Assembly: GCF_008831285.2 (NCBI RefSeq)
Contig: NC_045138.2
Location: forward strand, 33,265,934 to 33,329,933
Direction of reading: 5' to 3'
DNA: 64,000 nucleotides
DNA from: Nymphaea colorata
Taxonomy: Eukaryota > Streptophyta > Magnoliopsida > Nymphaeales > Nymphaeaceae
Below are positions 1 through 64,000 of the stretch, piece after piece. The notes under the pieces were generated by a model. It had not been told where the DNA came from, did no database searches, and was given only the letters and a program-made list of their open reading frames with translations. The first letter of the stretch is position 1, and every line of letters starts with the position of its first letter. Both the position numbers and the translations under genes were made by a program.

Positions 1-275
1 GATTCTCGCTGATACGCGCTGCTTTCCTGGCAGCGAACGCTTGCAGGAAAGGGTTCTTTCTGAATAACTGATTTGGGGTAGAAGGGCGGAGAGGTCTGAT
101 AGTGTATGATGTACCAAACGACTGAAAAGGAATGAACGTGCTTCTGCTTTGTCTCTTTCCACAGGATACCAGAAATTCTTTTCGGTTCCTAAGCAGAAAA
201 TCATTTCCCATCGGTTATACATATGCATGATTTGGTGCAAAACACACCTGATTTATATTTGTTATTTCTGAGCAG
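1..275 (+). other. intron (and perhaps preceding exon) of the cyclin gene
   Basis: This stretch ends in a pyrimidine-rich run and an AG at 274-275 directly before the coding exon at 276, so at least its right part is an intron. I could not place the donor or the preceding exon. The first 66 bases have a short open frame, but it does not clearly match the end of a cyclin C-terminal fold. Confidence 0.5.
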
Positions 276-575
276 GAGCAGCTAGCTGCCTGCTACGAGT
301 TGATGCAGGACATGATTGTGGTCGACAAGTACGAGCCTGCAGCCCGTTCGATGTCCAGCGATGATACGCCCGTTACCGTACTCGACCGCCATTGCTCGAG
401 CTCGGAAAGCGAGCTTGGAGACAGCGTCGTGGCGGCCTCCACGACGTCGTCCTCGGGTGGCTTGGCGACGCTCCAGCTCTACCAGACGGTGGCGTCGACC
501 AAGAGGCGGAGGCTCAATGGCCTGTGCACTGGCAAGATCGTGCAGGTCTCCCAGATGCAGCAGTGCTCAACGTGA
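276..575 (+). CDS. CYCD: Last exon of a probable D-type cyclin (5' part outside window)
   Basis: The exon opens in phase 0 after the AG acceptor at 274-275 and encodes about 99 residues to the TGA at 573-575. It begins EQLAACYELMQDM, like the last helix of the cyclin C-terminal fold in plant D cyclins. It continues through a serine-rich tail with VLDRHCSSSESE, comparable to the VLDA(S/T)C-x-S-S patch of CYCD proteins, and has a basic KRRRLN near the end, which fits a nuclear signal. D cyclins bind CDKA and phosphorylate RBR at the G1/S transition. The LxCxE RBR-binding motif and the cyclin box lie upstream, outside the window, so the family call rests only on the tail. The CYELMQ wording is closest to D1 types. 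Another serine-rich nuclear protein is possible. Confidence 0.6.
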   Translation, partial: EQLAACYELMQDMIVVDKYEPAARSMSSDDTPVTVLDRHCSSSESELGDSVVAASTTSSSGGLATLQLYQTVASTKRRRLNGLCTGKIVQVSQMQQCST

Positions 576-851
576 CCTGAACGCGACCCTCCAAGAACCC
601 CAGCTGCTAGTCTTTCCCTCTCTTCGTGCTTTAGTTATCTGTACGGATGTGCCAAGGGAGAGACCAAATAGTGAAAGGGATAAAGGTGGTAAGAAGGCCT
701 AGTCCAGTCTAGTTTCACCGGGGCAGGTAATCCTCGAGATCTTGCTCAACAATCGCTGGTCAATGTCTAGTTTTACCGTGAGTGGTCTTGCCTGGAAAAG
801 CCCTAGCCCCTTCTCTATTTCTTTCTGTGCGTTCAGGCTCTTATCTTAAAC

Positions 852-857
852 AATAAA
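852..857 (+). promoter_or_regulatory. Canonical AATAAA poly(A) signal for the cyclin-like gene
   Basis: A perfect AATAAA lies about 275 bases after the TGA, inside an A-rich stretch. This is a reasonable 3' UTR length for the upstream exon. Confidence 0.4.
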
Positions 858-3688
858 ACCAAGAAAAAATAGAAAAATTCGGAAAAAGCCGAAAAGGAGG
901 ACTCTGGTAGGTGATTTTGGTTCAGTTTGTTGTGGTGGTCCTTTTCCCTTTTTACTTTTTTTTTTTTTTGTCTCTCGAAGCGTTAAAACCTTCACTTGGA
1001 GGATGTTTCGGCTCGATGGGTCACATCACGCTCCTTTCTGCCTCTCCCATTCCCCAACACTGAGGACTTCAGCTGGGGGGACCCAAACATGACTCTCACA
1101 GCAGCCTCAGTTTTACAGAATTCCGGTACATGTTTGCTGAGAGCCAGCCTGAGAGGAACAGAAAAGCGAATGGTTGGTATCAGAGGCCAAGAACGAAACC
1201 ATCAGCGTGGACACATGTGGGGATCCTTGAAAGAAAGATGGAGGGACGTATACGACCGTAAATCTCGCGTTAACTTGCAAAGATCGGCGATTTTATTGCT
1301 GAGGAAGGAATCATGACAGAGGGGAAGGATCATGATCTTTAATTAATCAACCGTAATTGCTTTTAATTTACCACTCCACAAGTGATGCCTTAAACGCTTA
1401 TGGTCAGCCTGCAGGGCGCTGGAAGGTCCCAATGATTAATTAATCCATGTGTTCATTAGATATAATCAATTCACGTGCATGCTTCATCCGGAGAACTGAT
1501 GCTGCATGCTTCATCACAACAAGAAAAATAAATAGAACCGTGCTGATTGGTGCACGCCTTACTGAAGCTTCCTTGACACGTTGCCATCTGAAGCAGGCAT
1601 GGAGAACTTCATTTGTAGGTTAAAATGCTCAACTCCGAGTGAATCGTCCTTCCCTCCCCATCTTTTCTGAAAAAGAAAAGCTCTGGTGTAAGCGAACTTG
1701 CTGGGAGTGTTCGGATTTTCGCAGGCCTCTTATCATTCTATCGGTGTGGTGTCATTTATCCACGGTATATTTAAAAGTATCGACCGACCGATACTTTCGA
1801 AGGACGACCCTTAAACTGCGTTAGAAAACGAAACTGGAAATAAAAATGTTTAAAGTTTCGTCGTCCCGGAAGGCTCTCTTTCTCTGCCGAATGAATGTCC
1901 TGGACAAGGACCCGAACATTCCGCCGGGATCCCGATATCCAAAGAAAATTCCTTTTCGTGTTTTTCCTTTCCCTCACAAACTCCCGCATTTTGAGTCAAT
2001 AACTTCATATAGTGAGTTTTCTTCCTAATTACAGTATCGCATAAAATTAATTGCAGTTTTTAAGTCAAATCATTGTTGAATCGGAACACACATTCATTTG
2101 GCTAAAGTCCCGAATTTGTGTCGATCCAAATCAATGTTGAATCGGAACACACATTCATCTGGATCAAGTCCAGATTTGCACGAATCCAAGCCCTCAACGC
2201 CGACCCAGCCCGACCCCACCTTCAAGCCGTGAGTGTAAAGGCTGATGCTTGGGTCCACAGGCACCCAGCGCAAGGGGGTGAGGCCCAACCGGCAACTATG
2301 TCTTAAAAATTGACTTGGGAACCGAATCGGCGAGCCTGCTGAGAGCCGATTCATTGATTCGGCAGAACAGCACGCCAGTGAATCCGCCAAAAGCAGTTAA
2401 AAGATTAGATGACACCACGGAGATTCGATTCGGCCTCATTCTGAGAACACTGGGTCCAACGACCACCTGCTTCAATGGGACTGGGCTTGGGCTGTTTTGG
2501 CACCGAACATATTTATGTTAATGTGGAAAATCTCTCTCTCTCTCTCTCTAGGTTTTCCAGCAAAAACTTCCACACACTTGAACCTGGTCAGCTAAGGACA
2601 AGGAGGGCTAGCAGGTGTCGATGTTCAACCAAAACCAAAGATTTCAAACTTTACCATTTCTTCGATTTGGGTGCTTAATATTTGGCTTAAACGTGTCGGA
2701 GAATGAAAATGTTCGGGAGATTCACATTTGCAAACCACTTCATCCATGTGAGGAAAGTTGAGAATTCAAGCAACCAAAAACTCGCATTATTTACGATATA
2801 AATAGTTTTGTTTATGTGTTTAATTATTTTCTTCTTCTTGATCTCGCGAATGTGAGAGGGTACGGCAACAAGCAGAAGATGCTTCGCCCAGCAAAATCGA
2901 TTAATTACAATCCAAAAGAAACAGAAAGCAAAGGTTATGTTTAATGTGCAATGATTTCTTCTTTAACACAAACTGGGGGGCGTGAGCTTTGAGTTTGGGC
3001 AATTTATAACATGGAACCCACGGGGCAGAGAAGCTGGAGCCCAAGTTCCCCAAACCAGCATTGAATGCATTGGGAAGGAAAAGAAAGATTGCAGAGATGC
3101 ACATACTTTGAATCTCCGGCATTTAATATCTATATTGTGTAGTACATGATATGATAGTGTGGAGTCCTTTCCGATTCTGAACAGCAGGCATCATTCACTC
3201 TTGTTTTCAGGTACATGTCCTTCAAATGTTGGATCCACCCCAACAGACACATTTAGTGTGATTTATTTTCCTTGTCAGTCGGTGCCGATCGATCGATCGT
3301 CTGGAACGAACCATAGTATTCAGCTTTCAGGATGCCATAGGGAAAAAAATTCAATGGTCTGCAACTTTCGAATGCGAATGCCTTATATGATCTAATGAGT
3401 CAGATCGACCATTCGAACATGAATTGTCAACATATATTTAACAGGAATCAAGCATTTGGCACTAATGAAGGCAAATAACTGATCAGCAAAAAAAAAAATA
3501 GACCTCTATTTTCATCTGTATATCAGATTATTTGTATACATAAAACAAGTGGTTACCTCAAGTACTTTTGGCAAATTCTTCGATTCTTCTCTGTCTTTCT
3601 ACCCAAAGTTAATCTTTCGGTCGCCTTGTGCCCTTTTCAACAGTCTTAAATGTCTATGATGGCATTGGAAACATGCTTTAACATCTTA
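858..3688. other. Intergenic, no gene seen
   Basis: There is a T run of more than 12 near 955-970, a (TC)n run near 2530-2549 and a two-copy tandem duplication (listed separately). Open frames here are short and lack codon bias or recognisable motifs. Confidence 0.6.
2068..2190. repeat. Two-copy tandem duplication, unit about 61 bp
   Basis: The phrase TGTTGAATCGGAACACACAT occurs at about 2073 and again about 61 bases later. Each copy is followed by a CATTCATYTGG...AAGTCC block, and the copies differ by a few substitutions. This is a simple local duplication with no sign of coding. Confidence 0.75.
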
Positions 3689-4914
3689 GGCTGTGTTTGG
3701 ATGACACCCCAAAACAGGGTTTCTGGAGGAAAAACCTGGTTTTGAGCAGGTTTTGTAAAAGCTGCCCTCTCCCAGGTTTTTCATCTGAAAACCTGGTTTT
3801 GAGCAGGGGCAGCGTGAATTGGTTCTATCAATAACATGCATTAGTGCAGCTCCATGAACCACAGAGTATTGTTTATAGGTTTCAGCCTTGCATCTTGAAG
3901 CTGCTTTGCGGTGGACGAGAACATGCATAGGCATCCTTTGCAGCTGCTGCAGGTATAATCTCCCTTTTATTTAGTTGCATCTCTATGATCCATCTATTAG
4001 GTTGTATTGACGTTCCACCATGAATTTTTTCATTTTTTGTTTCTTGTTCGTTTTTATTTGTCCACTATTGGAGCTACAAAACATTAGAAATACCATACTG
4101 ATATATATCAGTGTGTAAAGTATGAACATCGTTCTGCACATCTGAGAAAGACATCTCATGTTCACAAATTTGTGCAAGTGCTTGATCACCATCTAAATTT
4201 GGAATCTTAATGTATATGAAAGGTTTTAAACCTGCTAAACTGTCATCGTTGCACAATTGGGGAGTATCAGTTGTTAAAATCCTCTATGTTGCTGCAATGC
4301 TTGTTGTCTTTCTTGTGTGCTTGTGCCTTTCCTAGCTACTTAAGAGTTACTGAAAGTGGTGCCTTCCATCGATTGTTAGTGTCCTATTGGAAGCTCACAA
4401 TGTTATTCTATTTGTTTCAAATTCTTTGTGTTGGCCATTTTTTGCCAGCAAGATCGGTTGGACAAAAGAGAATGGTGTGCTCAAATTCTACGGTGCATGT
4501 CAGTATATGCATTTCTAAGAGGCAATAAACATTGGTCGTTTTCAAATTTATCAGGGGAAACTCAATATGTTGAACCTGGCAACTTTCTTTCTACTTAAAA
4601 CTACTTGACATGTTTAACTGGTTTTGATACTAGCAATGCAGTGTACCTATTGGTGTTTCAAATTTCAGCCCGTTTCAGCTGAAATTTGGTTCTAGAGCCA
4701 CAGTTAAAAAACCAGGTTATGTTCATCTGAAATTTGGTTCTAGAGCCACAGTTAAAAAAGCAGGTTTTGTTCATCCAAACAAAAACCCAGTTTAAAAGGA
4801 AAAAACGTGATTTTGTATTGGCATCCAAACAGGAAAACGAGGCTTTAAACCAGGTTTGCAAAACCAGGTTTCCTCACAATCTGGTTTTGAAGGCATGTCA
4901 TGCAAACAATCCCT
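3689..4914. mobile_element. Non-autonomous Harbinger/Tourist-like DNA transposon (about 1.2 kb)
   Basis: The left end reads GGCTGTGTTTGGATGACACC. The reverse complement of the right end reads GGGATTGTTTGCATGACATG, giving imperfect terminal inverted repeats. Both ends are flanked by TTA (3686-3688 and 4915-4917), the 3-bp target duplication typical of PIF/Harbinger elements. The subterminal regions are packed with AAACCAGGTTTT-type motifs and a 52-bp near-perfect direct repeat (CTGAAATTTGGTTCTAGAGC at about 4679 and 4728). I see no transposase in the middle. A related copy lies at 25364-25640. The superfamily assignment is inferred from the TSD and TIR style only. Confidence 0.6.
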
Positions 4915-4917
4915 TTA

Positions 4918-5870
4918 GTCTTTCAAAATTTGCACATTCTTTTGTCAAATTCTTCTAAAATCCCGAAACGAGTTTTGATACAAGCAGTTGGAAAGGAAAT
5001 TAATTTACCGCATTTCCTTCTTTTTTTCCAATTTTCGTATATTTTGAGTGATATATTTTGTTAAATAATCTCTTCTGCTAAATGAGACTAAAGTAATTCG
5101 GCTTCTCATTAACCATATCTAACCGTTACCTCCCATTATCTCACCTTTCTGAAAAGAACAGCAAAAGATGTTGTTCAAGGAAGTCACTGATATCTCATGA
5201 GCCCTGGTCAGAAGGACCTGAATTTTGAACAGAGCATGATGGGGAGGAGGCGCCTACATTAATATAGGAGTTTCCAGCTTATTCATTGCCACTCGATTGG
5301 GCCCAATAGTAACATGAGGTGAGTTCCATCTAGTCCCCACCACCAGGATCTTCATCTGCATAGATATATAGATGAGACTTCTTCTTTGGGGAGAAGGATA
5401 TCTAAAGCTACATGTGCAGATCTGTCAATGAGTTGGGTATCTGCCAGATCTCAGTTTGACAGTATTCAACAAAACAAAACTATGCAAATTCCAGTACTCA
5501 CTCTGTTAATAATCTAGGTTTTCAGAAAGTAAATTTCAACTCAGCTCGATATAAACTGTGTGTTACATGATTGTTGTGGTAAAATGATCATACAGTGCGA
5601 GTGGTAATGCCAAAGTTTTGTGAGTAGAAGATATAAAATTGCCGTGACGTCCACCTGCAGAAGGGAAGTCCGTGCTCAGCCGCTGCTAGCAAAATGGACC
5701 ACAGGAGCGCGAAATTCGAGCTGGCTTCTGAACCACATGAGACGATCCTAGATACATTTATTTCGTTTGTTCCTTCGTCTTCTTCACTGGTCCCAGTTGC
5801 ATTGCAGTTTTAACTTCAAAGAGACAGTGCGTGCAAGGAAGTTCCAAGATCTGTTTTCTTTTTCTCAGTA
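4918..5870. other. Intergenic, no gene seen
   Basis: AT-rich sequence with no supported coding region, RNA gene or clear repeat. Confidence 0.5.
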
Positions 5871-5872
5871 CA

Positions 5873-6124
5873 TTGATTGCACATGCAAAAACGAACGTCT
5901 CATGGATTGGCCGTGAGTTATTTCCATCGCTAATTTGTGGAGGTGGAAAGAATCGTCCGAATGGGAGATCGATTTCACTGAAAGGGGAGGCATGGCTCTG
6001 GGGCCTGAGGGGATCAGACGGAACGATAGTGGGCACCGGGAAAGGATATATGTCAGGTGGTGCATTGATCGCTACGAGTTGGCCGGTCCCAGAGCTGCCC
6101 GTGAAGGCCTTTACCAGGGTCTGA
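5873..6124 (+). pseudogene. Relic of an AT-hook (AHL) PPC/DUF296 domain
   Basis: The plus-strand frame ending at the TGA at 6122-6124 reads SISL, then GSDGTIVGTGKGYMSGGALI, then ATSWPVPELPVKAF. This matches the order of the PPC-domain signature of AHL proteins (SLSISL...G.DGR(I/V)(V/L)GG.V.G.LIA..PV.V...SF). The matching IGRELFPSL just upstream resembles the GRFEI-SLSG strand. No AT-hook and no full-length PPC domain can be read, and inserted residues disrupt the strands, so I call it a decayed fragment. AHL proteins bind AT-rich DNA in the nucleus. A long minus-strand frame (5758-6165) overlaps and is probably its shadow. The similarity is by eye and may be chance. Confidence 0.35.
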
Positions 6125-9100
6125 TGGTTTTCCAAGGGATCGCTTTCTAGGGTGTTAAACTGCAAAGATCTTCAAAGGAGGATAATCAGCTGCTTGATTT
6201 CTCTACAAAAGAGTGTTATGTAATATAATATACACTGCACGATAACGTTTAGATGTTATCTCCTCCAAAAGAAAAGGGAAACTATATTACAACAATTTGA
6301 TAACGTCCAACATAGGGTTCAATGACGATGCTCCTTGTTATGTCCTTAATCTGATGCAGAATTGGTGATTCGATTCCACCGCCCTCTTAGTTTAGGACTG
6401 GTTCAGGCTTTGAGTAGAAAGAGGAACACCCACTAATAAAAGCACCTGCATTAACTCATTTCTTTTCTTCCTCATGTTTTCGTCACCTCTGCGAGTGAAT
6501 CTTTCATCGTTTTCAGGTATCGATCAAGCGTTGTCTTAAAAAAAGCGATAAGCGACTGGCCTGCCATACAGCACAATTAAAACCTGAAATGGAATGAACT
6601 CAATGATGGCACTACTCAAAAGAGAGATTTAAACCCTCAACCAACGGTCTATCAGCCAGGGCCCCGGCCAGATTGTTCGACCACAAACAGCAGTCATCAT
6701 GAAGTTGAAACCCACCGCCTCCATTGAATCTTGAGCATGCCTCTCTCGACCTCACGAATGATTTACAAGTAGAAATGGTAAGTATATGGTGAAAGATATA
6801 ATTTTCAAAATTTTCCACACTGTACATGCACTCTTAGTTAAAAAAAAAAAAAAAAAAAAAAAAAACCTGTTTTTAAAAAACGATTCATAAAACGACAAAA
6901 CCCACTTTTTTTAATGCAAAAAGAGAAACTCAATTTTCAAGTTCTTTCACGATTTTTCCCATTTTTAGGTAGTTTTTGTGTTTTTTTCATGCCAAACTGC
7001 TTGTTTCTATGTTTTTAAATTTTTATTAATTGCCATGAGCTTATTTTTTATGTTATCTTATTACTTTCCAATTTATTTTATTTTTCCTTAGTTTTTAAGA
7101 TTTTTGTAATATTTTAAAAATATGTCGTATTTTTCCATTTTTTCAAACCTACCGCCTTTAAAACACGAACACGATAAATACATATATATATATAGGGCTC
7201 AATTAATGCTTGACATTGCCTCCTAACTAATCAGAATAACCCCAATAATTTGCTCAAGGACCACCGACTTTGCCGGGGTGGCCGTGGCTCCCTCCCGGTC
7301 CCCAGACGTATCGGGCCTTGCACATCAATGCATCTCAAACTTCTCCGGCCATTAACCATAAAGAGATCGGCCACAAAAAGGATGGGAGCAAAAATTCGGC
7401 AGCATCATCACAGATGATGTTGATGCGATGAGCGGCGCCTTTAATATTATCATATAGCATGACAATTGGCAGAAAGCGGTCGACTACCTTCAATGCAGCG
7501 AAGCATGATTATTAGAGATCGACGATCGGAAGAAAGTGGCTCATCGAAGCATGATCCTCTAAGAGCCTGGGAGCAATACTTTTCATGGTAAGGATGATTC
7601 ATATTGCCCTACATATTCTTGCATTTCATTTCATCCAAGTCTCTATGACAAGTACTTCCAGTTGGAATATAAAATGGACATTGGTTCTACTTGGAATCAA
7701 AATCAATTTATTGATGCTTAACATGATAACAGTACAATGTAAAAAACAAAAAATACAAATCTTGAAACAAATCTCAAATCAGAAACTCAATCTGTCGTGC
7801 ATGGTAGAATATATGGACCTCATCTCAAGTATTATTTAATTCATGCCATCATAAAAGCTGGCCCTCCTCGTCAGCTGTATGGAGCCATTTACAGTAGATA
7901 TCTCGAAATAGACGCCAATTTAATATGCCCAAAAGATACTAGTTAGGTAATCTAAACAAACCAAAAAAGCAGAAAGCTAAAGTCCTGCAACCCAAGATGA
8001 ATGGACATCGAATGTCATCAACACGAAATGACCAACATTCCGAGAATAGCCACTTCACATTCTACTTCTCTCTCTCTCTCTTTCTGTTTTCTTCTTGGTA
8101 GGCGACATTCGATTGTCATTAAGAACAGTGGCTTCTTCCCAACTCTTGGACCAAATAAATTCAAAGTCAAGAAAGACTATATATATATATATAACTTCGG
8201 CCTAACTCCGACACTTAAACCTAGCTAGCTAGGTGGATTAGCTTGAGGCCGTTGATTAGCAAATAAGCATCTTAGGTTTTGTATCAGATAACTTATCAAT
8301 TGCATGAAATACTTTTCTATTGGAGAAAGACGACGAGAATCGGATGTGGAAAATATTTACCTCCTAAAGGGGCCTGGCTCCCGCTTAGATCAAACGCCGG
8401 TCTACGTCGCTATCGAAAAACTTAAATAGTCCTGCCCGGGCAGGTCAGGTCAACGTAGCCTAAGACCTGCCCGGGTTAGCTGACTGAGCTCGACCCAGCA
8501 CGTCCTAGTCAATCACGTGACATACTTCACATGTTCCCAACTAACTTCAGACCCAGCATCACTTTCCACCAGCATTTCACGGTTTATTCGATGCATCCTT
8601 TACTTTTAGTTACCACTCTCTTATGCCAACCAAATCAATTGTGAAAATGATTGATTGGAATCGGCAAAGTTAATCTTGAAATTGACCCTAAGTTTGATCA
8701 ACAATCAAATATTTGCTTATCGAAACCATCGCGCGGAGACTTTGGCCAGGACTTGACCCACTGAGGCCGTCTCACCTGAATCGAGGTCGGTGAAGTCAAT
8801 GACGTGCGCGAGGGAACTTGACATGAACTGTAATTACGTGCAATTTCATCCATGAGATTCCAAGTCTGCGTTTTTTGTAATCGAATTCCACTTGAGCTGA
8901 ACGTTGGTACTTTCAAATGGATCGGGATACAGATCTGGGTAGCATATAGATCCAAGTGGGGATATATGTGAACTGTCTCTAGTTGTAATGCTTAAACTGT
9001 TCTTTTATACAGTGCTGATAAATAACGACGGCTTCTTCTTTCTGAAAATGCCACGATGGTATTCATCGATATTGCTTGAACCGTGATGATGCTCTGTATA

Positions 9101-12100
9101 TATTCAGATGGCATCGTTTTCTGACGTTGCTTGTGCCATCATCTTGCATGAACAACTATTCTTATATTTATTTGCTTGAAAGTCATTTCCTAGAAGTGTC
9201 AAAAAGTTTTTTCTGCTTCCTTCAGAAGGAAGGCCTTTCTTTTTCTTATGAAAGTCGTTTTTTACGTTAATTAATTATGTAAGTTTTTATAAAAGCTCAG
9301 TTTAAGTTTGTTGAGCCTTAATCGAGTTGAGCTCGAGTTATGGTAAAGTAATAGTTTATATATTCAAACGAGTTTTTCAAACCTTAATAGAATCGAGCTC
9401 GATCTCAACACGTAACTGCCGAGTCGAGCTCGAACTGCTTCTATCGAGCTCCAGCCGAGCTCAAGGTTTCATTAGTCGAGCCGAGCTTGAGTTGGCTGAA
9501 CTCAGGCTCGACTCGGCTTGTGTTTTGACCCCCTTTGCCAATGAACCATATGGAACCAAGGGCAGATATAGGTAGGGTCTTGCCCCGCTCAACCCATTCT
9601 CTAAAAACATAATTTAATTGTTGGACTTGGGTCAACTTATATAAGACAGCTCCATGAGACCCGAGGTCACTGTTCCAATTAAAAATTTGTTAACCATATA
9701 TTTAGTTTTTCATGAAAAAAATTCTGACTTCACCCTTGAGGACCTGTGTATTAAGAGGACCCAATCGAATCACACACTCAAACCATGCTATAAACCTGGC
9801 TTTTCATTAAACTATTGAACTTTTGCGTCAAATGATTAAATGTATATGGTTCTGATGCTAAAAGTAGTTTCGTGGAAAATACAAGTTTCTGACACGGTTT
9901 TAAAGTCATCTAGACTAGCTAAAATTGACTAAAGTGTGCAGACCTGACCTGAGATCTTAATTTTATCAAGATCTTTGTAGATCTACCATCCATCCGGCTA
10001 AGGATGTCAACCGATTGGATTCAAAGTGGATATATTATTAACTATATCTACTTTTTTTGAAATTCTAAGATTTAAATATGAACAAAAAAAGGTCAGATCT
10101 GAATCTGAATTCGAAATTTGATTTCATAATCCGAATCACATTTTTGTAATCATATATTCAAATTTTCAACATGTGAGAGTATTGGATATAAGATATTTGT
10201 TTAAAACTAAATTTGAAACCGAATCCGATCCGATTTTTCAATTAGATATTTAATTTCTTTCCATATCCCATTTTTTTAAGAATGTTCAGTTAGATATCGG
10301 ATTCGATCTGCAACTGCTTCAGTTACACTTCACAGTTTGAAGCACCAAGATATACCATGATATTGAATCAGAAATCATTATTTATTCAATTTTTCCTAGA
10401 CGGCTGAACTTTCAATGACCAAAACTTCCGAAACACTTCACTATCTTTATTTAACTATGGCAATAAATAGATAATACGACAGGGAAGGAAGCCAACACCG
10501 AAGCAGCTCTATCGTCAACTCTTCCGTCTTCTCATATCTCATAATCAAATGTGCACCATGCACATTGAAAGGGAAGGAAGCTGAGGAGAGTCGCCGTGCT
10601 AACGCTTGTGAGTGTATATATATATATATAAATTGTTAACATTTTTCAATGTTGATCCAAACTTGTATTCCGATCTGAGAAAATGGATCATGCTATCCAA
10701 ATCTCGATGCAAGAATCTACATCTTAAAGGACCATGTTAGGACCCTTTTTTCATCAAAAGCTCGATGCTTTTTCATGGTAAAAACATACAGGCACGGCAA
10801 AATAAACTCTTTTAGCTTTCAAATTTCTTCTGTTAGAAGAATGATATCTCTCAAGGCCGTCGGAGTATCTTGGACTCCGTTCCTTGCTGCTATGTTTAAC
10901 CAACGATCGTGGGATTGGATTGATCGTTGTCTTCATTCTCTGATTTCTGAGAGTTTGAGTGTCTTTTTCGCCTCTTAAAGATATTGTTTCTTGGTGTTGA
11001 AGGAAAATTGCATGACTTTTATATAGTCAAGTTTTTATCAAGTGCCAGGCCTTTCGAACTGTGATTGGCATATGAAAAATTGAGTTAATTAAGTAATCCC
11101 TGTGGTCTTAATTATATTAATATATGAAGCAATGGTGGAGTTAAAAAGAAAATTGGCTGAAGGGGTGCTCGTTTAAAAATACTCATAGCTGGTTATACAC
11201 TTATATATATATATGTCTATTTAAAAATAAAAAATTTTTAAGAGGCTGGTGTGAGTAATTCACCATGTAGCTCCTCCTCTATTGATATGAAGATCTACTA
11301 TATGAAGATGACGTAGGCGCTTAGCTTTTCAATGAAGGTTTAGGATGAAACTCTGTGGCAGAGAAGAGTCGAAGATAACTCTCTCTTTCTCTCTCTAGAA
11401 ACTTAATTTAAAAAGGAACGAGCAGGGACCGGATATGTAAACCTTGGACGCCGTTTTTTCAAGGACACGAAACTTGTTTCATAGGTTCTTCAGGCATAAA
11501 AAATTAAAAAATGTTCTGAAGGTTGGGGTCCTTGAAAAGATGTTGCTAGTTGAAATATCAATGTTTTAATAATAAAGTATTGAAGCAATACTAACCAAAA
11601 TCATTCGAAATATATAAATACATATACTGCAAGAAGTTCCCAATACGCGTTTACTTAAAGAGAGGGAAGGGAAGAACAGATTAAGACCAAATTAACAAAG
11701 TGTGGAAGGGGAATAAGGTCGCGGACTCCTTGCATCCTTACTCCGGTCCCTCCATCCTCTTCTCAAAATACATAGAAAAAACAAGTGAAACCTACAGCCC
11801 GTGCCTCTTGTGTTCATTTACGTAGCCCACGTGGTTGCTACTTTTCATCAATAAATGTATGAAAATAATCAAAGTGTTGAAATTTTCGTGCTTTTAATAG
11901 CTTTTCACAAGGCATTAAATGTTCGAAAAGTAGCTTAACGATTAAAAATAAACTGCTGGAGTGAAAAAAATTTGCGGATTAGTCTCCCTGGCGGCAATGC
12001 TACTTTTGAACATCAGCTTTTTCTCGTTGATTTTTGAACATAAAATGTTGTTTTCTTGAAGAAAATGTATGATTAAAAGTGCCAGAGTTCTCCCTGGTGA

Positions 12101-12615
12101 GCTGGCGGGTCATAACTCATAAGTCCGCGGCCTGACCCGCGCCAATCTAGCGACCTCCACCAATTCCTGAAATACCCTCAGACCTGACACTGTAATACAA
12201 GCAGCCGTTTCTTAACTCGCTCGGACCCATCAGGTCACATCCGTCAAAAAAAAAAAGAAAAAAGAAAGTAATCTTGCATGAATTCGTTTTGGCTTCCCGC
12301 AATCTGCCTTTACTCGGGACGGGCGGCGGTGCGGGCCCCCAGAACTCCCTCCTCTACGTCGTTGACCGCTTGTTGTTTAAAATAGGACGACCGAGGACCT
12401 GGAGAGCTTACCCGCGAAGGCGAGTGGCGCGAGAAACCGAAGGCTGCCGGAGCAGCGGCGGCGTCGACAGCAAACTTCGGTGGTGCGGATTCGCGCCACC
12501 GAAAGAGCGGCCTTCAGAGCGGGGCGACGCCTGCCGAGGGTGCTGACCGGATGACCCACCGGACTGGAGACGGTTTTCACGCCTGAGCCTCATCTGTTTG
12601 CCCCTTGACGTAAAA
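6125..12615. other. Long AT-rich intergenic region with decayed repeats
   Basis: No gene is supported. It holds an A run of about 26 (6840-6865), several short (TA)n tracts (for example 8178-8194 and 10614-10631), and a block rich in GAGCTCGAG-type words (9315-9520) like the tails of many plant transposon relics. A block of GGATTCGGATCC-style words (10000-10300) also suggests an old transposon. The last 300 bases are GC-rich and probably include the promoter and leader of the gene at 12616. Confidence 0.55.
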
Positions 12616-13620
12616 ATGATGATCAAGAGAGAGGACGGGAAGAAGGGGGAGAGGAAGGGTCGGTTCTTCGCCTGCTTCAGGCCGCACGCGGACGCCACGG
12701 ATCCACCTGCGCGGAAGGACACAGGTTCGGAGTCCGTCCTGGCGCTGATTGCCGTGTCGAAGAAGGAGCTCATCCCGGTGATCGTCGAGCCGAAAGCCAA
12801 GCAGAATATGGAGACTCTGTCGCTGAATTCCGAGTCGTCCAGACGAAAGAAGCCCTGCCGGTTTCTCGGACTCAAGAGGGCGATTTTTTGCAATGCAAAG
12901 GTGAGAACTCGCCGGAGTCAGGGTGATATCTTTCACATGTTTTCGATTCTTAAGCCCTGGGACGGCTGATTTCTGAATGTTCCTTGTTCTCAGGGAAGGA
13001 TTTGTGACGGGAAAGTCCAGCAAGACCCCCGACGGTCTTCGGAAAGTGCGAAGATCTTCCTCGTTGAGCCAATTCCGCCTGTAAAACCGCAGGAACAGGA
13101 GCGGAAACTAGGTGGCTCGCCCATCCTGAAATCCGATTCAAACTGCCTGTCTCCATCGTCTTCTTTTTCCCCCTTCTCCACCTCAAGTTCTGTTTTAAGC
13201 AGGTCAAAAAAGTCGAACTCCATCTCGCGCCGGAAGACAGATTTTGCAACGGTTGCCTCTGGTTCTCGGCACGGGAAGCAGGCATCCTCTCCTCGATCCG
13301 AAAGCGGGAAAGCTCCAATTCCGGACGGGGAAAAAGGACCCGAGCCGGCGCTGGGTCCGATCATCGGACTATTCTGCTTTCTAGCATTCAGCCTCTCGGT
13401 GACGGTGATCTGGGGGCGGATCTACGCGATCTTGTTTACGTTGATCTGGTCGTGCTTCGTTGGCCGAAGGAGGGAGCTCAGCTCGCCTGAAAACATCAAA
13501 CGACCGGAGAGTCCGATCGTTCCGCCGGAGCCAGACTCGATCGAGTACCGGAAACGCGTCATCATGGAAGGTATTTTGGAGAGGAGCCACCGCCACAGGG
13601 CTCCAAAGCGGGGCGGCTGA
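12616..13620 (+). CDS. Uncharacterised plant membrane-anchored basic protein (two exons, 303 aa)
   Basis: Exons 12616-12900 and 12994-13620 join in phase 0 across a 93-base GT-AG intron. The ATG at 12616 opens MMIKRED; an upstream TTG is not a plausible start. The N-terminal third is basic and has a KKPCRFLGLKR patch. The middle is Ser-rich and low-complexity (SPSSSFSPFSTSSS, then SRSKKSNSISRRK). One long or two short hydrophobic segments follow (about residues 214-250: LGPIIGLFCFLAFSLSV, then IYAILFTLIWSCFV). The tail ends with IEYRKRVIMEGILERS (about 278-293), a conserved tail motif that I recall from small plant proteins of unknown function with a similar membrane segment. I infer a membrane-anchored protein with a disordered basic region. 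Its molecular role is unknown to me. Confidence 0.75.
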
Positions 13621-13893
13621 GTAACTCCATACACGCAGGAGATCCTTCTTGGAATCGGAGCCATGTCTCGGTAATTCCCCAAACTGCTAAAAACTTTTCG
13701 GAATTTACATTTACATTTACATTTTCCATTTTTCCTTGTGAAAAAGACAAAAACACAAAATCTTTTTTCTGGACGATAGCTGGCGTACATGGTGGATAAC
13801 TGTCAAACTTCCCGTGTGGGGCCACCAATGGACACATTGACAGTCCATAGATATGTTATTTCTTGGAAGAGAAAAAACCAACAAAAACTGTAA

Positions 13894-13899
13894 AATAAA
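13894..13899 (+). promoter_or_regulatory. AATAAA poly(A) signal of the membrane protein gene
   Basis: AATAAA lies about 275 bases after the TGA at 13618-13620 in an AT-rich context. It is the first canonical signal downstream. Confidence 0.4.
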
Positions 13900-15056
13900 C
13901 ATAGCCCCTTAAATTTTACAATTAAAAGAATTTTGTAAATGTAACTTTACTGTCAATGTAACGAGAAAGCTGACATGTAATGAGAAAGCGATATTCCTCT
14001 CGTCATAATCCAAAACCATGGTAAATGCAACAAAAGTTAGAAGACTGCCTTTAAATTGTTAGAAAACTCTCCATGGCCGAAGATCCGTTTATTCGATTTT
14101 CAGATTGATATTAGTGCTATCAAACGTAGCGCTTTAAATGTTGCAAGTCTTAATTTTTACGTATCTATTTACATATCCTAATGAAATTGAACAATGGCAG
14201 ATTTTCGATTTTCCATAGTTAATTAAAGGACTGACTGTTTACTTCATTGGTTGGTATTTAAATCTGTCTTGGCAGGTGACACGTCTGCTCTGCTGCCTTT
14301 GAAGATGGTGGAGGTAAATTAAAACGCATAGCATCAGAGAGAAGGGACCTGCCCGATCTCGTTTATTTCCTGTCGACACGGTACAAACTAAACTACAAAA
14401 AGAGATTATAACCACCAGCGAATTGCGGTGTGGTGGTTACTGGTTACTGCAATGAAGTGGGTTTCCTTTTTCTATGTAAATGTAAATGGAAAGAGAGCTG
14501 AGTTAACCTTTAATTTGTTGTCCACTTGTGGTAGGACGTCATTCTTGCTTCCTTCTGTTCTCATTGAAATGTTACTAATCATTTGCGTTGGAGACGAGGG
14601 TCGGTCGTCGGTGACTCGGGGGAACGACTGCTATATTCATGATTGTGGCCTTATAATTCAAGAAGTATTCATTGCCATGGCCTCCCTTAATATGCCATAA
14701 CAAGCGGTAGACTTTTGTAGATCAAGCAATCATAGGACATTCAAAGAAAGCAGGGGCCGCTATTTAATTTTCACAATGTTTGCCAGGGCCAAATTAAAAA
14801 ATTTAAATACATTAAACAATAAAAAAATTATTTTATTAAAAAAAATCAGGAGTGCCAATGGCCCCTGCCAGCCTCCTTTCTTTCAATTTAAATGTCACCA
14901 CCTTTAACCACAACCAATTTTAACCAGGTGAAGTAGAATTTCTTGGACTTATGATTTGATAGAACAAGCAATTAACAATTTAATTATACCATATTCCTGT
15001 TGAAGCCTCTGTTATATTTCAACTTACATGTTAATAATCATCAAATGTAAATCTTG
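13900..15056. other. Intergenic, no gene seen
   Basis: AT-rich. A possible old inverted-repeat fragment (GCAGGGGCC near 14750 and GGCCCCTGCC near 14865) brackets an A/T-rich core. The 90-codon frame at 14428-14700 has no recognisable motif. Confidence 0.5.
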
Positions 15057-15990
15057 TTTTAAGAGCCTGAAATAAAGAACGATCAACTACACCCCCATCG
15101 AAAAATAGTTATTGTTTTAGGAGCTTGAAATAAAGATGGCTCAACTACAAATGATTGTTGAATTAGGAGTTTGAAATAAAGATCGATCAACTCCAAATGA
15201 TTGTTGAATTAGGAGCTTGAAATAAAGATCGATCAACTACAAATGATTGTTGAATTAGGAGCTTGAAATAAAGATCGATCAACTACAAATGATTGTGGTT
15301 TTAGGAGCTTGAAATAAAGATCGATCAACTACAAATGATTGTTGAATTAGGAGTTTGAAATAAAGATCGATCAACTACAAATGATTGTTGAATTAGGAGC
15401 TTGAAATAAAGATCGATCAACTACAAATGATTGTTGAATTAGGAGCTTGAAATAAAGATCGATCAACTACAAATGATTGTGGTTTTAGGAGCTTGAAATA
15501 AAGATCGATCAACTACAAATGATTGTTATTTTAGGAGCTTGAAATAAAAATCGATCAACTACAAATGATTGTTGAATTAGGAGCTTGAAATAAAGATCGA
15601 TCAACTACCCATGTCTGTTGGGCCGACCCCCATCGAAAAATAGTTAATTGTTTTAGGAGCTTGAAATAAAGATCGATCAACCACAAAAGGTTGTAGAATT
15701 AGGAGCTTGAAATAAAGATCGATCAACCACAAAAGGTTGTTGAATTAGGAGCTTGAAATAAAGATGATCAACTACAAATGATTGTTGTTTTAGGAGCTTG
15801 AAATAAAGATCGATCAACTACAAATGATTGTTGTTTTAGGAGCTTGAAATAAAGATCATCAACTACAAATGATTGTTGAATTAGGAGCTTGAAATAAAGA
15901 TCAGTCAACTACAAATGATTGTTGAATTAGGAACTTGAAATAAAGATCGATCAACTAATTAGGAGCTTGAAATAAAGATCGATCAACTAC
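15057..15990 (+). repeat. 46-bp tandem repeat array, about 20 units, with higher-order structure
   Basis: The unit is about 46 bp and contains AGGAGCTTGAAATAAAGATC followed by GATCAACTACAAATGATTGT and a short TTGAATT or GGTTTT joint. I count about 20 copies of the GAAATAAA core. Variant marks recur four units apart: AGGAGTTTG at about 15167 and 15351, and GTGGTTTTAGG at about 15294 and 15480. That gives a 184-bp higher-order period. Two units (near 15090 and 15605) carry a CCCCCATCGAAAAATAGTTA insertion instead of the normal joint. The right end of the array (15990-16023) runs into a related GGGCCGACCCCGCATCGAAG flank. The array ends about 200 bases before the TRM5 start codon. Confidence 0.95.
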
Positions 15991-16126
15991 CCATTGTCCG
16001 TCGGGCCGACCCCGCATCGAAGAAGGACTCGTGTTTGCATCCAAATTTTGGTTGGATGACCCGAATCGGGAATAGTGTGTGGGATTCGGATAATAAATGG
16101 ACCCAGTTGTACCCGTGTCCGCCTGG

Positions 16127-16133
16127 TATAAAT
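16127..16133 (+). promoter_or_regulatory. Possible TATA box of TRM5
   Basis: TATAAAT lies 62 bases before the ATG at 16195, inside a GC-richer stretch. It would give a leader of roughly 30 bases. The assignment is by motif and position only. Confidence 0.4.
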
Positions 16134-16194
16134 GGCTCGCAGCGTGCCGGTTATCGCTTTGGCCATTTCTTCCTAATCCTCCCCCGCTGGAACG

Positions 16195-19100
16195 ATGGCT
16201 CTGAGACTGATCCTCCCGCCACAAAATCTCGCGCTAAGCTTTTTCAATTCTCCAAATGCCCTCCTGAGACGTCGCTCCCTCCTCCACTGCTCCTCCTCCG
16301 CCAGCTCATCTCTCTCTGAAACCCTAGGCCTGGATTTCAAGTACGGCCCCTCTCTTAGCAAAGGCAGCGAATTGCCGTTGGAGATGTTTGTTGTCGAAGA
16401 CGAAGAGGAAGAAGACGGTGGAGGAGGAGGCGTCATAGACAAACGCCGGTTTGCCCGGGTCTTCGACGTCGCGGCTTTGAGGGTGCCCGCGGAGGATTGC
16501 TACGCTCTGGAGAGCCGCCTCAGAGGTCACCTTCTCAATTGGCCGCGGGTCCGTAACGTCGCTAGGGTTCCTGGAGATGAGATGGATGATGCTTTTCGGA
16601 AGCTCCTCTGGGATGGGAAGGTCGAAGGTGAGGAAGCTCTGAGTCGGAGAATGGGAGAGGAGTCGGAGGCAGCAGGGTTGAGTCCCATCCTGTACAGGGA
16701 GAAGCTGGTGAAAACGTTCAATTGCCGGGGTTTCTTGAACTTCCGGCACCTAGCCAAGATTTCGAGGCCGAAGGCAAAGCGGAAGAAGGAGGTGAGGAGG
16801 GAGGGGAAGGGAAAGAACGGATTCCTTGCGGTTGAAGTTGCGGAGAATGAAGGAGATGACGAGGATTTGAGCGGGTTGCTTGGGGAGGATTACAGGATGG
16901 GAAACTGGAGAGGCTCGACAAGGCTGCTACTTTTGGATGAGCGATATGCAAATAAGGGCGTTGATGAACTCCCTCAGGCCGTCAAGGTTCTTTTTATTTT
17001 CTATAAAGTTCTGAATGTCCCTTTTATTCAAGTACATATCTTCCAGAGAATACCTCAAAAGTTTCCATTTCTTCAATGTGAACTATAAATTCACTTGCGA
17101 ATTTGCCTTGCTTTCTCTATTGAGATTCTTTTTTTTATTTTGCCATCAGGAAATTGTTATCATGATCCCAATAATTCTGAATGTGCAGTTTGGTTGCTTC
17201 AATAATACCGACATAACTTCCCGGGTTTTTGCTCATTTTGTTTCTCTAATGATCTTATGCTAAGAAAACTATCTCGAGGGCTGAGCGTGCTTTGGTTCTG
17301 GGCTTCACTGACTTGTTTAGCTCACTAACCATAGGTGATTTTTGCCCTATGGCGGCCTGCATTTTTAGTTATCGCGTATTTTCTTGCTTGCATGTTGTCT
17401 GTTGAGCCTGATGGCTTTGATTTGAAAGCATGTAAATCTCTTTCGTACATTATATAACTGTAAGTCATCGTGTTGCAGCTTATTTGGTTGGAGGAAAATG
17501 AGGGAAAGGAGGGAAAAATTGACGTATTAGTGTTTGGATGGTTAATTAAGGAGGAAGGAGCCTCAAGGGTGCATAGCGTAGCTGGTTGAGCTAGGGGCTT
17601 GTACTAAGGCAGGTCTCTAGTTCGATTCCCGTGGGCGTTATGTTCCTGTGTCTTATTGCGGTAGGGCGCGACATCTAAGCTGAAGGGTGCACCGTTGCTA
17701 TCGCTGATACCGACGCAGCTCAGGACCCCGGAGGCAGGAGGAATGGGGGGGCCTTCGGGCCTTTTTCGGGCGGTGGGATTAATACCCCTTGCTCATCCGG
17801 AATTAAGGAGGAAGGAAACGACTAAAAATTATTGTGTTTGGATGGTAAGGAAAGGAATGGGAGGGAAGGGAAAGAAAAGAAGTCAAGAAACACATTTATT
17901 CCCTATCCCTCCCCCATGGAGAGACTTGGAGGGAAAGGGCTCTACTTATAGAAGATGGCACATATGCCCTTAACAACATATTATGATATCCCACTTTGCT
18001 CAAAGTACCTCAAAAGAAAGATTTGATTTACAAGCTTAACAAAATTTTAGCGTTATATTTCATCATTTTAGATATATCTTTTCAGTAGATTTATATTGTA
18101 TGTGTATATATAGGCAAGAAATCTAAAATCTATTTGTGGAATATATTCATGCAAATCGCATAGCAGCTTAGATTTATAGTTTTATTACTTAAAAATCTTT
18201 TCTAAAACTAAAATGGAAGGAAAGAAAATAAAATGAGTTCCAAGTGTCTTTTCATCATAAAAATTTTCACAGAATTTTTAACAGTCAATAATTAATATTT
18301 ATGTAAAACATGCATGTATTATGTATATCATCTAATAAATAAAAACAAACATTAAATTAGAGAACATTGAAGAGAAACTACTATAATTAATTGCATTTAA
18401 TCAATCCTAATTCTCTTTTAAGAGAGAGGGTTTGAGAGATACATTGGGTTTAAAAGATAATATTATTTGGAAACAATTGTACAAAAATGATATTATCGTT
18501 TTAGGAGCATTATTGTAAAAAAAACTTAAATTTTTAACAATTCCTTTCTTTTCCTTTCCCTCCTCCAAACAAGCTTTTATAATTATCTTTTTCTATTTCT
18601 TTTTTTTCCCTTTCCATCATTAATCCCTTCCTTTCTTTTTCTTTCCTTTCCATTTTTTAGTATCCTTTCCTCCCCATCCCTCTAAGATTCTTAACATAGT
18701 GTTACTGAATTTTGTGCATACAGCACCCATGTAGGTTTCATCACATGCCTCCAAAATAATTTGCTCTTGAATCCTTGATAACCTATACTAGGATGCAGTT
18801 CACAGTTGACACAATTGCATTTTGTCTGATTTGATTCCAGCAGCTTGGATCCTTGTTATTTACTTTCTCTGATATTTTATGTAGATGGTTCTCCATAAAG
18901 GGGGTGAGCACAAGAAGAAGGTGGTTTCATCTGAGCTAGTCAAATGCAAGCTCACTTTATTTTATGATTACTGGCCAGCAAATGAGGTATGAACTACGTC
19001 ATCCATTCCATCTGTTATAATTTTATGGAAGCTCCCTAAAGATTTTCTAGCTAGGTATCCAAAACTAATATTGTGAGTGTTGAAGAAAGAAAGCAGCATG

Positions 19101-22100
19101 TAGTTTTCTTCTCATCATGTTTATTACACCTCATGATTAGCTGCACAAAGTTGATCAATTATGTTATATCTTCAAAAGATTTTGATTGTGTGCAATCTGA
19201 TCTTCTGTTTCGTTTTTATGCATGGGGTTCCGCTTTCGTTGTAATTCAATTGCAGCCTTACATATCCTCATTTTCTGTTTACGCTTCAATTAATAAACCA
19301 ACTTTCAAGTAGAAATTTATTCCTTCACAACTTTTCCCTTCCTTAATAGAAACTTTCTTTCTTTAGGTACGTTTAGAGATGCCTTATTTCTCAAACTATA
19401 TTTTGCTTTTTTCTCCATGTGTTGGATTAAAACATCAGTAAGAAGTTAGTCTGTGCAGGCTTGGTGTTTCGGTGTTTCTGCATTTTCTTGTAACTTTAAT
19501 TTGTTGTATTTAGTTCCTATGAAGAGAAAGGTAATGCTTGAAAATTATGCCCTTCAGGTCTTGGAGTATTTGCTTCCTGAGAATGTCATAACGCCTACAA
19601 GCTTTGAGACTGTTGGTCATATAGCACATTTGAACTTGAGGGATGAGCATCTTCCTTATAAAAAGCTTATTGCTGAGGTGACTGTTGCATAATTTTGAAG
19701 TATTGCACGATCACCATGGCACACACATGTGTGTATATTTATTTATATGAATTTTTTGTTGTTTTGTAGATCATATTAGATAAGAACAAGCCAAGGATAA
19801 GGACTGTTGTTAACAAGACTGACTCCATTCAAAATGATTACAGAACAATGCAGCTTGAGGTTCTAGCTGGCAATCATTCTCTTGTAACCTCTGTTATTGA
19901 GAGTGGAATTTGTTTTCATGTTGATTTAGCTACAGTGTATGTTTCAAATTTCCTTTTTCTCCAATGTAAATTCTTTCTTCTGATTTATCTCCTTTGATTG
20001 ATCTTGCACTTTAAGCTGTAGATAGCTTCTTCTATGATTATATGGTAAATTCTTTATATAGTGTCACTGATCTTCCAGAATGGCATCTGAAGGCTTTAAT
20101 GGAATGATACCTTTTAGGATCTGTTCTGTTGTATGATTCTATAAGCCTTGTGCTTTTCTCCAAGGACAACCACATTTTATTGAACCCTTGTATGGACACA
20201 TATAAGTGTGCTCCTTATGCATTAAAACATGTCAATTTTGGCTTGTTGCTTGTTGTTTCTGGTCCTGATTGAAGGGGTTCCGCTCAGTAGGCTTACAGGA
20301 GATTTGGTGGCAGTTGGCTTGCTCCAAATGGTGGTCGTTTCTTGCTATAGATCTTGGTTTATCCCTAATATTTGCTCATGCTTGGCTGATACTGAAAGTG
20401 GGGCAGACCATGTGTTTTTTATATAACATTTCCTTTTCATGGGGATTGTGGAAGCCTATATTTTCTCTTTTCATTTTCTGAAACTGTGTGCATATTTATA
20501 TGTGCAGTGTGTCTGTTGGATGTGCTACTAAGATGATTAATAATTTAATACTGGTTTTCACATGATAGGTACTGGAATTCACGTCTATCAACTGAAAGGC
20601 AAAGGCTCCTCACCAGCTTTTCTAGCAGTGATGTTCTCTGTAAGTGATTCCATACTTTATGTATCTATTTGTCTTTTATTAAGTAGTCTTCCATCGCAAA
20701 ACAATGGTTTTAGGAATCTAACATGGTCCAATTGGTGGATAATTTCCAATCCAGAAATGTGTGTAGAATGGCTGAAAAGAATAACTTTCCAGAAGCATTT
20801 TCCCTAGTAGGAAAACTAGGCAGGCAATTCCGGAAATATTTTTACTACTTTTTTCATAAAATGCCAGCTGAATTGGCAATGGAAATGCATTGCTCTGTGA
20901 TTCCTCAAATGATGATTCTTTTTCTTCTTCACAAGAATCTCTTTGGATGGTATCTTGCTAAGGTTGTCAATTTTAATTGAAAGAAGGAAATCAAAATTTT
21001 CATATATCCATCTGATGCATCGTATTGGTTGATGAATGCTGTCTGTTGCATCTAAGGAACTAAACTGAGTTCCATGTTCAGTTGCTCACATAGACATGTC
21101 TACTACGTATTGTGACATACATCACCATGCTAGAAAAAGAACTGCATCTTTGAGTTCTACGGCAACAAGAAGTTGAGTTTCTTGTTCCTTTGAATTTGAA
21201 TCTGAATGTGTTCTGACACTCTTAATGGATCTTATGTTGACTTCACCAACCACATTGTTTTGAGTTTACCCAGGAGTTTCTGTAGTTGATGCTTCTTCTG
21301 CAGTGCAGGTGATGTTTTCTCTGGAGTTGGTCCAATAGCCATCTCGGCAGCTAAGAAAGTAAACTATGTCTATGCTAATGACCTTAATCCAACAGCTGTG
21401 GAGTACTTGGAGAGAAACCTTGTTCACAATAAGTTGGAGAGGAAAGTTGAGGTATAAATCTTTCCTCTCATTTGTGCGGATGTATTTGCTTCAATAAATA
21501 TCTACAGGAGAAAACTGCAATCAAGTTCTCATGACATATTTTGAAAGGACCTAGCAAATGTGTTCATTGTTTTTCCCATCTTGCCCTTTTATTGTTCACC
21601 TTCTTTGAAATTCCCTACCATGTTTGGCAATATGGCCACATCATTTTCTTATGTACAATAGAAATTAGAAGGAATTCCTCCGCCTGATCTCTTTCTTAAA
21701 GAAGTGTTTCTCGTATAGAAATATTTATGGTAATGCAGTTAAAAAATTCTCTGCCTCAGGTATTTAACATGGATGGGCGGAGGTTCATTGAGACTGTGTT
21801 TGCTCTTAGAAGGCCGGAGCGCATTACACAAGTGGTCATGAATTTGCCAAAAGATGCTGTGCAGTATCTTGGTAGTTCTTATCCATTTAGGATTTGGCTA
21901 AATTCTCGTAAATATGAATAATCATATTTCTAGTTTTGCATAACGTTGGTTTTATTTTTCCTGGTTGAACTGCCTTGTTAGACAGACCATACTTGTGTAT
22001 GTGAGTGTGGTTTATCTGATATGGAGTATTACTATTAGGTATATCTTTATGAAAGTATGCTCTTGGCTCTCACATTCTCTAATATATAAGGGACTACTAT

Positions 22101-22456
22101 GTTATGTGGTGTCAGATGTGTTCAGAGGCATATTCAAAAGAAGATCTCAAGACATGGACCTGTTATTGCCAAAAATTCATGTTTATGGTTTTTCTAAGGC
22201 TTCTGATCCAGAGTTTGACTTTCATGAGGTCAGCTTTCAGTTGATTTCAGATGTTTTCCAGCATTTACTGTACATTTCGTATTCACTATGAACTGTGCTG
22301 TTCCAGAGAATAAGGACCGTGCTTTGTGATGGAGCAATAAAAATAGATATGCACCGAGTTCGGCTTGTTGCTCCTGGAAAATGGATGCTATGTGCATCAT
22401 TCGTTCTTCCAAAGAGTGTTGCTTATGCCAAAGACAAGGAACTTTTGCTATCATAG
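16195..22456 (+). CDS. TRM5: tRNA (guanine37-N1)-methyltransferase, TRM5 family (nine exons, 589 aa)
   Basis: Exons: 16195-16986, 18885-18986, 19558-19677, 19770-19936, 20569-20639, 21309-21451, 21760-21871, 22116-22228, 22307-22456. All junctions are GT-AG and keep frame to the TAG. TRM5 transfers a methyl group from SAM to G37, next to the anticodon, to prevent frameshifting. The N-terminus ([19 protein letters not shown]) is poor in acidic residues and rich in Arg and Ser, like an organelle transit peptide. Visible family blocks are [17 protein letters not shown] (about residues 320-336), [16 protein letters not shown], the SAM-binding loop [10 protein letters not shown] (419-428), YANDLNP, the catalytic MNLPKDA (492-498) and [15 protein letters not shown] near the C-terminus. 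Nothing conserved is missing and length is typical of plant homologues. Intron 1 is 1.9 kb because of nested transposons. Cytosolic, mitochondrial or plastid targeting cannot be settled from sequence alone. Confidence 0.93.
17481..18571. mobile_element. Inverted-repeat DNA transposon in TRM5 intron 1
   Basis: The left end (TATTTGGTTGGAGGAAAATG) and the reverse complement of the right end (TGTTTGGAGGAGGGAAAGG) are similar. Both are flanked by AGCT (17477-17480 and 18572-18575). The subterminal regions are purine-rich on the left and pyrimidine-rich on the right. A second pyrimidine-rich block up to about 18686 may be another copy or the true right part, so that border is uncertain. No transposase is seen. 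A SINE is inserted in its left part. Confidence 0.5.
17560..17800 (+). mobile_element. tRNA-derived SINE with 16-bp target duplication
   Basis: The 241-bp body carries a good RNA polymerase III A box (TAGCGTAGCTGG, 17574-17585) and B box (AGTTCGATTCC, 17619-17629), spaced as in tRNA genes. It is bracketed by an exact 16-base direct repeat AATTAAGGAGGAAGGA at 17544-17559 and 17801-17816. That repeat is the hallmark of L1-type-primed insertion. The 3' end (ACCCCTTGCTCATCCGG) has no poly(A) tail, so a specific LINE tail was probably used. It sits inside the outer intronic transposon and inserted after it. Confidence 0.88.
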
Positions 22457-22689
22457 CTCGTCATGATGGCAACTGTGGCAGAAAGCCAATTTCACGGAAT
22501 CGGGAGTACTTCGTGCGCCATTTTCATCTCTTACCTCGAACGGTTAATATACAAACCAAAGGTGTTCGGTGGGTGGTTGATGTGCAGAGGCATGTAAACA
22601 GGTACTTCCGCTAAAAGTGCATTTGCTTGTGAATACTGTCCATGCGCATTAAACATGAATCTGGTTTCCTGGAAATGATAGTGCACTAA

Positions 22690-22849
22690 GGGGCCATTCG
22701 GCACTAGGAACACCGTGTGAATGTTCATTGAATCTTTCCTAAATTTGAAGTAGATTAATGAAACATGTACAAATGTTGTATGAATCTACCCTAATTTTGA
22801 GGCAATTCATGTGACACTAATATGTTTTTTTTAATGCCAAATGGCTCTT
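22690..22849. mobile_element. 160-bp MITE just 3' of TRM5
   Basis: The left end GGGGCCATTCGGCA pairs with the right end TGCCAAATGGCTCTT as an imperfect inverted repeat. TAA at 22687-22689 and 22850-22852 gives a 3-bp target duplication. The element lies 233 bases past the TRM5 stop codon, so it may be within the 3' UTR or just beyond it. It has no coding capacity. Confidence 0.75.
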
Positions 22850-22852
22850 TAA

Positions 22853-25360
22853 GGTGCACTTGGTTCTGTCAAACAAAGGAGAAGATCTTTTTTTTTTTCG
22901 GTGTTCTGCAGACAATCAAGATCAGCAAAGCTGATCTTCAGCCTGGTGCCATCAGACTGCAGTTGAGAATGCATCAGAATGGCCGATATGAAGATCGATG
23001 AAATATTTTGAGTCACGGTTGACGTAAAAGACTGAATTGATAAAGGTGGAGGCATCAGGTGACTGAACGTCTTCAGTTTGTGGTCAACTTCTACGGCTTA
23101 GGGCAAACATGCCTTCTTAGCTTTACTGTAATGTCTATTTTGCATAGTTTGTTACTAAAGAACACCAAGTAATCAAAACTAAATAAATATATTATGTTGA
23201 AATATTGCATGTTTGCCAATTTATCCTACACTAAATAATCAAAGCTAAAATGGGTATTTGTTCCCTCTATAAATTTTAAGTAATTGGAATCTCCTATCGT
23301 CTACTACTCCTGACTTTAGATTTGTAAAGTTCATCCGAATCATATATCTGAGGGCGAGTATCCGTGTCCTTCAATGAGTACCTCTTTTCCAGTTCTGCTG
23401 GCAGGGAATTCGGTTGTTCCATGCGTCAACGGTAGGTGATGCGCTCTTTGCCCAATGTCGATGTTCCCCCAATGCCGAAAGATTTTAGCGAAAAGAAGCA
23501 TTTACCGAATATCGAACTCGTAAAAGCCTTGGATTAACAACCAATCCGTCTATGCCATCATCATGTCATGAGGCAGTACAAGGCCAGCGTGATCCAATAA
23601 TATTTTAAGTCTATAATCCACCTGAGTTCTATGGTGATCCGACAAGATATGACTACGTTATATTTGCAATTAAAACTGTTCTATTCGACCAGGTAAAGAC
23701 TGGATTGGACCTAGCCTGAATATTTTATTTTTTCCTCGTTAAATAGCTGTCGGCAGCTTTCCTTTTTAATTCCTTCTGGAGATTCAGTCTAACGGGGGTT
23801 GAGAATATTACCTTAACCATGAACAGTCATTGATTGCAAGATTCGTTTCACTGATATGGAACTAGGCCGTCCCTTCTACGACCAGTATACATCGAGCTTT
23901 TCCTGCCAATTCCGGTGCTTCCTACCTACATTCGTTTATCATCTTGGGCCCTATTTGGAGGTCCTATGCACCTGCACATCCCCTGTCTTGGAAGGTCAGA
24001 CGCGGTCCTTGGACATCGTGAAGGCACTTTGTCCAACATACTTGTACGTCGGTCGTATGCCCCTTTCTCCGGCAACCTCTTGTTTCCGGCAACCTCTTGT
24101 TTGGTCATGTCTCCGTTGTGACTCGCCATCATATAACCAAGCCAGATCAAAGGATGTACCTTCAAACCGGCCGGTTCGGGAAGCAACCATGAACAGGCGG
24201 GTGTCTCATGACACCCTTATTATTTCAATCCTAAGAGTTGCGGAGGCTGAAATCTTTGGCTCAAGGGTACTAATTCAAAAAAACGTTTAAACCCATTAAT
24301 TACATGTTAAAACAATTGAAGAATAAAAGGTACCATATCTAAATAAATAAATAGTTGAGGGTCGCATTTATAAAATAAGCAAATAGATGGGGCTACATAA
24401 TGCGTAAATTAAATAAATGCTGTAGGACAGTGCGGGCAACTGCCCACACAAAACGGCGTGTGACGTCGACCCCACCTAATAGCTTCTTGGGCGAAGGTGG
24501 CCTCACTGTTTTGGAAAATCAAAACGAGGGTCGGAGATATGAGGAAAGTGCTTTTATTTAATTTAATTAGGCAAAAGGCAATTCTTCGAAAGGATTAAAT
24601 ACTAACAGGTGAGCGCTCTTGAAACCGATTTATACGCGGCTGAGGCACATGTAACCAGCTCCCTAATGTTGACTGCTCTTCTTCCACCCGTGTTTAAGGA
24701 CAAAATATTTGGAATCATAAAACGTTACAAGGCGGTCGTTTAAGAATTTCTAAAATAGAGAAAGCATGTTTCAGCAAATACTTGCAAGGTAAACGGGTAA
24801 ACGAAAGCTCATCAAGGATTGGGTGCGCATATGTAAAATACGAATGATTTCGATTCCTGTTCTGGTTTTTCTGTTTTTGTGAACCAGAGCAAGAGTTGGG
24901 TGATTTAAAAGTTTTCATACAGAGACACAATTTTTTAGCTATCACTGGAGACCGAGGTACCAAATTTGAAAACTACAGTTAGGCCTTGCGGGAGAGAGCG
25001 ACGGGATTCCTGTGCCATGATGGCCTATGAGACCTGGTCTAGCGACTCTTTAATGGCGGATCAATTACCTAAAAGACAGTCAAAGATGAAAAAGAAACTT
25101 GAAATCTTTTTGAAAAGGATGGTTGGGGTGAGTAGCCGTTTGGATCTGACAGGTGCCCATTTGTTTGTTCCAAACTTTCCCAGATCCATGTTTTCACTAT
25201 GTAATGCACAGCGGTCATCAGGTACTTGACTACTTTCTCTGGTTTGCAGGTTTCTCACTCTCTTTTATGGTAAAATCACAAAAGAAAAACAATTTGTACA
25301 TATAGCGGCAGTTGGTATAGTGCAACTAGCGACCAGTTGGGGTCCAGGGAGACCTACTGC
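22853..25360. other. Intergenic, no gene seen
   Basis: AT-rich sequence with possible old LTR-type fragments around 24180-24490 (for example GGGCAACTGCCC). Open frames at 23856-24290 and 24966-25229 have no recognised motifs. Confidence 0.5.
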
Positions 25361-25363
25361 TAA

Positions 25364-25640
25364 GGATGAAACTCCAAAACCTGATTTTGCTTTCAAAACC
25401 AGGTTTTTGGTGTGTTTGGGTTCTATCAAAATTGGATTTGAGTAAAACCCAGTTTTGAGAAAACCTGGTTTTGTAAAAAGAAGCAAAAAACCTGACCCTC
25501 CTTTGGTTATTTAAAAACCAGGTTTGGGATGTGTTACCCAAACAAAAAACAGGGTTCTTTAAACTCATTAAAAAACTTGGTTTTCATGAAACCAAGTTTT
25601 CAAAAACTAGATTACACGTGGGTGTCATCCAAACACCACC
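25364..25640 (-). mobile_element. Second, shorter copy of the 3.7-kb transposon family
   Basis: The right end GGGTGTCATCCAAACACCACC is nearly the reverse complement of the left end of the 3689-4914 element. The body has the same AAACCAGGTTTT-rich subterminal words. TAA flanks both sides (25361-25363 and 25641-25643). The left terminus does not match well and is probably eroded, and the whole copy is under 300 bp. Confidence 0.55.
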
Positions 25641-25643
25641 TAA

Positions 25644-27048
25644 GCCTTTTCAGCTCAACAAATTAAGTTTAACCAAGTCTTGGTAATATGGAGATCCACA
25701 TGGTTGGCGGCATGTGGTTATTTATGGTTGAAGCAACTAAAATATTAAGATTTGAAGAGTTCTAGGACATAATACACATTACCCATGATCGTTTAGGATG
25801 GACATGGATTGCTTGGTAAGTGTTCTCCAATAAGCAAATCGGGTGATGCATGAGGTCAAAATTTTATCACCAACAAGCGCCGTTCAATATTCAACTAATC
25901 CAATCTTTATTGTATTGATCGGTTTTTTATGCAGTGAATCGCAACGCCTATCATCGAGAAAAACTAACTAAACTAGATCATGATTTTTGCTTTTGTCCTA
26001 GACGATCCAACTCCGTTATTCTTTAGATGTTCGAAGGAGGAGAGATGCACGTCATGTTGCGCCTCTTTCATCCCGCGATCACATGGAGACACCGGAAAAG
26101 ACAAGCAACACCGCCTCCGTAGACTTCCTTTAGGGTTGCAAAGTGGTCCCGATCTGATTGGAGATTTTATCAGTATTTAGAGGATATGATTATGATCCTT
26201 CCGGTAACACATTTTTCTCCGATGCTCCCTAATCTTCACCAACAAGAGTGCCATGCATAATCTCAGTTGCTAGTTGGCGAAATAGAGAGAGATCATAAAT
26301 ACTCAGAGGTTTCTGTTAATGTACAAAGGTGTCACATGCCAATATGAGAGATGAAAGCAGGTTTTCCTTACTTTTCTTATGCTATATCTATTTTTTTCGG
26401 TTATTCTTCTTTACATTCTTTTCATACAAAGTAGATGTTCTTCCTTTCCTTCTCAAGGTTTTTCTTAAAAGCAAAATTTCAGAATATCACAAATTATCTT
26501 CGAAGACCGAGACATGCATGGGGGAAGAGAGAGAGGGACCAATTACCTTCGGTGTCGATCAAAGTGGGTGAAGGTGTAGGAAGGATCCACAACTCAGAGC
26601 GCCGGATCCACGGTGTCCGCCCCGATCTGGTAAAACGACAGACCGGAGCAGTGGAGAGAGCGGGAGGGGCTCGCACGTGCCGCCCATCCTCCGTACGTCT
26701 TGCCGTCGCTATTAGCAGCCGCCACCTCCTCCTCCCCTACCCCAAATCATCCATCCATCGCCTTCGTGGGGCCACCCGCCGCGGGGAGTAGAGTAGGGGG
26801 TCCTCGCCGGGAAATTCGAAGGTTCCGGTCATCGAAGATTGCCAGCTCTGCTCCGGTGAGCTTTTCTCATCAAATAATAAAATCTCGATCCTCGACGAAT
26901 AGTTCACGACTTTCTTCTCTCAGTTTCAAAGCACATGAGCATGTCAAGAAGACCATCCCGAAAGAGTGAACCGCTTTTCTTGAGCTCCCATGAATTCCTC
27001 TAATTAAAGTTAACCATTACAACTGGAAAGAATGGCCCTTTTTCTTTT
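25644..27048. other. Intergenic, no supported gene
   Basis: The sequence becomes GC-rich from about 26560. A plus-strand frame at 26700-26969 encodes a Ser/Arg-rich peptide with no recognised domain. It could be a leader or unrelated exon, but I cannot support it as a gene. Confidence 0.4.
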
Positions 27049-27492
27049 TTACGAAGGAAAGCCGGAAAAATTTTCCGTCCAGAATTCGGGGGGGTTGGTG
27101 AAAAGCTCTAGAAATGACCACTTGGAAGATGATGATTGGCGGTGAAGAGTGGGGTGCATGGTACGGGGGAGTGAGGGTTCAGCCAGTCGGGGCCGCTGCA
27201 TCACGCGAGGAGGAGATTTGATCTCGTCGTACGGACAAGAACGGGGCTGCCGGCGGTAGCCGGTGATGGCCTGCAGGAGGCTGCCTATCTCTTTTGGATC
27301 TTTTCGAGGGTCTTCTGACAGATGAAATATCTTCCCCCGCCGGTCTGGGGATCGGATGTAACCGATCTCAAAAGGCTCCGGCTCGTTATCTTCCGATACG
27401 CACAGTATCGTTTTGATGAGGGACCGTTTCGGACTTGAGATTGCAATGTCATGTCGCTGTTGCTGATATGGGGGACGGCCCAAGATTTTCAT
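27049..27492 (-). CDS. Orphan ORF, 147 aa, hypothetical
   Basis: This is an uninterrupted minus-strand frame opening MKILGRPPYQQQRHDIAI. It is moderately GC-rich with fairly even codon choice, which sets it apart from the AT-rich surroundings. The product is basic and rich in Pro, Ser and Arg, and ends FLELFTNPPEFWTENFSGF. There is no signal peptide, membrane segment or domain that I recognise. It may be one exon of a longer gene, an orphan protein or a transposon fragment. A chance frame in GC-rich DNA is also possible. Confidence 0.3.
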   Translation of the reverse strand: MKILGRPPYQQQRHDIAISSPKRSLIKTILCVSEDNEPEPFEIGYIRSPDRRGKIFHLSEDPRKDPKEIGSLLQAITGYRRQPRSCPYDEIKSPPRVMQRPRLAEPSLPRTMHPTLHRQSSSSKWSFLELFTNPPEFWTENFSGFPS

Positions 27493-28201
27493 GCTCCTTT
27501 GGGGGGGGGAGTCCTACCATCAACGTCGTAAGGCCACCACATCTTTGTGTTATCAAGAGCATAGGATTGCTGTGTCTTTCCGGTGGAGAGTGGTGTGCGG
27601 AGTGGGAGCACTCATGCCAAAAGGGTTGAGTTTATGCACCCCTCGCAAATGCAAATATTGTACTGGAAAGAATCTCTCCCCTCTTACAAGTTACACCGTT
27701 TCAAAATTTCATATATATTGCGAGTAAAGTAAAAGCATGGTTGTCGATCGATATTCCTTCCCACGCATTGAATCCGCAAGAATGTAGCATTATCGCGGGA
27801 TTTGGTTGCCGAAGAAAAATTAACCGGCGACACCATTGGTTGCCTAAATCACGTAAGTAAACCTGCAAATCAAGAACGCCTCCAAGACGGCCTTAGCAGC
27901 GGGAAGGAAGGACATGTCCCCGAGAGCCAAGCGTCGTGTAGGCAGAAGAAGAATATAATTAAAAAGACTAGAAAACAGTGGGCCTGTGTCTCAGGTAGGT
28001 ACAGAGAGAGAAAGACAGAGGCAGAGTACGGTACTAGCACTAACTGTATGCCCCACACGACGAGGTCCCCACAAAGGGGAAGGGAAGGAAGGGAAAGGAG
28101 CCTCTTCCCTTTCCTTTCTCCCTTAGGGTGACCTGTCAGGTGACTGTGAGCAAGAATTAGCGAGTGAACCCTCCCTCTCTTCTCCTTCTCCTGTGAATCT
28201 C
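27493..28201. other. Intergenic and upstream region of the SPEAR-type gene
   Basis: No gene is seen. At about 28072-28127 a purine-rich block (GGGAAGGGAAGGAAGGGAAA) is followed by its near-complementary pyrimidine block, so a hairpin could form upstream of the SPEAR-type gene. Confidence 0.45.
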
Positions 28202-28208
28202 TATAAAC
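28202..28208 (+). promoter_or_regulatory. Possible TATA box of the SPEAR-type gene
   Basis: TATAAAC lies 387 bases before the ATG at 28589. If it is used, the leader is about 350 bases and includes the upstream ORF at 28289-28387. Confidence 0.3.
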
Positions 28209-28288
28209 AATGAGAACCAGAAACCGAAAGGACTAGAAAAAAAAGGAGGGAAACGAAAGAATAGAAAAGGAAGATGTAGGGGATAAAT

Positions 28289-28387
28289 ATGCAAACCGCC
28301 GCACTCTGTCGAGCCATAATGTCTCTCCAGGCAGCAACGCTTCTGTTTCTGCTGCTGCTGCTGCTGCTCTTCCAACACCACCACTAG
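28289..28387 (+). CDS. Possible upstream ORF encoding a 32-aa Leu-rich peptide
   Basis: An ATG opens a 32-codon frame ending in TAG, about 200 bases before the main start codon. It reads through the (CTG)6 tract as leucines, giving a hydrophobic core (ATLLFLLLLLLLF) and an HHH end. It would count as a uORF only if the leader begins upstream of 28289, which is plausible given the TATA-like box but unproven. Confidence 0.3.
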   Translation: MQTAALCRAIMSLQAATLLFLLLLLLLFQHHH

Positions 28388-28588
28388 GCTTACCTGAAAC
28401 GTATAGCCATTCTCTTTCACTGTTGCTTGCACCCAGCCCCTACCAGCTACCACTAGGCTACCTGACTCCACACTGCGCAACCCTATAAGGTACCATACCA
28501 GAATCCGACTCTCCAACATCCCTCTCTTCCTTTTCCCCATCTTCCCATTTCACTTCATTAGCTAGAGAGAGAGAGAGAAGGTTGCTTC

Positions 28589-29816
28589 ATGGCGACGACT
28601 TTGCTTCTGTGGCCGGACAAGACTGGAGACGACCAACCACCTGAGAAGGAGAAGCAGGACGCTGCTGCCGTACCCCCAAGGCTGAAGAACCGAAAGGGTG
28701 GCAGGACGGCGGCGAACGCCCCTAAGAAGCAGCCTCAACGCGGCCTGGGAGTCGCGCAGCTGGAGCGGCTCCGGCTCCAGGAGCAGCGGCGCAAGATGTT
28801 GGCGGAAGCCGAGCTCATCCAGGGACAGCAGGCAGCGTCTGCGCTTCAGTACTCATTCCCGTATGCGGACGGCCGGAGCTGCCCCGGCGCCGGCGTGATG
28901 GTTCCCAGGTTGGCGCACCCGGCGTATTCAGGAGCCGGGTCCTGCGACAACCCACCGAGCCTGGCTGCAATGCAGCGATACCGAATTGTCAGCAGCGTCC
29001 GGCCTCCGCTGTTTTCTGATGGAGCGGAACGGTTCCTCGGTGTCGGAGCTGGCGCCGATCCGAGGCTGCACAACGTCTTCCAGGCGACGCCGGAGAAGAT
29101 GAAAGAGCTCTCTTCAAACCAAAACCTGACCTGCTGGTCGGACCAGTGCGAGACCTGCAACAAGGTAGGCTTCTGAAGATTTTCAGAACGTTCCTTCCTG
29201 TACTCTTTCCCTCTCTAGAACATTGTCCGCATTCTCTTTGCAGTTTTCTAATCAGTTTTTGGGGATGCGTGGTGATGGTGATGGTGATGGATGATGGGGT
29301 CTGCAGAGAAGAAAGCCGCAATACGAGAACCATGGGTTCGTTAAGGAAGGGCGGCAAGGTGGTAAGTGGACGGACGGCTGTGATCTGCTGAGGCTGGGAC
29401 TCTGGACCTCCCAAGCTGCTGATCTCGAGAGGATTGACCGGGAGACGATGGCAGTGAAAAGAGGGGAGAGACATGCACATTTCGCCATGGATGTCGACGA
29501 GGTAATTTCTTGATTTTGATTTTGGATGGTGTCTAATGAAAGGGTGCGAGTGAGGTCACTTTTCTGCTCCTTGGTGGTAGCGGGATTTTACGGCATTAGC
29601 TTTGATTAGTTGCAGGCGGTGGAGAGGAAAGGGAAGGAAGTGAACGAGGGAAGAATATGGGAGTACGAGTTCTTCCCGGCCAAGAATGGAGGATCAGAAG
29701 GAGAGGTGAAGAATGTGATGGCGGTTGGTGAGCCCTCTTCTTCTGGTATTGGCAGTTACGCTCCTTCGTCGGCCTCTGCGTCGTTGGATTTGTCACTCAA
29801 GCTTTTTTCTTGCTGA
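28589..29816 (+). CDS. SPEAR: SPL/NZZ-family EAR repressor (SPEAR/TIE type), three exons, 323 aa
   Basis: Exons 28589-29164, 29307-29501 and 29616-29816 are all in phase 0 with GT-AG introns. Two landmarks define the family. One is the basic RGLGVAQLERLRLQEQRRKM block (residues 51-70), the counterpart of RGMGVAKLERQRIEEE in SPOROCYTELESS. The other is a C-terminal EAR motif LDLSLKL (314-320), which recruits TOPLESS co-repressors. A KNRKGGRTAANAPKK stretch before the SPL block fits a nuclear signal, and WEYEFF in exon 3 resembles a family aromatic patch. Known relatives bridge TOPLESS to TCP factors and act in sporocyte formation and leaf shape. That role is inferred here. A GA-rich tract sits just before the ATG. 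The gene stands alone, with no related neighbour. Confidence 0.9.
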
Positions 29817-30070
29817 GAAACAACAATTCAGTTTGTTGTTTATTGTTTTCTTGGATTTTTGAAACCGTGCTGTTAAAATGAATCTGAAGACGTTTCTTTC
29901 TCTCTTCCTCTGTACCTTTGTTTAGGAGCTCTAATTCTTCTGTTTGTTTGCTTTCTTGGTTCTTGAGATTTTATGTGATGACTTTCCCTCTGTCTTTCTC
30001 TGTCGTTCTTTCTCCCTCTCTCGTTTGGTGGGCGTCGTAGAATTTTTCCTTCATCATTTTTCACCTAGAG

Positions 30071-30076
30071 AATAAA
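30071..30076 (+). promoter_or_regulatory. AATAAA poly(A) signal of the SPEAR-type gene
   Basis: AATAAA lies 255 bases after the TGA at 29814-29816, following a T/C-rich 3' region. Confidence 0.4.
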
Positions 30077-30465
30077 CCTGGAAGTTCGTTTCTCTCTCAC
30101 TCTGTCTTTTTGGTGTATGTCGTAGAATTTTCTCTATTTCTTTTTACTATGTGGAATAGAACCTGTATCTCTCTTTCTGTGGCAAAGAAAGCAGGTCAGT
30201 TTTTACTCTGGTTTTGCTGCACTGCCCTTTTTGATGATGAGTATCTTTCCGTCTCCTTTCAAGTGGATTTGGTAATTGTCCTCTCCCACCCGAAAAAGAT
30301 GTACGTGGTCCTTTCGGAAACCAGCACAAGTTTGTCCCGCGGATTGTGGTTTTTGTTTGTGGACGATATCTCAAAAGACAGTCACGTCCTCAACATTGAG
30401 TGTAGAGCAGGCATCCACCAATAGGAGACAAGGCTCGTAAGCACCATCATAAAGCAAGCAGACCC

Positions 30466-30466
<1 letters not shown>

Positions 30467-30495
<29 letters not shown>
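30467..30495. repeat. (TC)n microsatellite
   Basis: About 14 perfect TC units. A second CT tract of about 25 bases follows 130 bases downstream. Confidence 0.9.
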
Positions 30496-30499
<4 letters not shown>

Positions 30500-32788
30500 G
30501 AGTTTTGTCATTTGTGTCACCAAGCCTTCTTTCTCTGTGATCGGGGACGAACCCCCAGCAGCAGTTCTCCGGAAGCTTTTTTTCTCCGCGGATTTTTCAT
30601 TTTCTTTTTCTCTTCTCCATCTGCTTCTCTCTCTCTCTCTCTCTCTCTTATCTTTTGTGGCATGATAGCTACAGTTGCGTTGTTTTCCCACCAACCAAGT
30701 TGGATGTTACCTTTCCTTTCGAATATACTGAAATATATTGAGGATGGCGCTTCTGCTTTAACCTGTCTTAGTTACACCGCCTCTTTGGACTAGGTGACTG
30801 ATTCCCCAAAATCTGGTGCCACAACATTAGATCTGTTGGTTTCCACTTTTCAGGCGTCTGTGGAGCTATACATTCTTGGAATTCCATGTAACATGTTATC
30901 GGTACATGGGCATCCAACTTTTTACGTGTGAACGATAAAATTTGCTAGCATCTTAGCGTGCATGTTGATGTCGATATCTCTATCAGTGTGTGTGTTGCTT
31001 CTACTTATCTTATCTGGATGCAAGACTCTTTATTGCTATGCACTTTATGTGAATTTTGTCGTGCATACGTGTTTGTGTGGACCTTGTTTGATGTGTCGTC
31101 TCTTAAAATTTTATGATTCTGAAGAAGCCGGTTACTGCATAAATTAAATGGCACAGGGTTAATTTCTGAGGAGTACAATCACTGTAAATCTTCTGTTCCT
31201 GAGCTTTGCATGCGCTTTTGCTTGGACGTGTCGCATCTAAAGAAACCGCATTTCATTGAAAGCAATGTGTCGTCTGATCAATGTCGAACCAGTTGAAAAG
31301 CAGCATATAGAGTGCTGTATATATCTGCACCTGTCATCAAAACAGATGTTCGCTTAAATAACTCTGTGTTTATGGTTGGAATGCCAAAGCCAGAATGATA
31401 AATAACTCTTGTGTTTATAGTTTTCATCACCCAGCATCTAAATGTGCCATAGTTGGAATGATTGGTTAGGTATACTTAGCAGAAGTTAAACGTGACCTGG
31501 CAAATGGGGCTGTTAACATGGTGTTCTCGAATATCCTTTAAGTTGGCCTACCCAGATGCATAAAATTCATTTCAGACTATAATGATTAATGTGCATTGAA
31601 ATAATGAATTTAATAAAGTAGGTCTACGTTAGTTAGATTTTTCCTAACTTCAACTACTTGCCATGGCTTTTGCATGGTTGGCCACGAACATTGATTATTA
31701 GGCTGACTTATCTTCTTCCAAACTTCTGCTGTGGTTTTTTAATCAGTCAAGATTGATCAGAATCAAGTTTTTTATTTTTTTATGTTTTTCTGCTGAGAAT
31801 AATCAAGGGTCTGATAACTTATTATATATCTTTATGGATGACAATATTCGAAGTCAGACCTTTACTTCATTGCATTTTTTGTCACCTAACTCAGCGCCCC
31901 TATTCCTATTGTCCGTTCCACTGCGATAAAAAGTGATATCTCCTGTTCAGCTTCATACAGCGTTTGGTAAAGGGAAAACAACCTGTTAACAAGTGTTCGA
32001 TCAATCTACCCCTAATAACAAACTTCTACTAAATCGTGTTCGTGCCCCTTAAGTTTACACTTACTGTTGTACCTCTATTTTTAGCATTCTTTTAGTATAA
32101 AGAGTAAAACTATTATCATTATTTTAAAATTGGATTTGCAAGTCCAGTCTCATTCTTATGAGTTCACTCATTTTAGGTTGGGGACAAGGGTGAAAAATAT
32201 AAACATAGAAAGTGTTGGAGAAATTGACAATTGGATATCTATTGAAATAACTCAAACATTATTTATTTACTTCTCTCTTCTCATTAAACCGTCAAAAGAA
32301 GCCAAATACTACTAACTATTTTCTTTTTAGAATTTTTCATTCAACTTCTTTTTATGAACTTTCACCATTGATCTGTGTTTCTATATTGTAATTACACATT
32401 TCTATACGATTGCAAATTGACTGTCTACCTTTTTGCTTTCACAATAGTAAACAGTCGTTTTTGTAATTAAAATCACTATAAAAGCTCGAAAATTTCATTC
32501 ACTTTAGAGTCATGGCAAAACCCTTCTGTCCCTTCTCGGATTCAGACTTACATCGTGGCATTTTCCTGTGAACAAACTGGGGCTCGACAGAACTCGTCAG
32601 GGTCCATATTAAAATGCTGATCTTGGTAACTGCAACGCGATCTTGAACAATAATTCTTGTTTTGCAGCTGAGGCCTATAGTTCGCAGTTGTAAACATCAT
32701 AAGAAAATTCAGAAACATGAGATCTGTCGGATCGAAGCTTACATATAGGACGTGGATTCAGATGCTCCGGATATATGAATAAATTGGA

Positions 32789-33032
32789 ACACCAGCGTAA
32801 TTATAGTACGCTTAACTCTTACAAGAACCTACGGAAGCTAAATCTCCAACTGTTCACCTACTTATCCTGTTTGATTTGCCTAGCTTCTTGCAGTTCTTGT
32901 GAGAATCATTATAACACCAGCGCAATTATTACTGCTCTTAAAAGAAGCTATGGAAGCTAAATCCCCAACTGTTCACGTTGTTATCCCGTCTGATTTGCCT
33001 AGTTTGTTCCGTTTTATGTGAGAATCTCTTTC
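32789..33032. repeat. Two-copy tandem duplication, unit about 125 bp
   Basis: ACACCAGCG(T/C)AATTAT starts each copy (about 32789 and 32914). Both continue through GGAAGCTAAAT(C)CCAACTGTTCAC and TGATTTGCCTAG to a GTGAGAATC end. The copies differ at a number of positions. Confidence 0.8.
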
Positions 33033-35525
33033 CCACCCGAGGAATGAAAGGCTGGAGATAAGATTAAACCGGGAAACCTTACCACCAATGAAGTGAAACG
33101 TACGTAGGAATCCATTCTCATTATTTTGTGTTTTTGGGGAGGTTGAAGGCTCTAGGATAGGGCCTCTCATGGAGAGAGAGAGAGAGAGTCTGAATCTTCG
33201 ATGCTTTAATACTGACAAAAAAGAAGGAAAATTGGTTTTGCAATTTCCCGAGATAGAGGTCAAAATTCCCACTTCCGGCGATGCTATGGCCTGCCCCCTT
33301 GCCTGTGTGACAGCGACAGCAGATGATGCCCAAGATCATCCGGGATTCCATGGGAATCCCAACTTCAACAAAATCCTAGGGATTCAACTCATTTGTCCCT
33401 CACTTTTTAATATCCTGAAACCGCCAATGACACATTAAATAACGCAAATGGACTCCTCCCAAGTCCACGGCAAAAGAAAAAGGAAAGCGCTAGCTGCCTG
33501 GCTGTGACATGAAACCAGAAGTTCTTAAATGGTAGCTTTTACTGGAAAGAGTTATCAGCTTTGTGGGGCTCATAAAATTTCTCCATAGTGTTTGGTCAAA
33601 TCATCACAATGGGTGTGAATGGTTTCAAAGAGGCAAGCTACACTGGCCTATAAATGTTGCCAATTTCTTATCATGGTTGAAAATAGATGAGGATGAACAT
33701 CAATCACATGCCCATCTTAAATTTGTCAACTGAGTACATGATAGCTAACAAAAAACTATTCTATATTGTAGTCATGATTCTCATTGCCATAAGTATCTGT
33801 GGTGTGTTGATGTGTAATTTGGGAAAACATGAAATTGGTTTTTCATGTGAATCAAGTTGGAATGTGGACATATTTACTAGCAGATTGCTTCCAATGGTTG
33901 TGGTGGCTCAGAAATCTCAGCTGTTTGCAGAGGACATGATCTTCTTCAGCTAGCTACTAAACCCTATTCTAGCCTCTAAGAAGCATATGCCTAGGGCTGG
34001 TTAGGTTAGTGGAGATGCAACAATAGGACTCTCATTTATAGATTTAGCTGGTGGAGACCTCAACACTGTAAACAGATGATGCCCATAAGCTTATGGGTTT
34101 GGCTGCGGGGGACTTGCCTCCCGGAAAGGTTCTGCACTACACTGATCGGATCGGGTAGGCTTACATGACCTGATCCGTACTGAAATACTGTGCGTCACTT
34201 GGATACCGATATTGATGAGTTTGGAGCCCCTTACGAAAAGTTTATATTAAACTTTCGCAATAAAAGAAAATCTTTTAATGAAAAATAGCACTCAAATATT
34301 TCTGTGTCTGTTTTTCTTAATTATGTGCATTTTCTAGTAAGTAATATACGAAATATATAAGTTCAACAACGTTACAATCTCATGGATGGGAAATGCAGTT
34401 GCTCCTGTGCTCGTCCGATAAATTGATTGCGTGGATATTATATGAAGTATTAAGAGTAAATTTATTTTCTTTAAAATCAGACGTACTAATGAACATCTTT
34501 TTTCTTAGTGAAATTATTTTACTCAATAAACATTATAAATGATTAATCCAATCACTCAAGGGGCATATAATTTATTTGCAAGGACATATATATATATATA
34601 TATATATAGCTATCAGTCCTTTATATGTATGCCATATTTTAACTTTGAATCCTATCCATCATCGATTTTAAAGAGACCATATGATAGATATTAAGTTGAA
34701 AAAGATGAAACCAAATTGTAATTTTTCAAATTCTTAAGCTGTTCGGATGGTCGCTTAACTTGCAGCTGGATTCACATATGTAGAACCATACGTCTTTGCA
34801 CTCAAGGGCAGAGTTAGCACTTTTTTTATTTCAAAAGTCCAACTACAGTTTCAAATTCTTAAAAAGGAACCAAAATATAATTTTTCAATTTTTTTTATAT
34901 AAATTAAAATAAATTTTTTAAAATTTACATGTAAAATTTTGATTTTTCCACGGCATTTGGAGTATTGAGTAACAACCCCAATGGAGAGACAAAGGGAAGG
35001 GCTCCTCCTTCAAGATATCTCTCCCCATCAAGAGGGGGTTGAGAACGGATGTCAAATTTGAAACACGTTTGATCTGCATTTGCAGTATAAGTAACAACCG
35101 CATTTATGACCACGGAGATCAAATTGCTGCTAGTGAGTAAACCTGGAACTGTGTGAATTTAACTGGGATAACACGTGGAGACGAACTTAACATCTTAATA
35201 CAAAAATGAGCCCACGGTTTATGGGAAAAAGGAGATCATGATTTTAATTTTTAACGACAGCTATATGTAGAGCATGACTCGGTGGCGGCAATCCGTGGTA
35301 CTCTCTTTTAGAATATAATTTAGTACAAGATGATTTACCGACTAAGAATGTGTCAACTACTCGATTAGAGTACAGGCCATTAAGATAAATAATGATAAAA
35401 AGCTATGCCCAGTGGAATGTGGATGACTTTGAATTTCCTACTATTCACAAAACCAACCAATTTCCTTGCAAGGTTGGTGTTACAAGAAGCTCTCAGTGGC
35501 TTCCATCGGCTAAGGAAAGACTGCC

Positions 35526-38417
35526 TCAGGGCTCAGGTCTCTCTATACGGCAAACTTCAGGTGACTTGGTAGTCAGCACCGCTGGAGTTTGGCGGAGTTC
35601 AAAAGAAGTACCAGTGCCTGCTCCACTACTTCCTATGCATATTGTGTCTCCTCTGCCATGCCAAGTTCCATCTCTAACATTGTTCAGATTCAAAGTTCTG
35701 GTTTCCTGGAAAAACGAGACATTCAGAAACTGGAAGTATTTTGTCAACATATGGAGGACCTCAGGTTACCACAGCAATCTGATCTGTCAGAAAGTAGCTC
35801 CTCAATCAAAAACTTCTAAAGGAATGGCAAATACGATTGACTTGCGTTTCTCATAAGGACCACGCATTTCACATTAGATAGAAAAGCATAGCAAAAGCTT
35901 TTATAAGAAATTTGTCCCTTCAAAAACCGCACCAACTAGCCACTCTCTCATTTGCAATTGAAGAAGAAAATTGCCAGGGAAAAGGTTGTCAGCTATTAGC
36001 AACGACCATACAAAGTTCATCTTCTCAATCCCACATTAATTGGTTAGGCAATCGTTTTGTTTCGATCGTAGTTCCATCATGCATGGACAAGAAGCAGCTC
36101 CAGAGACTCACCTGGCACAGTGTACAACAAGGACAAAGAAGATGATTCAGGCAATCGTCCACTGGACTGTCACTACCCTGCAAGTATATCACTTCATAAT
36201 ATGAGAACCGACTGATAGGTACAAAAAGCACAAACAAGAGAACTGACATACAGATAATGTGGACACAACCACCCAAGAATTCATGCAATAAATATGAAGT
36301 GCCTTGTGATTTATCTGGAAATGGAAGGCAAGCTGCGTTATTATAGAACCTATGGATATTGTTTCCTCAGAGACTTTGTGCACAAAGTTGCTCACCGCTG
36401 TAAGCATTTCAAATAATCTAGCATGGCAAATGCAACCATATGAATAGAAAATAACGGTCCAAATTTCCACGCTCAGGAGGGTGTGGTGACCGGCGCTGGC
36501 AGATTGGAGATGATGGTTTTAAGCATAATCAGAAAGCTACTTCGGGGTTTGAATTCTTAAAACCAAGACTCTCATGTGCAGTGGGCCCAGATTAGCCATT
36601 TCATAAGTGAACCAGGCTAGAAATTAGGACAGTATCTAACCATGTTCTTAGTTCCCGCTATAAGATACTGATTAAAATGCATATCACATATCAAGAGTTT
36701 TATTCTACTCTCCTGAATTGGCTCCTCTAACAGAATATCAACACCCAATATATCACAACTCAGTGACTCTGATTTCTGCCAACTGTTTGTACTGCAAACT
36801 TTACTTACATCTGGCATGATTAGCCCACATGAAATCTTTGTGTCACCTTTTATCTTCCATGTCATCAAATTGCAGGACCCACGATAAACAGAAGAAGGCA
36901 ATTTGTTATCAATTAAATTAGAAGAACAAAAGTTTATAAACAGCAGATATCTTGGGCCATCAAATCCATGAAATTTCTTCTAATCCATGAAACAAAATTG
37001 TTGAAAAATAAATGTGCAAATAAATGGCAATATAAACATTTATAGAGCAGCCGCGTGGTGAGCACAGAGCGAACCATTCTTTCGCCTTTTATAGAGGCAA
37101 AGCTTGGAAACAAAGAAACTTGTGTATTTTTTCAGAGATTGTGAAAATTGTACAGTAGATGTTGTCTAAACAAAAGCATGTACATACATACCCTGATATT
37201 GAAGTGTTGTCGCATTTTTCGTCGAAAATAACCGAGATATAGTGAGACTGAAATGGTCAAAGCAATAGCTATATACAGAAAATAGTATTGCCTGGTGACG
37301 CCGAATGCAACATAAGCAAGGAAAGCTGCAACAGAAAGGAAAAGATGCATGGTTCCCTGCACAGGCGGAAAACAAGTCTGTAAGTTTGTTATTAGGCGTG
37401 TAAAACAGAGTTTCGTAAGTCAAGCAATCATTTTTTACCAGAGAATGGCGGCTTCCAAAGAGGGCCAGTTAGATAAGAATCATAAGATACAGTTGGCTTT
37501 TATTCGTTCATTTTATATGCAGCTAAAAGATAGACAGAAGTTGTCAAAATGAAATCAAATGATTAGCAGGCCAATCTGCCAAACAGAACAACCATGTATT
37601 TTTGGCCGATGCAACCACAGAATACTAATTCTACTTTACATGATTCTCCAACCGGTATGGCAGTTTGCAACCAAAAGCACGATAAGGAAAAATGCAAAAC
37701 TGGTTCCTTTTTGAACTGCATAGAAAAAGATTATTTCAATCAGAACGTTTGACAATATATACAAGCTGAACTACGAAACCCCTTATAAATTCTCACACTT
37801 GAATATCACCTCACTGTTGCAAATTAACCAGTTAATGGTATCAAGAGTTGTTTTCTCCCATGAACTAACCAAATCACCAAAACAAATTAAACAGATTCAA
37901 CAAGCTCAAACTAGTTCAACAGAATTCAAAGAAAACGAGGCAAAATTCACAAACTTCCGAACGCAAAAATACTACACCTGAAGGAGACATGAGCCAAACC
38001 CCGTCTTCTTCATGTTCTTCCCAAATGTACAACAAGGACAACTGCCACCCCAAATAAAGGCACATGAAAACCACAGAATCGTAAAAATAATGATCCCAGC
38101 AGATCAAAACTCAGAAACAAAAAGAAGAAAGAAAGAGAGATAAGAGCAAACCAGAAGGAGTCAATGGCGATGCGCTGATCCTGGAAGCAGTCGAGGACAT
38201 CGCCCTCCCACATCCTTTGCACACCTCCTCCTCCTCCCCCTTCTGCTTCCCATGCTTTTCCCCCTTCCCCCGGTGCCGCCAAGAAACCCCGCGTCTGTAG
38301 CGCCACTGTGGCACAGAGCATGTCAAAGTCTATCACCGCCATCTCTTCGAGTAACCTCTCCTCTTCCTCTTCCTCTTCCCCTTCCTCCTCCTCCTTCCTC
38401 TCCCTCAGCTCCGCCAT
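35526..38417 (-). CDS. PLAC8 (Cys-rich) family membrane protein, five exons, 246 aa
   Basis: Exons on the minus strand: 38417-38152, 38041-37978, 37356-37192, 36177-36112, 35705-35526; all are GT-AG and in frame. The protein has an acidic N-terminal run, then MAVIDFDMLCATVALQT and GDVLDCFQDQRIAIDSF. The first Cys cluster is CCPCCTFGKNMKKTGFGSCL (about 89-108). Two hydrophobic stretches (about 111-148) end in YFRRKMRQHFNIR, followed by DDCLNHLLCPCCTLCQ (about 172-187) and the tail NNVRDGTWHGRGDTICIGS. This order matches plant PLAC8-domain proteins. Family members act at membranes in metal transport (PCR) or cell size control (FW2.2/CNR), but this subgroup has no role known to me. The Glu-rich first 25 residues come from a purine repeat, and Met26 (38342) could be the true start. 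Confidence 0.9.
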
Positions 38418-40979
38418 TTCTCTCTCCCTCTCACTTTTTAGGTCTCTCTCTTATTAATAAGCCACTGGTTAAGAGAAGAGATGCCGGGTGGGTCACCAGA
38501 CCTCCAAACCAAAAGTGCTCACCGGAGGGGAAGCGCAGCGGCACCATGATCCCCTGAAAAAGAGTATTAGGTGGGCCCCACCTTCTTCCTACCACCGCCC
38601 ACCGGCCAACCAACCACCATCTTTTGGTTCATGGATGATGCACTGGAAATGTGGGTATTAGTTGGCTTCGGCGAAGGCCCGCCACCAGTGGGCCAGTAGG
38701 CCGCCGACTCGTCGTCAGGTGGATCTCCGCCGCCAATGACGGTCAAGTGAGGCGGCCCCGTGGTGCCGAGTTGGCTAGAGATTCTCGACCGGCGGCGCTT
38801 CCATTGCGAGCTGCCATTCCGGTGCGTATCGGGCTTCCCGTAAAGAGGGTGTGGACTAAAGTGGGGCTCGTCTTGAAATTCATGGTTCATGAAAAGCACG
38901 CATTTGGATCCCCATACGTCTGAAATCTATGACTTCACTCAAGGGAGAAAAGGAGTGACGTGAGGTGCATGCATTTTAAGATGCAAGGAAACCAAATTCA
39001 TGATGATTTGGTTCATGCATCTTTCAGACGAAATACTTCAAATCCTTATTAAAAGTAAAAAATATGAACCATCATAATCTACGATCTTCAAATCTCATTT
39101 TACTTCAAATCTTAAATCCAAGGCAATTAAATACCCTTTAAGAACCCAAAACGTGTTCTATTCCAAAATAAATGAGCAGACTCAGGCTCAACTCCTATAA
39201 ACTTGGCTCAAGCTCTACGCGTAGACCGACTTGCAGAATAAACATGTCTAGATCGAGTCTGTAGGTGAGATTTCTATGGTTAAAAAATCGAGTTAGAGCA
39301 AAACCTAACTTGAGCTTGTTTAACTCAGACTCGCCATGAGCAACATATGTGTGCTATTTTCAGTCTTTACTAACTGAAAATTGGAATAGTATGCTGATGC
39401 CTTTTCATTTTGGAAAGCGGAGTGTTGGTTTGAGTTATTATGGTCTCATTTACATTATGGTATGGGGCAGATGCATGGAGCAAGAACATATTGTTACCCA
39501 AACATCCCCTTGGCTAGTAGTGGACAAATTTTTTCCAAGATAAGGTGCTATAGTTTGTACCGGACTCAAGATGAGGTGAATGCCTATTGCAGGTTTAGTT
39601 AAACTAGTTTCATCAGGTCATTTGAAATGAAGCTTTTTGGTTTAAACTGAAACAACACTATGGAAATATTTATGAAGGAGGCAAAAAGTTGTTTAATTGT
39701 GACAAGAATCGGATTCTTTGTGGTCTACAGTTAGACGTAGACCCGGTTTTACATGTGAAAAGGGAAGCCAAGTGCGAACCCCCTAAATCAGAACTATTTA
39801 GTGCGTGAAACTAAGCTTTCTCAGCACTGACTGAATCGTCTGTGAGACGATTCGGCTGAGTTGACGTTCTGATGAGCCGAGTCGCGAGAAGGAAATTGTC
39901 GAGGCCCCCGGAGATTTCAAACAATCGCAAAAATATAGTTGAAAAAAAGACAGCAAGGGCTGCTGACAAGAGAGTGTGGGCCGTCGCGTTCGCCGGTGGC
40001 AGTTCGGATTAGGAAGAATGGCCGGAAGTTGAGGTGGTTGGTGGCATCACGGATGACGATGAGAAAACAAGAAAAAGAAAAACAGACGTTGGGCTACACG
40101 ATCATTCTTGACGGCGAATCAGTTGCGGCTGCTGTCATTTTTTTTATACCGTTTTCTTAAACTGGTCCATTACTCATGAGCAATTCACGTATTCGTGCTA
40201 TTTTGGTAGGAGGTCCTACACGATCTTATTGTCATACGCTCAGGAGGGCGAGATGAGCTTCCCCTTCGAATTTCACCAAAAAAGTATCATGTTCTATGCG
40301 CATGAGAGATTAATTTAGTTAGTCTAGTCTAGTCTACTGTTAATGCATAAGAATTAATAAGACGAACAAACAGCCAAACACAGACGAAAGATAGAAATCA
40401 TATTTCTTCTGAAGTCTAACCATGACATCTTCGGCTCTCCATTTGCAAGTTTCAGTTAAAAATTGGATCCTGAAATGACTCCAGAAATAAATGAGAGATA
40501 TTTTGGAGTATCAGGCAGATAATGATACGTGTCCGTAACTGAAAATATCGCTTAAAAGAATGAAAAGGAGATCGCAAATGCAATTTCCTGACCTGCAAGT
40601 TAATGCATTAAGCATGTAGGTGCTCTCTTTATTTTCACATTGAAGAGATGGAAGTCAATTCCCCTGTTCAAGATTCTTTAGCATACGAAATGCCTATCAT
40701 CATGTATTTCAGGACCGAGAAGTATACGCTTCGATTAATTTATTCAGCAGTCTAGATAAGATCTAAAAATTCCAGAAAATCCTTATAGAAACATATTTAT
40801 AGAATTTAAGAGTAAAGGTTTAGTTTTAGAACATAGAAATTACATCTGCATTGTTGGAACGTTGAAAAAAATATGTGCAACTTTAATTTCTCATGAGTAA
40901 TTTGTGACGTTACACGCACACAGTATGCTCATTGCTTGTGCTTGAGAATCTGAGATACATTCTGCTGGAACGGAAGCAA
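38418..40979. other. Intergenic, no gene seen
   Basis: A GC-rich part at 38470-38900 is probably the PLAC8 promoter region; frames there have no recognised motif. A hairpin (arms about 17 bp) occurs at 38978-39023. A GAGCTTG/CTCAAG-type relic lies at about 39180-39330. The rest is AT-rich and featureless. Confidence 0.5.
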
Positions 40980-41231
40980 TAGACGCAAATAAGGCATGTG
41001 CACTAAACACTAGACTCAAATGAACATCACAACTATGTAACAGAGATGATCACGTAGGAGCGACCAGACCAAATTGACGAAACAGGAACAGATCATATCC
41101 TGTATAATTTCTACTTATATTTTAACAAGGCACAGATTCTACAAACTTCAAAGTATACATTCACTAGTTTGCATGCACTACAACTTACTTTGATAGTATA
41201 AGAACCTAATCTTCCAAGAACATGGACATTT

Positions 41232-41237
41232 TTTATT
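41232..41237 (-). promoter_or_regulatory. Poly(A) signal of the left receptor kinase
   Basis: AATAAA on the minus strand, about 130 bases after the stop codon. A matching TTTATT occurs at 55120-55125 downstream of the right copy. Confidence 0.35.
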
Positions 41238-41369
41238 TACAGCATAATCTGTTTATATAATTACAACCCTGGCTAGGAAGTCTTTAAAAACGATGAGACA
41301 GAATCATCAGTACCACATAGTCAACAGGCTTTTAGCAACATGTGGGCCAGAGAGAAAATTGGATGCTGG

Positions 41370-43796
41370 TCATACTGAAAAGGAACTTTTAGCCTGACAA
41401 GTGCTCGAGTCTGTGGTCTGCAGTTTAGAACTTCTGTCAGATCCGTCAGAGAAGAAGACAATGTTTTCTTGGTGGCTCACGAGAACCTGAAGAGACCTCG
41501 GCACAGGTGGCTTGCCAAACTCCAAGAGTTTCTCAAAAACCTGAACTACTTGCCCCATAGAGGGCCTAGAATTCTCTTCATCCTGAATACACCATATAGC
41601 AATTCTACAAGCTATGGTGAGCTCTCCCACATCCGCTTCACCTCCCAATCTAGGATCAAGCAACGCAAACTCTTCGCTCTCAAGAATTTTGTTCGCAGCC
41701 CAAGTAGGAAAATACCCGACCTTCCCATCCTCAGAGTGCTCCACATTTCTCCTCCCTGAGATCAACTCTAACAGCATCATTCCATAGCTATAAACGTCAG
41801 CCTTAGCCGTAATTGGCAAACCGGAGAGCCATTCTGGTGCAAGGTAACCCCTTGTGCCTCTGAAAGTTGTCAAGACCCGGCTAAATTCTCGACCTAAGAG
41901 CTTGGCCAACCCAAAATCAGCGACCTTGGGGCAGAATTGAGCATCAAGAAGGATGTTTTCTGGCTTGATATCACAATGTATGATGCAGTCTCTACATTTT
42001 TCATGAAGGTAGCTTATTCCTCTTGCTGTCCCAACTGCAATTTCATATCTTGTTCTCCAATTTAGTGGTTCAGAATTGAAATTAAACAGATGGAAATCCA
42101 ATGATCCGTTCTGCATGAAATCATAAACAAGCAACCTTTTCATACCTTCTGAGCAAAACCCACGAAGGCGAACAAGATTGACATGTTGGATTGTCCCGAT
42201 TGTGCTGACCTCAGTTCTGAATTGCTTCTCCCCCTGCCTCGGGCCTTCTAGTTTCTTTACAGCAACAACTGATGAATCAGGCAGAGTTCCCTTGAAAACG
42301 GAGCCAAAACCGCCTCCTCCCAACTTATCTGAGAAATTTTTTGTCGCAGTTTGCAAATCTTTATATCTAAAAGATACTAGCATTCCCTGCATCTTTGAAT
42401 CCTGAGAGCTTGAGAGCTTTCTGAATATCCAAACCAACAACCAAATGATCACTAGAATAGCCAGAACACTGCCTACCGAGACTCCAATAATCACAGTAGC
42501 AGCATTTTTCTTATTAAGCACTCTGTCGAGCGTCTCCAAATTAGAAACACGAACATAAATACTGTTTTCATTACCAACAGACTGCTGCCGGAGATTCAGA
42601 AGGCCTCCTTTCCATATTAAGCACCCACTATTTTGATAAGAGTAGGCAGTACATGAACAATCTTCTAGGCAAGCTGATTTACAACCCTCGGCATTGTTCA
42701 CTCTCACTGTACTATTATTTGCAGGAGAGTTCAGCCCCGGTTGCAAGGAAAATTGATCTCTCTCACACTGCAATGCGACCTTTCTCCTGCAACCTCCAGA
42801 CCAATCCGACAATCCCCAGACTTGAGGAGATGCTGGTTCAAACCCGTCAACGCAATTGCAAGGATTCTGCTTATCCTGATCACAAACCCCAAAATCTCCA
42901 CAGAGACCATATACTTCACATTGATCTCTTGGCTGTGCCCAGAACACGATCCATTGTTGTGATTCTTCGACCCATGTCAATTGCTTGATCTGCCCAGATA
43001 GGTCTATGACAAACTTTGTCAAGATGCTGCTATTGTAGACCGAATACGTGAAGTATCTAGCTGTGTCATTTTCAACAAAGCTGAAATTATAGAGGTAGTT
43101 GGCTCTCATCTCTGGCACTCCACTGAAAGTTTGATTGTTCCAAACTCCGCTGGTCCAGTACTGCTGGGTCCTATTCCAAACTATAAAATATTGAGCAGAT
43201 CCATTTGGGTCGAGCTCTAGAGAGAATGGCCCAGGAGAGGGATCCTCTTTATTCTTCCACGAAGTAAGTAGTTGATTTTCATTTGTTACCTTATTAAGTC
43301 CCAGACTTCCACCAGGCAACCAAGTATGCGTCGGGTGACTGAAACTGTCCCACAATTTGTCAGAAGAATTAGCATCTCTCAGGACAAGATTACCACTGTC
43401 TTCAAGGACAACAATTCTTGAAGGTGAACTTGGAGTTGAAGTCACGTTCGTAGACCAAGAGATGACTTTTGATTGTGTCAGAAGGACCAAGTTGCCATCT
43501 TCTGAGATCTTGAACTCCGCTGTGTTGTCCTGGAGAGGTTTGTCTCTATTGGCTACCCACACCACGTTGTCGGTTGGAATTTGCTTGTACCGGATGCCCA
43601 GGTAGTATCTTTTTGGGTTGCCAAGGAAGACGTACCCCAACTCAAATACGCCTTTCGAGGAGGTAATTGTCTGGTTCCCCGTGAGAGCTTGGCCTGAAGA
43701 GATAGTGTTTGCTGCAAAAATTTGACTGCCGTAACAGCAGAAGAGCAGGGAACAAAGGAGAATTCTGAGCCATGGCAGCAACATCCAAGAACCCAT
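41370..43796 (-). CDS. G-type lectin S-receptor-like Ser/Thr kinase, SD2 type (left copy, 808 aa)
   Basis: Intronless. Signal peptide at residues 1-28; bulb-type lectin domain about 30-150 (VVWVANRDKPLQD, DGNLVLL); S-locus glycoprotein region about 190-300 with many N-glycosylation sites; EGF-like Cys cluster 293-320 (CEVYGLCGDFGVC); PAN domain about 340-418; membrane helix about 433-458; kinase about 488-760. The glycine loop is GGGGFGSV, the ATP lysine is K514 in VAVKK, the DFG is at 627-629 and the APE at 653-655. The catalytic loop is HCDIKPEN: Cys replaces Arg, so this is a non-RD kinase, a class common among immune receptors. Family members act at the plasma membrane in perception of microbial or self signals; the ligand here is unknown. 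Closest in layout to Arabidopsis At2g19130. Paralogue at 55226-57670. Confidence 0.95.
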   Translation of the reverse strand: MGSWMLLPWLRILLCSLLFCCYGSQIFAANTISSGQALTGNQTITSSKGVFELGYVFLGNPKRYYLGIRYKQIPTDNVVWVANRDKPLQDNTAEFKISEDGNLVLLTQSKVISWSTNVTSTPSSPSRIVVLEDSGNLVLRDANSSDKLWDSFSHPTHTWLPGGSLGLNKVTNENQLLTSWKNKEDPSPGPFSLELDPNGSAQYFIVWNRTQQYWTSGVWNNQTFSGVPEMRANYLYNFSFVENDTARYFTYSVYNSSILTKFVIDLSGQIKQLTWVEESQQWIVFWAQPRDQCEVYGLCGDFGVCDQDKQNPCNCVDGFEPASPQVWGLSDWSGGCRRKVALQCERDQFSLQPGLNSPANNSTVRVNNAEGCKSACLEDCSCTAYSYQNSGCLIWKGGLLNLRQQSVGNENSIYVRVSNLETLDRVLNKKNAATVIIGVSVGSVLAILVIIWLLVWIFRKLSSSQDSKMQGMLVSFRYKDLQTATKNFSDKLGGGGFGSVFKGTLPDSSVVAVKKLEGPRQGEKQFRTEVSTIGTIQHVNLVRLRGFCSEGMKRLLVYDFMQNGSLDFHLFNFNSEPLNWRTRYEIAVGTARGISYLHEKCRDCIIHCDIKPENILLDAQFCPKVADFGLAKLLGREFSRVLTTFRGTRGYLAPEWLSGLPITAKADVYSYGMMLLELISGRRNVEHSEDGKVGYFPTWAANKILESEEFALLDPRLGGEADVGELTIACRIAIWCIQDEENSRPSMGQVVQVFEKLLEFGKPPVPRSLQVLVSHQENIVFFSDGSDRSSKLQTTDSSTCQAKSSFSV

Positions 43797-44079
43797 TGGG
43801 CCTCCTCACGGTCTGCAAATGGTAACAGGTAGTGACCTCACAACACCGACTTAGTAGCCACCAAACCTGCATAACAACAGAGAGTTTACCATAGCAGTCT
43901 ATGAAATGGTCAGCAGGTAGGAGGAGGCCGTGGAAAAAGAAAGAGATTCCAAGAAATATCTTAATTCCAACAATGACCTCATAATTTCTATTTCTTTACA
44001 AGAATTGATCGTGTTCAATTCGGCCAAGTCCACTATCCATGCCCATTTGTCGGTTAGAAATAAACCAATCGCTGCACTT

Positions 44080-46820
44080 TCAGCCAAATCTGCTTGTAGA
44101 ATCGATTCTTTATCGGGTTCAATCTCATTTACTTGAGCCCTTCCATAACTTCACCCCATTCAAGTCAAATCTATTAGGCAACAAGGGTTGCATTCACTAG
44201 GACTTCCAACTTGAAACAGGTTACGAGTTCAGTAAACAGAAATGTTTCTCTCTTGACATAATCTAGTAAGGGAGTGTCTAACCTCAGATTGCCTAACATC
44301 CAAAAGAGATTGGCCAAAGCCAACTGCCACGGATTTGAGTGTCTGTAATGAACCACAAAACAAAAGTAATCTCGAGTTGCGTGTTGCAGACGTCTATAGG
44401 GCGATCACCAGTAGACCAATTATGGACAGGGGCAATAGGATAAGGCAGAGCATCATGGTTGGTGAGTGATTGAGGGTCGGAAGGACGAGAGATAACACGG
44501 TCGAAGTGGAGGAGGCAGCACCGCTTCCGGTTTTTCCGAATGGCCATCATCGACCAACAAGACCACCCTCAGGTGTGAGAAGGGGTCTGCCTTGTGGTGA
44601 ACAACAGTAGCCACGGTCGAGGGCCGAGGAAGAGGGGCCGAGAGGGCATTGGCCCTTGAGGCCAGAGTTGGAGCTGAGGGGCTGGCCAGGCCGTGGGACC
44701 TGTGGTGCCAGTGTCGACGCTGAGTCGAACTTAGGTCGGCAAGCTGGGAGTGCAGGACAGCCTCCCTGCCAATTCAAAGATTGTGCAGTCCAGAATGATG
44801 CCGATCGTTGCAGGAGCCTCCTACTTCTACGACAAGAGGTCAAAGGAAAGTGGGACACTCGGCAGCTTACCTGGCACGACCATAACCAGCCAGTGCAGAC
44901 GGAGCCAGAAATTTTACGGTCAGAGACGCCAATATAGTAAATAAAATAATCATAGATCACGCAAGAACAAAAAGCATTTAGTGCACGAGACACTGCTTTG
45001 CGTTGTTACAGACGCGAATTGAACTACACTCACCACCGATATAACCTTTAACCTCAAGCATTTGAATGGCCCCATAATCCATTTGCAACAGGTAGAATCA
45101 ACATGAAGGAAAACTAGAACAGCCGGAATGCCTTTCAAATTTGCAGTGCTTACCATGTCAAAGTTTACAGCTACAAGAAAAAAACAAAGTTTCGACACCG
45201 AAAATCCAGAATAGCTGCATGCTTTTAGTGTTCAAACTGGAGAACAAATCCAAGACATACAGTTTTGCATTCAAGTGGCATATATAGCCCAACTTTTAAG
45301 GGCATCAACACGCCTGAATGACCTTCACAGTCAAAAGAAGTAGTTCCCACCCATTATTTTATAAGAACTTTCTAGACCTCTAGTAAATAACACCTACACA
45401 AGCATCTAAAAAATAATATTTTTTACCATGTCTCTAGTGCTCATGCAAAAATTATTATAACAGAAAAATATCATCATCAATCTCACCAAGTAAATAACTA
45501 ATAACGGTAATTAGTTTTAAACGTAGACAGCATAAATGTCAAATTACCATTAAATCAAATTCTCCATGTTTCAATAAGAAGCCAATGACCATGATTAAAC
45601 GTTCTTCTAACCAGAACTTCCATCCGGTAGGTATGTTCAGAGACCAGGAAAGGTGTCTGTAAACAAATGCGTAAAATAATGGCGCGTACAGTTGAAAAAC
45701 AATTGAATGACACAAGCAAGAGCAAAAGTAGAACCACCAAAAAGTCCATAATAAATGAAGAAACACCCAAATAAAAGATCCTAAAATGGCCAACTTCCCC
45801 AAATCAAGAAGAAGAAGAAGAGACAGAGAAAGGTTACATGGGTAGGAGGTTGGCACCCATTTTATGGAATTTCAGGACTCCGACAGCGAATTGAGTGGTT
45901 CTCAAAGCGGATTATGTGCCAATTTTCATGAAATAGGAAAACTGAGATTCCTACAGGCCGGCTCGGAAATTTCAAGAGGAAGGGAGAGAGGCTCTCACAC
46001 GGCAGGCGTCAGGTGGCCAACGGTGGGATGTGGTTCATGGAGGAAAGGAGGGAGGGAGAGAGAGAGAGAGCGCGAGAGAGAGAGACTCACGTTGTGGCCG
46101 ACGGTGGGACTCCTCAAGCTCGTTGGGCAATGGCAGGACTCCTCAAGCTCGACACTTCATGGCGGTCTTGGGACGATGAAGCCGAATGAAGCAGTGGCGG
46201 AACTAAACGAAGCAGCGGAATTAAGCGGCGCCGGAACTAACCGAAGCAGCGGAATTAAGCGGCGCCGGAACTAACCGAAGCAGCGGAATTAAGCAGCGCC
46301 GGAACTAAACGAAGCAGCTTGGGGCCGGCTCTCGACCCAGGTTACAAGTCAAGCAAGTGCCAAAGAACAAGAGAGGCACAAGCAGCACGGGCTTTGACAT
46401 GCTGTCCATTCCCTCCATCTTTGGCCGCCAATTTTCAAGATTTTTATTTGGGAACGGACCAGAAGGCGAAGCCCCAAACTTTTTCTGTACAAGTCTACCT
46501 CAACACCGTCTTCTGTTTACACTTAACCGAGATCTAGTTTTGGGTAAAGTTCAGTTAAACTGATAAAGACCAAGACTTTTTGGCGGTGAAACTTGGCTAA
46601 CATAATTTGGCAACTGTGTTAGATCCTGGGACACTTATCACGCGGAATTATCGCGATGTAGGACCCTCTCCCCTTCGACTCACGTAGCTCCTGGAAGAAG
46701 CTCTCCCCAGACGATTTATTGTCTTGTCAGAAAGCAAGACTGAATTCCAACTTCCCAAGTGATTTATGTGGACATACGGGAGGAAGAACGCAAGAATGGG
46801 TAATCTGTCAATGGTTGATC
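44080..46820. other. About 2.7-kb block present only in the left duplication unit
   Basis: Sequences flanking this block (GGCCAAGTCCACTATCCATG near 44022, and CAGGTCAAGAGATATT near 46828) match points only about 30 bases apart in the right unit (near 57880 and 57951). The block is therefore an insertion in the left unit or a deletion from the right. It is GC-rich in places (44550-44900) and contains a (GA)n tract near 46045-46085 and a 34-bp minisatellite. I see no inverted repeats, LTRs or coding domain. Confidence 0.6.
46199..46318. repeat. 34-bp minisatellite, about 3.5 copies
   Basis: The unit is GGAACTAACCGAAGCAGCGG followed by AATTAAGCGGCGCC. It is repeated head to tail with one or two changes per copy. 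It follows a smaller duplication of GGACTCCTCAAGCTCG (about 46108 and 46136). Confidence 0.9.
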
Positions 46821-48509
46821 GCACGCAGGTCAAGAGATATTTTTTGCAAGGGAGAAATGTATGCCTTATAAAAATTGCGTGCCGTATGTGGTACTCTCTT
46901 TACAGGTCTTTAGGAACTGTTAGAGTCAGTCAGCCTATCAGCTTTTACTTAGTTCAAACCGGCTCACTTTAACTCAAGACAACCCATTGAACCAAATCAC
47001 CTGTTCTTTATAAATCATCATGACATCTTTAGATCTGACCAAGCTCACGCCATGATCGCCTTAGTGCAACCTAACTTAAATCTAAGTTACTTCGAGTTAC
47101 AGGATCCAGATTTTTCAATTCATTTTGGTAGCTTTCTTTCGCCTAGATGAAAACTACGTGTAAGTTTGCTTTTTCGAGCAGGCCTTTCCTGGTCTTGACA
47201 AAGGCATGACAAATGGAGAAAAATAAATTTAAAAAGGTCGCTTTATTCAAGGAAACATCGTGAGTTATCTCTCTTTTTATTTAATGCATTTCCATTTTGT
47301 CCGCACAAGTGGATGTCGCGGACAGGGCGTTCTGTAGCACAAAGGAACAGGATCTTGGCGTCTCTTGTTTTGCACCTCCTTCCACCTGCATGCCCCTCCG
47401 GGTAAGCACGCAGGTGTTCCTCACCAGCTTGAAGGATATCAATCAAACGTCATCTAAAGCCACAGTGATGACGACGTAAATAAAACATATTGGTCTCACA
47501 AAAATTCTTATTAACCGTGCACCTCTCATCTTCCACATTTAAGAGGACAAATAAATGAACATGAAACGGACATCTCCACCTGAGGTCATAATTTGCTGGA
47601 TGAACTACCAACAATTAATATATGATGGAAAGGTAGTTGAGATTGCACATCCTTCATAACTACAGCTGATTAAATTTGTAAGTTTGAGCATCCTATTTAG
47701 GACACAGCGCTTCAAATAGATCGGATCTAATTCAGGTTGAACCCGAGTCTAACCTTTAAGCAAAATGGGTCTCAGTTTACTAGCTTCTCCAGGAATGAGT
47801 CCAAAGAAAACGCTTTAAGCAACCATACTTTCAAACCTGGATGTGCACATTTTTTTTTGTATAAAATAAGGTATATTGAATCAACAAACTTTAAAAAAAA
47901 AAAGCCAGCGAGCTAAACAAAAACAGCTAAATAGGAATTTTTAAAACAAGTGATTTTTGTTTTTTTTAAAATATGATGCTATTCTTAAAATTGTTTCAGC
48001 CTTCAGAATCTGATATTTGTGAGGGTAGCCAACAACAGAAACGACACCTGGAAAACCTACCTAAGCGTGTCAAATCAAGGCCCAGTTCAACTACCATTCA
48101 AGTCCTGTGAATCTAGTTTAGCAGTTGATGGATTTCAAGTTAAAAATAAATTAAATTGGTTAAAGGGAAAGCATAACTGGAGTCATCTGTTGAAGTCCAA
48201 GTTATTTGTCAATTCAAGTAACATTGAAAATTCTTCGATTTACTGGTAGGTGCAAGGAGATGACGGTCTCGAGCGAAAGCGTTGTAATGTTCAATTGCCT
48301 TCAGGACACGACACTGAAGTCCTCCAATCAGAAACCTGAACAGTTCTTCATAGGGATGCAGAAATTGGGAACTTGCGGGCTTCGCTAGATTTTAGTTCAC
48401 AACTTTCTAACTTCCTTATATTACTTTATCAGTCAGAGAGCAGATATTCAAATAATGCCAACCTTTCAGCCATCCTGGATTCTAGACTTCTGGAGAACAA
48501 AACCAGTGA

Positions 48510-48776
48510 TCAACTTGGATCAACAGAATACATCCTACACCACACAAACTTCTTAATTTTCTTGTCAGACTCCTCTGAAATACTAAATCTTTCAGTGATG
48601 CAGACCATGCTTTTACAGCCCTCTTAACTCTCCAGATATATGTATCTGTTCATCAATCTCATAGGCCTTACGACATCTAAGACTGATTCAGATTTCCAAG
48701 TCACAGATAGGCCTAAGATTTCTCTTGAACCATTGCAGGAGAGGTCGCATCATTGGTCTTCTTTGCACACAAGTCC
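48510..48776 (-). pseudogene. Apollo last-exon relic, part cut off on the left of the Copia element
   Basis: The minus strand corresponds to the 3' half of the intact Apollo exon at 59979-60245. Shared runs include GACTGATTCAG, TTTCCAAG and ATAGGCCTAAG versus ACAGGCCCAAC. Insertions and deletions break the frame. Upstream matches to the Apollo 3' flank continue leftward to about 47000. It is joined to its other part (54044-54470) only if the retrotransposon is removed. Confidence 0.75.
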
Positions 48777-48781
48777 CAAGT
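48777..48781. repeat. Target-site duplication CAAGT, left copy
   Basis: CAAGT precedes the LTR start TGTTGGG and recurs at 54039-54043 after the last CCCAACA. The right duplication unit has a single CAAGT at the equivalent unoccupied point (about 60249-60253). Confidence 0.9.
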
Positions 48782-49399
48782 TGTTGGGATAAAATGGATT
48801 GGACACTAGTTTACTAAAATAATTCAACAACAAACTATAGCCCAATAGATCATGCAATAAACAACGAATCAACGACCAAGCACTCCAACCAAACGAATCA
48901 CAATCACAAACTGCACGAGAAATTTTTTACGTGAAAAAACCTCTCAAAACAATGAGGGTAAAAAACCACGGGGTACTACGACCCAAACTCAATCCACTAT
49001 AATCAATGATAGAAGTTATTCGACGAGGGGCTACAAAAAGCCAACCCTCAAACAATAATATCTCATCAAAACAATATAAGATAAACAAAGAGAATATCAC
49101 CGATGGAATGCAGAAATCGTGGATTGAGAGGAGATGCATCTAGCTTCCTCCTCGATATCAAATCTTGCTCAAGCCAAATGCTCGCACTCTTTTCTTCCTT
49201 GCCTTCCTCTTCTCCTTCTCTCCTCTTGTTGTGCAGCCACAAGATCTCCCCTTTCTTTTTTCCCCAAAAGAGAAAACCTAAGAGAGAGAGACGTGTGCAA
49301 GATGGGGGGGCACCATCAGGTGCCCTCCCTTTTCCTCTGCCCATCACTTAAGTGACGGGCCGGATCGGGTCCTCTCAGGAGGCTGGACCCGACCCAACA
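48782..49399 (-). repeat. 3' LTR of the Copia element
   Basis: 618 bp with TG...CA ends. It has a 17-base segment (around CACTCTTTTCTTCCTTG) and another near its right end that are absent from the other LTR. Confidence 0.93.
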
Positions 49400-49400
49400 A

Positions 49401-49416
49401 ACTCCTCCTCTAGCCT
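49401..49416 (-). promoter_or_regulatory. Polypurine tract of the Copia element
   Basis: On the minus strand the bases before the 3' LTR read GGCTAGAGGAGGAGTT, a purine-rich primer for plus-strand DNA synthesis. Confidence 0.7.
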
Positions 49417-49482
49417 CAAGTGAGGGAAAATACCTGCAAAATGAACAAAATTAATATACTGTCTTAAAGACAGTCATCTCAA

Positions 49483-52400
49483 CTAAGTCTCTACACATAT
49501 CATTTTCTTTTTAGGTAGAGACTTTGTCATCATATCTGCAGGATTATTATCTATTTGGATTTTATCAAGAACAAGCTGCTTCGACTCTAAAACATCACGT
49601 ATCCAATGATACCTCACGTCTATGTGCTTTGACCTTGCATGAAAAGCAGAATTCTTTCCAAGGTGAATAGCACTCTGACTGTCACAATAAAGCACATACT
49701 CGTCTTAACTAAACTTAAGTTCCTGCATGAACCTCTTCATCCATAGTAACTCCTTGCTTGCCTCTGTAGCTGCAATAAACTCTGCTTCAATAGTAGATAA
49801 TACTACATATTTTCGAAGACTGGATTGCCAAGAAACTGTACCACATGCATATGTCAATAAATATCCAGATATAGATCTTCTCCCATTAATGTCTCCTGTC
49901 ATGTCTGAATCTATATAGCTAACAAGAATGATTTTTTTACCCCAAAACAAAGTGAAAAACTGCTAGTCCCATGATGATATCTCAAAATTCATTTTACTGC
50001 TTCCCAGTGTTTATTTTCTGGATTTGAGACAAACCGACTAACAACTTCAACTGAATGAGCAATATCACGTATAATACATACCATAACATACATCAGACTA
50101 CTTGTGGTTGAGGCATAGAGAATCTTCTACATATCTTTCTTTTCTGAATCTGTCATTGAACTCTGCTTGGTGCTCAACTTGAAATGCACCGCAAGAGGGG
50201 TGGTAATAGGCTTTGCCTTGTCCATGTGAAATCTTTGAAGTACCTTCTCGATGTACTTCTCCTTAGATAGCCATAACTTCTTCGACTTTCTATCTCGCGT
50301 GATCTTCATACCCAAAATCTGACTAGCAGGTCCCAAGTCCTTCATAGCAAAAGATTTGCTCAACTCCTTTTTCAAGCTTGAAATTCTTGATATATTATTG
50401 CCAACAATAAGCATGTCATCAACATAAATCAACAAAATGACAAAATCATTACCTGAGAATTTCTTCATAAAGACGCAGTGATCTGAGGTAGTCTTAGTGT
50501 AGCCATACTCCCCCATAAATGACTCGAACTTCTTGTACCACTGCCTAGGTGCCTGCGTCAGACCATACAAACTTTTCTTTAATCTGTAAACATGGTTTTC
50601 TTTATCTTTCACAAGAAAACCTTCGAGCTGCATCATGTAAATTTCCTCATTAAGATCACCATGAAGAAAAGCTGACTTCACATCCATCTGCTCGATCTCC
50701 AAGTCAAGACTGGCTGCCAAACTGAGAACAATTTTGATAGACGACATCTTGACCACCAGTGAGAATATCTCGTCAAAGTCAACTCCCTTTTTCTGTTAAA
50801 CCCCTTCACAACCAACCTAGCTTTGTATCTTGGGTTTAGAGAGCTTTTATCATGCTTCACTCTAAAAACTCATTTGTTTCTCAATGCCCTCTTGCTTTGG
50901 GGCAACTCTACAAGCTCGAAAGTGTGGTTGTCGTAAAGTGACTGTATCTCATCTTTCATGGCTTCCATCCATTTTTCCTTGTGCACATAATGTATAGCTT
51001 CTTCATAGCATTCAGGCTCACCACTGTCAGTCAACAAAATATAGTCACGTACGAGATATCTAGTTGAGGGATGCCTCTCCCTCGTGGATCTCCGCTGCCG
51101 ATTTGCATCTGAGGAAAAACCATCCAAATTCTGATCGTGATCTGAATTAGGAATATCTGGCATGTTTATTTATCCTTCTCTATCATGTATCTGCCCAACA
51201 ACATCATCTGGCACTGTTTTTGGAGTATTCTGCAAGAGAATAGGTTCCACATCAACTAGCTAATAGCTACTATAAGAAAATCCTTTACTGCTTTCTGAAT
51301 ATTCTCAATATTCTGATCTTCAGCAAATACCACATTCCTGCTTCTGACAAGCTTCTTTTCAACTGGATCATACAATCTGTAACCAAATTCATCATGGCCG
51401 CAACCCAAAAACACGCACTGCCTGCTTTTTTATTCTAACTTCGAACTCTCATCCTTTGGTATATGCACAAATGTCTTGCATCCAAATACACGTAAGTGCT
51501 CATAGGATATATTCTTCCCATACCAAACTCTATTAGGAACATTACCATCCAAAGAAATATGTGGAGACAAGTTAATCACATAAGCAGCAGTATGTAAAGC
51601 TTCACACCAAAAAGAATAAGATAACTTAGCTTCAGATAGGAGACATCTAACTCTCTCCATGAGTGTCATGTTCATTCATTCTGTCACGCCATTCAACCGA
51701 GGAGTCTTAGGTGAAGTCTTTTGGTGTCTGATGTCATGAGATCTGTAATACTCATCAAATGGACCAATATACTCTCCCTCATTATCGCTGCGAACACACT
51801 TCAGCTTCTTTCATAACTGTCTTTCAACCAGTGCATGAAAGTCCTTCAAAATACCAAGGACTTGGTCTTTCCTCTTCAAAGAATAGACCCAAAATTTTTT
51901 AGAAAAATCATCAATAAACGTGACAAAATAAAGTGCACCACCATGTGAACTTACTTTCATATGACCACATACATCTGTATGAACCAACTCAACTGCTTCT
52001 GACTTTCTGGAAGGTGGATGACTCTTGAAAGAGACTCGCGTTTGCTTCCCTGTAAAACAATGACTGCATTTATCAAGTTCATCCTTCTTTACATCTAGGA
52101 GAAGATTCTTCTTGATCAAGAACTGCAGTCCCTTGTCACTCATATGTTCCAACCTCTTATGCCACAACTCAATAGATTTCTCATCTTGTGTCATATGCAC
52201 AATGTCTTTGAAAATCGATGCCTGCATAGTAAAAAGATTATTGCTGCATTTCTTGCCTCGAGCAATAATCAAGGAACCTCCGGTAATCTTCCATTGGCCA
52301 TCACCAAAAGTATTGTGGTACCCTTCTTCATCGAGTCTTCCTGCAGAGATAAGGTTCAGATGCATGTCTCACTTCTGTCAACTTCAATAGGGCTCCATTT

Positions 52401-53435
52401 GCATTCTTCAGAATAACGTCGCCTCTGCCTATAACCTGAGACAAAGAACCATTATCCATTTTCAAAGTGCCAAAATCACCAGACATATATGAAGAGAAAA
52501 AATCCTTATGAGAAGTAACATGAAGAGCTGAACCACTATCAACAAGCCAACAAGTATCATATCTGGCAATATTAACCATGTCAGCATCACAAACCATGAA
52601 CATTTCATGTTGTGCAGCAATTGTGACATTATCATCTCGGTCATTTTTCTTCTCTTGTTTCTCTCCAATTCTAACTCATTCTTCAGTTGAAAGCAATACT
52701 TCCTTATGTGCCCTTTCTTTCTATAGTGGTGACATTCCAAATTCTTATATTTGGATCAGGACTTGCTTCTGTTTTTATCTCTGCTCCTGTCACTCTTGAA
52801 TTTACTCCTCCCCTTGTTCTTTGTGAAAAGAACCTCTGTCTAAGAAGAACAGACCTGAGATTTTCTTCTCATCTCCTCATTGAGAATACCCGACTTAACA
52901 ATCTCTAAAGAAACAACCACATTAGCTGCAGAATTAGTAAGCGAAACTCTAAATATCTCCCACGAATCAGGCAAAGTAGCAAGCAATAATAATCCCACAA
53001 TCTCATCTTCAAATTTAACACCCATACTGAATAACTGACTGGTGATCCCCTGAAAATCATTTAGAAAATCTGACATTGAACTGCCCTCTCTGAATATCAA
53101 ATTCATCAATCTTTTCAGAAGAAATAGTTTACTACTTCCTGTCTTGGAGGCATAAAGATTTTCTAATTTTATCCACAACTACATGCATGATTTTCATCTT
53201 GGATATGGTTGTAAACATTTTCATCCACAAATTGTCGAATGAAACCACAAACTTGTTCATGTTCAAATTCTCATTCCTCATCAGACTCAAAATTGGGCTT
53301 TTCTTTGGAAAAAACTGGAAGGTGCATAGCCTTCACATATAAGAAATCTTTCATCTTATTTTTCCATAGACTATAATTAGTCTCATTTAGGTTAATCATA
53401 CTGCTAGTACCAAAATCAATTTTGTTATCCACCAT
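49483..53435 (-). pseudogene. Decayed Copia gag-pol polyprotein
   Basis: The gag start codon is at 53435 and the first segment contains [13 protein letters not shown], typical of Copia gag, before an in-frame TGA. A UBN2-like gag block (LKRLMNLIFREGSSMSDFLN) is at about 53178-52840. The zinc knuckle reads CHHYRKKGHIRKYC, where the second Cys is Tyr. The protease motif is DSGSALHVTS. Integrase fragments span 52365-51430 (HKRLEHMSDKGL; HTDVCGH). Reverse transcriptase is at 50860-50127 with the catalytic YVDDMLIVG. RNase H is at 49950-49483 (SYIDSDMTGD; YCDSQSAIHLGKN; SKHIDVRYHWIRD). Several frameshifts and stops separate these, so no functional polyprotein can be made. Confidence 0.93.
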
Positions 53436-53452
53436 GTTGGCTCTCATACCAC
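53436..53452 (-). promoter_or_regulatory. Primer binding site (initiator tRNA-Met type)
   Basis: Just inside the 5' LTR the minus strand reads AAGTGGTATGAGAGCC. It matches the usual TGGTATCAGAGC initiator-Met site with one change. Confidence 0.85.
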
Positions 53453-53454
53453 TT

Positions 53455-54038
53455 TGTTGGGATAAAATGGATTGGACACTAGTCTACTAAAATAATTCAA
53501 CAACAAACTATAGCCCAATAGATCATGCAATAAGCAACGAATCAATGACCAAACACTCCAACCAAACGAATCACAATGCATGAGAAATTTTTTACGTAGA
53601 AAAACCCCTCAAAACAATGAGGGTAAAAAACCACGGGGTACTACAACCCAAACTCAATCCACTATAATCAATGATAGAAGTTGTCCCACGAGGAGCTACA
53701 CATAGCCAACCCTCAAACAATAATATCTCATCAAAACAATATGAGATAAACAAACAGAATATCACCGATGGAATGCAGAAATCATGGATTGGGAGGAGAT
53801 GCGTCTGGCTTCTTCCTCGATATCAAATCTTGCTTAAGCCAAATGCTCGCAGCCTTCCTCTTCTCCTTCTCTCCTCTTGTTGTGCAGCCACAAGATCTCC
53901 CCTTTCTTTTTTCCCCAAAAGAGAAAACCTAAGAGATAGAGACATGTGAGAGATGGGGGGCCACCATCGAGTGCCCTCCCTTTTTCTCCGCTGACGGGCT
54001 GGATCGGGTCCTCTCAGGAGGCTGGACCCGACCCAACA
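53455..54038 (-). repeat. 5' LTR of the Copia element
   Basis: 584 bp with TG...CA ends. It is the promoter-bearing LTR relative to the minus-strand coding direction. Confidence 0.93.
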
Positions 54039-54043
54039 CAAGT

Positions 54044-54470
54044 AACGGGGTGGGTTGATTACAACAAAAAACTGAAAAGATGCCACTCATCCTGAAAGAA
54101 TTGTCAAACTCGAGAAACAATTCATCCCTTCCAAGCATGAATGCTCCCAGTAGGAGACAGCAAGAATATACTGGTGCAACTTTCTTGGGGAATTGTATGC
54201 TTCACTTGTGTGGCCAGTTTCAGCGTAGATTTTATTGTTTTCCTTCTATCATGGCATCCATTAACTGCTCAAGCCTTTTTTGCTCAATTGATTTTTTTCC
54301 GACGGGAAAACTTTAGGCAACGTCCATTAGTGGTTCCAACCGTGTTTAAAGGCTCAAATGTTATATTTTAAAGAGGGACAACTCTCACACGAGTAAGGCA
54401 AATTTTCATAGTGAAGGAATCCTTGAAGGTGCATCAATCGTAACCGTTTAGTCCTTATCTTTCATTTTTC
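54044..54470 (-). pseudogene. Apollo last-exon relic, part right of the Copia element
   Basis: Minus-strand similarity to the intact exon at 60695-60255 is clear, for example GCTGAAACTGGCCACACAAG and GCTGTCTCCTACTGGGAGCA. Frameshifts and stops prevent reading through. Homology to the Apollo intron continues to about 54850. It derives from the tandem duplication, not from retroposition, because flanking intron sequence is included. Confidence 0.85.
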
Positions 54471-55225
54471 AAGGAGCAATACTAATGCTCAATCTTCAGT
54501 CCAAAAGGCAGGAAGAGAGGACAACAGAAAATATCAGACGACAATATCCAACTGTTCAGGAAGAAAAGACTGTCAGACATTGTGCCTGTGAATGAACTGC
54601 ATATAACCAATTTAGTGATAAAATGTTATACAAAAAACAGAACGAACTCGGATACATTAGAGAAGCCAGATAAGCAAGAGATTGGTAGTCCAGTCGAATG
54701 CTCTGAGATGGGGTAACTGACGCAAAATCCATAGTGTAAAAACCAGCCCTTATTTCGGGGCAACACCAAACAACTGAATGTGGAACTTCCTGATTGAAAG
54801 ACGATCTGTGAATGGAACTCTGCAACTTTGAAAGCACCCAGTTGTTATGGAGAAGAGGCAAGTAATGCATGGGCAATACCCACTAGATTCAAATGAGTGT
54901 CACAACCACGCAACCAAGATCACCATGTAGGAGTCGAGCACACAAAATTCACAAGATAGCAATAGACCATATATTGTCTAATAATTAACTTCCATTTATA
55001 TTTTAACACAAAGCACGGATTCTTCAATATATAAACTCAAATGTTTGTATATAGTTCTACTAGTATAAGAATCTACAACAACGTGAAGCTTTTTTTCTTT
55101 TTTTTTTTAGCATAATCTATTTATTAGAATCCATGGTAAAAGGGAAATCATTAATAATGATGAGACACAATCATCAGTACCGCTACCACACAATTGAAAG
55201 CATGTCGACTAAAGTTGGTGGGTGG

Positions 55226-57670
55226 TCATACTGAATTGACCGATGAGCTTTGAGCATGAGAAGTGCTTGAATTAATGGTCTGCGGTTTAGAACTTCTGTC
55301 AGAACCTTCAGAGAAGAAGACAATGTTTTCATGATGGTCGACAAGAACCTGAAGAGACCTCGGCACAGGCGGCTTGCCAAACTCCAAGAGTTTCTCAAAA
55401 ACCTGAACTACTTGCCCCATGGAGGGCCTAGAATTCTCTTCATCCTGAATACACCATATAGCAACTCTACAAGCTATGGTGAGCTCTCCTAAATCGGCTT
55501 CACCTTCCAATCTAGGATCAAGCAACTCAAACTCTTCGCCCTCAAGAATCTTGTTCGCAGCCCAAGTAGGAAAATACCCGACCTTCCCATCCTCAGAGTG
55601 CTCCACATTTCTTCTCCCTGAGATCAATTCTAACAGCATCATTCCATAGCTATAAACGTCGGCCTTAGTCGTAATTGGCAAACCGGAGAGCCATTCTGGT
55701 GCAAGGTAACCCCTTGTGCCTCTGAAAGTTGTCAAGACCCGGCTAAATTCTCGACCTAAGAGCTTGGCCAACCCAAAATCAGCGACCTTGGGGCAGAATT
55801 GAGCATCAAGGAGGATGTTTTCTGGCTTGATATCACAATGTATGATGCAGTCTCTACATTTTTCATGAAGGTAACTTATTCCTCTTGCTGTCCCAACAGC
55901 AATTTCATATCTTGTTCTCCAATTCAGTGGTTCAGAATTGAAATTAAACAGATGGAAATCCAATGATCCGCTCTGCATGAAATCATAAACAAGCAACCTT
56001 TTCATACCTTCTGAGCAAAACCCACGAAGGCGAACGAGATTGACATGTTGGATTGTCCCGAGTGTGCTGACCTCAGTTCTGAATTGCTTCTCCCCTTGCC
56101 TCGGGCCTTCTAGTTTCTTTACAGCAACAATTGATGAATCAGGCAGAGTTCCCTTGAAAACGGAGCCAAAACCGCCTCCTCCCAACTTATCTGAGAAATT
56201 TTTTGTCGCAGTTTGCAAATCTTTATATCTAAAAGATACTAGCATTCCCTGCATCTTTGAATCCTGAGAGCTTGAGAGCTTTCTGAATATCCAAACCAAC
56301 AACCAAATGATCACTAGAATAGCCAGAACATTGCCTACCGAGACTCCAATAATCACAGTAGCAGCATTTTTCTTATTAAGCCCTCTGTCCAGCGTCTCCA
56401 AATTAGAAACACGAACATAAATACTGTTTTCATTACCAACAGACTGCTGCCGGAGATTCAGAAGGTCTCCTTTCCATATTAAGCACCCACTCTTTTGATA
56501 AGAGTAGGCAGTACATGAACAATCTTCTTGGCAAGCTGATTTACAACTCTCGGCATTGCTCACTCTCACTGTACTAGAATTTACAGAAGAGTTCAGCCCC
56601 GGTTGCAAGGAAAATTGATCTCTCTCACACTGCAATGCGAACTTTCTCCTGCAACCTTCAGACCAATCCGACAATCCCCAGTCTTGAGGAGATGCTGGTT
56701 CAAACCCGTCAATGCAATTACAAGGATTCTGCTTATCCTGATCACAAACCCCAAAATCTCCACAGAGACCATATACTTCACATTGCTCTTTTGGTTGTGC
56801 CCATATTGCGATCCACTGTTGTACTTCTTTGCTCCATGTCAATTGCATGATCCGCCCAGAGGGGCCTATCACAAACTTTGTCACGATGCTGCTATTGACC
56901 CAGTACGTGAAGTATTGACCTTTGTCGTTTGAAACAAAGCTGAAATTGTAGATATATTTGACTGCCATTTCAGTCACCCCAGTGAAAGACTGATTGTTCC
57001 AACGTCCAGTCGTCCAGTATTTTTGGGTCCTATTCCAGAACAAGAAATATTGGGAAGCTCCATCCCGATCAAGCTCTAGAGAGAACGGTCCAGGAGAGGG
57101 ATCCTTTTCATTTTTCCACGAAATGAGCATTTGATACTCGTTTGTTACCTTATTTAGTCCCAGACTTCCACCAGGCAACCAAGTATGCGTCGGGTGACCG
57201 AAACTGTCCCACACAATATTGTTAGAAGAATTAGCATCTCTCAGGACAAGATTACCACTGTCTTCAAGGACAACAATTCTTGAAGGTGAACTTGGAGTTG
57301 AAGTCACGTTCGTAGACCAAGAGATGACTTTTGATTGTGTCAGAAGGACCAAGTTGCCATCTTCTGAGATCTTGAACTCCGCTGTGTTGTCCTGGAGAGG
57401 ATTGTCTCTATTGGCTACCCACACCACGTTGTCGGTTGGAATTTGCTTGTACCAGATGCCCAGGTAGTATCTTTTTGGGTTGCCAAGGACGAAGTACCCC
57501 AACTCAAATATGCCACCGGAGGAAGCAATTTTCTGGTTCCCCGTGAGAGCTTGGCCTGGAGAGATGGTGTTTGCTGCAAAAGTTGGACCTTGGTAGCAGT
57601 AGATAAGTAGAGGCCACAATAGCAGAATACGAGAACCCATAGCCCCACCCCAAACCAACACCGCCTCCAA
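55226..57670 (-). CDS. G-type lectin S-receptor-like Ser/Thr kinase, SD2 type (right copy, 814 aa)
   Basis: Intronless paralogue of the gene at 41370-43796 with the same domain order. The frame opens at 57670, but Met11 (57640, MGSRILLLW) aligns with the start of the left copy and begins a normal signal peptide, so it is the likelier start. The kinase half keeps all motifs, including the non-RD HCDIKPEN loop, and differs from the left copy at few positions, silent sites included. The ectodomain between about residues 170 and 300 differs at many positions (GRWNNQSFTGVTEMAVKYIY against GVWNNQTFSGVPEMRANYLY), and the C-terminal tails differ too. The gene lies about 2.3 kb downstream of Apollo on the same strand. 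Distinct ligand range is an inference from the divergent ectodomain. Confidence 0.95.
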   Translation of the reverse strand: MEAVLVWGGAMGSRILLLWPLLIYCYQGPTFAANTISPGQALTGNQKIASSGGIFELGYFVLGNPKRYYLGIWYKQIPTDNVVWVANRDNPLQDNTAEFKISEDGNLVLLTQSKVISWSTNVTSTPSSPSRIVVLEDSGNLVLRDANSSNNIVWDSFGHPTHTWLPGGSLGLNKVTNEYQMLISWKNEKDPSPGPFSLELDRDGASQYFLFWNRTQKYWTTGRWNNQSFTGVTEMAVKYIYNFSFVSNDKGQYFTYWVNSSIVTKFVIGPSGRIMQLTWSKEVQQWIAIWAQPKEQCEVYGLCGDFGVCDQDKQNPCNCIDGFEPASPQDWGLSDWSEGCRRKFALQCERDQFSLQPGLNSSVNSSTVRVSNAESCKSACQEDCSCTAYSYQKSGCLIWKGDLLNLRQQSVGNENSIYVRVSNLETLDRGLNKKNAATVIIGVSVGNVLAILVIIWLLVWIFRKLSSSQDSKMQGMLVSFRYKDLQTATKNFSDKLGGGGFGSVFKGTLPDSSIVAVKKLEGPRQGEKQFRTEVSTLGTIQHVNLVRLRGFCSEGMKRLLVYDFMQSGSLDFHLFNFNSEPLNWRTRYEIAVGTARGISYLHEKCRDCIIHCDIKPENILLDAQFCPKVADFGLAKLLGREFSRVLTTFRGTRGYLAPEWLSGLPITTKADVYSYGMMLLELISGRRNVEHSEDGKVGYFPTWAANKILEGEEFELLDPRLEGEADLGELTIACRVAIWCIQDEENSRPSMGQVVQVFEKLLEFGKPPVPRSLQVLVDHHENIVFFSEGSDRSSKPQTINSSTSHAQSSSVNSV

Positions 57671-59978
57671 GTAGCAAATAGGTAGTTATCTCTGTATCCA
57701 GACTTAGTGGACAGCAAACTCCAACTATCAGAGGGTTTCTCACAAAAGAGTAGGAGTTGCTCAACAGGAGGGGAGGTTGGCAAAAAGCAAGAAGTACAAG
57801 GAATGAGTTCCACCTGATTTCAGTAGTGCCCCAAATTCTATATCTTGGCGACAATGTACTGCTATCAGTTTGGTCAAGTCTACTACCCGCAACCCACGCC
57901 CGTTGATCAATCTTTTGTTAAGTCCCAAGTCGACTAATGTTACAAATTGCAGGTCAAGTGATATTCTTTTGGAAAGAGAAGTGACTACATCAAAATTGCC
58001 TGGCGTAAGGGTAATACGGTACCTTGTGGGGCCAGTACCTCAATGAAATCCGATACTGAGCAATCAAAGGCTTTGGTATGTGTCGCTCCTCGGTCTCCTC
58101 GTACGTCATCTGCCGTCCATAAAAAGGAGTTATAAATTTTCCATTGATAAACATTTATTTATGCCGCGTATCATTATTCGTGGCTTTTATTGTGGGATGC
58201 TTGACTCAATTACGTAATTTTCTTCTAATTAAATTGGCTAGATCCGTAAAAAATTAAAATGTATGTGTTAAGACGTTCAAAAGCAGGCTGTCCCAGTTTT
58301 CGTACAAATGGTAATGAAAATAATAAATCTAAAAGGTTGTTTGATTCCACGGAACAGAAACGGACGACCTAGGACACAGTCTTCTCTTCCACAGTTCCAC
58401 TGTCCCACCACCGTTTGAGTGGAGGTTGCCTGCAAGGCGTTGTGTAGGACAAAGGAACGCGATATTCGCCTCTTGTTTTTCACCCCAACCCTATGTAAGC
58501 TCGTAGGTGTAAGGTGAGTATTCCTCAACCTCACCTTGGATGATGCCAATCAACGTCAAACTAAAGACGGAACAAAGATAAGGTCAATAAATAGCATAGT
58601 TGTAAGAAACTTTTGTTCACCACCTCTCGTCTCACATTTAAGATGACAACTTATTGAACATAATACTGACGTCTCCGTTTGAGGTCATAATTGCTCTGGA
58701 TCGATAACGAATAACGTCAGTCATCAGCATATGTTGAAACATAGTTGAGATTGCACATCCTACACTAACTACAGTAACTAAATTTGCAGGATCGGACATC
58801 CAATTTAGGATATGGCACTTAAAATAGAGCGGATCTAATCCAAATTGAACCCAAATAAAAAATTTACGTAACATCGGCCCCTTTGAGTAACTTTTCAATG
58901 TCTTGGAATAAAGTAGGACCGTCAAATGAAGGTAGCGTCCCTCATATTTGTCTAACTGTGTTCGGAAAAGAGAAAAAAGACAGATTGCTTAGAAAGCCCT
59001 TATGGCCAACACATAATGGTCTATTTGGTGGTTCATGTGAGACAAACGGGGACACAGGCCAATGGACTGGAGAATACATACGAACAACAGGTGCCCAAAG
59101 ATCTAGAAGTTTAAAGGAACCACACTTGCGGACCTGGATGTTCACTGTTCAGTCTCCTTATAATATATATTACATTAAAAAACAAGAAAAAAGGGCCGCG
59201 AGTTATCCGAAACAGCTAAATAGGCATACGAATTTTTAAAACAAGTGAATTTTGGAAATATCATGCTATGCATGAAACTGACTCAGCCTATGGATAATTG
59301 CGACGCAGGTTCAGTCGAACATATGAACCAGAAACTAGAGCTGGAAAACCTAACCGAGCCTGCCAATCAAAAGTCAGGTTCATCTACCGCTCATCTCATG
59401 TCTCGTCAATCGTGCTTAGCAGTTGATAGATTCCAAGTTACTAAAAAATAAATTAAAATGGTGACTGGGAATTTAGTGTTGGACTTACTTGTTGAAGTCC
59501 AAGTTATTTGTCAATGAAGCACATGTGAACTCGTCGATCTGCACTTCTATACGAGGCAGTAGAAGTTACCGGTAAGTGCAAGAAGACGACAATCTTGAGC
59601 AAAGCATTGTTCTGTTTCAAGCATTCAGGACACGAGTCAACTTCTTTAGTAATTAGTGAGGAACATGCCCAACATGCAGAACCCAAGCTTCTATAAACTG
59701 CATGACCAACTACTCAATCTTTCACAATTTGAGTCACTGCGATGGAGCTCAACATCATCGTGCCATGTTGCAAGACGATAGAAGCTCAGGTCCTCCAATC
59801 AGCAACCTCAGCTCTTCATAGGGCTGCAGAAGTTGAGAATTTGCGGCTTCACCAGATTTTAGTCCATGAGTTTCGTCTGTTACCTCATCAATCAGAGAGA
59901 AGAAATTCAAATAGTGCCAACGTTTCACCAGTCACCTGGCTTTTAAACTTCTATGCACAGGTTAGAGACCAGGTTGTA
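57671..59978. other. Spacer between the right kinase and Apollo
   Basis: This contains the promoter side of the kinase and the 3' flank of Apollo. It matches 43800-44070 and 46820-48500 of the left unit in order, with substitutions and indels. No additional gene is seen. Confidence 0.6.
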
Positions 59979-62900
59979 TCAATAGAAGTTATCATTGTGG
60001 TCAATCTTCACACCACGCACTCTTCTTCTTATTTTGCTTATCATGCTCCTCTGGACACCCAATACTTTTGGTGAGTCGGCCCTTAGTTTACATCCCTTCA
60101 GTAGTCCAGATATGTTTATCTGTTTATCAATTCCGAAGGCCTTATCGCACTCTAAGACTGATTCAGCTTTCCAAGCCACAGACAGGCCCAACTTTCCCCT
60201 TGAATCTTTGCAACAGAGGTTGTCTGACTCGTCTTTGCACAGATGATCCAAGTAATGGCGTGGGTTGATGCAACAGAAAGCTGAGGAAACGATGCCACTT
60301 ATCCTGGAAGGATTGACATACTTAAGGAACTCTTCAATCTCTTTGAAGCATGAATGCTCTGAGTAGGAGACAGCAAACATATGCTGGTGCAACTTTCTTG
60401 GCGATTTAAATATTTCACTTGAGTGGCCAGTTTCAGCAAAGATATCACTGCCTTCCTTGCATAATGATACGCATGAATAGCTCAAGCTTTTTTGGTCTAA
60501 GAATTTTTTTCCCCATGGAAGACCTGTAGGTAGTATTGCGATAGTGGGCCGCACTGTGTTCAAAGACTCGATGGTTTCAAATGTCAGACTGTAACGAGGG
60601 ACAGCTCTCACACGAGTAAGGCAAGTTTTTGTAGTGAAAGCATCCTCGAAACCTAGAAGGTGCATCACTCGCAAACGTTCAGGCCATACCCATATCTGTG
60701 ATTTTTCAGAAAATGCATGTTTTCAGTCCAACGGCAGGAAAGTAAAGGACTAGAGACACCGAAAGATAACAATATGCAACTGTTTACAACTGGAAGGACA
60801 GGCTGCACCAGACATTGTGCCCACAAATAAACTGTACAAATCAATTTAATGATACATACAATGGCGATCAACCCAGATATGTTAGAAAAACCAGACAAGC
60901 AGGAGAATCGTAGGTGAGTTGCATTAAGTGGGATGCAGTAACTGAGACAGAATTCAAAAGGGCAATAAGTAGACTCTACTTTAGGACAGATCAAACAAGC
61001 AAGACAACCTCAGACCCCTATGAGCAGCAATCAAGCTTATGATGGCAGAACTTTCCCATTTCCAAACAATTGATGTGTAACTTCCTGACCCAAAGATGGT
61101 TCCTGAATAGAACAACTTTGAAAATTGAAATTACCCAGTAGTTCTAGAGGAGAGTTTGGGCTTATTTGTGAAGTGATCCGCGTGGGGAAAAAATGTATAT
61201 GCATTCAGGGGAGAATGGAAACCAACCTTTGTGTTTAGCATCTGCGAGATGTGAAGCAGCAGGTCCTCTTTACCAAGATTATCAACACCAATGACAAAAT
61301 CATGATGAGGGTGGGACGTCATGATATCAACTACCTGTTGATCACCAGAGACCAAACCACCATACACATGGATTATCCATCGAAAGATAAATTTATCAGC
61401 AGTTTGCAATTAGCAAAAATGTGTTCACCATCCTGTCATGCATTATACAGATAATTTCAGGAACATAAAGTATCAAAAGCAAACAAAACAAAATTATCTG
61501 TGACAGGCAAAGCTAATCGTTTTGAATTGTGAAGTAAAAAGTGATATTTTGATTAAATAACCAAGGCAGAAATATAACATATACCAACGGAACCATTAGA
61601 AAGACAAGACCTTGATTTGACAAGTGCTCCATGAGTTCATCTGGGGATGACAAACACTCATAGGCATGGGCAATAAGTAGGAAGCGAGGTTTTTACAAGC
61701 ACATGAAGCAACAATTTTTCAAGTGAATATCGAAACTTCTTTTTTCTGCTATTACATGGGAAGAATTTGATCACAAGAAACCTGTTGTAGGAGAAGACAC
61801 TAAACAAAATATACGCAACTCACCAAAAAAGAAATCATGTTATAACTCAATGACTTAGTCAAATTTTCCAATAGCACAACGTTTAGACTTCACCTCTTGT
61901 AAACTTTCTTTACAATGATAAACAAAATAAGGCAAGTTTTTTTTCTAATAGTAATAGTCATCTTGGGATGCAACTTCCACATTGACAAAATATCAATCCA
62001 AATTATCTGTGCTCTTAGTAATCTTATCAGCCGATGTAGGAATGCAACCGTATATCAAATCACTAAAGAATAAGAAAAGAACAGTAAAGAATATTTTGTT
62101 CACATTAAGCAATCAAATATATTATTATCTTCAAAAGCATGTCAGATTCTATGAAGTATGATCGCACCTGCTGAGCTGCAACTTTACGAGGGGGAAATGA
62201 AAATGATGGATTGCAATAAGTATTATCCATGTAAAGAAGATCCAGTTTCTTATCACCAAGGGCATTAAGGAGAATATTTTTCCCTTCAACAGCCTTCATA
62301 TCTCCGATCTCCCAACGAAAATCACCAGTGTATAGCACAGAACCAAATTGTCCACGAAACAAATACATTAGAGCACCTGCATAATCCAGAAATTATGCAA
62401 AGAAAATACAGTTACATGTTTAACAAAATAAACAACAGCTGTTTTCAGACGTAACACAAAGATCAAACCCTACATAAGACCAACCAGGGTACAAACATAA
62501 CTTCATATATGAAAAAGAGAAAAAGAAATGGATGGATGCTCGAGCCTATGCATCCTTCAAAGCTGCTTCGTAAACCTAACGCTTCTGAACATGACAAATG
62601 AAGCTTCATATGGAAGCAGCAAAACTTCCAAAATCAAAGAACGATGACCACTATAGAAGGAACCACACTTTCTGACGTAAAATACACACATGAACATGTC
62701 TCTCTACACAGATTCACATGAACGAGCGTATGCACACTGCTCACACCACAAAGACAAGCGTATATATGCGCCCACACGTGTACACAGAGAGATCGCATGA
62801 ACATTACTTTAATTGGTAAAATTATGACATTTTTTATTAAGTTAAATGCATTATCCCACGCGAACTTCTACCAATTCCCAAGCGGTAAAATTTCAAGTGA

Positions 62901-63918
62901 ACCGACCATGACCATTATCACAAATATCATTTACTGCGTTTTCTCAGGTATAATAAAGCAAAATTGAAAATCTCGGCAAGTTTTCTTTTTAAATAAATAA
63001 ACCTAAAAATAAAATGTGAAAATGTGAAAAGAAGATGCAATAATAAGAAATGCGAAAAAAAATGCCAAAAAATGCGAAAAAAAATGCCAAAAAAACGTGA
63101 AAAATGCGTCTGTTATTTTTTTAGCGTCTTTTTTAAAAAAGACAGGTTGTTTCGATTAACCTATTCTTGAAGTATAAAATAGGGTTTTCTAAGAAGAAGA
63201 CAGTTCTATGTGACAACGGAAACGACTACAAGGCCCACTATCACGTGAAGATCCTAGTAAATTTGGGAATTCTTGATATCTTCGGTTATTGTCAATATAT
63301 GCGAATAGGATTCTCTATAAACACATTCAGCAATCTAGTTTATTATCCTCACTCGTAAAACGTACTGAACGAAGCGAAATATATGGGTGTCAGATATCTC
63401 TTCCAAAGGAAGACTGCTTTGGCACCACAAGCTCCACGCGTATTTAACCGGGACTATTCCCACTTTGAAACGCATTCCCACTTTGAAACGCATATCACAC
63501 AAAAACAATATATGCGCCTAATTTAGATTATCGCCAATCCTCAAATCCACGACAGGCCCCAAGTTCCACAGAAATGATGATCACAGACGATTAGGTCATA
63601 AAACGGCGAGATGAAGAATCGTGCACCTGGGCAATGACGAGCATCGATAGCAGTTACTTCAACAAGAACCTTCGAATGTGAGCTCCTCGATACCAGAGTT
63701 AGGGTCTGCGGTTTACCGGCCTCAAGAACGCGAACCAGCAACATATCGAAGCCCGGAAACCTCACCGGGAACAGCCTCGCGGTGATCGGGGAGCAGTAGA
63801 GGGGTCCCTTGCTCCATTTTGGTGTCAAACCCTGGGTGTGATCCGAGTGAAGGTGAGTGAGGAAGTAAACCTGACTCACCGTCGTCCATTTGTCGACGGA
63901 GATCAACCCTTCCTCCAT
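59979..63918 (-). CDS. SNM1B: SNM1B/Apollo-type metallo-beta-lactamase 5' exonuclease, four exons, 441 aa
   Basis: Exons on the minus strand: 63918-63627, 62376-62168, 61334-61227, 60695-59979; all are GT-AG and in frame. The metallo-beta-lactamase motif HLHSDH is at residues 22-27 (metal ligands and catalytic Asp), the DARHCPG motif at 92-98, and LYTGDFRW (about 112-119) carries the next metal-binding Asp. The beta-CASP part has FVIGVDNLGKEDLLLHI, VWPERLRVMHLLGF, VRAVPRYS and SYSEHSCFKEIEEF. In animals Apollo trims telomere ends and helps repair DNA crosslinks; the plant role is inferred. The C-terminus (about residues 370-441) is Lys/Arg-rich with no known domain. The last exon and part of intron 3 lie inside the tandem duplication, so a broken copy exists to the left. 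Confidence 0.92.
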
Positions 63919-63945
63919 TTATACGTCTGAATCCGGCGACGGCAT
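63919..63945 (-). CDS. Possible 8-codon upstream ORF abutting the Apollo start
   Basis: ATG at 63945 opens M-P-S-P-D-S-D-V and stops at TAA (63921-63919). That stop is immediately followed by the Apollo ATG at 63918. It is in the same frame as Apollo, so the TAA also proves that the Apollo frame cannot extend upstream. Whether it is transcribed depends on the unknown start site. Confidence 0.35.
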   Translation of the reverse strand: MPSPDSDV

Positions 63946-63957
63946 CAGCAAGTCGCC

Positions 63958-64000
63958 ATGGGGAAGAAGCCCGTCGGATCTAACCGCTCTGGCGGGAATG
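63958..64000 (+). CDS. Start of a divergent plus-strand gene, cut by the window edge
   Basis: ATGG in a good plant context (GTCGCCATGG) opens MGKKPVGSNRSGGN, basic and Gly/Ser-rich, and stays open to the end of the window. Only 14 codons are visible, so no family can be named. It starts 39 bases from the Apollo ATG on the opposite strand, so the intervening DNA must serve both genes. Confidence 0.45.
   Translation, partial: MGKKPVGSNRSGGN

Follow-up and report, generated by a model that had tools for sequence, protein, structure and literature searches.

Old tandem duplication and later, probably conversion-driven, homogenisation of two non-RD receptor kinase genes in Nymphaea colorata

A tandem pair of receptor kinase genes in Nymphaea colorata consists of blocks of sharply different synonymous divergence. 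The pair very probably arose by an old tandem duplication, after which gene conversion homogenised a stretch of the lectin region and the part running from the EGF/PAN region through the transmembrane (TM) segment and the kinase. We analysed a window of 64,000 nucleotides (NC_045138.2, positions 33,265,934 to 33,329,933), and all positions below refer to it. The locus carries its own clocks, namely old flanks, an LTR insertion later than the duplication, and a decayed neighbouring gene, so that conversion can be distinguished from a recent duplication in a single haplotype.

Results

Architecture of the two kinase genes

Copy A (41370–43796, minus strand) and copy B (55226–57640, minus strand) were each found as a single open reading frame, encoding 808 and 804 amino acids, respectively, and were annotated from the ORF list and Pfam. 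Both proteins are receptor kinases of the G-type-lectin/S-domain kind and contain, in common order, the Pfam domains B_lectin, S_locus_glycop, PAN, and kinase; in A, the B_lectin match covers residues 77–180 and the S-locus domain residues 213–321. A signal peptide and a TM segment were recognised by eye in A, and the same architecture was seen in B. The translations of both genes contain the catalytic loop IIHCDIKPEN, in which HCD replaces HRD, and both kinases are therefore non-RD, as originally predicted; the class is defined by an uncharged residue in place of the arginine before the catalytic aspartate (available part of PMC9486079). Both proteins are probably functional. An Rfam search of the DNA at gathering cutoffs gave 0 matches.

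The duplication is old

Comparison by blastn delimited two duplication units, unit 1 (40981–54857), which has been enlarged by later insertions, and unit 2 (54854–61154), with the junction at about 54855. Outside the genes the units match piecewise, and the aligned flank segments are 60–74% identical. The K2P distances of the non-coding flanks were 0.33–0.59 on both sides of the genes in 7/7 segments alignable by blastn; these values cover the alignable segments only, with gapped sites excluded and about 2.8 kb upstream of A lying outside.

Unit 1 alone contains a copia LTR retrotransposon (48782–54038, minus strand), bounded by LTRs at 48782–49399 and 53455–54038 and by a 5-bp target site duplication (CAAGT). 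Its RVT_2, copia gag, and gag_pre-integrs domains scored above cutoff and the integrase domain (rve) below it. The two LTRs have 33 substitutions over 584 aligned sites (26 transitions and 7 transversions; K2P 0.059). Unit 2 is unbroken across the corresponding point, and the insertion is therefore later than the duplication.

The duplicated unit also includes the 3′ portion of a DNA-repair gene of the DRMBL family, which we take to be SNM1/Apollo-like. Pieces of this DRMBL/metallo-beta-lactamase gene lie at 59979–63918 (minus strand), partly within unit 2, with PF07522 above cutoff in 59982–60722 and Lactamase_B_2 below cutoff in 63544–63918. The copy in unit 1 is a 5′-truncated pseudogene (48619–54449, minus strand; tblastn pieces 54449–54039, 48779–48675, and 48681–48619) that carries stops as well as a frame change and is interrupted by the copia element.

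The identity of A and B over aligned coding sites (92.6%) might suggest that the tandem duplication was recent and that the S-locus block, signal peptide, and tail diverged rapidly afterwards. In that case synonymous and non-coding sites would not be expected to be old as well, yet they are, in the divergent parts and in both flanks. Together, the old flanks, the copia insertion that postdates the duplication, and the decay of the duplicated DRMBL piece exclude a recent duplication, and we regard this reading as virtually untenable.

Upstream of A, a stretch of about 2.8 kb (44040–46825) has no blastn counterpart upstream of B (57888–57949), so that the upstream regions differ grossly. An inverted-repeat search in this stretch returned two imperfect pairs, one of 21 nt and one of 14 nt, both short and neither of them terminal, and 4.3 copies of a 34-bp unit are arrayed in tandem at 46173–46318 within it. 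Elsewhere in the window, a 46-bp unit forms a tandem array in two runs at 15117–15957 (10.7 and 6.7 copies; 94% and 93% matches), and an ORF at 28562–29173 matches the plant transcription factor family NOZZLE (22.0 bits against a Pfam cutoff of 21.3).

Synonymous divergence forms a mosaic

Synonymous divergence (Ks) between A and B was calculated by NG86 in 40-codon windows, and blocks were segmented on per-codon synonymous differences using BIC; the comparison is one of two sequences without an outgroup, and 10 gapped alignment columns were excluded from every Ks and Ka count. Uniform divergence had been named beforehand as the outcome that would speak against a conversion mosaic, and none of the sliding-window Ks, the block BIC, or the permutations showed it. 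Ks was 0 in four windows spanning codons 61 to 160, 0.2–1.3 in the windows from 141 to 320, and 0–0.14 in those from 301 to 760, rising to 0.22 at 741–780; the first window gave 0.52 and the last two 0.37–0.43. Five blocks fitted better (BIC 356.5) than one (417.1) or seven (361.5): codons 1–48 (Ks 0.533), 49–167 (Ks 0; 0 of 81.5 synonymous sites differ), 168–289 (the S-locus block; Ks 0.668, Ka 0.165, Ka/Ks 0.25), 290–772 (EGF/PAN through kinase; Ks 0.052), and the tail, 773–811 (Ks 0.551). The range and maximum of a 100-codon scan were matched by 0/20000 permutations of synonymous sites, and the longest stretch free of synonymous change, 118 codons, by 9/20000. The near-identity claimed in the original prediction from the PAN/membrane region through the kinase, third codon positions included, thus appears as the low-Ks block 290–772, and the lectin pair that it had offered as an example is 97% identical (43357–43656 against 57219–57518).

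A GENECONV-like maximal-segment test on all coding sites (2000 permutations) recovered a long tract at codons 293–773 (A, 41481–42923; B, 55343–56785; both minus strand), which comprises the end of the S-locus domain, EGF/PAN, TM, and kinase and is also delimited by the synonymous block test. It is 1442 nt long with 40 mismatches and was matched in 0/2000 permutations, as was the divergent block at codons 173–292. The lectin tract (codons 57–145; A, 43362–43628; B, 57224–57490; both minus strand), with 266 nt and 2 mismatches, was matched in 67/2000 and is weak alone; the broader synonymous block 49–167 that contains it corresponds to 43299–43652 in A and 57158–57514 in B. Protein constraint also influences this test, which draws on every coding site and makes the synonymous test the cleaner of the two. 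The marginal result for the lectin tract, in which exchange and protein constraint are not separated, is one point that speaks against the conversion reading.

The S-locus block itself (codons 168–289) lies at 42933–43298 in A and 56795–57157 in B (minus strand). The start of the long tract falls within the Pfam S-locus domain, so that only about the first two-thirds of the domain is divergent; the divergent block also includes the end of the B_lectin match. Divergence of the S-locus part, signal peptides, tails, and flanks had been anticipated, and it was found in all of them, limited in the S-locus domain to this portion.

Purifying selection acts on the intracellular part (Ka/Ks 0.18), as would fit strong constraint on synonymous sites of the lectin, PAN, and kinase regions without any exchange. 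The opposite of the pattern expected from constraint was observed in the EGF/PAN stretch at codons 315–423 (A, 42531–42857, minus strand; B, 56393–56719), with 0 synonymous and 13 non-synonymous differences, and the block boundaries fall within domains. This explanation is therefore extremely improbable. An assembly artefact, that is, a collapse or chimera of copies or haplotypes, has to be considered because near-identical tandem copies are hard to assemble and the locus was judged from the assembly, not from reads. Against it, A and B still differ at 40 of the 1442 nt in the long tract, and read confusion would not readily merge copies that differ by at least 30%; we consider an artefact very unlikely.

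Timing and number of events

Within the long homogenised block, codons 522–772 are more diverged than codons 290–521 (14/164 against 2/155 synonymous sites, p = 0.0035; 95% confidence interval for 290–521, 0–0.035), which suggests more than one conversion event, of different ages, although the BIC did not call for a further block. Compared with the copia LTRs, codons 49–167 and 290–521 have fewer changes (p = 0.025 and 0.019); codons 522–772 (p = 0.20) and, considered separately, 290–430 (p = 0.30) show no such deficit and hence no sign of being younger than the insertion, all p values being uncorrected over five comparisons. LTRs may mutate faster than genes, which would weaken this clock, and the main timing argument is the contrast with the flanks. 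GC3 was not raised in the tracts, and GC-biased conversion was for that reason not invoked.

The S-locus block was probably retained

The S-locus block has the same synonymous divergence as the gene ends, signal peptide plus tail (32/72 against 21/55, p = 0.59), and as the 5′ flank (p = 0.50), and a higher one than the 3′ flank (p = 0.018). With a Ks like that of the unconverted ends and a Ka/Ks of 0.25, the block has most simply escaped conversion, and it looks unconverted rather than accelerated. The original prediction had allowed that this segment either stayed or became different; the first alternative fits these values and the second does not. Positive selection on the block as an average was rejected, its Ka/Ks not exceeding 1, although an average can hide single sites. 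Selection that keeps the block different is possible, and a single locus cannot show it.

Homogenisation of the signalling and lectin parts was likewise as predicted. A neat division in which recognition was kept apart did not hold, as the lectin region, PAN, and the segment equivalent to HV III of Brassica SRK all lie within homogenised tracts.

An alternative history would have one long conversion from lectin to kinase, after which one copy received a new S-locus block from a third and more distant paralogue. The Ks values of codons 49–167 and 290–521 are indistinguishable (0/82 against 2/155, p = 0.55), as they would be after one event, and the excess over the 3′ flank points in the same direction. 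Within the block, the positions at which only A matches SRK8 or SRK9 of Brassica number 8 and those at which only B does number 2; A also has the higher Pfam S-locus score (119.1, against 104.9 for B). This 8 to 2 split has a two-sided binomial P of only about 0.11 (calculated by hand), tblastn found no further kinase copy in the 64-kb window, and the agreement of the block with the gene ends and the 5′ flank makes a third donor unneeded. Import from a third paralogue is thus doubtful as an account of the block, and retention of the old divergence is the reading carried forward here.

Mapping on Brassica SRK

The closest solved structures to the B ectodomain were those of SRK8 and SRK9 (PDB 6kyw and 5gyy; E values of 7.2e-78 and 5.8e-74), which have the same domain order as A and B. 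An AlphaFold2 run on the B ectodomain, with A as the single other row, reached a mean pLDDT of 34.1, and the model was discarded. Brassica SRK is a self-incompatibility receptor with a linked ligand gene, and A and B are likened to it by receptor sequence alone.

Eleven SRK8 residues are named in SP11 recognition in the available part of PMC7530648; they form an incomplete contact list, and the ligand of A or B may not be SP11-like. A and B differ at the positions equivalent to five of the 11 (219, 271, 275, 277, and 297; hypergeometric P 0.019 over the ectodomain) and have identical residues at those equivalent to the other six (293, 301, 303, 304, 337, and 339). Within the unconverted block, 4 of 5 named residues differ, against 36 of 121 block positions (P 0.027). 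The HV III residues 337 and 339 (codons 332 and 334) fall in the homogenised tract and are identical, with differences at the nearby codons 327 and 335. On this mapping, the named HV I residue and the beginning of HV II fall within the divergent block, which corresponds to only part of the surface used by SRK.

Amino acid changes in the homogenised ectodomain

The homogenised ectodomain (codons 49–167 and 290–430) has 2 synonymous and 26 non-synonymous differences, against 14 and 9 in the homogenised intracellular part (p = 5e-5; 2:16 against 14:9 for the cores, p = 0.0015). This contrast is strong, but constraint on the kinase would also yield it. Against a neutral expectation at kappa 2.2, the ectodomain excess (2 of 28 synonymous) had P 0.010; the value was 0.10 for the tract cores (2/18), 0.15 for codons 87–145 plus 293–430 (2/16), and 0.11 for codons 290–430 (2/18). 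Fisher tests of the non-synonymous excess gave p = 0.06 for all differences and 0.39 for the cores. For codons 315–423, a stretch picked post hoc, 0 of 13 synonymous corresponds to a neutral P of 0.018 at kappa 2.2.

After homogenisation, the HV III-equivalent segment and the PAN domain gained mostly amino acid changes, which is suggestive of re-divergence and not significant with the tract edges trimmed. The excess may represent adaptive re-divergence, or relaxed constraint combined with tract edges. At codons 56, 69, 86, and 317 of the tracts, B is the only copy that agrees with both SRK8 and SRK9, and at codons 359 and 378 A is; at lectin codons 69 and 86, A has R and K, and B and both SRKs have W and N.

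Discussion

Architecture, the order of duplication and insertion, and block structure are established, and conversion is the mechanism of homogenisation that best explains the block Ks, the old flanks, the copia element, and the DRMBL remnant, as the original prediction had proposed. An ancestral unit of about 6.3 kb, with a receptor kinase gene and the 3′ part of the DRMBL gene, would have been duplicated in tandem long ago. The extra DRMBL piece would then have decayed and received the copia element. At a later time the kinase copies, which are 13.9 kb apart today, would have undergone ectopic gene conversion or a double exchange with the same effect. The copies would thereby have been made alike from EGF/PAN through TM to the kinase and over a shorter stretch of the lectin region, and the old divergence would have persisted in the signal peptide, in the S-locus domain over its first two-thirds, in the tail, and in the flanks. 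What results would be a pair of intact receptors whose kinases are almost alike and under purifying selection, and whose ectodomains differ in the middle.

A more elaborate model holds that conversion repeatedly installs one signalling module while the outer surfaces are kept apart and re-diversified, with two ligands feeding a common output. It would build on the amino acid changes gained since conversion at the homogenised EGF/PAN and lectin edges and on the differences at 5 of the 11 SP11-related positions. We consider it rather improbable. If the re-divergence of the ectodomain holds in relatives, the pair would provide a small, testable case of tandem receptors that share a kinase while their outer parts diversify.

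A pattern scan for the B protein in viral and genome contig collections gave 2 and 19 matches, none encoding a relative. At2g19130 is a probable relative, and the clade of OsSIK2 is probably the nearest. Members of the G-LecRK-I clade, or clade B1, which includes At2g19130 and rice OsSIK2, have the G-type lectin, S-locus, PAN, and kinase domains seen in A and B, and OsSIK2 is described as a salt and drought gene (available part of PMC5889549). Rice Pi-d2 is, like A and B, a B-lectin, non-RD receptor kinase and has a resistance function; it differs from them in being single-copy, and the term 'gene conversion' is absent from the main text of PMC9486079. The available part of that paper lists XA21 and FLS2 together with Pi-d2 among non-RD kinases, and a possible immune role for A and B is one of association only.

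The literature on conversion and on this gene family supplies precedents, none of them tied to this locus. In the OAK/At5g59670 tandem cluster of Arabidopsis, conversion produced an identical fragment of 2.7 kb, which starts shortly ahead of the start codon and ends 60 bp inside the coding sequence of the kinase (available part of PMC3136440). The OAK ectodomain is of the Malectin-like/LRR type, unlike that of A and B, in which the kinase was converted and part of the ectodomain was not. Rice gene families were reported to contain 377 conversion events with a mean length of 130 nt and a maximum of 1237 nt (available part of PMC2277409). In peanut, a genome-wide GENECONV survey of receptor-like-kinase tandem clusters, which required at least three genes per cluster, found significant conversion in 19 of 52, with tracts of 16–1771 bp (available part of PMC8215822). 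Both tracts described here (266 and 1442 nt) are within the peanut range, and the longer one exceeds the rice maximum. Conversion between tandem receptor kinases is thus already known, and the Nymphaea pair is a clear example of this process in a receptor-kinase cluster.
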